This document shows, piece by piece, positions 1-50,728 of a stretch of DNA of 50,728 nucleotides (within the stretch, counting starts at the first letter, position 1; the number at the start of each line of letters is the position of its first letter). This DNA is from Ichthyobacteriaceae bacterium (GTDB taxonomy: Bacteria > Bacteroidota > Bacteroidia > Flavobacteriales > JADGDT01), in contig JADGDT010000011.1 of assembly GCA_016744755.1 (NCBI GenBank), positions 1 through 50,728 of the forward strand, in the 5' to 3' direction. A program made the position numbers and the translations under genes. The notes under the pieces are model-generated. The model worked only from the letters and a program-made list of their open reading frames with translations. It made no database searches and was not told the DNA's origin.

Positions 1-85
1 GACTTTCCATGAGTCACCAAAGTTTAGTATTATATCAAAAAATTGCTCTGAAAACATTTTAGCAATTTAATACTTTCCACAACAT

Positions 86-388
86 TCAGGGTAGAACCAC
101 ATTTTTAAGTAAATTTAGAGCAACTTTTTGCATTATAGATAAATTTTGTACTGCATTCTTAATTCTTTTTCTTTGTTGGTCTTCGTTAAAAGTAACATCT
201 AATACATAGTGTAGTGAATTTTCTACTCCCCAATGCTGTCTTATGTAACTATTAAAATCATATAGTTTTAATAGATCCGCCCTTTGTGTTTTTTTCATAA
301 GCTTCATATAATCACCTTCAAGTCTTAACAACTTAGCTAGGTCTACAAGGCTTTTGAATTTGTAGTATTGAGTGCATTTTTGTAGCAT
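86..388 (-). pseudogene. ISAs1-family transposase, C-terminal remnant
   Basis: Only the last half of this 100-codon frame looks like a transposase. From about residue 49 it carries the IRQHWGVENSLH...LDVTFNED block and the N-x-A-L-N-L-L-K tail typical of the C-terminal end of ISAs1-type DDE transposases, whose full proteins are about 370 residues. The catalytic N-terminal and central parts are missing. Residues 1-48 do not match the family in any way I can recognise and may be out of frame. The stop codon overlaps CAGGGTAG at 87-94, which resembles the CAGGG start of ISAs1 terminal repeats, so 87 may be the outer edge of the old element. The copy cannot be active. Confidence 0.75.
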
Positions 389-708
389 ACAAATACCGTG
401 ATCTTGCCTGTACTAAGTAACTTTTTACTGTTCCCGTTGCACCTTTGATTATTATATTTTAAGTTCTGCTAATAAAAAATAGGTTTGAAAATCGTTCAAA
501 AATATTTCTATCGAGTGACCTATTTACTGTGTAATCAATACCCTTTACTTTAGACTTACATAATAATGAAATTTAGCAGACTTAATTAAATTGGCTATTT
601 TTTTGCTATATATGCTTTCCCTTTTGGAGTGTCTATCTTTGTTGTGAAAAATTAAAAATGCCTGTAATTAACTATATTTAAATTATAGCAAAACACTATT
701 AGAATAAT
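389..708. other. AT-rich gap without a recognisable gene
   Basis: I see no credible gene in this 320-bp stretch. It is AT-rich with stops in all frames. It lies between two insertion-sequence remnants and is probably decayed mobile DNA, but no residual motif is clear enough to name. Confidence 0.5.
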
Positions 709-953
709 TTTAAAGTTACAAAAGTAGAAATATTAAAATCAGGAAGTAAATCAAAGGAATTAAGTGAAGATTATAACCTTAACAATAATATGATTAGGTG
801 TTGGAGTATAGAATTTGATTTAAAACCTGGAACTTATCAAAAAAAAGAGAGTTAACCAAAGAAAAGGTTGAACTAAAGATTCTTAAGAAATAATTACGGA
901 AAGTTACTTTAGAACAAGATTTATTAAAAAAGACAATAATCACCCTCTCCTAT
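709..953 (+). pseudogene. IS3-family orfA transposase remnant
   Basis: Reading from 715 gives KVEILKSGSKSKELSEDYNL...MIRCW, the helix-turn-helix part of an IS3-type OrfA. It stops at 853-855. A shift of one base backwards at 852 restores LTKEKVELKILKK, then a stop at 891-893, then LRKVTLEQDLLKK, which is the leucine-zipper end of OrfA. One frameshift plus one nonsense codon, with no orfB after it, show an inactivated fragment. It lies next to the ISAs1 remnant, so this edge of the locus has collected insertion sequences. Confidence 0.7.
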
Positions 954-1034
954 ATCCAAAACTTCGTTACATAACTAATCCCAAAATTCAAAAAAGGATA
1001 CTTCCATACATATAATAATTATAAAAAAAATATT

Positions 1035-1640
1035 ATGGATAAAAATATTACTTACAACATCTCATTATATGTTAAAGGAGCTAATTTGGATACTAAATCA
1101 CTTAAACAAAAATTTGAAAATGTTTTAAATACAGTTGGTCTTTGTAATGAAGAAATAAAACAATATCTTCTTAGTAATAAAGGAGGTTCTAACGACTTAT
1201 TCTATATAACAAAGTATGTAAATATTGAGATCAACCCCTATTACATAGTTAATGATGATACTGATGAAGTTGAATTTAAGCTTAGAGTAAAATTTAAAAA
1301 TATTGTATGTTACAAAGGCAACTCTCTTGATAATTACTTCATGAAAAATACATTTACAACTATTAATTTCTTAATGAACTTAATGTATAAGGAATTCGAA
1401 AATATACCTGTTTATTTTACAGCTGATTATTTAGATGTAAATATTCATGATAATTTTATCCATGATAACTTTGAAGGAATTAATTACTTTGACTACGGCA
1501 TTTTTCCCAAAGAATATGGTTTGGTTTTTGAAATATATGGATATCATAAAAATGTTTTTGAACAGTATGATTATATAGTTTATCTGAGTGATGATCTAAT
1601 AAAAAACCAGCATTATCAATATTACCTTAGAGAAAACTAG
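1035..1640 (+). CDS. hypothetical protein, 201 aa
   Basis: I do not recognise this protein. It is an open frame of 201 residues with a clean ATG, rich in Asn, Tyr, Phe, Ile and Asp, with no signal peptide, transmembrane helix or cysteine-rich motif. The composition and length suggest a soluble cytoplasmic protein. It stands alone on the plus strand between insertion-sequence remnants and the minus-strand catabolic operon, so it is probably not part of the sugar pathway. A stem-loop at 1731-1767 follows it. It could be an accessory gene brought in with the mobile elements; that is inference from position only. Confidence 0.55.
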   Translation: MDKNITYNISLYVKGANLDTKSLKQKFENVLNTVGLCNEEIKQYLLSNKGGSNDLFYITKYVNIEINPYYIVNDDTDEVEFKLRVKFKNIVCYKGNSLDNYFMKNTFTTINFLMNLMYKEFENIPVYFTADYLDVNIHDNFIHDNFEGINYFDYGIFPKEYGLVFEIYGYHKNVFEQYDYIVYLSDDLIKNQHYQYYLREN

Positions 1641-2082
1641 AAAATGTATATATAGATAGTATCTCCAATTTTATATTCTAAGACATCAACTTTATCTGGG
1701 CTTTAGTTTTCCTAGGATATATCCATTATTCAGTTGCCTTTATATGAAAATATAAAGGCATTAACTGTAATCTTTGGTATACTATACTAGATATCAAATT
1801 ATAGAAATATTTAATTCATGAAGTTTATTTGCTTGACAATGCCCTATATATTATTCATGGCTAAGGTTTATCAATTCAGAGAATACATATTTATATTTAA
1901 TTTTTACTAGAATCAAAAATATGAAAATGAACTACCTCGAGGCATAACCGTAGAGCTATCTAATTTGAATTCCTTTATAATCATTTTTTTTGGTTCAATC
2001 CCCGACGCTCTGCGTCGAAATATAAAAAGAATTCCTATTTAATACTTCGATGACTCTCCCTCGAGCTTATTAATTTAGAATT
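1641..2082. other. AT-rich intergenic region with inverted-repeat fragments
   Basis: No gene is seen. At 1731-1767 there is a stem-loop (CAGTT, GCCTTTATAT and their complements) about 90 bp past the hypothetical gene. At 2003-2017 is a perfect hairpin CGACGC-TCT-GCGTCG followed by AAATAT. Flanking CTCGAG and GAATTC words near 1937-1976 and 2034-2066 form an imperfect, larger inverted repeat, resembling the dispersed palindromic elements also seen at 9892-10065. Confidence 0.45.
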
Positions 2083-2123
2083 AAAAAAAAGGACTAATTA
2101 CATTTTACTGTAACTAATCCTTT
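2083..2123 (-). terminator. rho-independent terminator after the fucP-like gene
   Basis: On the minus strand, GGATTAGTTACAG and TGTAATTAGTCC form a long stem around a short loop, with a G-U pair, followed at once by a run of eight T. It starts 26 bp after the transporter stop codon. It closes the catabolic operon. Confidence 0.85.
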
Positions 2124-2148
2124 ATATAATTCATTGATAACTTATGTA

Positions 2149-3594
2149 TTAATCAATCACTTTTTCCATTTCAGCTTCTTTCTGCAATTTGCGAGCATAC
2201 ATACCGTAGGCTGCTATAATTAAGAATGCGATTGCAGGTACCCAGAAAGCAAATTTTATACTTCCCATAGAATCAGATAACATACCTTGAATCTGAGTTA
2301 AGAAAGCAGCTCCGGCAATTGCCATTACCATTCCTGCTCCTCCAATTTTTGTATCCTCCCCTAGCCCTGCTATCCCTAATCCGAAGATTGTTGGGAACAT
2401 CAACGACATTGCTGCTGAAATGCCAACTAATGCATAAACTCCTGTAAATCCATCAGCATAAATTACAACAACGGTTAATAAAGATGCAATTAGTGAATAC
2501 ACAACTAACAATATTCTAGGTTTAATAAACTTCATTAAGAATGTACTGAGGAATCGTGCTAGCACAAATGCTATCAACGATAAAATGTAATATGTTGCAC
2601 CAGCTTGTTCGGCAGTACGAGGTAACATCCCATCTAAGCCTACACTTTCTATTAAGTTATAAAACGATGCTGCTATTGGCTCTACATTACGTAATGCTTC
2701 AATAATCTGATCGGAAGTAGGATTGTTTCCTAATTTTGAAATTACTCCATCAAAATTAAGTTCTGACATTACGTAACGAATAGTAAAGGACCAAACTGCT
2801 ATCTGTGCCCCAACATAGAAAAACTGTGCCCCTACAGCCGAAATATAATTTTTGTTTTTACCCAAACGTTTAAATGTACCTATAAGATCCAAATCTTTAT
2901 CGTCTTCTTGCACTGTTGGCATTTTTGTAAAGAATATCAATGCTAACATAACTACCATAACTGCACCCATAACTAAGTAAGCCATAGTTACTGCGTTTAG
3001 TTCTACTCCTTGAATTTGCGCCAACTCCGCTGCTGGTAAAGCAGCCCTTTCGGCCTCGTTGAGCGGACTTAACTGAGATAAAACAAATACCTGAGAAATT
3101 ACAACTCCCGAAATTGCTCCGAATGGATTGAATGATTGTGATAAATTTAAACGCTGTGTAGCAGTTTTTTCATCGCCAAAAACTAAAATATAAGAGTTTG
3201 TAGAAGTTTCTAAAACTGATAATCCTGCAAAAAGAATAATGATGGCTGCTAGGAATACGAAGAAACTAATTTCTATATTAATTTGAGAAATCAACATTGC
3301 TGGGTAAAATAAAAATGCACCTGAAGCGTAAAGCGCTAAACCCAACATTACCCCTGCTTTGTAAGTATATTTTTTTATGAATAATGCTCCCGGAATGGCA
3401 AAGAAACCATAACCTAGCAAGTAACATGCAATCTGTATCCATGCAGTTTTTGAGTCGGTTAAACTCATAATTCTTTTAAAAGCTGCAAGCATAGTATCCG
3501 TTAGGTTATTTGGTACCGCCCATGCAAAAAACAAGGTGGTAAGCAAAATAAACGGGAAGATTACATTCTTAGGTACTAAACGTGTGTTTTCCAT
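2149..3594 (-). CDS. fucP: FucP-type sugar:H+ symporter (MFS)
   Basis: An inner-membrane major facilitator of 481 residues, closely like E. coli L-fucose/H+ symporter FucP (438 residues). The N-terminal FFAWAVPNNLTD motif is conserved; Asp33 matches the FucP proton-coupling Asp46 and Glu129 in VLETSTNSY matches Glu135. About 12 hydrophobic segments are visible. The extra length is mostly a loop near residues 285-335. FucP-type carriers accept L-fucose and sugars of the same configuration such as D-arabinose and L-galactose. The gene is last in the operon behind the FucI and AraB genes, so it probably imports the sugar those enzymes use. Which sugar is preferred cannot be read from sequence; D-arabinose is inferred from the neighbours. 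Confidence 0.9.
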   Translation of the reverse strand: MENTRLVPKNVIFPFILLTTLFFAWAVPNNLTDTMLAAFKRIMSLTDSKTAWIQIACYLLGYGFFAIPGALFIKKYTYKAGVMLGLALYASGAFLFYPAMLISQINIEISFFVFLAAIIILFAGLSVLETSTNSYILVFGDEKTATQRLNLSQSFNPFGAISGVVISQVFVLSQLSPLNEAERAALPAAELAQIQGVELNAVTMAYLVMGAVMVVMLALIFFTKMPTVQEDDKDLDLIGTFKRLGKNKNYISAVGAQFFYVGAQIAVWSFTIRYVMSELNFDGVISKLGNNPTSDQIIEALRNVEPIAASFYNLIESVGLDGMLPRTAEQAGATYYILSLIAFVLARFLSTFLMKFIKPRILLVVYSLIASLLTVVVIYADGFTGVYALVGISAAMSLMFPTIFGLGIAGLGEDTKIGGAGMVMAIAGAAFLTQIQGMLSDSMGSIKFAFWVPAIAFLIIAAYGMYARKLQKEAEMEKVID

Positions 3595-3598
3595 ATAT

Positions 3599-3672
3599 CT
3601 AGATTCTCGTTACTAGTTCCTAGGTGCTGGTTGTCAAGTAACCTGCAACTATAGACCAGTAACTAGATTAAA
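3599..3672. repeat. intercistronic stem-loop built of 7-nt words
   Basis: The gap between the transporter and lipoprotein genes is almost entirely an imperfect inverted repeat. Each arm is a row of variants of a 7-nt word (for example CTAGTTC and CTAGGTG on the left, CTAGTTA and CTGGTCT on the complement of the right). The same architecture with other words occurs at three further gene junctions in this window. Confidence 0.6.
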
Positions 3673-4918
3673 ACTGTTTTTTAATTTCTTCAATTGAAAC
3701 TCCTAGAAGTTTCTTAGCTAACACATCCAACTCTTTTTCACTTCCTTCGAAATGGTAGGTACGCTGAATATGTGCATAACTCTCACCAGGTTTTAAAGCT
3801 AACGCAGGTGATGATGATTCTATTTCGTAGAATGGCCCCATTTGAGTACCATCTTCCAAAGGTCCATCGTTATAAGAATTTATTGCATCGCCAGAAAAAG
3901 GATCGTCTTGCAACTCCCAAGCAGAGTTAACATATTTGCTTTCTTCTTTTGGAAGTACAACTTGTACAATAGTTAATATTTTGTTTTCAGCATCGTAACT
4001 TCCTAAAATAGATTTAGCTCGTTTTGGAGAGATTCCAATTTTACCACGACTTTTTCCATCAGCCTTAAAGAATACCGTAGAGTTTTCAGTTTTTAGTCTA
4101 TCTGCAGAAATCTTACCGAAATAGTTATCGTTTACTTCAATTCCAAGTTCTTCTTCACTCCCTTGTTTTACAGGTATTACAACTGTAACTTCAGGTGAAG
4201 GATTTAACATTCCTAGTAACCAAATGGATAACTCTCCTGAATTTTTGTTCCAAGCATTGTCTCCTGTATTGGTAAGTTTGTTAACTGTTTCGTAAGCAAC
4301 TTCATCAACTTTAGATACATCAACTCCTAACTTATTTGAAATTTCTTCAGTTCCTAGAATATTAACATCTCTGTTTACTTTAAGACTGAATTTGGTCCCA
4401 GACATATTTTCGAGATTCATGTATTTTTCTAACGATGCCGATTTCTCAGTTTTTGAAATTAATTTAAATGCTTCGGTATCTATTTCTTTTGGAGTGAACC
4501 AATTTTCGAAATCGAAAGTAGTTCCTTTCTTGAAAAACACTGAAAATTGCCCTCCTTCAGGACCTATCCAAAATCTTTCTTCGCCTCCATAACCATTCAT
4601 GTGCTCAAGTACCTCTCCCGATTTAATTAAATCGTAGTTTATCCACCCGTAGCTCATTCCTTCATCACCTTTACACGACGAAGTCATTACTCTACCTTGA
4701 TACTGTGGAATAACAGCTACTTTAGCTTTACCATTGCTCAGCTCTACAACATCCAATTTTGAATCCAAAAATTGTTTGTCGTAGCCATAACTCCCTTGTT
4801 TATACTCTTTTTTCATTACAGCTTCTTTTGAATCTTCCTTTTTAGTCTGATTTTGATTACCCGAATCACAACTGTACAGCCCTATAAGAAGAATTGCTAA
4901 ATATTTTATTTTTGACAT
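3668..4918 (-). CDS. lipoprotein with predicted galactose-mutarotase-like fold
   Basis: A 416-residue protein with a lipoprotein signal (GLYSC, Cys17). The body resembles the uncharacterised lipoprotein family I know as DUF6786, found near sugar-catabolism genes of Bacteroidota and thought to share the galactose-mutarotase beta-sandwich fold; this assignment is from memory and not certain. Motifs visible include IPQYQGRVMTSS near residues 71-82 and GGEERFWIGPEGG near 112-124, as in aldose-epimerase-like proteins (GGRI and NxP regions). It sits between the isomerase and transporter genes. A role in converting sugar anomers in the periplasm before transport would fit, but it is inference. The two true aldose 1-epimerases of the locus lie 45 kb away. 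Confidence 0.6.
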   Translation of the reverse strand: MSKIKYLAILLIGLYSCDSGNQNQTKKEDSKEAVMKKEYKQGSYGYDKQFLDSKLDVVELSNGKAKVAVIPQYQGRVMTSSCKGDEGMSYGWINYDLIKSGEVLEHMNGYGGEERFWIGPEGGQFSVFFKKGTTFDFENWFTPKEIDTEAFKLISKTEKSASLEKYMNLENMSGTKFSLKVNRDVNILGTEEISNKLGVDVSKVDEVAYETVNKLTNTGDNAWNKNSGELSIWLLGMLNPSPEVTVVIPVKQGSEEELGIEVNDNYFGKISADRLKTENSTVFFKADGKSRGKIGISPKRAKSILGSYDAENKILTIVQVVLPKEESKYVNSAWELQDDPFSGDAINSYNDGPLEDGTQMGPFYEIESSSPALALKPGESYAHIQRTYHFEGSEKELDVLAKKLLGVSIEEIKKQF

Positions 4919-4936
4919 AATTTTATTTTATGTAAT

Positions 4937-5024
4937 TGAGTGACGCTGTGATTGAGTAACATAAATTATAAGGTGAAACTAGTTTTCACAATTTTACTAT
5001 ATCACTCTATCACCCGTTCACTCT
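4937..5024. repeat. intercistronic stem-loop built of 8-nt words
   Basis: Left arm and right-arm complement are rows of 8-nt words such as TTGAGTGA/CGCTGTGA and AGAGTGAT/ATAGTAAA. The loop region holds a second near-palindrome, GTGAAACTAGTTTTCAC at 4973-4989. It fills most of the 119-bp gap between the isomerase and lipoprotein genes and has no T run after it, so it may affect mRNA stability rather than end transcription. Confidence 0.6.
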
Positions 5025-5037
5025 TTACTTTATTAAA

Positions 5038-6825
5038 TTATTTTATTCCATATAAAGAGCCATAAGCTTGGCAGGCTCTATAATCAGACCCTTCTTTTTC
5101 TGTACCGAATGCCGACCATAGTGCAGGACGGAAAATTTCCTCATCACTTACGTTGTGCATATTCACTGGAATACGGAGCATTGATGCTAAAGATATTAAA
5201 TCAGACCCAATATGCCCGTAACTAATTGCACCGTGGTTTGCGCTCCAATTAGACATTACAGAATAAACATCTTTAAAAGACCCTTCTCCTGTTAAACGTG
5301 GGGCAAACCAAGTAGTTGGCCAAGTTGGGTTTGTACGTTTATCTAAAATATCATGTACTTCAGTATCAATCTCAACTGTCCATCCTTCGGCAATCTGTAA
5401 TACCGGACCTACACCTTTTACTATGTTCACTCTACACATAGTTACTGGCATTTCGCCTGCTGTTTTAAACTGAGAAGAATATCCTCCACCTCTCATATAT
5501 TCTCTAACAGCTTGAGGCCATTTTGTATTATCTAAACATTCTTGTGCTTCATTTTCACTAATATCCCAGAAAGGTTTCATTGCAGGTTCTCCAGCTTCGT
5601 TACGCTGTTGTGCTGTTGCATCAAGAGTTGTTGATCCTGAATTTATTAAGTGAATAATTCCATTTGCAGCTTTACCAGTAAGCTCTTTTCCGGTAACACG
5701 TTTTACAGAATCTGGACTCCAATAAGTTCTTACATCAGAAAAAATCTGAGCAGTATTTGTAAGTAGATGTCCGAACAACATTGATACAGCATTTAAACTA
5801 TCATTTTCTGTTGCAAAAACAAAAGCTTGACGTATTCCATTCCAATCGAAAGAAGAATTTAGCATTGCTTCAGTGAAATCGGCATTTGGCATATGGTCTG
5901 TCCATTGACGTTGTCCTTGGAAACCACCTGCAATTGCATTTCTACCGAATGATTCTTCGCCATGCCCCATCTCTTTAAGTTTAGGATTTCCTATCATCAA
6001 ATCACGAACAATCAACGTCATTTTCACAACAGTTTCCCACTCCCAATCTTTACGTTCTTGGTTTGCTTTAAGTTTTTCGCTATTGTAATCATCTCCTTCA
6101 ATACAATTCATTTTAGTCCATTTCAAAGCTTTTTCAAACTCATCTTTGTCATAAATTTCTTCTTCAATTCTTCTAAGCACTTCTATCTGATCTACAAATT
6201 CAGTTCTAATTCCCAAATAGTCCTGAAAAAAGTTGGTATCGACCATAGATCCTGCAATTCCCATTGACGAGTACCCAAGAGATAAATAAGACTTACCCTT
6301 CATCTGTGCTACTGCTAGCCCAGATTTTACGAAACGTAATACTTTTTCTTTTACATCTTCGTGAATATCAGTATCACCTGCGTCTTGTACTTCATGACCA
6401 TAAATACCGAATGTTGGCAATCCTTTTTGAGCATAGCCTGCTAATGCAGCTGCTAAATATACTGCTCCAGGACGTTCAGTTCCGTTGAAACCCCAAACAG
6501 CTTTTGGCATTGTTGGGTGAGTATCCATAACCTCGGTTCCGTAGCACCATGCAGGAGTAACTGTTAATGAAACCTCAACACCTTCTCTTTGAAATTTATC
6601 GGCACACATTGCTGCCTCAGCAACTCCCCCAATATTTGTATCAGCAATTACACATTCTACTTTCTCTCCACTTGGGAAACGCAAATTTTCTTCAATCAAC
6701 TTTGCAGCAGCTTTAGCCATTGCCATAACTTGCTCTTCTAGTGACTCACGTACTCCACGTTCTCTTCCATCAATTACTGGACGAATTCCTACTTTTGGTA
6801 AACTACCTATTAATCTATTGCTCAT
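5038..6825 (-). CDS. fucI: L-fucose/D-arabinose isomerase (FucI family)
   Basis: A cytoplasmic aldose-ketose isomerase of 595 residues (E. coli FucI has 591), aligned over its whole length. The Mn-binding residues of E. coli FucI (Glu337, Asp361, His528) match Glu340 in ATENDSLN, Asp364 in FSDVRTYW and His531 in [11 protein letters not shown]. Other family blocks are [18 protein letters not shown] (135-152) and [12 protein letters not shown] (300-311). The family turns L-fucose into L-fuculose and D-arabinose into D-ribulose. The gene lies 52 bp after an AraB-type kinase, not a fuculokinase, and no fuculose-1-phosphate aldolase is in the window. I therefore favour D-arabinose as the in vivo substrate; L-fucose cannot be excluded. 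Confidence 0.95.
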
Positions 6826-6877
6826 GTTTATATTTTTTATTAATTAATATTTTTATTTGAAGATTCATACATCGACT

Positions 6878-8554
6878 CTACGCGATAATTGATACATTAT
6901 TTTTAATCTCTATCAAATCTTTCATGACACTATACATTTCTATTTTTGTTCCTTTTACTCCAAACGAATCGTGTAATTTCAAATAGATTTGATATAGATT
7001 TTCATAAACCTCAACTGCATTGGTATTTGGATTGTAAACTTTTTCTAATATCTCGCAGCTTTTGTCTTGAAGATCGTTGTACGAAACATCTTTTCCTTCT
7101 CCTTTATAGGCAACATGGGCTCCCATTAAAGCTGCACCCAAAGCAACAGTTTCGTCAATTGCTGCAATTTTCATTGGCTTGTTAATTACATCAGCGTAAA
7201 TCTGCATAAAAAGAGGATTCTTTTGTGAAATCCCTCCACAGTTTACAACTTCGTTAATTACAACACCTTGACTTTCCATGTGTTCAATAATTCTACGAGC
7301 TCCAAAAGCAGTAGATTCTATTAATGCACGGTAAATTTCGAAGTCCTTTGTCAACAAACTCTGACCTAAAATTAAACCTGAAAGCAATGGATCTGTTAAA
7401 ATATTACGGTTTCCATTGTTCCAATCTAAACCTAGAAGTCCACTTTCTCCTGGTTTTAAATATTCAGCTAATTTTGTAAGTTCAGCGTGGGTTTTAGTTT
7501 TATTAAGCACATTGTTTATAAACCAATTGAGTATATCGCCAACGGCACTTTGCCCTGCTTCTATTCCAAAATATTCTGGTAATACTGACTCTGTGGCAAC
7601 TCCAGCAACACCCTCTATACTTGTATCTTTATTCTTTATATCTCCAAGAACCAAATCACATGTTGATGTACCTATAATTTTGACTAAACTACCATCTTTT
7701 ATACCAGATCCAATTGCTCCTGAATGAGCGTCTAGAATCCCCATTGCAATAGGTATTCCAGCTTTAATTCCAACTTTATCGGCCCACTCTTTAGATAACT
7801 CTCCACTAGTATGCTCTATAGAGAATGCTTCTTTGGGTAATGATTTTGCAACTTTGACTAAATCAGGATTAAGAGCATCAATAAATTCTAAATCAGGAAA
7901 ACCTCCCCACTTAGCGTTGTACAAACCTTTGTGTCCTGCTGCGCAAACATTTCGTTTAAGTTTGGTAATATTTTTTACACCAGCCAAAACTCCAGGAATA
8001 AAATCAGATAATTCTACCCATGAGTCTGCTGCATCAAAAGCTTTTTTATCGATATTCCTGCAATGAAGTATTTTTGCCCAAAACCATTCAGAAGAATAAG
8101 CTCCTCCAATAGTTGATAAATATTCTGGTCGTAATTCTGTGATTTTATTAGTGATAAATATAGCTTCTTCATGAGAAGTGTGATCTTTCCACATCCAAGA
8201 ATAAGCATTAAGATTATCCTTAAATTCACTAATTTCAGAAAGGGGAGTTAAATCACTTTTAACAGGCAAAGGAGTAGAACCTGTGGCATCAACACCAATT
8301 CCTGTTACTGATGACATATCTATTCCTATTTGCTTATTTTTCTCTTTGGATTTCTGAAGAGCAATTTCCATAGACTTAACATAGTCTGTAGCACTTTGGC
8401 GTGCAAGATGTACATTGTCAGAAGTTAAAACTCCGTTATCTCCTTCTGAATATATCTGTTCAACAGAGTTTAAAACTTTTCCACTTTCTTGTTCCATGGT
8501 TAGAACACGTACAGCTGAAGACCCAAAATCTATCCCTAAAACTATTTTTTTCAT
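6878..8554 (-). CDS. araB: ribulokinase, AraB family (FGGY kinase)
   Basis: A 558-residue cytoplasmic FGGY sugar kinase. Length and motifs are those of AraB (about 560 residues) and not of fuculokinase FucK (about 480): GIDFGSSAVR (7-16), WKDHT (122-126), GGAYSSEWFWAKILH (150-164), CAAGHKG (204-210), GILDAHSGAIGSG with the likely catalytic Asp275, GTSTCD (295-300) and EAGQSAVGD (332-340). AraB-type enzymes put phosphate on O5 of L-ribulose and are known to accept D-ribulose as well. No araA or araD accompanies it. With FucI next door, conversion of D-ribulose to D-ribulose-5-phosphate, which enters the pentose phosphate pathway, is the simplest role. A LacI-type operator lies 29 bp before the start. 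Confidence 0.9.
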   Translation of the reverse strand: MKKIVLGIDFGSSAVRVLTMEQESGKVLNSVEQIYSEGDNGVLTSDNVHLARQSATDYVKSMEIALQKSKEKNKQIGIDMSSVTGIGVDATGSTPLPVKSDLTPLSEISEFKDNLNAYSWMWKDHTSHEEAIFITNKITELRPEYLSTIGGAYSSEWFWAKILHCRNIDKKAFDAADSWVELSDFIPGVLAGVKNITKLKRNVCAAGHKGLYNAKWGGFPDLEFIDALNPDLVKVAKSLPKEAFSIEHTSGELSKEWADKVGIKAGIPIAMGILDAHSGAIGSGIKDGSLVKIIGTSTCDLVLGDIKNKDTSIEGVAGVATESVLPEYFGIEAGQSAVGDILNWFINNVLNKTKTHAELTKLAEYLKPGESGLLGLDWNNGNRNILTDPLLSGLILGQSLLTKDFEIYRALIESTAFGARRIIEHMESQGVVINEVVNCGGISQKNPLFMQIYADVINKPMKIAAIDETVALGAALMGAHVAYKGEGKDVSYNDLQDKSCEILEKVYNPNTNAVEVYENLYQIYLKLHDSFGVKGTKIEMYSVMKDLIEIKNNVSIIA

Positions 8555-8582
8555 TTGTTTGTATTTTAAATATATAACAACC

Positions 8583-8598
8583 GCTAAAACGATTTAGC
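8583..8598. promoter_or_regulatory. LacI-type operator before the kinase gene
   Basis: GCTAAAACGATTTAGC has perfect 6-bp arms (GCTAAA/TTTAGC) around a central CG, the layout of LacI-family operators. It lies between the regulator gene and the kinase gene, 29 bp from the kinase ATG. A near-identical palindrome is found at 22363-22380. Repression of the isomerase operon by the adjacent regulator is inferred. Confidence 0.75.
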
Positions 8599-8640
8599 AA
8601 GTTTATAAAAAATATATTCCACAGCAAAACTTTAAGATGG

Positions 8641-9654
8641 TTATTTAATGGATTTACTCGATTCTCTTTCTATAAACTCTCCTTTAATTTTAATACTTCT
8701 ATTTTCAATAGTTACATTCTTAATCATATCAGTAATAATAGAAACCGATATTGCACATATTTCTGAAATTGATTGTTGGTAACAAGTAATTGAAGGAGTT
8801 AACAACTCAAAAATATCGGGGTTATCGTAACTTACAATTGCTACATCCTGTGGTATGCGAATATTATTTTTCTTTAAAATTCTTAAACCAGATGTTCCTA
8901 ATCTGTTTTGTGTAAAGAAAAAAGCATTCACCCCTTTGCTTATAGCTTTCAGAATTTGTTTTTCGAGATATAATTCGTAATTTTTTATGGGAACTTTTAT
9001 TATTGATTGAGTATTCGCATTTTTATCAAGTTTACTGTCAGAGAAACCATCAAGTCTATCTTGTAAATTAGATAGGTCTCGTTCAAAAGCAATTGATGAA
9101 ACTCGATTATATCCATTTTCAACCAAGCAATTTGTGAGCTTCTTACCTCCATAGAAACCGTCATCAACAACATAAGTTATGTTGGAATTTTCGAATTTTC
9201 TATCAACTAAAACAATTGGAACACCTTGTTTACTTTTTCCCTCTAAGTATTCTTGCGATCCTTCTACAGGTACAACTATTAATCCATCAACCTGACGACT
9301 TAGTAGAGTATCAACTGCTTTTATGAATTTAGAAAGATCTTCGTCACTTGAAGCAAACATTAGCTGTAATCCTAATTTGGATGCTTGGTTTTCTATCTCA
9401 CGAGCAAATTTTCCATAAAAAGGATTTGATATATCAGCTACAACTAAGCCTATAACTCCAGTTTTACCTGTACGTAAAGCTCTAGCAGTTGTATTGGCTT
9501 GATATCCCATACTCTCTGCTTTAGCTTTAACCTTCTTGGCCAACTCCTCGCTTACCCTATTCTCTTTCCATTTGTCCGAAAGTACAAATGAAACAAGAGG
9601 AACAGAGACTCCAAGTTCTTTAGCTATATCGCTTAATTTTACTTTTTTGGTCAT
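8641..9654 (-). CDS. LacI-family transcriptional regulator
   Basis: A 337-residue regulator. Residues 1-60 are a LacI helix-turn-helix and hinge: KLSDIAKELGVSVPLVSFVLS, the spacer, then NTTARALRTGKTGVIGLVV. Residues 62-330 form the periplasmic-binding-protein-like effector domain, with ADISNPFYGKFAREIE, DGLIVVP and VAIVSYDNPDIFELLTPSIT. It is first in the catabolic operon, 86 bp ahead of the kinase gene. The LacI-type palindrome in that gap is its probable target. The ligand is likely the imported sugar, its ketose or a phosphate of it; the sequence does not tell which. A second candidate site at 22363-22380 suggests it also acts on the distant surface-protein gene. Confidence 0.93.
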   Translation of the reverse strand: MTKKVKLSDIAKELGVSVPLVSFVLSDKWKENRVSEELAKKVKAKAESMGYQANTTARALRTGKTGVIGLVVADISNPFYGKFAREIENQASKLGLQLMFASSDEDLSKFIKAVDTLLSRQVDGLIVVPVEGSQEYLEGKSKQGVPIVLVDRKFENSNITYVVDDGFYGGKKLTNCLVENGYNRVSSIAFERDLSNLQDRLDGFSDSKLDKNANTQSIIKVPIKNYELYLEKQILKAISKGVNAFFFTQNRLGTSGLRILKKNNIRIPQDVAIVSYDNPDIFELLTPSITCYQQSISEICAISVSIITDMIKNVTIENRSIKIKGEFIERESSKSIK

Positions 9655-9891
9655 TGTATTATTTATAACTACTAAGGAAACAAATATATGTTATAATCTA
9701 TTTATAAAAATCAAATAATCATAAAGTCTAGAATAATTAAACCTTTACACCAATAAATATGAAATTATGAGGCAAGCCTCGAGTAATCAAACCTAAAGAT
9801 TAAAATCTCATAGTTGTTAGAATATCAATAACAAATCACAATAAATATATTGGTCCTACACTTATTTATGTGTATTTTCTAATTTAGAATA
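9655..9891. other. promoter-bearing gap upstream of the LacI-type gene
   Basis: No gene is seen in this AT-rich stretch. The operon promoter should lie here, but I find no convincing match to the Bacteroidota -33/-7 elements (TTTG and TAnnTTTG). A short hairpin GAGGC-AA-GCCTC is at 9769-9780. Confidence 0.4.
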
Positions 9892-10065
9892 TCCGTCATA
9901 TTGAGCGGAATTCCCAAAGTGAAATGAAGGAAATGTACCTGCCTGTCGGCAGACAGGGTCGAAATATCTAAAGTAACAGTGATAACATAGTATTTAGTTC
10001 TCCTAGTAGATATTTCGACCTTGCCTACTGCACAGGTTCGCAAAAGCTCCGCTCAATATGGCGAT
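9892..10065. repeat. REP/MITE-like inverted repeat (ATATTGAGCGGA ... GTCGAAATATCT)
   Basis: The left arm holds CATATTGAGCGGA (9896-9908) and GTCGAAATATCT (9958-9969). The right arm holds AGATATTTCGAC (10008-10019) and TCCGCTCAATATG (10048-10060), exact reverse complements in the same order. Unequal spacers separate the blocks, and one spacer contains a near-palindrome CCTGCCTG...CAGACAGG at 9938-9957. Repeats with these words are, to my knowledge, dispersed in many Bacteroidota genomes. The element sits after the 3' end of the GH99-like gene and before the LacI promoter, so it separates two operons and could stop read-through. Confidence 0.75.
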
Positions 10066-10098
10066 TTTTCCACAACTTTCGTGGTATAACCTATTTAT

Positions 10099-12693
10099 TT
10101 AATATTTTATTATTACACCTGTTTTGCTGTAGCTTCCTTCTGTATTTATTCTATAAAAATATGTACCAGCACCTACACTATGTCCTTGTCCTGAATTTCC
10201 ATCCCATATAATTCTATTGATTCCTGCTTTTAGCTTCCCTACATGAATGTTTTTAATTTCTTGCCCTAAATTATTTAAAATAGTGATTTCAACATTAGAG
10301 TAAGTTTTCAATTCGAATTGAATAGAAGTTTCTTTCACAAATGGATTTGGATAAGCTTTTACATCAAAATTAGATAATTTATTATCAAGTATCCCTAAGC
10401 CATTTTCAGTTGTGTAATATCCAAAATTGAAACGTCCTCCTGGAGCAGCATCTCCATTTACATAAAAGTCCATAATATTTCCATCGACAATTGAATTATC
10501 ACTCCATTTGAATTCTATCTGAATTTCTGATTCTGGTGAAAGACCTAACAAAGAACGCGGAATTGAAATTTCCATCATATTATCGCTAACGGCATAATCT
10601 ACCTGACCTACCTCTGTCCACGACCAAGAATCTGTGCTTTTTTCTAAAATGGCTTTTGCTCCTGGACTTAATCTGTTAAGTACATAGTCGTAACCTTCCC
10701 ATCCTGTTGATTTATCTTTATCAATATCTATAAACAAACGCATCCAATTAGTATCGCTAGAAGGTGTTATATTTTCATTAGTTTCAACGTAGAAATAAAC
10801 ATTATCAACATCGCGAGCAACTTTGGCTTTTACAATATCGTTTCTACCACTATTGTTTGTATAATTTAGTGTTCCAGCACCTGCATGATTTCTGTGTGTT
10901 GTATTTCCTTTGTAATGATTAAAATCTGGTTTCACATCGCTCCACGAATCAAATGAACCAATTGAAATAGTTTTAGAATCTGATGCCGCTTCAGGCTTAC
11001 TTATACCTTTATATTTTCTAACATTATTAACTAATTGAACATAATAAGCATCGCCATATTTACCCCACGATTTTACTGGTTCTATATCTCTACTTCGCTT
11101 TGCATCAAATGCATCAGGGAAACCAACTTCTACAGGTGCATATCCTGTACAACCACTCCAATCTTTCCAACGACCAACAATCCACTCATTCCAACCCGTA
11201 ACAAATACAATATCAGGATCAACATCTAATGCTCTATCCCATTGCTCTTGAATATTTGCGCCTTTGTAAACCGCATTTTCGCTATTATCCCATCCATTTT
11301 GTTTGGTATAATTTCGTCCATAAGTACCACTAGCATTAAAGCTCACACAACGTCCACCTGTTGTAGAACTAGCATTTTGAGAAATTCCCACTGTCATTTG
11401 CTCAAATGTACCATCTCCTTTGTTTACAAACCCGTGTTGAGGATATACTTCTAACCAACCCCACTGATCGTTTCTGCCATAAGTAGGGCCGTTTACATAA
11501 TCACCTTGACCTGGTCGGAATGTAAAGTAATTACTGATATCATTAATTTGATTAGAATCGTAGCCTGCACCAATTTGGGTAGGAGTATTTGATGTTCCTG
11601 AAGTCAACCACGTATGACTAGCTCCTTCATATTTTATCAATGAGTGATATCCTCCTCCAATTGCACTTCCATTAAAATACGAAGTTACATACGTTGTATT
11701 TTGATCATATTTCCAAACTCCAACTTCTTGCTTTGCATTGTCTAAAACCCAAAGATAATCTCCTGCTTCTTGTACTCCAAAATTCAAATATAGATGAGCA
11801 TTATCTGCATAATCAACAAATTCTTGACTTGCAATAGCTTGTTGAGAAATAGTTGTATTGTAATCAGTATTCCATTTGTAAAGAGACAATGTAAGATTAC
11901 CAACATTATCGGCATAACTTGGGCAACCAGCAGTAACACTCGAAAAACTAGAAGTAGCTTTGAATTTCATACTAGCATTTTCAGCTTCTGGAACGTTATC
12001 CAATATTTCGGGATATGCCATAATAAGAGGTTTACCATTCCAATAGAAGATTAAATCATCGTATTCTCCAGGTAAATATAATTCTTCATACAATTCATTT
12101 ATAGCTGCTAAAGATCCTTCGGTTATATCTGACCAAAGGGTAAGCATAAATGCGATTTTAGGTGTTTTTACTCCATCTAACCTTGCTTGTGTCCAAACTT
12201 CTAATAACTTTTGATAGCCTTCTTTCCATGTTACCGCTCCGTTTGAAGCATCAAAAAACACTACATCTACACCCGCATCAGCAAGCATTTCGGCATGCTT
12301 ACGAAGAACCCATTCATCTGTTGTACGATAATATCCATACAACGATTCTTCCCAATAATAATGTTGTCCTTCGGTTAAGCCTCCCCAAGCAGGATGATTC
12401 CAGTCTTGCTCAATTACCGATTCATCATTATTGGCAAGTATATCTTTAAGATTCATCACATCGTGAGTGTACTCTACATGATTGCCAATGTGCCACGAAT
12501 GATAAAACATGGCAATAAATTTATCAGTTTTTTTATCCTTAGCTCCATCATCATACCAAGGTGTAGCTTTACGTCCCAATGCATCGGTAGATGACCAATA
12601 ATCAGAATTTACATTCCACTGAGAGTATGACGTAGTAGAATTCATCAAAAATGAAGTGATGAAAAATAGAATTAAATAGTATTTATTATTCAT
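10099..12693 (-). CDS. secreted GH99/GH71-like glycoside hydrolase with CBM9-like and T9SS domains
   Basis: An 864-residue secreted protein. A signal peptide ends near residue 24. Residues about 45-560 look like a (beta/alpha)8 barrel of the GH71/GH99 type: FIAMFYHSWHIGNH at 44-57, HAEMLADAGVDVVFFDASNG and the late VTGWNEWIVGRW motif. Residues about 575-765 resemble a CBM9-like domain (KAKVARDVDNVYFYVETNEN followed by MRLFIDIDKDKSTGWEGYDY). The end (about 780-864) is a FlgD-like T9SS sorting domain. It is the last gene of the operon that begins at 19839. GH99 enzymes are endo-acting retaining mannan hydrolases, but this protein is distant from them. An endo-acting role on the locus glycan is plausible and unproven. 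Confidence 0.65.
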   Translation of the reverse strand: MNNKYYLILFFITSFLMNSTTSYSQWNVNSDYWSSTDALGRKATPWYDDGAKDKKTDKFIAMFYHSWHIGNHVEYTHDVMNLKDILANNDESVIEQDWNHPAWGGLTEGQHYYWEESLYGYYRTTDEWVLRKHAEMLADAGVDVVFFDASNGAVTWKEGYQKLLEVWTQARLDGVKTPKIAFMLTLWSDITEGSLAAINELYEELYLPGEYDDLIFYWNGKPLIMAYPEILDNVPEAENASMKFKATSSFSSVTAGCPSYADNVGNLTLSLYKWNTDYNTTISQQAIASQEFVDYADNAHLYLNFGVQEAGDYLWVLDNAKQEVGVWKYDQNTTYVTSYFNGSAIGGGYHSLIKYEGASHTWLTSGTSNTPTQIGAGYDSNQINDISNYFTFRPGQGDYVNGPTYGRNDQWGWLEVYPQHGFVNKGDGTFEQMTVGISQNASSTTGGRCVSFNASGTYGRNYTKQNGWDNSENAVYKGANIQEQWDRALDVDPDIVFVTGWNEWIVGRWKDWSGCTGYAPVEVGFPDAFDAKRSRDIEPVKSWGKYGDAYYVQLVNNVRKYKGISKPEAASDSKTISIGSFDSWSDVKPDFNHYKGNTTHRNHAGAGTLNYTNNSGRNDIVKAKVARDVDNVYFYVETNENITPSSDTNWMRLFIDIDKDKSTGWEGYDYVLNRLSPGAKAILEKSTDSWSWTEVGQVDYAVSDNMMEISIPRSLLGLSPESEIQIEFKWSDNSIVDGNIMDFYVNGDAAPGGRFNFGYYTTENGLGILDNKLSNFDVKAYPNPFVKETSIQFELKTYSNVEITILNNLGQEIKNIHVGKLKAGINRIIWDGNSGQGHSVGAGTYFYRINTEGSYSKTGVIIKY

Positions 12694-12741
12694 ATCCTGT
12701 ATATTTTTAAGTCTCTTTTATTTATTAAGAGGATAAATTTA

Positions 12742-13761
12742 CTAATATTCTTTTTTAAGATTATCGTATTCTTCTTGAGATATTGTAATCATACATCCAT
12801 GCCTAAGTGTTTCGGGCATTTTGTATTTATCCCAATCTGCAAAATTAGTGTTTCCTGATACTTGATACCAAGGACCGTTTACGTTTCTTGAAACAGAAAG
12901 TCCGTATGATACTCCTGGATATTGCTCGTAGTACATATACCAATAATTATTGTCTGGCGAAGGTATAAGCATAGGAGCTTCACGAAAATTAGGACTTATA
13001 GGATCTGATGGGTATGAGTAGGGACCTAATAAAGAATCTGAACTACAAATTCTAATAGTTTTTCCTGTTGTCCACTCTACGGTAGGATATCTTTCGTCTT
13101 TCAGTATTGCGTAATATTTACCTTGTATTTTTCTGATGAAAACATCTATTGTTCCCATATCCCACTCGAATAATTTATGAGGTGTTTTAGAAAAAGTTTT
13201 AAGATCTTTTGATGTTACATACAATGTACGTTGACTTTGCCAATATCTTTCTGTATCTCCTTTTACTCCATTTTTGTGAGGTGTATGCCAAGTTAGTACA
13301 TATTGTTTTGAGGCTTCGTCGTAAAAAACTTTTGGAGCACCTAAACGTTGTAATGCATCTTTGTACTCTGGAATATCCTTTAGAATTGGAGTATAGTTAG
13401 AGTGTTTTTCCCAAGTAATTAAATCATCAGATACCCAAATATGTATTTCTAAATCATCATCGCTATTGTTTCCAACAATATAATATCTACCATCGTGACC
13501 TTTACAAATATCGGGATGACCTTTATAATCGTCGAATACTCTATTCCCTTCATTGAGTTCTTCCCAATGTAAGCCATCATTACTAACAGAATAATACAAT
13601 CTGCCGTAATCGCTTTGTTTCATATGAGCAAATAGGTAAGCTTGGTTAATTGCTTTACCTGATAATGCACCTCCCGGAGGATTTGGTTGTTGTGCATGTG
13701 CTGACGTAAAGAACATCAGCAACATTAATGATTGAGTAATTATCGATTTAAGTGATTTCAT
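12742..13761 (-). CDS. secreted GH43-like five-bladed propeller hydrolase
   Basis: A 339-residue secreted protein with a signal peptide ending at AHA (residue 23). Repeated blades of the form LYYSVSNDGLHW...YYIVGNNSDDDLEIHIWVSDDLITWEKH are those of GH43/GH32-type beta-propellers. The three acidic residues usual in GH43 can be placed: Asp84 in GHPDICKG, Asp206 in GTIDVFIR and Glu261 in FREAPMLI. I cannot name the subfamily; it differs clearly from the three other GH43 proteins of this window. No sorting domain or lipobox is present, so it is probably periplasmic. It follows a small membrane-peptide gene by 48 bp. Exo-acting release of arabinofuranose or a similar sugar is inferred from family and context. 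Confidence 0.7.
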   Translation of the reverse strand: MKSLKSIITQSLMLLMFFTSAHAQQPNPPGGALSGKAINQAYLFAHMKQSDYGRLYYSVSNDGLHWEELNEGNRVFDDYKGHPDICKGHDGRYYIVGNNSDDDLEIHIWVSDDLITWEKHSNYTPILKDIPEYKDALQRLGAPKVFYDEASKQYVLTWHTPHKNGVKGDTERYWQSQRTLYVTSKDLKTFSKTPHKLFEWDMGTIDVFIRKIQGKYYAILKDERYPTVEWTTGKTIRICSSDSLLGPYSYPSDPISPNFREAPMLIPSPDNNYWYMYYEQYPGVSYGLSVSRNVNGPWYQVSGNTNFADWDKYKMPETLRHGCMITISQEEYDNLKKEY

Positions 13762-13809
13762 CTATTTATTTTGAAACGGTTATTTAATTTTTACTAATTA
13801 CCTGAACTT

Positions 13810-14037
13810 TTATAAATTATTTTTTGCGTATTTATAATGAATAAATCCAAAATATATTATTGAAATTAATAGTAAATATGGAATATATGCATCAATATTT
13901 CCACCTACAACTACATCTTCACCAAAACCTCCACTTCCACGAGGTGCTGGTGGTTGATTTTCCGCCATCAACACTGAAAACTGAAACAAAGTAACTAAAA
14001 CAGTTACAAATATTCTTTTAAAATAAAATATTTTCAT
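13810..14037 (-). CDS. 75-aa signal-peptide / PG-rich linker / membrane peptide
   Basis: A small open frame in tight operon context (13 bp after the large T9SS gene, 48 bp before the GH43-like gene). Residues 1-25 form a signal peptide ending LMAENQ. Residues 28-49 are a Pro/Gly/Asp linker (PPAPRGSGGFGED, then VVVGGNID). Residues 50-67 form a hydrophobic helix, followed by the basic tail HYKYAKNNL. Similar short proteins are common in Bacteroidota near secreted T9SS proteins; their function is not known to me. The layout recalls a sorting or anchoring tag without any cargo. The conserved context and clear features argue that it is a real gene. Confidence 0.65.
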   Translation of the reverse strand: MKIFYFKRIFVTVLVTLFQFSVLMAENQPPAPRGSGGFGEDVVVGGNIDAYIPYLLLISIIYFGFIHYKYAKNNL

Positions 14038-14050
14038 TCCTTAAGGTAGA

Positions 14051-16138
14051 TTAGTTTAATATTAGTTTTGATGAGTAAACTCCATTATCTGATGTAAGTT
14101 TAAGGATGTAAACACCATTTAAACTTGTATTAATTTCTTGTTGTTTCAACGACTCAAAATGTTTTGATAATATTTTTTGTCCAGAGAAATCATACAATTC
14201 TATTTCTACATTATTTAACGCCTTTTCGGAATTTAAAGTAATATCAGAAGAATTAGAATATATTTTTATTCCTGTAAGTTCTTCTTCTTCATTTAAAGTT
14301 TCTTTATTAAAATGAATTGTGAATCTTCCAGTTTCAGCATCTTCGTCGGAATAATTAAAAGTATAAGTGCTTTTAATTAAATCGGTAAAAACACCTTCTT
14401 GTTTATCTTCTAAAACCAATTCTGTAAAATCTGAAACACTAGAAACGGAAAATGTCACTTCGCCAGATGTTGCCATGTTGAAACCTAAATCTACTGATTC
14501 GGATTCTGGCTGTTGACAAATTGCTAACTTCTTACCATCGGCACTTATGAAAGATGGTGTTGGCGTATCTCCAAACGAATTTATTTTATAAGCATCGAAA
14601 TGTCCATCATAATTTGAAGTAGAAATTTCATTAATTCTAAAGCTAACATCATCAGACATACCATTTGAAGTTGCTACTAAATTGAAATTTTGTGGTATAA
14701 CAGTAGATTTTTTACCAAATCCCAAACCGTTGTTATGTGTTCTTACAGCATCATAAAAAGTTAAAGTGTTTGCTACTGCATTTCCTGTAAGTATTACTCC
14801 AAAACCTTGTCCAATATTAATTATCGAATCTTTATCGGCAGTAGTTGCATCATTTGCTAAATAAGCATGCCATACACCATTACCGTTTCCTGCATCTCTA
14901 TATCTGTAATATGCATTATCTATAGCTCCACTATTTCTATTGTAAAGCATATTCCAATTTATTCGAGATGGGTAAGGGTTTCCTACTAGGTTGAATCCAA
15001 CTGGCAAATCGAAATAAGTATTGCTATAAGTGGACCCATTAATATCTGGATCTTTAAGTTCTTCTGGAGTAACATTCAAAGCTATTGGTGTTACATTGCC
15101 TGTATTGGGTTTATCTGTGGTAAATACAATAGGGTTAGTTGCATTTGAAGCTAAGCCGAAATCTAATTTTGCTACATAACCATCTCCAGGTGTTAAGCTA
15201 TAGCTTGTTGATCGAATTGGATTAAAATCTCCTAGTGATTCATCAAACTCATTTAAAAAATGACCTAACAATACATTTGAAGTTTCGTTAGTAGATGGAG
15301 AGGAGAATAATTGCCATGTTTCGTTCTCGTCTAAATACCGTTCAACTGTATAATTTCCGTCACTTAATGTACTACCATTGGTAATTAATGAACCAGTACC
15401 TGCTACATCAGATTTTATAGTTAAAGCTCCTGAGTTACTTAAACCTCCATCAACTGTAATTGCACCGTTCAAATTAATTGTTCCTCGATTTGCTATATCG
15501 TGCGATATTGCGAAAGTTGTTCCTGTATCAACTGTGACTTCTGCACCTGTTTCTACTGTCATGTTTGCATAGCTAAGAGTGCCAATTGCAGGTACACTTG
15601 CTGTTACTCCAAACTTTATAGATTTCCCTACTCCAGGTAACTCATCATGAGTACCATATGGCATCTTATCCCAATTTTCGGGGTTTAAAACATTATCGTC
15701 TCCTGTAGTATTATCATAAGTATAAGAAAGTACTTTTACAGAAACTACATTTGAGTACATCTCTGTTCCAGAATCGGGTGTTGCTTTTCTACGAGTGAAC
15801 AGTTCATATCCATCTCCTCCCATAGCAACAATATAATAACCTTTAAAATCAATACCTGAAATATCGTAATCTGGAGTTGTTATACCTAAAGGTGCATAAT
15901 TTGTTCCATCGGCAGACCACTCCCAACTATAGCTAATACTTTTGAAACCACCAGCATCAGAAGCCGATATTATTGGATCTGGATCTTCGTCAGGTTCAAT
16001 AACCTGACTTTCGGAAATAATACCCGGATCTAAAGAAGTTCCAACAATTTTGCTCGAATAACCATCACTTGAGCCACCAGTATATTGTGCAAATACTGCA
16101 AAGGGGAATAGCAGTAATAGCGATAAAAAGATTTTCAT
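14051..16138 (-). CDS. large secreted T9SS surface protein
   Basis: A 695-residue secreted protein without a recognised enzyme domain. A signal peptide (1-17) leaves a mature start QYTGGSSDGYSSK, shared with the 126-residue protein encoded just before it. Residues about 40-135 are an Ig-like repeat (SYSWEWSADGTNYAPL...YSNVVSVKVL) of the type seen in SprB-like adhesins, and a related one occurs in the 746-residue module protein. The middle has beta-strand-rich repeats (TINLNGAITVDGGLSNSGALTIKS) and a region typical of T9SS surface proteins (FNLVGNPYPSRINW). The last 75 residues are a sorting domain ending GVYILKLTSDNGVYSSKLILN. It probably binds substrate or other cells; no catalytic role is visible. 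Confidence 0.7.
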   Translation of the reverse strand: MKIFLSLLLLFPFAVFAQYTGGSSDGYSSKIVGTSLDPGIISESQVIEPDEDPDPIISASDAGGFKSISYSWEWSADGTNYAPLGITTPDYDISGIDFKGYYIVAMGGDGYELFTRRKATPDSGTEMYSNVVSVKVLSYTYDNTTGDDNVLNPENWDKMPYGTHDELPGVGKSIKFGVTASVPAIGTLSYANMTVETGAEVTVDTGTTFAISHDIANRGTINLNGAITVDGGLSNSGALTIKSDVAGTGSLITNGSTLSDGNYTVERYLDENETWQLFSSPSTNETSNVLLGHFLNEFDESLGDFNPIRSTSYSLTPGDGYVAKLDFGLASNATNPIVFTTDKPNTGNVTPIALNVTPEELKDPDINGSTYSNTYFDLPVGFNLVGNPYPSRINWNMLYNRNSGAIDNAYYRYRDAGNGNGVWHAYLANDATTADKDSIINIGQGFGVILTGNAVANTLTFYDAVRTHNNGLGFGKKSTVIPQNFNLVATSNGMSDDVSFRINEISTSNYDGHFDAYKINSFGDTPTPSFISADGKKLAICQQPESESVDLGFNMATSGEVTFSVSSVSDFTELVLEDKQEGVFTDLIKSTYTFNYSDEDAETGRFTIHFNKETLNEEEELTGIKIYSNSSDITLNSEKALNNVEIELYDFSGQKILSKHFESLKQQEINTSLNGVYILKLTSDNGVYSSKLILN

Positions 16139-16180
16139 AATGTTTACAGTTAATTTGTTCTGTGTAATAAATTTATATCA

Positions 16181-16561
16181 TCAATTTTTAATGACTTTTT
16201 TGATACTCAATAGTTTGTTGTTTTTCCATATTTGCACAAAGTAGATACCTTGTGGTAGATCTGGTTTATTGTAGTTAATATTTTTTTCATTTATTAAAAC
16301 TTCATCAATAGCAACACCGTTTACATTAAATATTTTAACACTTGTTCCGTAAGGATTTGTTTCATTTAATGATATGTTAAAAGAATCAGAAAAAGGATTG
16401 GGATAAACTGATACATTATTGTTGTCCAAATCATTATCAAAACCCAAACCTCCATCTTCTACTATTGCATCAACCGAGAAATAGCCATCACCCTCACCTC
16501 CCTTGTATTGCGAAAAAACAAGGGTGGGCAAGAATAATATTATTATAAATAAATTTTTCAT
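16181..16561 (-). CDS. minimal T9SS protein: signal peptide plus sorting domain
   Basis: Only 126 residues: a signal peptide (1-17), the mature start QYKGGEGDGYFS, a short acidic spacer (DNDLDNNN) and, from about residue 50, a complete T9SS type A sorting domain (VSVYPNPFSDSF to IKKVIKN). There is no room for an enzyme or binding domain. The mature start matches that of the 695-residue protein encoded 42 bp downstream in the same operon. The gene is not obviously broken: the frame is clean and spacing to both neighbours is operon-like. It may be a small surface peptide, or the remainder of a once larger protein. Confidence 0.65.
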   Translation of the reverse strand: MKNLFIIILFLPTLVFSQYKGGEGDGYFSVDAIVEDGGLGFDNDLDNNNVSVYPNPFSDSFNISLNETNPYGTSVKIFNVNGVAIDEVLINEKNINYNKPDLPQGIYFVQIWKNNKLLSIKKVIKN

Positions 16562-16573
16562 TTTTGAAATAGA

Positions 16574-18136
16574 TTAATTTATGTTAGAGAATCCTACCCA
16601 ACCGAAATCACCTTTTGCATTCTCTGTAACAAATCCAAAATGCCCTCCTCCTAGGTTCACATTAGTTTTTGTTATTTTAAGCATGTTATCAAAATATATT
16701 TCAACTTTTGAACCTACTTTTTTTACACGAATTGTGTGCCACTTATGAAAATCTGTTCCTGGCAATGCTACTGCGTCATAACCCCAGTCTCCTGTTCCAT
16801 TAATTGCCATACGAGTTTCTATACTATTATTTTTTGCGTTTAAGAAAACCCATAGCCAATTGTTTTCATCATCTCCTCCAACTGTTTCTTGCGATACGCA
16901 TACTCCTATTTTAGGCCAAAAATTTACTGCATCATCACCTACATCTATAAGTTTTAAATTAAACTCTGCAACATAATCACTTGCTGTTGTTTGACTTGAT
17001 AGGGTTTTTGCATACCAATTCCCATTTGCACCACCTTGTCCTTTACTATCTTGCCACATCAATAAATTTCCCCAAAGACCATGATTTGTACCTGCATCAA
17101 AACTAGACGATGCCCATTCATCACCAATAGTAGATCTATTAAAATCGTCAGACCAATCTGGCAATGATGGTACAGGTTGTTCGTTGAAATTTGGGGCAGT
17201 AGTTGTCATTGTTCCCGATGCATTAATTTCAATTTTATCTAGCATCATTCTACGATAAAGAGGATTTCCTACACCTGATTTTGTATCTCCTCTTTTTACG
17301 TGATAAGTAGTGTAGTAAGTTTGCATATCAGGACCTAAAATCCAGTGGTTATGACCAGTACCAGTCCAATCTCCTGTTGTTTGTTTTATAAAATTATTTT
17401 CTGTTTTAGATAAACTTGCCAAAGTACTTCCTTTAGCTTTTGAAATTGTATAATTAGGATCTAGAACATCATTACCACAGAAAGTCATGTAATAGCTACC
17501 ATCAATTTTATGCACAGTAGATCCTTCTGTCCACTCTGTTGTAACATTTGTTTTACACGCACCCAAGGCTACGATTCCTGTACTCAAAGATTCTTCTGGA
17601 TTTGCTAATTTCCTGTATTTTATACCTTCAGTTTGAGAAGAGAAAAACAGATAGAAATCACCATTGTCATCTCTAAAAGGAGAAGGATCTAAATCCATAG
17701 ATTGTCCAGGAACCATATCGTCAGAAAATTTAACAAATTCACCTATAGGCGTTTTTGCGTGCTCATCTAAAGGCAATTCGTATTTATAGCCCTGAATATT
17801 AAAATTAGCTCCACCTAAATCATAACATGTATATAGGTAAAATGTACCTTCGTAGTAAATCATTTCGGGTGCCCACATTGCTTTTCCTCCATCAATATTG
17901 GCTATCTTACCCATATGTGTCCAGTTAACCATATCTTCCGATTGCCAAATATTTAGGCCTCTATCCAGGTCACTTCCCGATGAAATTAAATAATATTTTC
18001 CCATCCATTTAAAAGTAGAAGGATCTCCTGTTCCGTAATTGTCGTATGGTAGCGAAATAGGATTTTCATAGGTTTCCTGAGCATTAATACTTAAGCTAAG
18101 TAGCAGGAATAATATAGTTTTTAAAATAGTTTTCAT
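16574..18136 (-). CDS. secreted GH43 hydrolase with C-terminal concanavalin-like domain
   Basis: A secreted enzyme of 520 residues if started at the ATG at 18136. The frame is open to 18166, but the later ATG gives a clean signal peptide (MKTILK...SINAQ, ending at residue 20). The GH43 propeller spans about 24-320. Likely catalytic residues are Asp38 (GTGDPS), Asp148 or Asp150 (SMDLDPSPF) and Glu204 (WTEGSTVHK). Residues about 330-520 form a concanavalin-like domain (DDFNRS...WHTIRVKKVGSKVEIYFDN) similar in layout to the modules in the two proteins near 20-23 kb. GH43 contains arabinofuranosidases, xylosidases and arabinanases. The C-terminal domain resembles those that shape the active site or bind substrate. 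Confidence 0.82.
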   Translation of the reverse strand: MKTILKTILFLLLSLSINAQETYENPISLPYDNYGTGDPSTFKWMGKYYLISSGSDLDRGLNIWQSEDMVNWTHMGKIANIDGGKAMWAPEMIYYEGTFYLYTCYDLGGANFNIQGYKYELPLDEHAKTPIGEFVKFSDDMVPGQSMDLDPSPFRDDNGDFYLFFSSQTEGIKYRKLANPEESLSTGIVALGACKTNVTTEWTEGSTVHKIDGSYYMTFCGNDVLDPNYTISKAKGSTLASLSKTENNFIKQTTGDWTGTGHNHWILGPDMQTYYTTYHVKRGDTKSGVGNPLYRRMMLDKIEINASGTMTTTAPNFNEQPVPSLPDWSDDFNRSTIGDEWASSSFDAGTNHGLWGNLLMWQDSKGQGGANGNWYAKTLSSQTTASDYVAEFNLKLIDVGDDAVNFWPKIGVCVSQETVGGDDENNWLWVFLNAKNNSIETRMAINGTGDWGYDAVALPGTDFHKWHTIRVKKVGSKVEIYFDNMLKITKTNVNLGGGHFGFVTENAKGDFGWVGFSNIN

Positions 18137-18207
18137 TATATATTTTTTTAGTTGAAACACAAACATATGTGTCTTTACCTTTTGTTAGATTACAAAGCTC
18201 TGAATGT

Positions 18208-19839
18208 TTACTCAGCAGTTCTACAAGCTCTCATTCCATTATTACCACTACGAGTATAATTTGGAGTACACACATGGTACCTGTATGAAACAGATGCATT
18301 ATGATGAACATCAGCTACCCAATCTGCTCCTCTACCACCAGAACCTTTTGCAAATTTGCTTGGCCAGTCTATATTTGTATGCAATCCTTGTGCATCAAGT
18401 AGCCCATCTCCATTAGTACCAGTAAATGCTCTACCTTCTGGTGTTCCAATATTTATTACTCTTTCTCGCAAATTGTCAGACATGTTCATTACACCATAAT
18501 ATGATGCACCAGCTCCTACTCTATCGGATGAAGCATCGGCAAAACAACCTACTCTCATTGGCCCTCCAATTTTTGCAACACCATTATTTTCTCCATATCC
18601 GAAGTGAAATAATGAACAATAATTCCCTCGTGCACCAGAGTTTGAAGGCTCCTCGTTTGCTGATCCAGAATTTGATATTCCTGTTGCTTGATCGGCATTA
18701 GATCTAAGTCCTTCGTCAACAGCCCAAGATGTTTCCCATCCAATAGGTGTTTGCTCTGAACCCCTACATGTTTTTTCGTATTCTAATTCTGTCATTGGTC
18801 TTAAACCAGACCAATCGGCATAAGCAGCCTGATCTGACCAAGAAATAAAGTTACAAGCAATTGTTTGTCCATCGTCATCTTCATTAGCAACACCATTGTT
18901 ATTTAAATCGCAAAATAAAACCAAAGATCCACTCGAAGAAAAATTATTAGCAACACGTATTCCATTTCTAAATGCAGGAGTATTAGTTTTACTCATAACA
19001 AATGGTCTATTTGATTCAGGGAAAGTTCCTGAAATATTACTTGCCGTATGGAAATTCTGCTGATCTCTAGTTAGCATGTTAAGAAAATCGACATATTGAA
19101 CTTGAGTGATTTCATATTTCATTACATATGTTGCAGCAAATCCTTTAGGGAAAACAGATGGTATTGGGCCTAGTCTATCTCCTGCATTACCATCGGGCCA
19201 ACCGTCTATATAATTAGTTTTATAACTCAAACTACCATTTGTTTCTCCTATAGATATTGCATCTTCAGAACTAACAAGATATTGATCGTCCGCACCACTT
19301 GGATATTCGTAGAACGATCCAATTTCAAAGCCTGGCGTACCTAGATAATACTGACCTTCTGGTACATAAACCATTTCTATTGCAAATATTTTAACTTCAA
19401 TATCATCACTATCATTTACACCGTCAGTAGTATAATTCCATTTAAGTTGATTGTTGTTAGATGTAAAAGTTCCTGTACCATCAATTGATCTGTATAGGAA
19501 TACGCCTTTGCCATCGCTAACACCTTCAATTGTAGTATTGGATTCTGATTGGTTTTCTGATTGTGAAACAGTTATGTGCTTCCATTCGCCATTACCTATT
19601 CTGTATTTAGCAAAAACCCAAGCTGCATCGTAATTAAACGGAGCAGAAGATGTTCGCCAAGAATTCTCCCAAGAAATTGAAAAGTCAATGTATGCGTAGT
19701 TTGCATAATTATTTTCACCTGCAGATATATTTTTACCTGTTATTTTTGCTTCTCCTATAACATTAATGTTATTAGCATTAATGCTCATAACGAAAAGCAA
19801 AAGAAACACAGTAAGTATTTGTTTTGTAGTCATCATCAA
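18208..19839 (-). CDS. secreted FGE-sulfatase-like (SUMF1) domain protein
   Basis: A 543-residue protein with a signal peptide (MMMTTKQILTVFLLLFVMSINA). Residues 1-155 form a beta-rich domain. From about 157 (VYVPEGQYYLGT) to the end it is an SUMF1/FGE-type C-type-lectin fold, with FAATYVMKYEITQVQYVDFLNML, FISWSDQAAYADWSGLRPMTELEYEKTCRG and YGVMNMSDNLRERV. The end reads RYHVCTPNYTRSGNNGMRACR rather than the two-cysteine active site of true formylglycine-generating enzymes, and no sulfatase gene is in the window. I think it is a secreted binding or structural protein, not a sulfatase activator. It is the first gene of the operon that runs to 10099, behind a terminator at 19993-20042. Confidence 0.75.
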   Translation of the reverse strand: MMMTTKQILTVFLLLFVMSINANNINVIGEAKITGKNISAGENNYANYAYIDFSISWENSWRTSSAPFNYDAAWVFAKYRIGNGEWKHITVSQSENQSESNTTIEGVSDGKGVFLYRSIDGTGTFTSNNNQLKWNYTTDGVNDSDDIEVKIFAIEMVYVPEGQYYLGTPGFEIGSFYEYPSGADDQYLVSSEDAISIGETNGSLSYKTNYIDGWPDGNAGDRLGPIPSVFPKGFAATYVMKYEITQVQYVDFLNMLTRDQQNFHTASNISGTFPESNRPFVMSKTNTPAFRNGIRVANNFSSSGSLVLFCDLNNNGVANEDDDGQTIACNFISWSDQAAYADWSGLRPMTELEYEKTCRGSEQTPIGWETSWAVDEGLRSNADQATGISNSGSANEEPSNSGARGNYCSLFHFGYGENNGVAKIGGPMRVGCFADASSDRVGAGASYYGVMNMSDNLRERVINIGTPEGRAFTGTNGDGLLDAQGLHTNIDWPSKFAKGSGGRGADWVADVHHNASVSYRYHVCTPNYTRSGNNGMRACRTAE

Positions 19840-19992
19840 TAATCAATTTTTTGATTTATATTCTTAAATGTTGAGAGGTAGTTTGTTCTTTAATATAAAA
19901 ACACTAAGTGTCTATTTTTATGTGATAAATGGGATAATTCTTATTTAATGCTGCACTAAGAAAAACATTAGGTATAGAATTACTCTAAGGAT

Positions 19993-20042
19993 AAAAAAGA
20001 ATGAGATTGAATATGGAACATTATTTCCCTTCAATCTCATTC
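19993..20042 (-). terminator. terminator after the triple-module gene
   Basis: On the minus strand, GAATGAGATTGAA pairs perfectly with TTCAATCTCATTC (13 bp), followed directly by TTTTTT. It begins 16 bp after the stop codon at 20058. It separates the PUL-core transcript from the operon that starts at 19839. Confidence 0.9.
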
Positions 20043-20057
20043 AATTCATTTATTAAA

Positions 20058-22298
20058 CTATTTAATAACTAATCTTTTAGATATAGAAAGTTTGTTGTTT
20101 GATAATTTAACAAGATAAATTCCTGCTTTGAAGCTAGAAGTATTTACTGTTAAATCTTTACCTCCTTTTAGTTTCAATACTGATTGTCCAGTAATATTAA
20201 ACATCTCTACAGAAGAAAAATCTTTTGCATCGATTGTTACTTGCGTAGTTGCAGGGTTAGGGTACATCCTTATACTAGATACTGCTAAAGAACCTTCAAT
20301 ACCAAGAGTTTCTGTCAAATCAACAGAAATAATATTTGAAGAAAGTGTTGCTCCTAGAGCATCAGTTATATCTCTTCTAATTGATGCAGTCATTCCTGCT
20401 GAATAACCAACTTGTTCGAAAGTGTATGCAGATAAATCAAGTTCATTACCTGTTTGAGCAGGATCAAATGAAGCAAAGTTTACTCCATCAACAGAATATT
20501 TCCAGTCGTAAACTAAAGCAGGAACACCTCCCGTTGCATCTACATCAGAAATAAATTTCGAAATATTATCAGAAACTTGAGCTGTTGTTTGCCCTCCATT
20601 TGATATTGTTCCTGCACTAAGATCAGCAGAAGTATAAGTAACTACAGACTTAAACTCTGCAGTTGCTCCATCGGCAAATAAACCTAATTTACCTGTAACT
20701 CCTGTTATTGTTAATGTTGAAACTAATTCGCCATTAACATATGATTTAATTTCGTCACCACTTTTTTCCATACGAAGTGTAGTCCACTCAGTTGTATTAA
20801 GTCCATCAACTACTAAATCATATTCAATCCATCCTGCAGATCCATGAATACCTAAATGATTAGAAGTACTACCTTCTAAATCGTGAGCTTTTATAGCAAA
20901 TGCATAAGCTGGGTTTGTTCCATCAAGATTTCCTCCTACAAAGAATCCTGCTGCAGGCCAAGGACCTATCATCCCATATAATCTTACTTCAGCTTCAACA
21001 ACAAAATTACTTTGAAGGTCTATAGTATTATGCTTTAATCCATTTTCATTAGTCCAACCACCGTTTGCCACAGCTAAAATACCTGTGTTTTCAGTCCAAT
21101 CGCCATTACCTACATGTGTCCAATCATCAATAGAAAGACTACCTGTTTCGGTAGGTGGTAATGCTCCGTACTCAATAGATTTAAACATTGAAGTAGCTCC
21201 ATCAGCAAACATACCTAGTTTACCTGTTACTCCTGCAACTGTAAGAGTTGAAACAAGATATCCGTTTACAAAAGATTTAATCTCATCTCCACGTTTTTCC
21301 ATACGCATTGTAGTCCATTGTGTAGTGTTAAGTCCTGGAACTTTTATATCTCCTTCTATCCAACCACCAGCGCCGTGGATACCAACATGATTTGAAGTAC
21401 TTCCATCTAACGCATGAGCTCTTATAGCAAATGCATAAGCAGGGTTTGTACCATCTAAATTACCACCAGCAAAGAAACCTGCAGCTGGCCATGGTCCTGT
21501 CATTCCTATAAGTTTTACTTCTGCCTCTACAAAATAATCTCCAGTAAGATCAACTTCGTTTTTGGTAATTCCATTTGCATTAGCCCAAGCTCCGTTTGCT
21601 ACTGTTAAAATATTTGAATCTTCTGTCCAATCTCCATTTCCTGTATGAGTCCAATCTGCTAGAGAAAGACTTCCTGTTTCTGCTGGTATGTTACCATATT
21701 CTATATATGCAAACTCTGCAGTTGCTCTTTCATTCATTAAACCTAGCTTCCCAGTTACCCCCGTTATTGTATGGGTAAAAATCAAATATCCATTTACATA
21801 TGACTTTATCTCATCGCCAACTTTTTCCATACGCATAGTTGTCCAAGTTGTATTATCGAGACCTGGTACAGCAACAGTATTCCATCCTTTTACACCGTCT
21901 CCATTAACATCAGCATGAATAGATACTAAATCAATTGCTTGATAATCTGGTTTGATAACAAAAATGTAATCAGGCATATTGTTGTCATAGCCAATAGAAA
22001 AACCTGTAGCTGGCCATTCATCTTCTGTAGCATTAATTTTCATTTTTAATTCTACGTAATAATCTCCTTGTAGGTCAGTTGCATTTCTTGTTGCACCATC
22101 GACATGTGCAAAACCCCAATCATTTTGCATTGTTAAATTACCTTCTGCTGAAGTTCCCCAAATAACACTACCAGGGTCTGTGTCATCATATTTTGTCCAC
22201 TCTGTATCAAAGTTGGAAAAATCATCTGTTGTTTGTGCAAACATGGAGCCTGTCATAAATAACACAACCCCAATTAATGTAAAAATTTTAATCTTCAT
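20058..22298 (-). CDS. secreted protein with three tandem concanavalin-like modules and T9SS domain
   Basis: A 746-residue surface protein. After a signal peptide (1-22) come three copies of one module at residues 22-203, 210-378 and 387-555. An SprB-like Ig domain follows (about 556-662), then a T9SS sorting domain (670-746). Each module carries WP-A-GF, the GDEIKS-(Y/F)-VN block and VTGKLG; copies 2 and 3 share GGNLDGTNPAYAFAI and V/LGIHG. No catalytic acid pair is evident, and the fold resembles LamG/concanavalin lectin-like domains. A fourth copy ends the lipoprotein encoded just upstream. A role in capturing the target glycan at the cell surface is likely. The gene has its own 199-bp leader with a LacI-type palindrome, so it may answer to the sugar regulator. 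Confidence 0.8.
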   Translation of the reverse strand: MKIKIFTLIGVVLFMTGSMFAQTTDDFSNFDTEWTKYDDTDPGSVIWGTSAEGNLTMQNDWGFAHVDGATRNATDLQGDYYVELKMKINATEDEWPATGFSIGYDNNMPDYIFVIKPDYQAIDLVSIHADVNGDGVKGWNTVAVPGLDNTTWTTMRMEKVGDEIKSYVNGYLIFTHTITGVTGKLGLMNERATAEFAYIEYGNIPAETGSLSLADWTHTGNGDWTEDSNILTVANGAWANANGITKNEVDLTGDYFVEAEVKLIGMTGPWPAAGFFAGGNLDGTNPAYAFAIRAHALDGSTSNHVGIHGAGGWIEGDIKVPGLNTTQWTTMRMEKRGDEIKSFVNGYLVSTLTVAGVTGKLGMFADGATSMFKSIEYGALPPTETGSLSIDDWTHVGNGDWTENTGILAVANGGWTNENGLKHNTIDLQSNFVVEAEVRLYGMIGPWPAAGFFVGGNLDGTNPAYAFAIKAHDLEGSTSNHLGIHGSAGWIEYDLVVDGLNTTEWTTLRMEKSGDEIKSYVNGELVSTLTITGVTGKLGLFADGATAEFKSVVTYTSADLSAGTISNGGQTTAQVSDNISKFISDVDATGGVPALVYDWKYSVDGVNFASFDPAQTGNELDLSAYTFEQVGYSAGMTASIRRDITDALGATLSSNIISVDLTETLGIEGSLAVSSIRMYPNPATTQVTIDAKDFSSVEMFNITGQSVLKLKGGKDLTVNTSSFKAGIYLVKLSNNKLSISKRLVIK
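20634..22235 (-). repeat. three tandem coding repeats of the concanavalin-like module
   Basis: Module 1 is encoded by about 21690-22235, module 2 by 21165-21671 and module 3 by 20634-21140. Copies 2 and 3 are the closest pair; copy 1 is more diverged and lacks the GGNLDG loop. A fourth copy is encoded at about 22501-23034 in the neighbouring gene. Confidence 0.8.
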
Positions 22299-22362
22299 AA
22301 TATTTGATTTATATAGTTAATGATTTGTTTTTTTCTTCTTCTTATAAATTATATAATAGTAA

Positions 22363-22380
22363 TAGCTTAAACGTTTTAGC
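22363..22380. promoter_or_regulatory. second LacI-type operator
   Basis: AGCTTAAACGTTTTAGCT is a palindrome with a single mismatched pair, centred on AAACGTTT. It matches the operator before the kinase gene (shared GCT-w-AAACG-w-TTTAGC form). It lies 65 bp ahead of the triple-module gene. Joint control by the LacI-type regulator encoded at 8641-9654 is inferred. Confidence 0.6.
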
Positions 22381-22415
22381 TTCGACTAATTTATACTATT
22401 TTTTTCAAATTTCAG

Positions 22416-22457
22416 AATAAACTGACCTTTATTTATTTGAACTAAAGGCCAGTTATT
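22416..22457. other. stem-loop in the gap after the SusE/F-position gene
   Basis: ATAAACTGACCTTTA and TAAAGGCCAGTTAT form a stem of about 14 bp with one bulge and one mismatch. It lies 41 bp past the stop of the upstream lipoprotein gene. No T run follows on the minus strand, so it may be a processing or stability element or a weak terminator. Confidence 0.5.
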
Positions 22458-22497
22458 TCTAACAACAAACTAATAAACTCTTAATTATATTTATTCT

Positions 22498-23658
22498 TTA
22501 TAACTGTTTAAACTTTATATACTCATACTCGGCCGACATTCTTTCGCCAAACAGACCTAGTTTACCATTTACATTAGCAACTGTAAGTGTTGAAACCAAT
22601 TCATCATTTACGTATGATTTAATTTCATCTCCATGTTTTTCAATACGTAATATTGTCCAATCAAAAGTATCGATACCATCTACTACAATGTCAGCTTCTA
22701 ACCAACCATTGATACCGTGAATACCAACATGGTTAGTTTTACTACCATTTAAATCATGTGCTCTAATTGCAAATGCAAATGCAGGATTAATACCATCTAA
22801 GTTTCCTCCAATAAAGAAACCAGTAGCTGGCCAAACATCTTCTGAAGTTTTAAATTTAACTTTTAATTCTACTTCAAAATCTCCCTGCAAGTCAACCTCA
22901 TTTTTATAAGCTCCATTGCCATTGGCCCAACCCCAATCGTTTTGCATCTTAAGTATACCTGAAACGTCATCAGTTTCCCATACGCAAGTACCAGCAGTTG
23001 TCCAATTGTTATCGAAATTTTCGAAATAATCTACACTAGCAATTACGGATATAGATATAGTATATTTTATTATATCGCCACGAGGTGTTGTAAGAGTATA
23101 AACAACAGGAACACGTAGATCCACTGCTTCGCCAATTGCAGGAGATATTGTTGAACCTTCTGAAATAACAATATTAGGTATAACAGATGAATAGTCATTT
23201 ATAGGATTTTCTTCTGGCTCAAATATTTTAACTATCGAATTATTGTTATAGTTTATATCAAATTGGTAATCTTCTATGGTAAAGGAAACCATACCTGCTA
23301 CATATAAATCTACATTATACTTTGTCTCTGATTCTGTACTTCTTGAAGTTATTTCATACAAAAAAGAACTACTAAAATCTTGGCTTATACCATTTTCAGG
23401 AACTAAAGTTGCTCCTCTTGAAAGTGTTATATCTGGTGTTACATCAGTAATATTAAAGTATGGAGGTAATATTCCTGTAATAGTTTTAGCGGAAGTGTCA
23501 ACCTTAGCAAAAAAATCTCCATCTACACTACTTGCAACGAAAGAAATAACTTCGGATTGAGATGATAATACCTCAGGAAACTCATTCTCGTCTAACTTAT
23601 CGCACGATGCAAAAAAAGCTACTACTATTATACTTGTTATTATTCTTTTTATTTTCAT
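22498..23658 (-). CDS. SusE/F-position surface lipoprotein with glycan-binding module
   Basis: A 386-residue lipoprotein when started at the ATG at 23658. An upstream frame extends to 23736, but only the later start gives a proper signal (MKIKRIITSIIVVAFFASC). Two tandem Ig-like domains resembling DUF5018 follow (about residues 30-125 and 125-205). The C-terminal 178 residues are one copy of the module found three times in the next protein (WPATGFFIGGNLDG, HVGIHGINGW, HGDEIKSYVN). It sits straight after susD, where SusE/SusF-type glycan-binding lipoproteins are normally found. It most likely holds the glycan at the outer membrane near SusCD. Confidence 0.8.
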   Translation of the reverse strand: MKIKRIITSIIVVAFFASCDKLDENEFPEVLSSQSEVISFVASSVDGDFFAKVDTSAKTITGILPPYFNITDVTPDITLSRGATLVPENGISQDFSSSFLYEITSRSTESETKYNVDLYVAGMVSFTIEDYQFDINYNNNSIVKIFEPEENPINDYSSVIPNIVISEGSTISPAIGEAVDLRVPVVYTLTTPRGDIIKYTISISVIASVDYFENFDNNWTTAGTCVWETDDVSGILKMQNDWGWANGNGAYKNEVDLQGDFEVELKVKFKTSEDVWPATGFFIGGNLDGINPAFAFAIRAHDLNGSKTNHVGIHGINGWLEADIVVDGIDTFDWTILRIEKHGDEIKSYVNDELVSTLTVANVNGKLGLFGERMSAEYEYIKFKQL

Positions 23659-23659
23659 A

Positions 23660-23738
23660 ATCAAATTATGTTTGAAGTTTGGAGTTTGTAGTTCGATGCT
23701 GAAACAACTCAACACCAAACAACAAACCTCAAACATTA
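23660..23738. repeat. intercistronic stem-loop built of 7-nt GTTTG words
   Basis: Nearly the whole gap between susD and the next start codon is an inverted repeat. Each arm is a row of GTTTGnn words (GTTTGAA, GTTTGGA, GTTTGTA on the left; GTTTGAG, GTTTGTT, GTTTGGT on the complement of the right). It shares its architecture, but not its sequence, with the elements at 3599, 4937 and 38451. Confidence 0.65.
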
Positions 23739-23739
23739 A

Positions 23740-25560
23740 TTAATACCCAGGGTTTTGAACTAAATTTGGATTATACTGAAGTTCTCTAAGGCTTATTGGC
23801 CATAAGTAACTTCTATTTACATCGAAATATCTATCCTCAATTTTCACCTTTTGATAAAATTCAGTACCTAAAGATTCGTTTACATCAAGGCCATAAACTG
23901 GAGTATTTAGCTCTTCTCCTTTTTTCCAACGTCTTGCATCCCAAATTCTATGACCTTCGAATGCTAACTCTATTCTTCTTTCAGTTTGAATAATATCTCT
24001 TAATCCAATTTTATTGTTTGGTTTTCCAGGATTGTATGCATTTATCCAAGCATCATCAATAGATGGTATACCAGCTCTACTTCTAACAAGATCTAAATAA
24101 TATTTAGCATCGTGACCGAATTTATCTAATGTTCCAAAACCATATTCGTTTAATGCTTCTGCCATATTCAAATACAATTCAGCAACACGCATCTTTGGCC
24201 AAGGGTATTCTATAAAAATATTATCGGACGCTGTAAACATTGTTTGTGGGTGAACACCTTTTTGTACTAGATATCCACTTCGCGAATAGTTACTTCTATC
24301 TACACCATCATATCCGTCGTGTTCTTTGTATCTCATAAATAATTTTTGAATATCATCATTTATTAGATAATCTCCTCTGTCGAATCCTATACTTGAGTAA
24401 AACCTCGGTTCTCTATTTCTGTGTAATTTGGCTGTTTCATCGCCAGGAGCAACTTCTAATCTTTCAGAATAATCGAAAGTTGGATCTTCGTTAATTGGCA
24501 ATCCATTTTCTGTATAATAAAGTTCTACTTGACGCATAGTTGGAGCAATTCCTCCTGCTGATGTTACTACACCTCCGTCTATAACTCTAGGTGCTGCATG
24601 ACGTTGCCATCCCCAAAAATATTCTTGTCTGTGTCCCCAAATCAACTCGTTGTTCCAAGGTTCCACCATAGAATATCGGGTATTAGCTACTGCATCTGCT
24701 CCATGACCTCTGTACAAAGTTGCACCTATAAAATCAGCATCATCAATTGCATCTTCAAGAGCTTTTATTGATTTCATCCATTTTTCGTTGTCGTAATTTT
24801 GAGAAAAAAGTTCTACCCCATCTTTACCAGAATATCCTGCAAAATCTGTATTCCCGTTGAATAATGGACTTGCCGCATACAATAACACTCTTCCTTTTAC
24901 TGCAGAAACTACGGGTTTAGTAATTCTACCTATATCGGATTTTGATTGACCGTAAGGTAATAAAGCATAAGCTTCGTCGAATTTTGAAACGCAAAATGCT
25001 ATACTCTCATCGTAAGATGATCTGTAAGGGAAATATGCTTCCTCAGGTGCATCCAATGGAACTGTTCCTTTTACAATTATTGTTGGACCATATTGTCTTA
25101 CTAAACAAAAATGTAAATACCCTATAATAAATGTAGCTTCACCTTTCATCGCATCTTGTTCATCTTCAGAAAAACCAGGTGTTTTATCTATATTATCTAA
25201 AAAAGTATAAGCTTGGCGAATACCTTCGTAGTAGGATTGAGAATCGCCTCCTGGATTACCCCAAAAATCGAAGAAAGGAGCACCAGTGCTAATAGGTTGA
25301 GTAGTTAATTTATAAGCATCGTACCATGTCCAAGGAATAGCTACCTCATCGGTTCCCCAAAGTTGAGGAGACGTAAGATGATCGTTTACTTTTGGCATAA
25401 ATGAGTATAAAGAATATAAGAAATTCTTTGCCTCTGCTGGACGAGTAAAAGCATCGTCGATAGTTGCTGTATTATCAGGAACTATATCTAAGAAAGTACA
25501 AGACTGAACAGAAGATACTATTGCTATTGCAACTATAATTTTAAAAATTATTTTTTTCAT
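23740..25560 (-). CDS. susD: SusD/RagB-family nutrient-binding lipoprotein
   Basis: A 606-residue outer-membrane lipoprotein with a lipobox at SVQSC (Cys21). The N-terminal TPR-like part (FTRPAEAKNFLYSLYSFMPK...) and the C-terminal block (PWPKMRVAELYLNMAEALNEYG, the R-A-G-IP motif, QTERRIELAFEGHRIWDARRW and the ending YNPNLVQNPGY) are typical of SusD/RagB. The gene starts 12 bp after the susC stop codon, and the two proteins act as a lidded importer pair for oligosaccharides. Glycan specificity cannot be read from the sequence; the flanking GH172 and GH43 genes suggest an arabinofuranose-rich ligand. Confidence 0.95.
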   Translation of the reverse strand: MKKIIFKIIVAIAIVSSVQSCTFLDIVPDNTATIDDAFTRPAEAKNFLYSLYSFMPKVNDHLTSPQLWGTDEVAIPWTWYDAYKLTTQPISTGAPFFDFWGNPGGDSQSYYEGIRQAYTFLDNIDKTPGFSEDEQDAMKGEATFIIGYLHFCLVRQYGPTIIVKGTVPLDAPEEAYFPYRSSYDESIAFCVSKFDEAYALLPYGQSKSDIGRITKPVVSAVKGRVLLYAASPLFNGNTDFAGYSGKDGVELFSQNYDNEKWMKSIKALEDAIDDADFIGATLYRGHGADAVANTRYSMVEPWNNELIWGHRQEYFWGWQRHAAPRVIDGGVVTSAGGIAPTMRQVELYYTENGLPINEDPTFDYSERLEVAPGDETAKLHRNREPRFYSSIGFDRGDYLINDDIQKLFMRYKEHDGYDGVDRSNYSRSGYLVQKGVHPQTMFTASDNIFIEYPWPKMRVAELYLNMAEALNEYGFGTLDKFGHDAKYYLDLVRSRAGIPSIDDAWINAYNPGKPNNKIGLRDIIQTERRIELAFEGHRIWDARRWKKGEELNTPVYGLDVNESLGTEFYQKVKIEDRYFDVNRSYLWPISLRELQYNPNLVQNPGY

Positions 25561-25572
25561 TTTTTCTAGATA

Positions 25573-28500
25573 TTATAGATTAAACTGAAGCCCTAAAGTC
25601 ACACTTTTCTGATTAGGATAACTCAACCCATTGTTACTTGCAATCTCAGGATCCCACAAATCGAACTTACTGAAAGTCATTAGGTTCTGACCCATTGCAT
25701 AAACACGTAAAAACTCACTTACTTGATAACCAAATTCTAGGTCTTTTAGTCTTAAGAAAGAACCATCTCTAAGCCACCAAGAAGAAGCTATATTATTATT
25801 AAAGCTGTACTCTTCAGTTAATCGTGGATATCCAGCATTTGGATTAGGATTTGACTCTGACCAATAATCATCAGCAATAAATGACTGTACATTTCTTTCG
25901 AACTCTGTTGTGAAAGGATGGAAATCTCCCATCATGAACGAAGTATGAGCTACACCTTGAAAGAAGAAAGAAAAATCTAATTTTTTATATCTTAATGATG
26001 CTCCAAAACCATATGTAATTTCTGGCACTACAGGATATCCCATAGGTACAAAATCATTTTCGTCTACAACTCCATCGTCGTTTACATTTAAGTATCGCAA
26101 ATCACCAACGGTATAGTTTCCAAATGTCTGTTCTGGATTTACATCAACTTCACCTTGACTATTAAAAATATTACCAGCTCTAAGTCCATATATTTGACCA
26201 ACTGGACGACCTACTTCTGTTCTGTTGGGATATTCATCAGCATAACCTGGAGCTTCGTCAATTGCCATAACTTTATTTTTAGAGAATGTAAATGTCCCCA
26301 TTGCCTGAATAATCAAATCAGATGTAATGGCTTTGTTGTAATTAACAGAAAGATCAATTCCTTTGTTTTCTACTTCTCCAATATTTGCATAAGGGTTTGC
26401 TTCGCCAATACCTATGAAAGATGGTATAACTCTACGTTGCATTAATATTCCCGTTCTGTATTCTTTAAAAACATCTACGGCTATAACAAGTCCTGACTTT
26501 AACGATAAGTCTAAACCAATATTGGCCTTTTCTCCTGTTTCCCATGTAACATCTTCGTTACCATAAGATCTAATATAAACACCATCTCGGTAATTCTTAA
26601 AGTCTTGACCGAAGAAATAACCTAAGCCTCCTTCTTGAAGGTTTACATCGGATAAGTAAGGAAATCTTCCATACCCAATTTGATCATTTCCTGTAAGTCC
26701 ATAAGAAGCACGTACTTTTAACATTGAAACACTATCACCAAAAATATCTTTGAAGTATTTTTCGTTAGAAATAGCGTATCCTACAGATATTGAGGGAAAA
26801 AAACCAAATCTATTTTCCTCAGCAAAGTTTTCACTTCCTGTATATCCCATATTAGTTTCTATCATATACTTATTGGCGTACATATAACTAAAACGAGCAG
26901 AAACACCTTGATTACGATATGGTAGAGAGGATAAAAAATCACCTGGATCATTTACTCTAAAGTCTTTTTGATTGTAAACCAAAAGAGCTTGAATATCATT
27001 ATCGCCAAATACTCTGTTATAATTTATTTGAGGCTGAAAAAATATTGAAGTATTTCCATCGTCGAAACTAGAATACTGCAAAGAAGTGTTACCTCCCTCA
27101 CCAATTAAAGCAACATCATACTCGTATTCATCGGGAGCAGGCTGAACAATAGAAGAAGGATCTACACGGTAATAGAAAGGATCGTACCAATGTACTGCGC
27201 CACTGTTTGACCAGCTTTTAACAGAAATCATTGCATCAACAGAAAGTCCTTCAATCCAAGGTATTTCTTGAGATAATTTAGCTAATGCTAAAACTGTGTT
27301 CGATTTAACTTCCGAATCACCACTTTGCAATTGAGCATAAGGGTTAGGAAATACACCAAAGAAACCTCCTGGTTTAGCTCCAAATCTTATATGATCATCA
27401 CCTTCTTCTGCAGGAAAAGTTGGAGGAAACATCACTGGATTTGCATACATCACCGAATTAAATAAGTCGTTTGATGAAGTACGAGGCCCTTTTTTTGTTT
27501 CAAAATTAGCATTTATTTTAACCTCTAGAAGTGTCGTTTTAGAAACATTAATAGATAAGTTATTTTGCATATTCAATCTATTAAAATCTAAATTATTGTC
27601 ATTCCCTTCTGGAGCTCTAATCAAGCCACTATCGTTAGTGTAAGACACAGAAGAAAAATATCTAACTTTCTCACTACCTCCTCTAATATTAACGTTTGCA
27701 TATTGTTTAAAAGAATATTGTTTGAATAACTTATCCATCCAATCTACATTAGGAAATAAATATGGGTCTAAACCTTTTTGAGTACCATCAATTTGTTGTT
27801 GACTATACTTTGGCGATGCATTTGGATTACTATTATGCACAGCTTCGTTAGCCATATTCATGTAGGTAACAGCATCAGTAAATTGAGGTAAAATAGTTGG
27901 TGTACTTACAGTACTTTCTATTCTTGCACTAATAATTGGCTTGTCGGAAACAACACCATTTTTAGTTGTAATAAGAATTACTCCATTTGCACCTCTTGCT
28001 CCATAAAGAGCTGTAGAAGATGCATCTTTTAGAACTGTGAAATTCTCAATAATGGCAGGATCTAATGAGTTTAGATCTCCACCTGCGTGAATTTCAACTC
28101 CATCAAGAAAAACTAGAGGTGTATTGTTTGCTCCAAAAGTAGAAATACCACGTATCCAAAAATCAGAACTATTACTTCCTGGTTCTCCACTACGCTGAAC
28201 AGAAACAACTCCTGCCATACGACCTGCAAAACTATTTGTTAACTGTGTTGACGATGTTTTTAGTTCTCCTGGCTTAATGGCCGTAACAGAACCTGTAACA
28301 CTTATTTTTTTCTGAGTACCAAATCCTACAACAACAGCCTCTTCTAGCATTTGAGTGTCAGGGTCAAGAATTACTCTCAACACGTTAGCTCCTTCATACT
28401 TTACCGTTTTAGTAGTATAACCCATAAACGAAAAGGATAAAACAGCATCATCGCTATTAATATTAATAACAAAATTTCCATCAAAATCGGTTGATACTCC

Positions 28501-28740
28501 ATTTGATGTTCCTACAACTACAACAGAAACTCCAGGTAATCCTAGTCCATCATCAGAGGCAATTACCCTACCTTTTATTTCTATAGGAAACTGTTGATCA
28601 GAATTCTCGAAAAGTGTTGTTAGTCCATTTTTCTCTTTTTCAGCATAATTAACTGATTCACTAGCAAAAGTATTGCTACTTATCAGAAACATTAATGCTA
28701 AGAAGAAAAACCTACACTTTAATGTAAATTTGTATTTCAT
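25573..28740 (-). CDS. susC: SusC/RagA TonB-dependent transporter
   Basis: A 1055-residue outer-membrane receptor. It has a signal peptide (about 1-27) and a carboxypeptidase-regulatory-like domain (about 53-120, IKGRVIASDDGLGLPGVSVVVVG). The SusC hallmark EEAVVVGFGTQKK follows, then the plug (VTGSVTAIKPGELK...PLVFLDGVE...STALYGARGANGVILITTK) and a long beta-barrel ending KSVTLGLQFNL. No N-terminal anti-sigma-interacting extension is present, which fits control by the hybrid two-component regulator rather than by an ECF sigma factor. It is preceded by a GH172 gene with a 79-bp gap that holds a stem-loop at 28771-28807. Confidence 0.96.
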   Translation of the reverse strand: MKYKFTLKCRFFFLALMFLISSNTFASESVNYAEKEKNGLTTLFENSDQQFPIEIKGRVIASDDGLGLPGVSVVVVGTSNGVSTDFDGNFVININSDDAVLSFSFMGYTTKTVKYEGANVLRVILDPDTQMLEEAVVVGFGTQKKISVTGSVTAIKPGELKTSSTQLTNSFAGRMAGVVSVQRSGEPGSNSSDFWIRGISTFGANNTPLVFLDGVEIHAGGDLNSLDPAIIENFTVLKDASSTALYGARGANGVILITTKNGVVSDKPIISARIESTVSTPTILPQFTDAVTYMNMANEAVHNSNPNASPKYSQQQIDGTQKGLDPYLFPNVDWMDKLFKQYSFKQYANVNIRGGSEKVRYFSSVSYTNDSGLIRAPEGNDNNLDFNRLNMQNNLSINVSKTTLLEVKINANFETKKGPRTSSNDLFNSVMYANPVMFPPTFPAEEGDDHIRFGAKPGGFFGVFPNPYAQLQSGDSEVKSNTVLALAKLSQEIPWIEGLSVDAMISVKSWSNSGAVHWYDPFYYRVDPSSIVQPAPDEYEYDVALIGEGGNTSLQYSSFDDGNTSIFFQPQINYNRVFGDNDIQALLVYNQKDFRVNDPGDFLSSLPYRNQGVSARFSYMYANKYMIETNMGYTGSENFAEENRFGFFPSISVGYAISNEKYFKDIFGDSVSMLKVRASYGLTGNDQIGYGRFPYLSDVNLQEGGLGYFFGQDFKNYRDGVYIRSYGNEDVTWETGEKANIGLDLSLKSGLVIAVDVFKEYRTGILMQRRVIPSFIGIGEANPYANIGEVENKGIDLSVNYNKAITSDLIIQAMGTFTFSKNKVMAIDEAPGYADEYPNRTEVGRPVGQIYGLRAGNIFNSQGEVDVNPEQTFGNYTVGDLRYLNVNDDGVVDENDFVPMGYPVVPEITYGFGASLRYKKLDFSFFFQGVAHTSFMMGDFHPFTTEFERNVQSFIADDYWSESNPNPNAGYPRLTEEYSFNNNIASSWWLRDGSFLRLKDLEFGYQVSEFLRVYAMGQNLMTFSKFDLWDPEIASNNGLSYPNQKSVTLGLQFNL

Positions 28741-28770
28741 AACGATTCTTTTTATTAGTTAGGTTAGGAA

Positions 28771-28807
28771 TCAGAAAACCACTCTTTATAGAAGAGAGAT
28801 TTTCTGA
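28771..28807. other. stem-loop between the GH172 gene and susC
   Basis: TCAGAAAA and TTTTCTGA enclose an inner CTCT/AGAG pair, giving a strong hairpin in the leader of susC and 13 bp past the GH172 stop. There is no T run behind it on the minus strand. It could be a processing or stability site that raises susCD output over the upstream genes. Confidence 0.55.
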
Positions 28808-28819
28808 TAAACTTATTTA

Positions 28820-30022
28820 TTATTTTCTTTCTTCAAAAGGAACAACTTCATCTAGCACTCCATTTGGAGTAGTCAAATAGAAGTAGCTTGTAGCACAAAC
28901 ATCATCCTGACGGTAATAGTTTGTCCAAGTACCATCTTTATAATTATCATCATCGAAACTAGCATCGCCATCCATAAAATTTAACTGTAATTTGTTATCG
29001 TCGATATGACAAACTGGTAATGCGGGTTTTCCTTCTGATATAAATTTCTTTATTTCTCCTTTTTGTGTACCTCCCATTTGCTGGATAGTGACTTTTATTT
29101 CATCTTGAAAATAAATAGGGTCGATAATATGAAAACGGTAAAAAGCATATTCTCCTTTAGCATCGTCAACAATTGAGCTTCCCATATGTTTGGTATGGTA
29201 CACTCCTTGAGCCCAACCAGAGCCAATATAATCCTCGGTTCCCGATCCTATTAATGATGGATTTTTATCATCACCATCCATATAAACTTTAACTTCGCCT
29301 TCGCCCCACCATCCAGTGTATTTGTGAATATTAATTATACCAATATTACATCCTAAAAATCTACCTCTAGCTTCTATTTTTGGTGATATCTCAAAATCTT
29401 CACCTAAAGTAGTTTCTTTATCTCTATGCCAATAAGCATGAAAGTACATTGCCTCTTTATCTAATTTTTTCACCTCAGTGAAATTAATATCATAAAAAAT
29501 TCTATGCGATTTTTCTTTCGATTCGTTTGTAATAACAATCTTAGCCGATTTACGGTAAGGCATTTGTACATAACTCATAAACGAGCGCCCTTCTGGACTA
29601 GAAAATAAATCGTTATCGAAAGCCACCATACGACCAAATACAACGTTGAAAAAATCTTCAACGGGAGCAGATACAGCAGGTTTATCACTACCATCCCAAA
29701 ACATTTCAATTTTCATTGATCGGTGCTCGCTTTCAATATTATATAAATCGTCGAATGTCATCCACATACGATTTATTATTCCACTTCCACTTACATCAAG
29801 TAGAGTTACCGATTCGCCAGGTTGCAAAACATGGAAAGGATATCCTTTGGCTCCTTTACCCACTTTTCCACCTTCTCCTTTTTCAGCCGATAGGTTTTCG
29901 AAACTAGACCATCGAGTCTGAACATCTTTGGGCATGTTGTACACTTCTGTCGTTTGTGCATAACCTATTCCTGAGAAAAGTGTTGCAAATATTACAATAA
30001 TGCTTAGTCTTAATTTATTCAT
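28820..30022 (-). CDS. GH172 (DUF2961) hydrolase, compact form
   Basis: A 400-residue secreted protein with a signal peptide ending at YAQ (residue 23). It has the two jelly-roll halves of DUF2961, now family GH172: GSGIINRMWMTF and MKIEMFWDGS...VSAPVEDFFNVVFG in the first; VKVYMDGD, GSGTEDYIGSGW and FYRFHIIDPIYF in the second. Glu263 in GTEDY is the likely nucleophile; Glu291 is a candidate acid/base. Known members of the family include a difructose dianhydride I synthase/hydrolase (alpha-D-fructofuranosidase type) and exo-alpha-D-arabinofuranosidases. With FucI and AraB in the locus, D-arabinofuranosidase is my preferred reading. The gene is 13 bp after the GH62-like gene. Confidence 0.85.
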   Translation of the reverse strand: MNKLRLSIIVIFATLFSGIGYAQTTEVYNMPKDVQTRWSSFENLSAEKGEGGKVGKGAKGYPFHVLQPGESVTLLDVSGSGIINRMWMTFDDLYNIESEHRSMKIEMFWDGSDKPAVSAPVEDFFNVVFGRMVAFDNDLFSSPEGRSFMSYVQMPYRKSAKIVITNESKEKSHRIFYDINFTEVKKLDKEAMYFHAYWHRDKETTLGEDFEISPKIEARGRFLGCNIGIINIHKYTGWWGEGEVKVYMDGDDKNPSLIGSGTEDYIGSGWAQGVYHTKHMGSSIVDDAKGEYAFYRFHIIDPIYFQDEIKVTIQQMGGTQKGEIKKFISEGKPALPVCHIDDNKLQLNFMDGDASFDDDNYKDGTWTNYYRQDDVCATSYFYLTTPNGVLDEVVPFEERK

Positions 30023-30035
30023 AGTTACTCCTTAT

Positions 30036-31016
30036 TTATTGTTTTGTAATTAACGACAAACCCCATTTTAGCTTATCGCCAAGTTTTGTGTGATTAGTAT
30101 TAGATAGATAAAAAATTTTAAAATCTGTAATTATTTTTTTTTGATTATAGCCTTCAAGTAGTACTCTAGGATTCCTCATTATTAACCCATTTGGAACACT
30201 TCCGTTTGTATTAACAATATTGTTTACATCAACTTTAAACCTGTTGTCTTCCTTCCACTCGCCATCTAAAGATGAACTTGTAAATGTTGTAAATCCATTA
30301 TTACTATCTGTAATAGCAATGAATAATTCATCTACTCTAGAGTAGTTAATATTTAAGGAACCAGTAAAATTGTATTGTTTATTAGTTGAAAATCTAACTT
30401 TTTCGGGAGTTGAAAACTTTTCTGGAAAACTATTAATCAGAGATTTAGTTTTAAATAATTCTCCTTGGTCATTAGTATAAAATATATGAACATACTCTTC
30501 GTTGGCAATAGTGTAATATTGATCAATGTTATTGATCATATTTACTTTTTTCCATACAGACCATTTAGATGTATCATTTATGTTTGTACTAGTAGAATAT
30601 ACTAATGATTTATCCTGTTTAGAACTGGCAAATAAATACCATATTTTTTGAGATTCTGAATAGAATACTTCTGGATTTATCTTTTCATTATCCTGACTTG
30701 GGTTTAATAAAAACCTCTCAGAATAATTTAGCTTATTAAGTGATGATGCCGATGTGTATTTTATAACACTTTGCATGGAAGAAGCACAAGTATAAAAAAG
30801 ATGGTAGTTTCCTTCGAAATTAATTATTGACGCACACTCTATAGATTCATCTGTATTTTTAGCTTCAAAAATACCCTCAGAGTTAATCCAATTATTTGTG
30901 ATTAATTCTGATGTTTCATTAATTACTACCTCATCACTTTCTTTGCTTTTTTGAGAGCAAGATAAAGTGATGAAGACAATAATTATTAAATATTTTAGGT
31001 TTGTTTTAAGCATCAA
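30036..31016 (-). CDS. GH62-like lipoprotein with degenerate active site
   Basis: A 326-residue lipoprotein (Cys20 in TLSC). The layout follows GH62 alpha-L-arabinofuranosidases: EGNYHLFYT, VFYSESQKIWYLFASS, HIFYTNDQGELFKTK...NSFPEKFS, TSSSLDGEWKE and the C-terminal LKWGLSLITKQ. By eye, the three acidic positions of the family appear lost. The K-D-P that carries the base reads E-C-A near residue 61; the C-D-D before the IFYTNDQG strand reads A-N-E near 172; the F-E-A that carries the acid reads F-T-G near 218. If so, it is a pseudoenzyme, perhaps a glycan-binding protein. It has its own upstream gap with the candidate motif at 31079-31106. The GH62 assignment is by pattern; a divergent GH43 propeller is the alternative. 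Confidence 0.55.
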   Translation of the reverse strand: MMLKTNLKYLIIIVFITLSCSQKSKESDEVVINETSELITNNWINSEGIFEAKNTDESIECASIINFEGNYHLFYTCASSMQSVIKYTSASSLNKLNYSERFLLNPSQDNEKINPEVFYSESQKIWYLFASSKQDKSLVYSTSTNINDTSKWSVWKKVNMINNIDQYYTIANEEYVHIFYTNDQGELFKTKSLINSFPEKFSTPEKVRFSTNKQYNFTGSLNINYSRVDELFIAITDSNNGFTTFTSSSLDGEWKEDNRFKVDVNNIVNTNGSVPNGLIMRNPRVLLEGYNQKKIITDFKIFYLSNTNHTKLGDKLKWGLSLITKQ

Positions 31017-31078
31017 AATCTCTTTTATTTAATTTGATACTACAATGATAAATTAAAATTTTGATTTTGATGTGGTAA

Positions 31079-31106
31079 CCATGTTTCAGAAAACAGGAAC
31101 ATTGTT
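31079..31106 (-). promoter_or_regulatory. candidate regulator site, copy 2 (AACAAT-N12-TGAAACATGG)
   Basis: On the minus strand AACAAT is followed after exactly 12 bases by TGAAACATGG, 63 bp upstream of the GH62-like gene. The same two blocks with the same spacing occur at 34244-34271. Binding by the hybrid two-component regulator encoded next door is inferred. Confidence 0.6.
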
Positions 31107-31146
31107 ACATCGTAGCACAAATTCATATTTTACTGACACTACAAGC

Positions 31147-34100
31147 CTATTTTTTTATTATATATGTAGAAAGTACACCATCTTTTGTTGCAATATTTAG
31201 GATATATGTACCACTTTGCAGTTCTGATATATCAATTTTGCTTTGATTACCATCTATGTGTTTTATTACTCTACCCGATAAATCAACAATCTTTATACTC
31301 ACGATATCAAGATCTTCAATATCCACATTAATATATCTTGAAGTTGGGTTTGGATAGACCGAAATTATGTTAGATAAATACTCTTGGTTTGATAGATTTT
31401 GTTCATCGGTTGAATATATCCAGTAATGAAATTCCGACCATTTGTATTCTCCCACCGAAGCCACAAACTTCAAAGTGATTTGATTCTTATTTTGAGTAAA
31501 AGCTGAAGGAATACCAAAAAATTCTTCTCTCCATTGTTTGTCTGAATTTGATCCATTTGTAAACCATTTACCTACAAAAACATTATCAACATAAACATCA
31601 GCATTCTGATCGCTAATAGAATAATCGAACATTCGCTTAATTTTAAGTGGTTTATTTGCATCTATAGATACTGTAAATTCTGATGTTCCATCAATATAAT
31701 TTCCAGATTCGGTAATTGATTCTGTATCATTATCGCCTTCGAATTGATAAATAACTGATAGTTGAGTGTTTATTATTCCATCTACTTTATAATTGTGATT
31801 AGTTTCTGAAGAACTATTTCCAATATTTACTTCATCAGTCAACGTAAAACTTGTTTCGTTATTTAAATAATAAAAAGCCAAACTCTGATAGTTTGCCGAA
31901 ATATCGTTTATAGGTCCGTGCTCAATTCCGAAAACACCTTCTTTTTCGAAATAAATAGGATCGCTCAAATGAAAACGATACAGCGTTCTGTCAACACCGT
32001 CTTGCACTGTAAAACCGTGGGTTGCCAAATGAAATGGACCTCTGTTGAAATACCATGCTCCGTTGAAATAATCCTCGGTGCCAGTACCGTAAGAAACTGG
32101 TGTACGGCATTCGTCAACATAAAATCTTTCGTCTCCTTCGAGCCAAAGTTCGTTTGTTGCACCTCTACCCTCTAGCACTACTCCTATGTATTTACCTCTA
32201 CCATTTGCGGTAAGTATGTTATAATCTAAATCTTCGGTAGTTGGATATTCTTTGTTGTATTGAGTTTTTAGATATCCTATTTTGGTGAATTCATGTTCCA
32301 ATACTTTGTAGTTTACTTCAATTTCTACACCTGTTAGATCGCGTACGCTATTGTTTACAAGTTTTACCTCCATAGAATTTTTGAAAGGCATAGGTAAATA
32401 ACAATACATAGTATTTGTTCCTTTTAAAATGCCTATTGGCAGAGATTGAAACGCCATATTTTCTATTGTACCTGATCCAAAGAAAAGACCTATTGGAGCA
32501 TCTACAGAAGGTATAGTTTCACCATCGAAAAATATTTGTAAACTAACATCTTGCAACAACTTATCAGTCTTGAATTTCTCATTTCCATAAGTATATTCTC
32601 CAAAACCTTCCCAAAGTTGATTGTTGATTGTGTAACTGTGAATGTTCTCATCTTCAAGTTTTTTCACATCTAATTCGTCGGTAAGTTTACCGTCAGACAA
32701 CATCCAATAATAAAACTCATTCCAATCTATATCCGAACTAATAAATTCAATTTTAATGGTGATATCATCTTTTCCATCAGCAATTAAATCTTTAGAAATA
32801 ACAAACTCTTTGTCTGCCCATCTGTTTTCTGAATCTAATCCTGAACTAAACCAAACACCTGCATCTACACCATCAACATAAACTCTAGCTTTTTGATTTC
32901 CTATACCGAAATCGGTTCTTCTAATTAATTTATATTCACTAGCATCAGGAGTAATATTCATTATAAACTGGCTATATCCTTTATGTGCTCTACCATCGTC
33001 TTTCAAAGTTGGTATGTATGCCGAACTTAAAGATCCGGACCAATTTTTGGGTACAATCGAATAATTATGGGCATTCTCACTAACTGTATTCGCTACATCT
33101 ATTTCGTCGGTAAGCACATCGTCGCAGTGTATCCAATAATAAAATTCGTTCCAATCTATCATTGAATCTACAAACTTAACTTTAATGGTAATATTTGTCT
33201 TGCCAGCGGTAAATGAAGTTGGTATCTCGAAATCAACATCTCTCCAACGATAAACACCGTCGCTACCAGGCGTAAGCCATTCGCCAACAAAGCTACCATC
33301 AACATAAACCTCTGCTTTTTGATCGGCAACCCAATAGTCCATACGTCTTGTAAGAACAACTTTTGTGGCTGTTGATTTTATGTTCATTCTAAACTGAGAA
33401 TATCCATCTGTGGCATTACCCGAATCGGTTAAAGAATTAGATCCTATCTCGTTGAACTCCAATTCAGGAATAGTTAAAAACAGACTTGAAGCGCTTTGGT
33501 TTTGAGAATTTATTGTTATTGCTGATACTGTATTTCCCTCGCCTACATCGATAGTATTATTTGCTGTTGTATAGTTTTGTTCACCACGAGGATCGTCTCC
33601 CTTTTTATCGAAAATATTATATGTGTCTGTTAAATCTTCATTTCCTTTCCAAGTTTTTATACTCTCATTATTTGTATCGTACAATTGATAATTAATGTTG
33701 TAAAAATGATTTCCAGTTGTGGTAACCATTACCTCTTTCTCGAAAGGGAAAGGCATGTAGCTAAGAAAACCTCCACTTGTAACTTCATCATTAACAACCA
33801 AAGGCGATAAAAAAGGGGCTTTAGTACCAGAGAAAAAGCTCCCCACAGTTTCGTCGATTGAAGCAGTAATTTCTCCATCGAAATAAATTTTGATTTTATC
33901 TGAATGATCGTAACCTGTAAGCCATATTCTATTAATAAATCCTTTGCCATAAGCATGCACCATTATATTTTCGCCATTGTAAGTTCCAGGGAAATTACCT
34001 TTTTCAAATCCATCTGCATTTCCGCCTGTTGGATCGTGACTACTTTGATGGATACTTAGAATATCGTTTCTAAGAAGTGCGATATCATCAAAATTATTTA

Positions 34101-34173
34101 TTTGATTAAGCCCTGTTTCTTGTGAAAAAACACTTGTTGAAATTAATACAAATAGAAATATTATTTTCTTCAT
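31147..34173 (-). CDS. multimodular GH172 (DUF2961) protein with T9SS domain
   Basis: A 1008-residue secreted protein. After a signal peptide (1-18) comes a DUF2961 N-terminal jelly-roll (about 35-165: HDPTGGNADGFEKGNF, FINRIWLTGYDHSDKIKIYFDGE). Two related modules follow (about 215-360 and 375-505), each with R-R-x-D, Q-K-A-x-VYVDG and WNEFYYW. A further jelly-roll half (545-630) and the catalytic part follow, with SYGTGTEDYFNGAWYFNRG (Glu700 the likely nucleophile) and YRFHLSDPIYFEKEGVFGIEHG. A third module copy (about 805-920) and a sorting domain (935-1008) end it. The gene is divergent from the regulator gene and leads the PUL-core transcript. It probably acts at the cell surface on the polymer, with the compact GH172 acting on imported pieces. 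Confidence 0.85.
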   Translation of the reverse strand: MKKIIFLFVLISTSVFSQETGLNQINNFDDIALLRNDILSIHQSSHDPTGGNADGFEKGNFPGTYNGENIMVHAYGKGFINRIWLTGYDHSDKIKIYFDGEITASIDETVGSFFSGTKAPFLSPLVVNDEVTSGGFLSYMPFPFEKEVMVTTTGNHFYNINYQLYDTNNESIKTWKGNEDLTDTYNIFDKKGDDPRGEQNYTTANNTIDVGEGNTVSAITINSQNQSASSLFLTIPELEFNEIGSNSLTDSGNATDGYSQFRMNIKSTATKVVLTRRMDYWVADQKAEVYVDGSFVGEWLTPGSDGVYRWRDVDFEIPTSFTAGKTNITIKVKFVDSMIDWNEFYYWIHCDDVLTDEIDVANTVSENAHNYSIVPKNWSGSLSSAYIPTLKDDGRAHKGYSQFIMNITPDASEYKLIRRTDFGIGNQKARVYVDGVDAGVWFSSGLDSENRWADKEFVISKDLIADGKDDITIKIEFISSDIDWNEFYYWMLSDGKLTDELDVKKLEDENIHSYTINNQLWEGFGEYTYGNEKFKTDKLLQDVSLQIFFDGETIPSVDAPIGLFFGSGTIENMAFQSLPIGILKGTNTMYCYLPMPFKNSMEVKLVNNSVRDLTGVEIEVNYKVLEHEFTKIGYLKTQYNKEYPTTEDLDYNILTANGRGKYIGVVLEGRGATNELWLEGDERFYVDECRTPVSYGTGTEDYFNGAWYFNRGPFHLATHGFTVQDGVDRTLYRFHLSDPIYFEKEGVFGIEHGPINDISANYQSLAFYYLNNETSFTLTDEVNIGNSSSETNHNYKVDGIINTQLSVIYQFEGDNDTESITESGNYIDGTSEFTVSIDANKPLKIKRMFDYSISDQNADVYVDNVFVGKWFTNGSNSDKQWREEFFGIPSAFTQNKNQITLKFVASVGEYKWSEFHYWIYSTDEQNLSNQEYLSNIISVYPNPTSRYINVDIEDLDIVSIKIVDLSGRVIKHIDGNQSKIDISELQSGTYILNIATKDGVLSTYIIKK

Positions 34174-34372
34174 CTATGAATGAATTATTTATTGATTGAT
34201 AATTTTTACAATAATAAGTGAAATATACTTATTTAAGTATAAGCCATGTTTCACATATTAGTAGTATTGTTCCAAATGGTAATAAATATTAAAATTTCGA
34301 TAAAATAACCTGATACATTTTTTTAATTAAATTGAAATAAATTACTTTAGTCGAAAATAAAATACGTGGATA
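34174..34372. promoter_or_regulatory. divergent promoter region
   Basis: This 199-bp gap separates the PUL-core transcript (minus) from the regulator gene (plus). It contains the candidate regulator site at 34244-34271. On the minus strand TATATTTC at about 34224-34231 is close to the Bacteroidota -7 element TAnnTTTG. On the plus strand TACTTTAG at 34343-34350 is a weaker match. Confidence 0.5.
34244..34271 (-). promoter_or_regulatory. candidate regulator site, copy 1 (AACAAT-N12-TGAAACATGG)
   Basis: On the minus strand AACAAT, 12 unconserved bases, then TGAAACATGG, 71 bp upstream of the large GH172 gene. Blocks and spacing are identical to those at 31079-31106, while the spacer and flanks are unrelated, which argues for selection on the two blocks. 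Confidence 0.65.
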
Positions 34373-37300
34373 ATGTATAAAAGAATAGTATTATTTTTAA
34401 TGTTTTTTGTAGCCACTGCATCCGCAGTATTGTCTCAAAACTCATATCACTTCAAGCACCTAACATCTATAGAAGGGCTTTCGAATAATACTGTGCACAA
34501 CATTGTGCAAGATCATGATGGTTATGTGTGGCTGGCAACCATTGAGGGGCTAAATAGATTTAATGGAACATCGATAAAATCGTATTACAGCAACGAAAAA
34601 GTCGGGGATATTTCGAGTAATATTGTTACGCGATTAATTGTAAACTCTTCGGGAGAATTATTTATTGGAACAATAAATGGTCTTGATATATACAATAGAA
34701 ATACCGATAGCTTTGAACCTATATTATTTGAAAACAACAGGTTAAATAAGATTATGAAAATTGTAGAAATGTCTAATAAAGACATAATAATTGCTACACT
34801 AGATTACACTTATAAACTTACACCAAGTAAAATAATCACTAAAATAAATGAAACATTCTATCGCGATATAAGCGAATATCAAGATGATAAAATTTGGGGA
34901 ATTACTGGCGATGAAATACAATTGATTGATAGTAATGGCGAAATTATTAAAAGGTATAACAACACTACACATTTTGGCAGTATAGATTTTTCGTCGCAAA
35001 ATGTAGAATGTGTATTTAGAGATTCGAGGGGTATAATTTGGTTGGGTACAAAACGTAATGGACTTGCATATTACGATGCTCTTATCGATAAGTTTTACAA
35101 TTTACGTATTGACGAAGGAGTTAATGAAATAGAAGATAATTTTATTAGAATAATAAGCGAAGGTTATAATAATGATTTGTGGATAGGTACGGAATCGGGT
35201 ATTTACACTTACAATGTAGCAAATCAGAAATTTAAGTTTCACACTCAAAATCTAAATCCCCTAGAATCTGGATTGAACGATAAAGCAATTTACGATATAT
35301 ATAAAGGTAGTGATAACACAATGTGGATAGGTACTTTTTTTGGCGGAGTAAATTATACTAATCCTAATACAAAAATCTTTTCGAATATTTATGCCGATGG
35401 AGGAGATAAGAACCTATCGGGGAAGGCGGTGAGTAATATTATTGAAGCTAAAGATGGCAAAATATGGATAGCTACAGAAGATGGCGGAATAAGTATTTTG
35501 GATAGAAACAATAATAAATTTGAATACCTAAAACACTCTACAAAAACAAATTCACTTACTTCTAATAATATTCACGCTTTAGAAGAAGATAGTGAAGGTA
35601 ATGTATGGATAGGAACATTTTTGGGAGGAATAAATAAGTATAATTCAAATACAAAACAAATAAGCTCAGTAAAGGTAAATCAGTTAGATAACAAAAATTT
35701 GCTAAGTGTTTTTTCTATTTTCAACGATTCTAAAAACAGAATTTGGGCAGGATCGTTATTTGGCCTTTTCAGAAATGATGGTGAAGTATTCAATCCTATT
35801 TATTCAGATTTTTTCACAAATAAATTTATAAGATTCATCAACGAAGATAAAGATGGAAACATCTGGATTTGCACAAATTTTAGTGGTATTTATAAAATAG
35901 ATTCCAACGAAAACATAAGCAATTACAGCAACAAGAATAGAGAAGATATTACTAGTGAGTTTTTTACATATTCATTTATAGATTCAAAACAAAATATTTG
36001 GTTCGGAACGCAAGGGGGAGGTCTCGTTAATTACAACATTTCGTTAGACAAATTTACTACCTATACCACTAACAATGGTTTACCAAACAATACTGTTCAT
36101 ACAGTTACCGAAGATGAGGACGGAAATATTTGGTTCTCTACAAATAAAGGGATAGTACGATTCAATGTTAAAACAGATGTATTTAAAGGGTTTAACGAAA
36201 ATGATGGTTTAATTGGAAATCAATTCAACTACAATTCATGTTTGAATACAAAAGATAATACCTTGTTTTTTGGAGCTGTTAATGGATTATCATATTTTAA
36301 TTCTGAAAACATAAGGACAATAGAGCAAGAAACAAATCTGATTTTTACAGATTTCAAACTTTTCAATAAGACAATATCAGCAACCGATGATGGTATTTTA
36401 ACTTCGCATATAAACTCGCAAGATGAAGTGAATTTGAATTACGACGACAATGTTTTCACTATTGACTATGTTGGGATAAATTATCAATCGCCAAAAAAAA
36501 TAAAGTATGCCTTCATGTTAGATGGATTCGAAAGCGAATGGAATTATGTTGGTGATAAAACTTCTGCTACCTATACAAACTTGTCATCGGGGAATTACGT
36601 TTTCAAGATAAAAACAACTGATGGTAATGGAATATGGTCGGATAATATTAGAACAATTAATATTAGTGTAGAACCTCCTTTCTGGCTTTCTCCTTGGGGA
36701 TATTTATTGTATTTCGTAATTGGGGCGGTATTTACATTTCTGTTTTATAAAGTCATGCAAATTCGTAATAGCGAGAAGATGAAAATTCAGATTGCTAATA
36801 TTGAAAAACAAAATACTATAGAAATAAATAAGCACAGACTTAATTTCTTCACATATATAAGTCATGAGTTTAAAACACCTTTGTCAATAGTTTTAGCAAC
36901 CATAGAAGAGCTAATTCAAGAAGAGAGTAATTCGAATAAAATGAATAAGTATGGTGATGTTATTAAGAAAAACGCTCTGAAATTACTTTTTCTAATTAAT
37001 CAGTTAATGGATTTTAGGAAGATAGAAACCGATCATGCTTCAATAAAACTTAATAACGGAGACATAATAAAATTCCTTTACAGTATAGTAGATTCATTTA
37101 AACCTCTATTCAAAAAGAAAGCAATTACCGTAAATATCACTTCTGATGTAGATAGTTATGAAACATATTTCGATGCCGAAAAAACTGAAAAAATAGTGTC
37201 AAACATTATTAGTAATTCATACAAAGCACTCGCTGAAGATAGTTATAATGGCGAAATTAATATTGATATTCATATTAAAACATTGAACGAAATTGGTTTA

Positions 37301-38440
37301 TTAAGCAATAAGCTATCATCGGAAAGCATTATTGATATTAGTATAAGCGACAACGGACCAGGAATGACAAAAGAGAAATTATCTAAACTTTTCGATCCAT
37401 TTTATTCGGAAAATAAAAACAGTAATTTCAGTAGCGGAATAGGATTAGCATTAGTAAGTAGTTTGTTGAAACTTTTGGATGGAAAAATAACAGCCACTAG
37501 TAAAATAGATCACGGAACTGAATTCGAAATTACTATACCATTGATTATAAATCCGCCAAAAGAATATATTTTGTCATCGAGTTTTGTAAAAGAGAAATCG
37601 GGTGTAAATATTGAAACAACAATTTTAGATTTGGAGTATGCGAACTCTACAGATGATGAATTGGATACAATAGAAAACACTATGAATCATGATATTCTTA
37701 TTGTTGAAGATAATAAAGACTTGTCTAATTTTTTATCCAACCATTTTTCTAAAACCTATAAAACTAATGTAGCATTTGATGGTAAGGAAGCAATAGCTAA
37801 AATTAACAAATCTCATCCTGATATTATTTTAAGTGATGTGATGATGCCAAATATGGATGGGAATGAAATGTGCGATATTCTGAAAGGTTCCATTGAAACT
37901 AGTCATATACCTATTATACTGTTAACAGCAAATTCGGGTATAGAATCAAAAATAGAAGGGCTATCGAAGGGAGCAGATGCTTATATGAAAAAGCCTTTCA
38001 ACTTACAAGAACTCGACCTACAAGTCCGAAATATTTTAAAATCAATAGAAGATAATAAGAAGAAATTTTCGCAATTTGAATCTTTAGATGATTCAATTGA
38101 TCACTTGCAAAACAAGGAAGCAAAATTTATTGGAGATCTAACAAAGATAATACTCGACAATTTGGAAGATAATAATTTCAGCATAAACGATCTGTGCGAA
38201 AAATTGTTTATCAGTAGAACACAGCTTCATAGAAAATTAAAAAAGATAACAGGTTTAAGCACATCCGAATATATTAGAAATGTAAAGTTAAATGAAGGTA
38301 AAAAGCTATTATTAACCCATAAATATACTATTTCAGAAGTTGCCAATAAAGTAGGATATACCGATTCTGCCTATTTTAGTAAGTCGTTTAAAAAGGTGTT
38401 TAATGAGTTGCCTTCCTCTTATATGAAGGATACATTATAA
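34373..38440 (+). CDS. hybrid two-component system regulator (HTCS)
   Basis: A 1355-residue one-protein signalling system. A signal peptide is followed by two beta-propellers of Reg_prop repeats (D-x-x-G-x-I/V-W-I/L-G-T) to about residue 660 and a Y_Y_Y domain to about 765. A transmembrane helix lies near 773-795. Next come a HisKA domain with His831 in SHEFKTPLS, an ATPase domain (SDNGPGMTKEKL, SGIGLALV) and a receiver with Asp1155 in LSDVMMPNMDG. An AraC-type helix-turn-helix ends it (about 1250-1355, ISEVANKVGYTDSAYFSKSFKKVF). Such proteins sense oligosaccharides in the periplasm and activate the neighbouring PUL. It is the only complete plus-strand PUL gene and lies between the two large minus-strand blocks, which it probably controls. 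Confidence 0.96.
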   Translation: MYKRIVLFLMFFVATASAVLSQNSYHFKHLTSIEGLSNNTVHNIVQDHDGYVWLATIEGLNRFNGTSIKSYYSNEKVGDISSNIVTRLIVNSSGELFIGTINGLDIYNRNTDSFEPILFENNRLNKIMKIVEMSNKDIIIATLDYTYKLTPSKIITKINETFYRDISEYQDDKIWGITGDEIQLIDSNGEIIKRYNNTTHFGSIDFSSQNVECVFRDSRGIIWLGTKRNGLAYYDALIDKFYNLRIDEGVNEIEDNFIRIISEGYNNDLWIGTESGIYTYNVANQKFKFHTQNLNPLESGLNDKAIYDIYKGSDNTMWIGTFFGGVNYTNPNTKIFSNIYADGGDKNLSGKAVSNIIEAKDGKIWIATEDGGISILDRNNNKFEYLKHSTKTNSLTSNNIHALEEDSEGNVWIGTFLGGINKYNSNTKQISSVKVNQLDNKNLLSVFSIFNDSKNRIWAGSLFGLFRNDGEVFNPIYSDFFTNKFIRFINEDKDGNIWICTNFSGIYKIDSNENISNYSNKNREDITSEFFTYSFIDSKQNIWFGTQGGGLVNYNISLDKFTTYTTNNGLPNNTVHTVTEDEDGNIWFSTNKGIVRFNVKTDVFKGFNENDGLIGNQFNYNSCLNTKDNTLFFGAVNGLSYFNSENIRTIEQETNLIFTDFKLFNKTISATDDGILTSHINSQDEVNLNYDDNVFTIDYVGINYQSPKKIKYAFMLDGFESEWNYVGDKTSATYTNLSSGNYVFKIKTTDGNGIWSDNIRTINISVEPPFWLSPWGYLLYFVIGAVFTFLFYKVMQIRNSEKMKIQIANIEKQNTIEINKHRLNFFTYISHEFKTPLSIVLATIEELIQEESNSNKMNKYGDVIKKNALKLLFLINQLMDFRKIETDHASIKLNNGDIIKFLYSIVDSFKPLFKKKAITVNITSDVDSYETYFDAEKTEKIVSNIISNSYKALAEDSYNGEINIDIHIKTLNEIGLLSNKLSSESIIDISISDNGPGMTKEKLSKLFDPFYSENKNSNFSSGIGLALVSSLLKLLDGKITATSKIDHGTEFEITIPLIINPPKEYILSSSFVKEKSGVNIETTILDLEYANSTDDELDTIENTMNHDILIVEDNKDLSNFLSNHFSKTYKTNVAFDGKEAIAKINKSHPDIILSDVMMPNMDGNEMCDILKGSIETSHIPIILLTANSGIESKIEGLSKGADAYMKKPFNLQELDLQVRNILKSIEDNKKKFSQFESLDDSIDHLQNKEAKFIGDLTKIILDNLEDNNFSINDLCEKLFISRTQLHRKLKKITGLSTSEYIRNVKLNEGKKLLLTHKYTISEVANKVGYTDSAYFSKSFKKVFNELPSSYMKDTL

Positions 38441-38450
38441 TTAGGGAAAT

Positions 38451-38490
38451 AAGTCTAAAGTACGAAGTTGTTAGATTAGACTTTAGACTT
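38451..38490. repeat. stem-loop between convergent genes, 7-nt AGTCTAA words
   Basis: AAGTCTAAAGT and ACTTTAGACTT are perfect 11-bp inverted copies 18 bp apart. The left arm continues in 7-nt steps (AGTCTAA, AGTACGA, AGTTGTT). It lies between the convergent ends of the regulator and CotH-domain genes and may serve as a two-way terminator, though no T run follows. Confidence 0.6.
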
Positions 38491-38554
38491 TAAATGAATA
38501 AAAAATGAAAGTATAAATAAGAATATCCATTAATTCATGTCTATAATTAAGTAC

Positions 38555-41500
38555 TTATTTTTTAACAATTTTGTAGCTAAGTATATTATCGCCTAAAATT
38601 ATATTTAAAATATAAACACCTGATTCTAGGTGCCCTAAATACACTTGATCTATAGTCTTTTTTTGTTCTAGAATCTTCCCATTAGTATCAATTATTCTCA
38701 CATCAACTTCTTTCTTTAATCCTTTTAAGTACAAGTAATCTTCTATAGGGTTTGGATAAATAGACAACTTCCCTTTTAGGAAATCTTCTATGCCAGTAGT
38801 TGCATCATTTACCACTCCAGGAGTTCCGTAAGTACTTAGGCAATCCCAATTTTCGGGCAATGAATTATCTAAATCTGGAGATTTTAATTCTAAGGTAGGA
38901 CCTTGCCCATTTGCACATGTTGGCCATGGCTCAGCTGTTCCGTAATTCACTTCATCTTGAAGTTCTAATTCAGAATTAAATATTCTTACAGCATCGCCAC
39001 TACTAGACAATCCAAAGTCAAAATCGCCAATGAAATTTTTAACATCGGGAAATGCACTTGTAAAATCCACTGAACTTTTTGTTATTACTAAATAAGAATT
39101 AGCATCGATAGATGTACCATCAGGAATTGTAAAGATATTAGCATCATTACTATCTTTAAACTTCCAATTAGAAATATCTAAATATGTATCATTTGGATTG
39201 TATAATTCTATCCAATCTCCCGCATCAACTACATCTCCCGACTTGTAGTTAATTTCGTTAATTACTATAGGTTTAATCTCTGTGGACGATTCTACAAAAT
39301 GTGCTTTTACCGACATTACTGAAGCCATACTCAACTCTATTTCAGCATTTGTAGATTCACTACTACCACTCCAATGAGAAAACTCAAAACCTGGTTCGGC
39401 TATTGCTTTTAAAGCGATTGGAATATCCTGAAAATAGTCTCCTCCCCAATAGTTTAACTCTATTATAAGATTATTATTTACTTCAACAAACCCTCTATTA
39501 ACCTCATCATTCTGTAGTGTTAACCTCTTGGTGCTAGGTATGTTAAATTTATTTCGAATATGGTACTTAGCATAAGTAGATCTATTGTTTGAAAACGTTT
39601 TCATATTTGCTATATTCTGAGGGTTGTAAGTAGCCCCCCATCTATTGTAATGAGCAGTGTTTTCGGAATAAATAACATCAGATGCTTGTTGAATGTGAGC
39701 ATTAACATTATTTGCTAAAAACCTTGTATTCATCTCATCAGCAGAACGATTAATAAACTTATTACGAAAAGTTTTATTTTCAATTAATTTTCTAAACACT
39801 AAAGTTGACCAAGCTGGGTTTGGCCAATCAGGACCATTTGGTTCTAACGCAAAACTCAATGCATCGTGTCTGTAATCGTTAACATCCCAAATGCCAAATC
39901 CAAAATCAGTATCGTACAATATCCATCGCCATTTTCCTCCTTCCGATTTCCAGTATTTTATGTTATTACCAGGCCAATCGGTATTATTGAAATATATTTG
40001 TGTTGATTGATATAGTATAAAATTATCTATATCAACTCTTTCAGCTACATAGTTGTAATTAGCTTCATTTACAAGACTATTATTTTTGATAAATTCTATC
40101 AATTCCAAATACTCTTGATTATCTCCTTCTACAATTTGCCCTTCTAGTTCTAATAAATCAAGAGCATCAGCATCAACTCCTTTTTTACTAGCTAGAAAGT
40201 GTTCGTTTACTTTTTCTCTCAAGTTGTAAATCCCCCAATACTCACCATTTATATAAACTACTGTTGATCTGTGGTCTTGAAACTCAATATCAGCTCCATC
40301 CATCAAACTTGTTAATGATGCATCTCTAACCATAGTATTTAACCAATCATTCCCAGAATTTCTAAGTACCAAAGCTTGATATTTATCGTAAGGTAAATCA
40401 GGAAAAATAGGATAATCAATTTCGCTAGTTCCGTATTGTCCTCTAGCAAATATTGATAATGATCGTTGCTCATTTGCTCTACTCCATCCTCCAAATACTT
40501 TTATTCCAGCGTTGAATTCTGTTCCTAAGCTACCATCATCTTCATAAAGCGAAAACTGAACTGGTCTTTCCCTATCTTCCCAGAAATTGGCTCCCCAATA
40601 GGGAACATTAGGATCGTAGCTATCTCCTTTTACATAAATACCATAATCATTATCAAATAAATTATAAGGATCGGTTACAAGTGTTACAACTGGTAAATTA
40701 TGCGAAGCATTGAATAAAAAAGTTTTACTGTTGGTAAGAGATGAAATATAATTTGCCTTAAACAATCGCGCTCTTATAACTGTAGTAGCATTTACTACAA
40801 TAGGGTTTTGATACAAGGCAGATGACTCCGTTGGTACTGTAGCATCTGTAGTATATCTAATTTCTTCACCCTCGGTATTACCAGAAATAGTTAAAGAAAA
40901 TGAATTGATAATTTTGCCTCCGTTATTAGAAAAAACAACATCTTTTTTTATTGTTCCTAAAAATTCTTGACTATCATTTACCTTACCCGGTGTAGGAGTT
41001 GTGTAATAAACCAAGTTTGCGTCTTTGGTAGAAACCCCAATGGAAGAATCAGAAAACAAACCTTCAATAAATAATTCATCAATAATATTTCCTGTATCAT
41101 CACTTAAAGTAAGTGTTTCTGATTTTGAAGAAATTTTGAAATTAGTATGAAGTTTGCTATTTGATAATTCTAATATTGAAGGAGGAGTAATACCATCAGT
41201 AACATCTGTAGAAAAAATTGCTGATAGAAATGGAATCAAAGTCATATCAGACGAAGTATTACTGATGTTGTGTAATTGTATACTCAACACATTATTTCCA
41301 TTATTTAATAAACTCTGAGGGTTATCTATAACAAATCTATCGGGCTTACCGCCAGAATACATTTTAGCTTCATGGTCTACAATAGTACCGGAATTGAATA
41401 CAGGTGGAACACCATTAATATTAGCTCTAGCAACTTCTTGCCCATTAATATATGCTACAAAACCATCGTCGTAATCTATATCTAATATCAATTTTGTGAT

Positions 41501-42010
41501 ACTAGAAACATCACTCACATTAAAAGTTTTTCTTGTAAAAACTGATTTTGTTCCTGTTGATAAAACTGTTACATCATCGCCATCTGCATATCCAATACCT
41601 GTATTTCCTTGCAACCACGACGAATCATCGAAGCTTAAAGTTGTCCATTGAGAAATTTCGGAAGATGGAACTTTGTATTTAAAAACATCTCCTCTATTTA
41701 CAAGTGTTCTTGCATACGATAATTCTGATCTATCTTTTTTCGATGCCCAAACCATTAAGTACTCATCGGGTTGTAGCGTAATATCAGGGAAAGTCCACAT
41801 ATTTAACTCTGTAGCATCATCGGTAATTGCCCAATTATTTATTGAAACAGGAGTTGAACCATAATTGTGAAACTCAAACCAATCTGGCGAGTCTCCATCT
41901 TCATCTAAAAATATAGAGTTAGATGATACTGCTTCGTTCACCCTAACCTCCTGGGCACTTAAGCTCAACGTTATAAAGGATATTACGAATACTAATAATT
42001 GCTTTTTCAT
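38555..42010 (-). CDS. secreted CotH-domain protein with lamin-tail and T9SS domains
   Basis: A 1151-residue secreted protein. A signal peptide (1-19) is followed by a lamin-tail domain (about 20-115, VNEAVSSNSIFLDEDGDSPDWFEFHN). A CHB_HEX_C-like segment (about 365-425, ISGNTEGEEIRYTTDATVPT) precedes a CotH kinase-like domain (about 435-800: VFGGWSRANEQRSLSIFARG, STVVYINGEYWGIYNLREKVNEHF, WRWILYDTDFGFG). Then come an InlB-B-like repeat (EPGFEFSHWSG), a second lamin-tail domain (about 930-1060) and a sorting domain. CotH of spore formers is a protein kinase; secreted versions with lamin-tail domains are common in Bacteroidota, role unknown. It closes the operon from 50.7 kb. Polymer binding or modification at the surface is a guess from context. 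Confidence 0.8.
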   Translation of the reverse strand: MKKQLLVFVISFITLSLSAQEVRVNEAVSSNSIFLDEDGDSPDWFEFHNYGSTPVSINNWAITDDATELNMWTFPDITLQPDEYLMVWASKKDRSELSYARTLVNRGDVFKYKVPSSEISQWTTLSFDDSSWLQGNTGIGYADGDDVTVLSTGTKSVFTRKTFNVSDVSSITKLILDIDYDDGFVAYINGQEVARANINGVPPVFNSGTIVDHEAKMYSGGKPDRFVIDNPQSLLNNGNNVLSIQLHNISNTSSDMTLIPFLSAIFSTDVTDGITPPSILELSNSKLHTNFKISSKSETLTLSDDTGNIIDELFIEGLFSDSSIGVSTKDANLVYYTTPTPGKVNDSQEFLGTIKKDVVFSNNGGKIINSFSLTISGNTEGEEIRYTTDATVPTESSALYQNPIVVNATTVIRARLFKANYISSLTNSKTFLFNASHNLPVVTLVTDPYNLFDNDYGIYVKGDSYDPNVPYWGANFWEDRERPVQFSLYEDDGSLGTEFNAGIKVFGGWSRANEQRSLSIFARGQYGTSEIDYPIFPDLPYDKYQALVLRNSGNDWLNTMVRDASLTSLMDGADIEFQDHRSTVVYINGEYWGIYNLREKVNEHFLASKKGVDADALDLLELEGQIVEGDNQEYLELIEFIKNNSLVNEANYNYVAERVDIDNFILYQSTQIYFNNTDWPGNNIKYWKSEGGKWRWILYDTDFGFGIWDVNDYRHDALSFALEPNGPDWPNPAWSTLVFRKLIENKTFRNKFINRSADEMNTRFLANNVNAHIQQASDVIYSENTAHYNRWGATYNPQNIANMKTFSNNRSTYAKYHIRNKFNIPSTKRLTLQNDEVNRGFVEVNNNLIIELNYWGGDYFQDIPIALKAIAEPGFEFSHWSGSSESTNAEIELSMASVMSVKAHFVESSTEIKPIVINEINYKSGDVVDAGDWIELYNPNDTYLDISNWKFKDSNDANIFTIPDGTSIDANSYLVITKSSVDFTSAFPDVKNFIGDFDFGLSSSGDAVRIFNSELELQDEVNYGTAEPWPTCANGQGPTLELKSPDLDNSLPENWDCLSTYGTPGVVNDATTGIEDFLKGKLSIYPNPIEDYLYLKGLKKEVDVRIIDTNGKILEQKKTIDQVYLGHLESGVYILNIILGDNILSYKIVKK

Positions 42011-42055
42011 AATCTATATTTTTATTGACAATTCAATAATATGTTTATATTATTT

Positions 42056-44224
42056 CTAATTTTTTAATTTGCTGAAAAGCTCTTTATCAAACATCTCCGT
42101 TTCACAAATTCCATTAAGGTTACTTGTAGTAACCCAAGGTAACCAACCTGGGTGTAATGCCTTGCCACGAGGTATAGATAATGTCCAATGTTCTTGTATC
42201 CACCCTTCCGCTCGGTACTGATATTTTCTATTTGGCAAAGCCAACATTCCTTTTGTGTTGTGTAGCAAAATTTTCGCAACATCAAAATAATGTTTATTAC
42301 CAGTGTATTTATATAATTTTGCGTATTCGTCAACATCAAAAGCCATGTAATTATCTGTTAGTGAATGACCCGTTGAAATTAATTGTAATCCTACAGTTGA
42401 CACACCATCTGCCCATTCTTTCTGTCCATCATCCTTAACCATAGGAATATTCCAAATATACATCCATGTTTCGGAATACTGACCTGCTACTTCTGCCCTA
42501 TCTAACCATTTTTTATCCTCTGTAATTCCGTACAACTCTAGGTAAGATTCTGTTGACAATGTACCTGCTTCTTTATCTAAAACATCAGGATTATCAATTG
42601 TTCCTCCAACAAATCGTCCTTTGTTGTGCCCCGACTCCCATGAAAAATCACCTGTTTTTATTGCTGAATTCAACCATTTATCCTGCTCCGTAATTTTGTA
42701 CATCTCGCATAAAAATGGAATAATATTGTAGCTAGATGCTGGTGACTTTACAGAGATTTCGCCAGTTACAGGTTTCCAAGCTCTAGGGAAACCTCCATTG
42801 GTATACTGTTGTGTAAGTATCCATTCGCCAAAATCAGTCATCCATTTAAGCCAATTTTTATGTTCTATTCCTTTATTATTTTCGAGCTGATATGCTTTTG
42901 CCAACACTTTCATCCCATCGCCATACGAACGTAAATAAATATGGTGATGATTGGGAATAGCTAAAGCTGGTTTTCCATCTTCGAAATAATATCCTTCTCC
43001 AACAGGTGGATTAACTTTAATGTCTAGAAATGAATTTATTATTTCATAAGCCAATTTATTATAATTACTATTAAAGTTTGAATTGTAAAGTAGGTAATAT
43101 GCTATCTCTAAATTTTTGCCTGTGAAACCAAATACTGCTTTATTGTCTATTAGTTTGTCGGTAGAATCTGTTGAATCGTACCAATTAGAAAGGCCTACTT
43201 TATTTGATTTTCTAACAACTAAATCTGGTAGAATTGAAAGCATAGTTTTTCTCGCCAACTCTATATCCTGATGGTTCACTTTTGGTTGTAATATATCAAA
43301 AGCTCTTTTCCATTCAGAAGTATAAAATTTCTTGAAATCAGAATATTTATCAGAATTGAAGCTCAGAGTGTATTCTTGTATCAAACCATCTTTTAATGGA
43401 TGATACCTTCTTCTCCATTTGTGCAATTGACCACCTGGATAAGTGTTTCCTTGGTATGTAAATTCTCCTTCTGATCCTGGAAAAGCATATCCTGTTTTTA
43501 GAGTATCATTCCTATGTTCTGCGAATAAACTACCAAATTGTAAATTTTCATCTATTATTATTTTGACATCAACATCATGAGCATCTTCTATGTTTGTACT
43601 TCCATTTGGTTTAGCATCTAAAATAGTAAAAGAGTTTAACGAATCGAACCTAAAAGCCATTAAAGGTGCGGGCATTCTATCTTCTCGTATCCAGAGATTA
43701 CCATTGCCTTTGGTATATAAATCTTCACCACCAATGGCATTAGGTGTTAAGTTTTCAGTACTTCCGTAAATCATCCCTGGTACAAAATACTCAGTTTCCT
43801 CTCGGGTTTTTCCAACAAAATTAAATTCAATTGCTGATAGAAATGCTTTTTCAGAATTGCCTTTAACTATCAAAATACGAGACACTGTTGGTGAGTTATT
43901 CTCTATCTTCCAATTATCTACTACCTCAATTTCCGCTTCATCAATTTTAATAATTGACTTCGCAGTAATAACTCCATTTTCTTTAGATACCCATTTGTAA
44001 TCAGAATAAATAGTTTCAACATTGCTACCGTTGTAAACATCAATTCTAATTGGATTAATCTTAGAAAAGGTTGAACCGTCTTCTAGGATAATTTTAGACT
44101 TAAATTCTTTATCGTTTTTAGTAAATACAAGTTTAGAATTGTTATTAAATTCTAAGCTAGTAATATCATTTGAACATGAAAATAATAGTGAGGATAGTAA
44201 AAGTAGTAATAGGTGATTTTTCAT
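42056..44224 (-). CDS. lipoprotein, unassigned glycan-active enzyme (paralogue of the 46487-48481 product)
   Basis: A 722-residue lipoprotein started at the ATG at 44224. The frame is open to 44245, but the later start gives the signal MKNHLLLLLLSSLLFSC. The N-terminal 250 residues are beta-rich. The rest is helical with repeats like an (alpha/alpha) barrel: GKNLEIAYYLLYN, GGFPRAWKP, DKEAGTLSTESYLELYGITEDKKW and LLHNTKGMLALPNRKYQYRAEGW. I cannot place it in a known family. The protein encoded at 46487-48481 has the same layout and shares a VREDR/IREDR...PL motif near the end of the sandwich, a GG/GSFPR motif and a D-KEA motif. Layout and PUL context suggest a glycoside hydrolase or lyase. Confidence 0.6.
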   Translation of the reverse strand: MKNHLLLLLLSSLLFSCSNDITSLEFNNNSKLVFTKNDKEFKSKIILEDGSTFSKINPIRIDVYNGSNVETIYSDYKWVSKENGVITAKSIIKIDEAEIEVVDNWKIENNSPTVSRILIVKGNSEKAFLSAIEFNFVGKTREETEYFVPGMIYGSTENLTPNAIGGEDLYTKGNGNLWIREDRMPAPLMAFRFDSLNSFTILDAKPNGSTNIEDAHDVDVKIIIDENLQFGSLFAEHRNDTLKTGYAFPGSEGEFTYQGNTYPGGQLHKWRRRYHPLKDGLIQEYTLSFNSDKYSDFKKFYTSEWKRAFDILQPKVNHQDIELARKTMLSILPDLVVRKSNKVGLSNWYDSTDSTDKLIDNKAVFGFTGKNLEIAYYLLYNSNFNSNYNKLAYEIINSFLDIKVNPPVGEGYYFEDGKPALAIPNHHHIYLRSYGDGMKVLAKAYQLENNKGIEHKNWLKWMTDFGEWILTQQYTNGGFPRAWKPVTGEISVKSPASSYNIIPFLCEMYKITEQDKWLNSAIKTGDFSWESGHNKGRFVGGTIDNPDVLDKEAGTLSTESYLELYGITEDKKWLDRAEVAGQYSETWMYIWNIPMVKDDGQKEWADGVSTVGLQLISTGHSLTDNYMAFDVDEYAKLYKYTGNKHYFDVAKILLHNTKGMLALPNRKYQYRAEGWIQEHWTLSIPRGKALHPGWLPWVTTSNLNGICETEMFDKELFSKLKN

Positions 44225-44280
44225 AGTAAGAATCAAAATAATCAATTAAGACTTTGTTATAATTTAAAAGGTATAATTAA

Positions 44281-45336
44281 TCACAATTCGCCAGATGGTT
44301 TGTTAATACTTACTCCAGCATCAATTGGATTACCGAAAACTGGAAACCCTTCGTTGTTAAAAACAAATTTCTGTAGTCTAACATCTCTATCCCATCCGTG
44401 TTCTGTCCCTTTTTTTGAATGATAAAAAATCCAATACTCTGTATTGTCGGGCGATTTCACAAATGAAGCATGACCAACACCGTGTACAGAATTTGTGCCT
44501 CCAAATACAGGACCGTGTTTTTCCCATGAATCAGTATTTAATGGATCAATTCCTATCAACTTTAACAATCCAAGTTTGTAATGTTTTGTCCAAGAACCTC
44601 TAGTAGAATAAACTATAAATAAATCGTTGTTATGTTTCAGTACTTCTTGTCCTTCTTGCAAGGCGAAATCTTCACCTATTTCCCATTCTTCAGATGCTTT
44701 AGAAATAAGACTTCTTTTTCCTAACGTCCAAGGATTAATCAATTGGGCAATGTAAGTGTGCTGAGCTGTTTTATCTGTATCTACTTGTTTTTCCCAACCC
44801 GACCATGTTGCATACCATTTAGAGTTGTACTCAAAAACATTCATATCAATAGCCCAAATATTATTCTCAGGAGTTTGATTTTTGTAATTGTCACCAGTAT
44901 AAATCTCTCCTTTATCGGTGTATGGACCTAGAGGATTATCTGATTCTAAAACCCTTGCTCTCTGATAGGTATATGGTGTTCCTTTTCTTTTGGCACCTGC
45001 ATAATAGATGTACCATTTTCCTTTTACAAAATGTAGCTCTGGAGCCCAAAGACTATATAATTTTTCGTCTTGTGAAGTACCTGTAAAAATAACTTTATCA
45101 TTTTCTTTTACAGTCATAAATCTTGATTCTGAAACTGAAATATTATTACCATCAGAATAGCAAGTATAGTACAAGTTGTTGTGCTTTATCATCCAAGGAT
45201 CTGCACCATCGTATAATGGATTTTCGAAAGTTGTTTCTATTTTACTTTCATTACCCTTAGTCCCTTTATCATCAGAACAAGAAACTATAACTGACAACAA
45301 AACAACTAACACAAAATATTTCAACAAATAAATCAT
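44281..45336 (-). CDS. GH43 lipoprotein
   Basis: A 351-residue lipoprotein (Cys20 in VIVSC) made of one GH43 propeller. Catalytic residues can be placed at Asp46 (YDGADPWMI, base), Asp164 (WAIDMNVFE, pKa modulator) and Glu228 (ALQEGQEVL, acid). The SLWAPELHFVKGKWYIYYAG and GVGHASFV blocks are also typical. GH43 enzymes release arabinofuranose, xylose or related sugars with inversion. It lies 45 bp from a second GH43 lipoprotein gene. The lipid anchor puts it in the periplasm or on the surface, where it may trim side chains. Exact specificity is not visible. Confidence 0.88.
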   Translation of the reverse strand: MIYLLKYFVLVVLLSVIVSCSDDKGTKGNESKIETTFENPLYDGADPWMIKHNNLYYTCYSDGNNISVSESRFMTVKENDKVIFTGTSQDEKLYSLWAPELHFVKGKWYIYYAGAKRKGTPYTYQRARVLESDNPLGPYTDKGEIYTGDNYKNQTPENNIWAIDMNVFEYNSKWYATWSGWEKQVDTDKTAQHTYIAQLINPWTLGKRSLISKASEEWEIGEDFALQEGQEVLKHNNDLFIVYSTRGSWTKHYKLGLLKLIGIDPLNTDSWEKHGPVFGGTNSVHGVGHASFVKSPDNTEYWIFYHSKKGTEHGWDRDVRLQKFVFNNEGFPVFGNPIDAGVSINKPSGEL

Positions 45337-45381
45337 AATAACACTTTTAAGTTTTAATTAAAACAATTCATCTACTAAGTC

Positions 45382-46356
45382 TTATTTTTCAGTTGGTGTA
45401 AAATAGTTACTATCAACCTTAACAACAGTTTCATCTCCACTACCTGTAACGGAATAATTAGAGATGTGCAATACCCTAGGAGAAACTAAGGAGTCATTTA
45501 AATGAGAATGAAACACTATTTTATTATTCCCATCTTTATCTTTAAACAAAGAATGATGCCCTGTTCCTTTCAATGTTTTAGGTTTAGATAAAATAGGATT
45601 AGATTTACTTTTAGTCCATTTGCCAAATGGGCTTGTGGCAGTGGCATAACCAACTCCGTAGAATTGACTTCTAAAATCATTTCCAGAATAAGTAATAACG
45701 TAGGTATCTCCATTCTTAAACACAAATGGTCCTTCATTTACAAGTCCCAACTTCTTCTCCCAATCTTGCGAAACTCCAAAGCAAAATGTAAGTGTGTTCT
45801 TTTTCATTGTCATTAAATTATCCTCCAACTCTGCAACCCAAATTTCATTTCCATTTGTAAACTGTACAAAGAAAATATAAGGGGTACCATCATCATCAAT
45901 AAACAAATGATGATCTATAGCTTTACTAGAAAGAATTGGTTTCTTTTCTTCTTGTATAAAAGGACCTTCAGGGCTGTTACTAGTTGCAGCACATATATGT
46001 TCATCTGCAGAATAGTACATAATAAATTTATTGTTTCTGAAATAAACTTCTGGTGCCCAAAACCATTTATCAGCATAGCTATCTTTTTTATTTAATGCTA
46101 GGTCGTTTGTTTTTAAAGCTGCTTTTTCCCAAACCTTCAGATCGTTAGATTTATAAACAACTATACCGTTTGGAGACATTGTTCCGTAGGCATAATAAAA
46201 ATCGTCATGTAAAAGGATGTAAGGATCTGCCAATGTCAAATCTTTCTTTTTTATATTATCGTCATTGTGACTTACTTTCTCTTTAACCTCATTACTACAA
46301 GACGTAACGAAAATATATAAGAAGAATAATCCTGTTATTTTAAGAAAGATTTTCAT
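45382..46356 (-). CDS. GH43 lipoprotein
   Basis: A 324-residue lipoprotein (Cys20 in FVTSC) with a GH43 propeller. Likely catalytic residues are Asp44 (TLADPYILL), Asp148 (KAIDHHLFID) and Glu208 (LVNEGPFVFK). WFWAPEVYFRNNKFIMYYSADEH and GTGHHSLFKDKDG are typical family blocks. It is distant in sequence from the GH43 encoded next to it, so the two probably cut different linkages. A 130-bp gap upstream could hold an internal promoter, but no convincing match to a known element is seen. Confidence 0.88.
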   Translation of the reverse strand: MKIFLKITGLFFLYIFVTSCSNEVKEKVSHNDDNIKKKDLTLADPYILLHDDFYYAYGTMSPNGIVVYKSNDLKVWEKAALKTNDLALNKKDSYADKWFWAPEVYFRNNKFIMYYSADEHICAATSNSPEGPFIQEEKKPILSSKAIDHHLFIDDDGTPYIFFVQFTNGNEIWVAELEDNLMTMKKNTLTFCFGVSQDWEKKLGLVNEGPFVFKNGDTYVITYSGNDFRSQFYGVGYATATSPFGKWTKSKSNPILSKPKTLKGTGHHSLFKDKDGNNKIVFHSHLNDSLVSPRVLHISNYSVTGSGDETVVKVDSNYFTPTEK

Positions 46357-46486
46357 GACTTTAATTATTAGTTAATCCTTTCAGTTTAAACTTATATCAA
46401 CATCAAAATGCACTAGTAAAACAAAACATACTTGGTTATAATAAAGCAGTTTTAGATTCATTTGGTATTAATTGAAATCACATTAT

Positions 46487-48481
46487 TTATTCAAAAAACT
46501 TTTCTGTTCTTTCTGTTGACATCATTTCCCAAAGAGAAGCTACTGTCCAACCTGGCGCAAAAATATCGTTATAAAAACCTTTTCCGAAATGACCATAATC
46601 CCAGTTAGTGTGTTGTACAACCTCAGGGTAATATCCTTCCTTAGCAATATCGAACATGTGTCCTTTTCGAGGTAATAACTGACTCTTCATAGAACTTTCT
46701 ATAACATCAGCAAATTCTGAGAAACGTGGTTCTTTTTGTTCTTCGGCCAACCAACGTAATACTTCTAGATATCCAAAAATAAATACATCAACATGATTAT
46801 TCTCTACAGATACATTTCCCCAACCTCTAGTTTTGAAACCTACATCTCCTAGCATCTGGCCTTCTGCAAAAGGAACATCCCAATTGTAATACCACGATAA
46901 AACGAAGTAATTTGCTCTTCCTGCTAATTGGATATATTGTTTTCTTTCCTTCCCTTTTGTTACAAACGACATATAATAGAATGCTGTTGCTGTGTAAAAA
47001 CTTGCTTCTTTATCTTCGCAATCGGCATCTAAGGTTGAAGAAAAATAGTCTGATTTATCAACAATGTTTTCTTCTAGATATTTAGCCGTTTTACGTGCAG
47101 AAGTCAAATATTTTTTATCTCCAAAATACTTGTAAGCCATAGTTAATGGTAAAACTGCAGATGGAGAACTTCCTCCTGAAGGATCAGATTCTATGTAATA
47201 AGAATCAAATTTACGTGGAAAACTACCATCGTAGTGTTGAAGTTTTAGCATGTTTGCCAAAATTGACTTCATCTTTACCTCCCATTCTTTATGCTCTCTA
47301 CCTTGTTTTTTCTCGTAATCTAAATAAAGCAACACTGCATATACTCCTTCCGACTGGCGTCTTATTGAAATGATATCATCTTCGTATGGAGCATCAAAAT
47401 CAACATACTCTCTGAAAAAACCTGAAGGCTTAAACCCGTGTTTCAAATATGAATCAAATATTGAGTTACCCATTTTTACAAGCTCCTCATCATTTTTACT
47501 CTCTCCATATTCGAGAGCATTAAAAGCATTTAACAACACTCTTCCTATAAATCCAACCTCAACAATTTGACGCTTCTCGCAAACTGCAGTTCTTATGTGA
47601 GCTCCAGAGAAACCGTGTAAATCAGATTCATCAATAAAACTTTGCTTGTAAAACTTCGTCAATAGTTCTTTAGACTCGGCAGTACTTAGGGCATCTTCTA
47701 TTTTTTTAGGTTCTAGTACATCATAAGTATATAACCATGTTTCCTTTACAAAAGATTCAAAATTCTTTGTGTTTCCAGTCCTAATCTCATAGTTTAATTC
47801 TATGCTTTCGCCTTTTTTAAGTTTTGTAAAGGCCAAAGTAGAAGGCGATAAAATTAATTTTCTAACATAAGTATTAGGAGCTTCTTGATATGGGTATCCA
47901 AATTGTAGATATACTTTATTGTTTTTTTCTCCGAAACCAACACTTCCCAAATCAGTTTTACCGTTTAAGATAACTTGCCCGTAAACAGGTACTCCTATTG
48001 CATCTTTTTCTAACTTATCTTTTCTTAAAACTGTAACGTACTTACCCGAAGATTCGTCAACTCCACCTGATAGCGGAGAACTTAATCTGTCTTCTCGTAC
48101 AGTCCAATTATTAGATTCTTTTACTGATGGTGCTCCTTTGGAAGATCTAAGGTTTTTACGATACCAAAATCCTGGTAAAAGGAAATTTGTTTTATCGTAA
48201 CTCAATTCTGTTATATATCGATTCTGGAGGTTGATATTTACATCTTTATCGCTTTTAATATCAAACTTATAGTAATTACCCTTTTTTGAAGCATTGATTA
48301 CTACATCTTTTAAATTATCGGAGGTTAACGTCCATTGATTATCTCCTATACTTTCCCATTTTAAATCGTAAGATTCAGCTAAATTACCAGCGCTCTTAAC
48401 GTAAATAACTGATTCAATATTTTGAGCAAAAATAACTGTACTCAAAACAATTAATACTGCAATAAGTTTTATTTTTATCAT
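46487..48481 (-). CDS. secreted unassigned glycan-active enzyme (paralogue of the 42056-44224 product)
   Basis: A 664-residue secreted protein with a signal peptide ending IFAQ (residue 20) and no lipobox. The N-terminal 250 residues are beta-rich (NNWTVREDRLSSPLSGG at about 124-140). The rest is a helical repeat region: EVGFIGRVLLNAFNALEYG, QHYDGSFPRKFDSYY, DADCEDKEASFYTATAFYYMS, and the C-terminal HTNWDYGHFGKGFYNDIFAPGWTVASLWEMM. It shares layout and short motifs with the 42056-44224 protein but is otherwise well diverged. I cannot assign a known family. The conserved acidic residues in REDR and DKEA are candidates for the active site. Confidence 0.6.
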   Translation of the reverse strand: MIKIKLIAVLIVLSTVIFAQNIESVIYVKSAGNLAESYDLKWESIGDNQWTLTSDNLKDVVINASKKGNYYKFDIKSDKDVNINLQNRYITELSYDKTNFLLPGFWYRKNLRSSKGAPSVKESNNWTVREDRLSSPLSGGVDESSGKYVTVLRKDKLEKDAIGVPVYGQVILNGKTDLGSVGFGEKNNKVYLQFGYPYQEAPNTYVRKLILSPSTLAFTKLKKGESIELNYEIRTGNTKNFESFVKETWLYTYDVLEPKKIEDALSTAESKELLTKFYKQSFIDESDLHGFSGAHIRTAVCEKRQIVEVGFIGRVLLNAFNALEYGESKNDEELVKMGNSIFDSYLKHGFKPSGFFREYVDFDAPYEDDIISIRRQSEGVYAVLLYLDYEKKQGREHKEWEVKMKSILANMLKLQHYDGSFPRKFDSYYIESDPSGGSSPSAVLPLTMAYKYFGDKKYLTSARKTAKYLEENIVDKSDYFSSTLDADCEDKEASFYTATAFYYMSFVTKGKERKQYIQLAGRANYFVLSWYYNWDVPFAEGQMLGDVGFKTRGWGNVSVENNHVDVFIFGYLEVLRWLAEEQKEPRFSEFADVIESSMKSQLLPRKGHMFDIAKEGYYPEVVQHTNWDYGHFGKGFYNDIFAPGWTVASLWEMMSTERTEKFFE

Positions 48482-48552
48482 AGTAATTGCTTTTAACCTG
48501 TGGATATTTTAAAAAAGAGGAAAGCATAATAACTTCCCTCTTAAATTTATTC

Positions 48553-49572
48553 TTATTCTATTCCAAACTTATAGATAGTCTCTGTGTGATATTTTTCTCC
48601 TGGCCTAACAAGGGTTGAAGAAAAATTATCCTGGTTAGGAGAATCAGGGTAATGCTGAGTTTCTAAACAGAAAGCTTCTCTGAACTCGTATTTCTTACCT
48701 CCTTTACCTACATCACTTCCATCGAGGAAATTTGATGCATAAAATTGCATTCCTGGCTCTGTAGTATAAACTTCCATTGTACGACCAGATTTTGGTTCCA
48801 ATACTTTTGCAGCAAGTTTCATCTGTCCATCTTCGCCATTTAGTACCCAGTTATGGTCGAATCCAAAACCATTTTTCAACACTTCATCATCAGCATCTAT
48901 ATTCTTACCCATAGCAGTAGCAGAAATAAAATCGAAAGGAGTTCCTTCTACTTTAGCCAGTTCACCAGTAGGTATCATTGTGTCACTTATTGGGGTATAT
49001 CTATCGGCATTTATTGTGAGTTGATGATCTAGCACTTTCCCATTACCAGCTCCAAGTAAGTTAAAGAATGAATGATGAGTTAGATTAATAACAGTTGCCT
49101 TATCAGTTGTGGCATCATAAATTATTTTCAATTCGTTGTCATCTGTTAGTTCGTAAGTAACGGTAACTTCTACATTACCTGGATAACCTTCGTGCATGTC
49201 AGGATCAATGTGCGTTAATTTTAAACTATTTTCTGTTTGTTCTGCATCCCATACAACATCGTTATATCCTACTTCTCCGCCGTGTAATCCATTTGGACCA
49301 TTGTTTTGTTTTAAAGTATATTCTACTCCATCAATAGAAAATTTTCCATTTGCAATTCTGTTTCCGTATCTACCAATTAAAGCACCGAAGTAAGGGTTTC
49401 CCTTTACTGTTTCTTCTAAAGTATCGTACCCCAAAACAACATCTTCGAAATTGCCATCTCTATCGGGTACATTAATTGAAACTACTTTACCACCGAAATT
49501 AGTAATGGTAACTTCAACATTGTTTTTATTTTTCAGAGTAAAAAGCTCTACTTTTTTTCCTTGTATTTCCAT
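48553..49572 (-). CDS. galM: aldose 1-epimerase, cytoplasmic form
   Basis: A 339-residue mutarotase without a signal peptide, so cytoplasmic. Family motifs are FGGKVVSINVPDRDG, LIGRYGNRIANGKF, NNGPNGLHGG with the substrate-binding histidine, INLTHHSFFNL with the catalytic His, and the late EPGMQFYASNF and FCLETQHYPDSPN, the last holding the catalytic Glu. The next protein upstream is very similar but lipid-anchored, so the pair probably arose by duplication and serves two compartments. Such enzymes interconvert anomers of freed sugars before isomerases act on them. Confidence 0.93.
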   Translation of the reverse strand: MEIQGKKVELFTLKNKNNVEVTITNFGGKVVSINVPDRDGNFEDVVLGYDTLEETVKGNPYFGALIGRYGNRIANGKFSIDGVEYTLKQNNGPNGLHGGEVGYNDVVWDAEQTENSLKLTHIDPDMHEGYPGNVEVTVTYELTDDNELKIIYDATTDKATVINLTHHSFFNLLGAGNGKVLDHQLTINADRYTPISDTMIPTGELAKVEGTPFDFISATAMGKNIDADDEVLKNGFGFDHNWVLNGEDGQMKLAAKVLEPKSGRTMEVYTTEPGMQFYASNFLDGSDVGKGGKKYEFREAFCLETQHYPDSPNQDNFSSTLVRPGEKYHTETIYKFGIE

Positions 49573-49645
49573 TGTAGTATTTTATTGATACTGCTATCAT
49601 AATTAAAATTTTCATGACAGCAACATTAAAAGGTTTAGTTTAAGT

Positions 49646-50728
49646 TTATTCTATCCCAAACTTATAAATAGTTTCAGTATGGTATTTCTCGCTAGGACGA
49701 ACTACAGTAGTAGGGAAGTTATTCTGATTAGGAGAATCAGGATAGTGTTGAGACTCTAAACAAAATGCTGTACGGTATGTATATTTCTTACCTCCTTTAC
49801 CAACATCAGTTCCATCTAAAAAATTCCCAGCATAAAACTGCAAACCTGGTTCAGTTGTGTAAACTTCCATTGTTCTACCTGATTTAGGCTCAACAACTTT
49901 AGCCGCTAATGCCATAGTACCATCTTGGTTATTTAAAACCCAATTGTGATCGAATCCAAATCCATTTTTAAGAACTTGATTGTCGGCATCAATATTTTTT
50001 CCTATTGGAGTAAGTTTTGTGAAATCAAAAGGGGTTTCAACCACAGGAGCTAATTCGCCAGTAGGAATCATTGTTGTGTCGATAGGAGTATATCTATCGG
50101 CTGATATCATTAAATCATGATCTAAAATTGTACCGTTTCCTGCTCCGTGAAGATTAAAGAAAGAGTGGTGAGTAAGATTTACAATTGTTGGTTTATCGGT
50201 AGTAGCGTCATAAGTTATTTTTAACTCATTAGCATCAGTTAATTCATAAACAACTGTTACATCTAATCTTCCAGGATAACCTTCGTGCATATCAGGATCT
50301 ACATGTTTCAGAATTAATTTATTCCCAACTTGCTTAGCATCCCAAACAAAATCGTTATACCCTACCAAACCTCCGTGAAGAGCGTTGTAATCATTGTTAG
50401 TCTTTAAAGTGTAATCATTTCCATCAATAGAAAATTTACCTTTTGCTATACGGTTACCATATCTCCCAATTAGCGCTCCAAAATAAAGGTTTCCTTTTAC
50501 CGTTTCCTCAATATTATCGTATCCCAAAACTACATCTTCGAACTTCCCATCTCTATCAGGAACATTTAAAGAAACTACTTTACCTCCAAAGTTTGTGATT
50601 GTCACAATAACATTGTTCGTGTTTTTCAATGTGAAAAGCTTTGCCATTTTCCCATTAACATCCATTTCCCAATTGTTCTTAACTTCCTTTTTTGTTGCTT
50701 TTTCTTTACTCACATCGTTGTTACATGC
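49646..50728 (-). CDS. galM: aldose 1-epimerase, probable lipoprotein, 5' end cut by the window
   Basis: A mutarotase close to the 48553-49572 product, with LIGRYGNRIAKGKF, VNLTHHSFFNL and FCLESQHYPDSPN. A GTG at 50713 could be read as a start, but the frame stays open to the window edge and encodes Ala-Cys-Asn-Asn-Asp just before it. That is the end of a lipobox with Cys+1, so the true start is beyond 50728 and the protein is probably lipid-anchored, outside the cytoplasm. The following charged linker (SKEKATKKEVKNN), absent from its paralogue, fits a tethered domain. It is the first visible gene of the operon that runs to 38555; other genes may precede it. Confidence 0.88.
   Translation of the reverse strand, partial: ACNNDVSKEKATKKEVKNNWEMDVNGKMAKLFTLKNTNNVIVTITNFGGKVVSLNVPDRDGKFEDVVLGYDNIEETVKGNLYFGALIGRYGNRIAKGKFSIDGNDYTLKTNNDYNALHGGLVGYNDFVWDAKQVGNKLILKHVDPDMHEGYPGRLDVTVVYELTDANELKITYDATTDKPTIVNLTHHSFFNLHGAGNGTILDHDLMISADRYTPIDTTMIPTGELAPVVETPFDFTKLTPIGKNIDADNQVLKNGFGFDHNWVLNNQDGTMALAAKVVEPKSGRTMEVYTTEPGLQFYAGNFLDGTDVGKGGKKYTYRTAFCLESQHYPDSPNQNNFPTTVVRPSEKYHTETIYKFGIE

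Follow-up and report, generated by a model that had tools for sequence, protein, structure and literature searches.

The two-part motif that stands ahead of two genes in this PUL is very probably (we put it at about 0.87) the operator of the adjacent HTCS, which would activate a GH172 gene and a GH62-like/GH172/SusC/SusD operon of a probable D-arabinan locus. The window is the whole stretch of 50,728 nucleotides that was analysed (Ichthyobacteriaceae bacterium, GCA_016744755.1, contig JADGDT010000011.1, positions 1-50,728; its own genome is labelled G000). Both blocks of the motif are copies of one 15-bp half-site, TGwAACAnnrnTaCt, set as a direct repeat with a pitch of 21 bp. The regulator and the two sites are as follows.

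34373..38440, plus strand: HTCS regulator, 1355 aa (Pfam; sole full-length match in G000; ortholog alignment)
34239..34274, minus strand: operator A (predicted), TGGAACAATACTACT-aatatg-TGAAACATGGCTTAT; exact motif copy, 21-bp direct repeat, same site in the congener leader
34274-34260 and 34253-34239, minus strand: half-sites of operator A, TGGAACAATACTACT and TGAAACATGGCTTAT
31074..31109, minus strand: operator B (predicted), TGTAACAATGTTCCT-gttttc-TGAAACATGGTTACC; exact motif copy, 21-bp direct repeat
31109-31095 and 31088-31074, minus strand: half-sites of operator B, TGTAACAATGTTCCT and TGAAACATGGTTACC; 10/15 matches between the halves

Operator A lies between the GH172 gene (31147-34173) and the divergent HTCS gene, ahead of the former, while operator B precedes the GH62-like/GH172/SusC/SusD operon. 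The HTCS carries, in one chain, a Reg_prop propeller, Y_Y_Y, HisKA (His831), HATPase, receiver (Asp1155) and AraC-type HTH_18 domains (Pfam), which is the domain set of a complete HTCS regulator, periplasmic propeller included. It was the only full-length HTCS matched in G000, and His831 and Asp1155 are invariant in its congener ortholog.

Structure and occurrence of the repeat

Genome-wide tests were carried out as pattern searches. The window contains two exact copies of AACAAT-N12-TGAAACATGG, both on the minus strand (31079-31106 and 34244-34271), and the identity of the two blocks and of the 12-base spacer length at these places, on which the original prediction was built, was thus recovered exactly. 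No further exact copy was found in the rest of the 3.64-Mb genome. The nearest other place in G000, with one mismatch (C107:41019), lies inside coding sequence at a DHODH/oxidoreductase junction; as a match within chance expectation in coding sequence, it was rejected as a further site. Elsewhere in the genome (G000:C14:24099-32193), the stretch AACAAAAAACACnCCCTCCAGAACATTATA was seen three times, 3.3-4.8 kb apart, which suggests tandem gene copies.

The gap from the end of the site to the start codon measures 66-71 bp for the GH62-like and GH172 genes, in agreement with the 60-75 bp first proposed for these minus-strand PUL-core genes. Only 2 of the 21 leaders in the window carry the site; it was found in none of the others, including those of the GH43, fucose isomerase and other window operons.

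The half-site arrangement emerged from the two window sites taken together with one from a congener. At an offset of 21, 30 of 45 positions match when summed over these three sites, against at most 20 of 45 for any other offset from 8 to 45. This offset is prominent in the sum and also high in each site; within single leaders other repeats have a higher raw identity, and what distinguishes the 21-bp repeat is that three sites share its offset. Half-site positions 2, 4-7 and 12 are identical in all six half-sites. Since one half-site is present twice at this distance and accounts for both blocks, part of what had been taken for free spacer belongs to the motif. The earlier statement that spacer and flanks differ stands for the flanks, whereas the spacer is constrained: in both halves, AACA is followed by a fixed T and mostly C-T. 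The upstream half-site of operator B (31095-31109) is, in addition, itself nearly palindromic (GTAACAATGTTCC).

It had also been argued that sixteen matched positions at fixed spacing were unlikely by chance, and this did not survive a wider count. The window DNA has 33% GC, and in 35 of 60 dinucleotide-preserving shuffles of all 21 leaders some pair shared 16 or more positions, counted in one or two blocks; for this single leader pair, the same was reached in 8 of 1500 dinucleotide shuffles. By itself, the sixteen-match coincidence has no significance after look-elsewhere. Since shuffled leaders often reach 16 matches, other evidence was needed, and the significance of the motif rests on the orthologous leader and on the repeat structure.

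Conservation and pitch at other HTCS loci

The searchable genomes gave one close HTCS ortholog, L063:9774-13847 (56% identity over the whole length, with similar recognition regions), and conservation of the site means this one congener comparison. The original prediction had named absence of the motif from orthologous leaders as grounds against it; in this congener, the divergent leader of the ortholog HTCS carries the site at L063:9636-9671 (TGTAACAATAGTACT-tttagt-AGTAACATAAATACT). Using a matrix trained on the two window sites only, it scored 19.4 bits, while none of 3000 shuffles of that leader exceeded 13.6; the 15.5-kb contig scored at most 4.9 on its opposite strand. Behind the site comes a gene for a redoxin-domain protein and then a GH172 gene, so the site has been kept despite a different first gene. 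Together with the 21-bp direct-repeat form, this leader supports the proposal that the two-part site is read by the adjacent HTCS, as far as sequence comparison can speak to it. The same congener contig contains a second HTCS (L063:79-1599; G002:C75:1-1584), truncated at the contig end, whose kinase-DBD part shares 56% identity with the window HTCS, and two close HTCS paralogs thus flank one GH172 cluster there.

A relaxed half-site pattern has three zero-mismatch places in three congeneric genomes, namely the two window sites and that of L063; as the pattern was derived from these same sites, the count shows specificity and not discovery. Exact 28-mer searches in homologous loci placed the congener site only among the 4-mismatch matches, a poor rank that arises because conservation does not follow the two blocks. 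The site was absent from the 36 kb read at the second GH172 locus of the congener (C5), the GH62-like protein gave no matches as a probe for orthologous PULs, and no relatives were found among viral contigs. The HTCSs of the GTDB loci are only 23-42% identical to that of the window, which is too distant for the same half-site, and they were used for pitch statistics.

For this survey, 15-bp direct repeats with at least 12/15 matches were counted in 418 intergenic regions from about 119 loci drawn by HTCS similarity. A pitch of 21 bp was found in 25 repeats (1.7 expected from shuffles) and one of 22 bp in 14 (0.7 in shuffles), with 0-8 repeats at each of the other pitches; a few of the loci are distant matches to kinases or receivers and not HTCS genes, and these would weaken the 21-22-bp signal, not produce it. 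The peak at 21 bp agrees with the direct repeats of Ravcheev et al. (PMC3878776) and with the EMSA results for BT4124/BT4663 (PMC11253607). A tandem spacing of 21-22 bp is thereby shown to be a rule for HTCS loci from varied Bacteroidota, and the promoter position may be set by it. Clear repeats of this pitch stand before large genes at L132 4130-4541, L135 9730-9988, L143 14746-15054, L170 11531-11823 and others, and such repeats, present at many HTCS loci, can be taken directly as predicted operators. A resemblance to the window half-site is seen in those of L170 and L177 (GTTACAATAnTCa).

Promoter geometry and alternative readings

Each window operator is followed by a box resembling the Bacteroidota -7 element.

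34209..34216, minus strand: -7-like box TATTATTG, 22 nt after operator A
31043..31050, minus strand: -7-like box TATCATTG, 23 nt after operator B

Including the congener, the TAnnATTG box lies 22, 23 and 22 nt past the second half-site (sites A, B and congener, respectively). The boxes are one base off the literature consensus for the Bacteroidota -7 element, TAnnTTTG. A common box distance in the three leaders was reached in 0 of 4000 shuffles, with the TAnnATTG pattern having been chosen after the boxes were seen. No -33 TTTG is present at the expected position in the three leaders, where the second half-site occupies the place. At other HTCS loci, a perfect TAnnTTTG lies 18-27 nt after 7 of 11 repeats with a 21/22-bp pitch, compared with 0 of 7 and 1 of 4 where the repeat had another pitch; these are small numbers, from a set that includes a few congeneric loci and is mostly independent of the window.

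The fixed spacing of the motif to the start codons and to the -7-like box could also be expected if a sigma factor (a sigma-A variant or ECF) itself recognized the motif as part of the promoter. We regard this as very improbable, given that the tandem repeat ahead of the box, at 36 bp, exceeds the length of a -33 element and is absent from other promoters of the window or genome. Binding by another regulator is an unlikely but more serious alternative, as a LacI-type regulator is encoded in the window (8641-9654), and a Crp-like global regulator or a stand-alone AraC protein might also be considered. The upstream half-site of operator B, being partly palindromic and having a weak opposite-strand score, could be read in this way. 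However, the site pair is a direct repeat and not a palindrome: it lacks the inverted-repeat form of LacI/Crp operators, with an opposite-strand score that is weak at site B (18.0 vs 35.2) and below threshold at site A and the congener site. In the congener the site moreover accompanies the HTCS gene, and the ORFs scanned on that contig included no LacI gene, while the fucose-isomerase/kinase leaders beside the window's own LacI gene are without it. A global regulator would have more sites, and no further ones were found in the genome.

A chance resemblance in AT-rich DNA, or the remnant of a duplicated leader, would account for the sixteen shared positions, which shuffled leaders reach so readily (35/60). 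Against this, the orthologous leader carries a site that none of 3000 shuffles equalled, and the pitch of the site equals the HTCS pitch found independently. The flanks and downstream genes of the two sites differ, which argues against leader duplication. We hence give this explanation very little credence.

For control by the adjacent HTCS, we infer the following course of events. The periplasmic propeller would sense an oligosaccharide, and phosphorylation would pass within the HTCS from His831 to Asp1155. Two AraC-type domains would lie side by side on the DNA, each with two helix-turn-helices on one half-site of the direct repeat, the half-sites being two helical turns (21 bp) apart. The downstream half-site ends 22-23 bp before the -7-like box, in the usual -33 place, and from this position the bound HTCS dimer would be expected to bring in RNA polymerase, switching on both the GH172 gene and the GH62-like/GH172/SusC/SusD operon.

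We tentatively suggest, at somewhat less than even odds, that HTCS promoters of Bacteroidota share one geometry, in which a 21-22-bp tandem operator has its downstream half-site in place of the -33 box and the -7 box follows about 22-25 bp after, and that the window may offer the first regulator/operator pair proposed for a D-arabinan-type (GH172 and fucose isomerase) locus. If the shared geometry is true, operators and promoters of uncharacterized HTCSs could be read from sequence alone.

Predicted regulon and known systems

The genes that would be controlled from the two sites are listed below.

31147..34173, minus strand: DUF2961/GH172 protein with Por secretion tail, predicted target of operator A (Pfam)
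30036..31016, minus strand: GH62-like protein, first gene of predicted operon B (Pfam; start probably the ATG at 31013)
28820..30022, minus strand: DUF2961/GH172 protein, second gene of operon B (Pfam)
25573..28740, minus strand: SusC-like TonB-dependent transporter, operon B (Pfam)
23740..25560, minus strand: SusD-like protein, operon B
22498..23736, minus strand: probable last gene of operon B (weak DUF5018/lectin-like matches; 199-bp gap after)

The predicted regulon would consist of the GH172 gene (site A) and the operon 31016-22498 (site B). Window operons without the site may answer to the LacI-type protein or to other signals. An L-fucose isomerase, an FGGY kinase and the LacI-type regulator are encoded at 5038-9654, downstream of the GH172/SusCD genes, and a CotH-kinase/LTD protein with a Por secretion tail (38555-42010) lies within the PUL, convergent to the HTCS.

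With two GH172 proteins, a fucose isomerase and an FGGY kinase, this is probably a D-arabinan/D-arabinose utilization locus, to judge from its gene make-up. That make-up matches PUL42 of Dysgonomonas gadei, a D-arabinan locus (PMC10115798) that likewise combines GH172 (DUF2961) and fucose isomerase in one PUL, and D-arabinan is therefore a reasonable guess for the ligand. In contrast to PUL42, DUF4185/GH183 was not matched among the window proteins scanned. Neither a regulator nor an HTCS came up in a search of the main text of the PUL42 paper. The window locus may alternatively act on fructan-type substrates, since GH172 includes difructose dianhydride enzymes (PMC8605356). The locus enzymes point to D-arabinan, the unusual glycan of mycobacterial walls.

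The closest known parallels to the site itself come from Bacteroides. Ravcheev et al. (2013) predicted direct repeats with a mean pitch of 21 bp for 16 Bacteroides HTCSs (PMC3878776), and the operators of B. thetaiotaomicron described there resemble those of the window in being direct repeats of 12-16-bp half-sites at that mean pitch, in leaders of susCD and enzyme operons beside the HTCS gene. The window half-site TGwAACAnnrnTaCt, in contrast, belongs to this regulator, the host genus is in another family than those studied there, and a -7-like box at a fixed 22-23 bp is described here for the window sites. BT4124 and BT4663, whose purified receiver-DBD parts bind the bt4114 and bt4662 PUL promoters by EMSA (PMC11253607), share with the window HTCS the order HK-REC-AraC DBD and the type of target promoter. 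They are other regulators with other ligands, and their binding was seen by EMSA whereas the window operator is predicted from sequence. The window site likewise appears as a half-site pair at about 21 bp in PUL leaders beside an HTCS gene. It is a new example of an already known type of bacterial control site, and provides a precise predicted operator and regulon for an HTCS outside Bacteroides.
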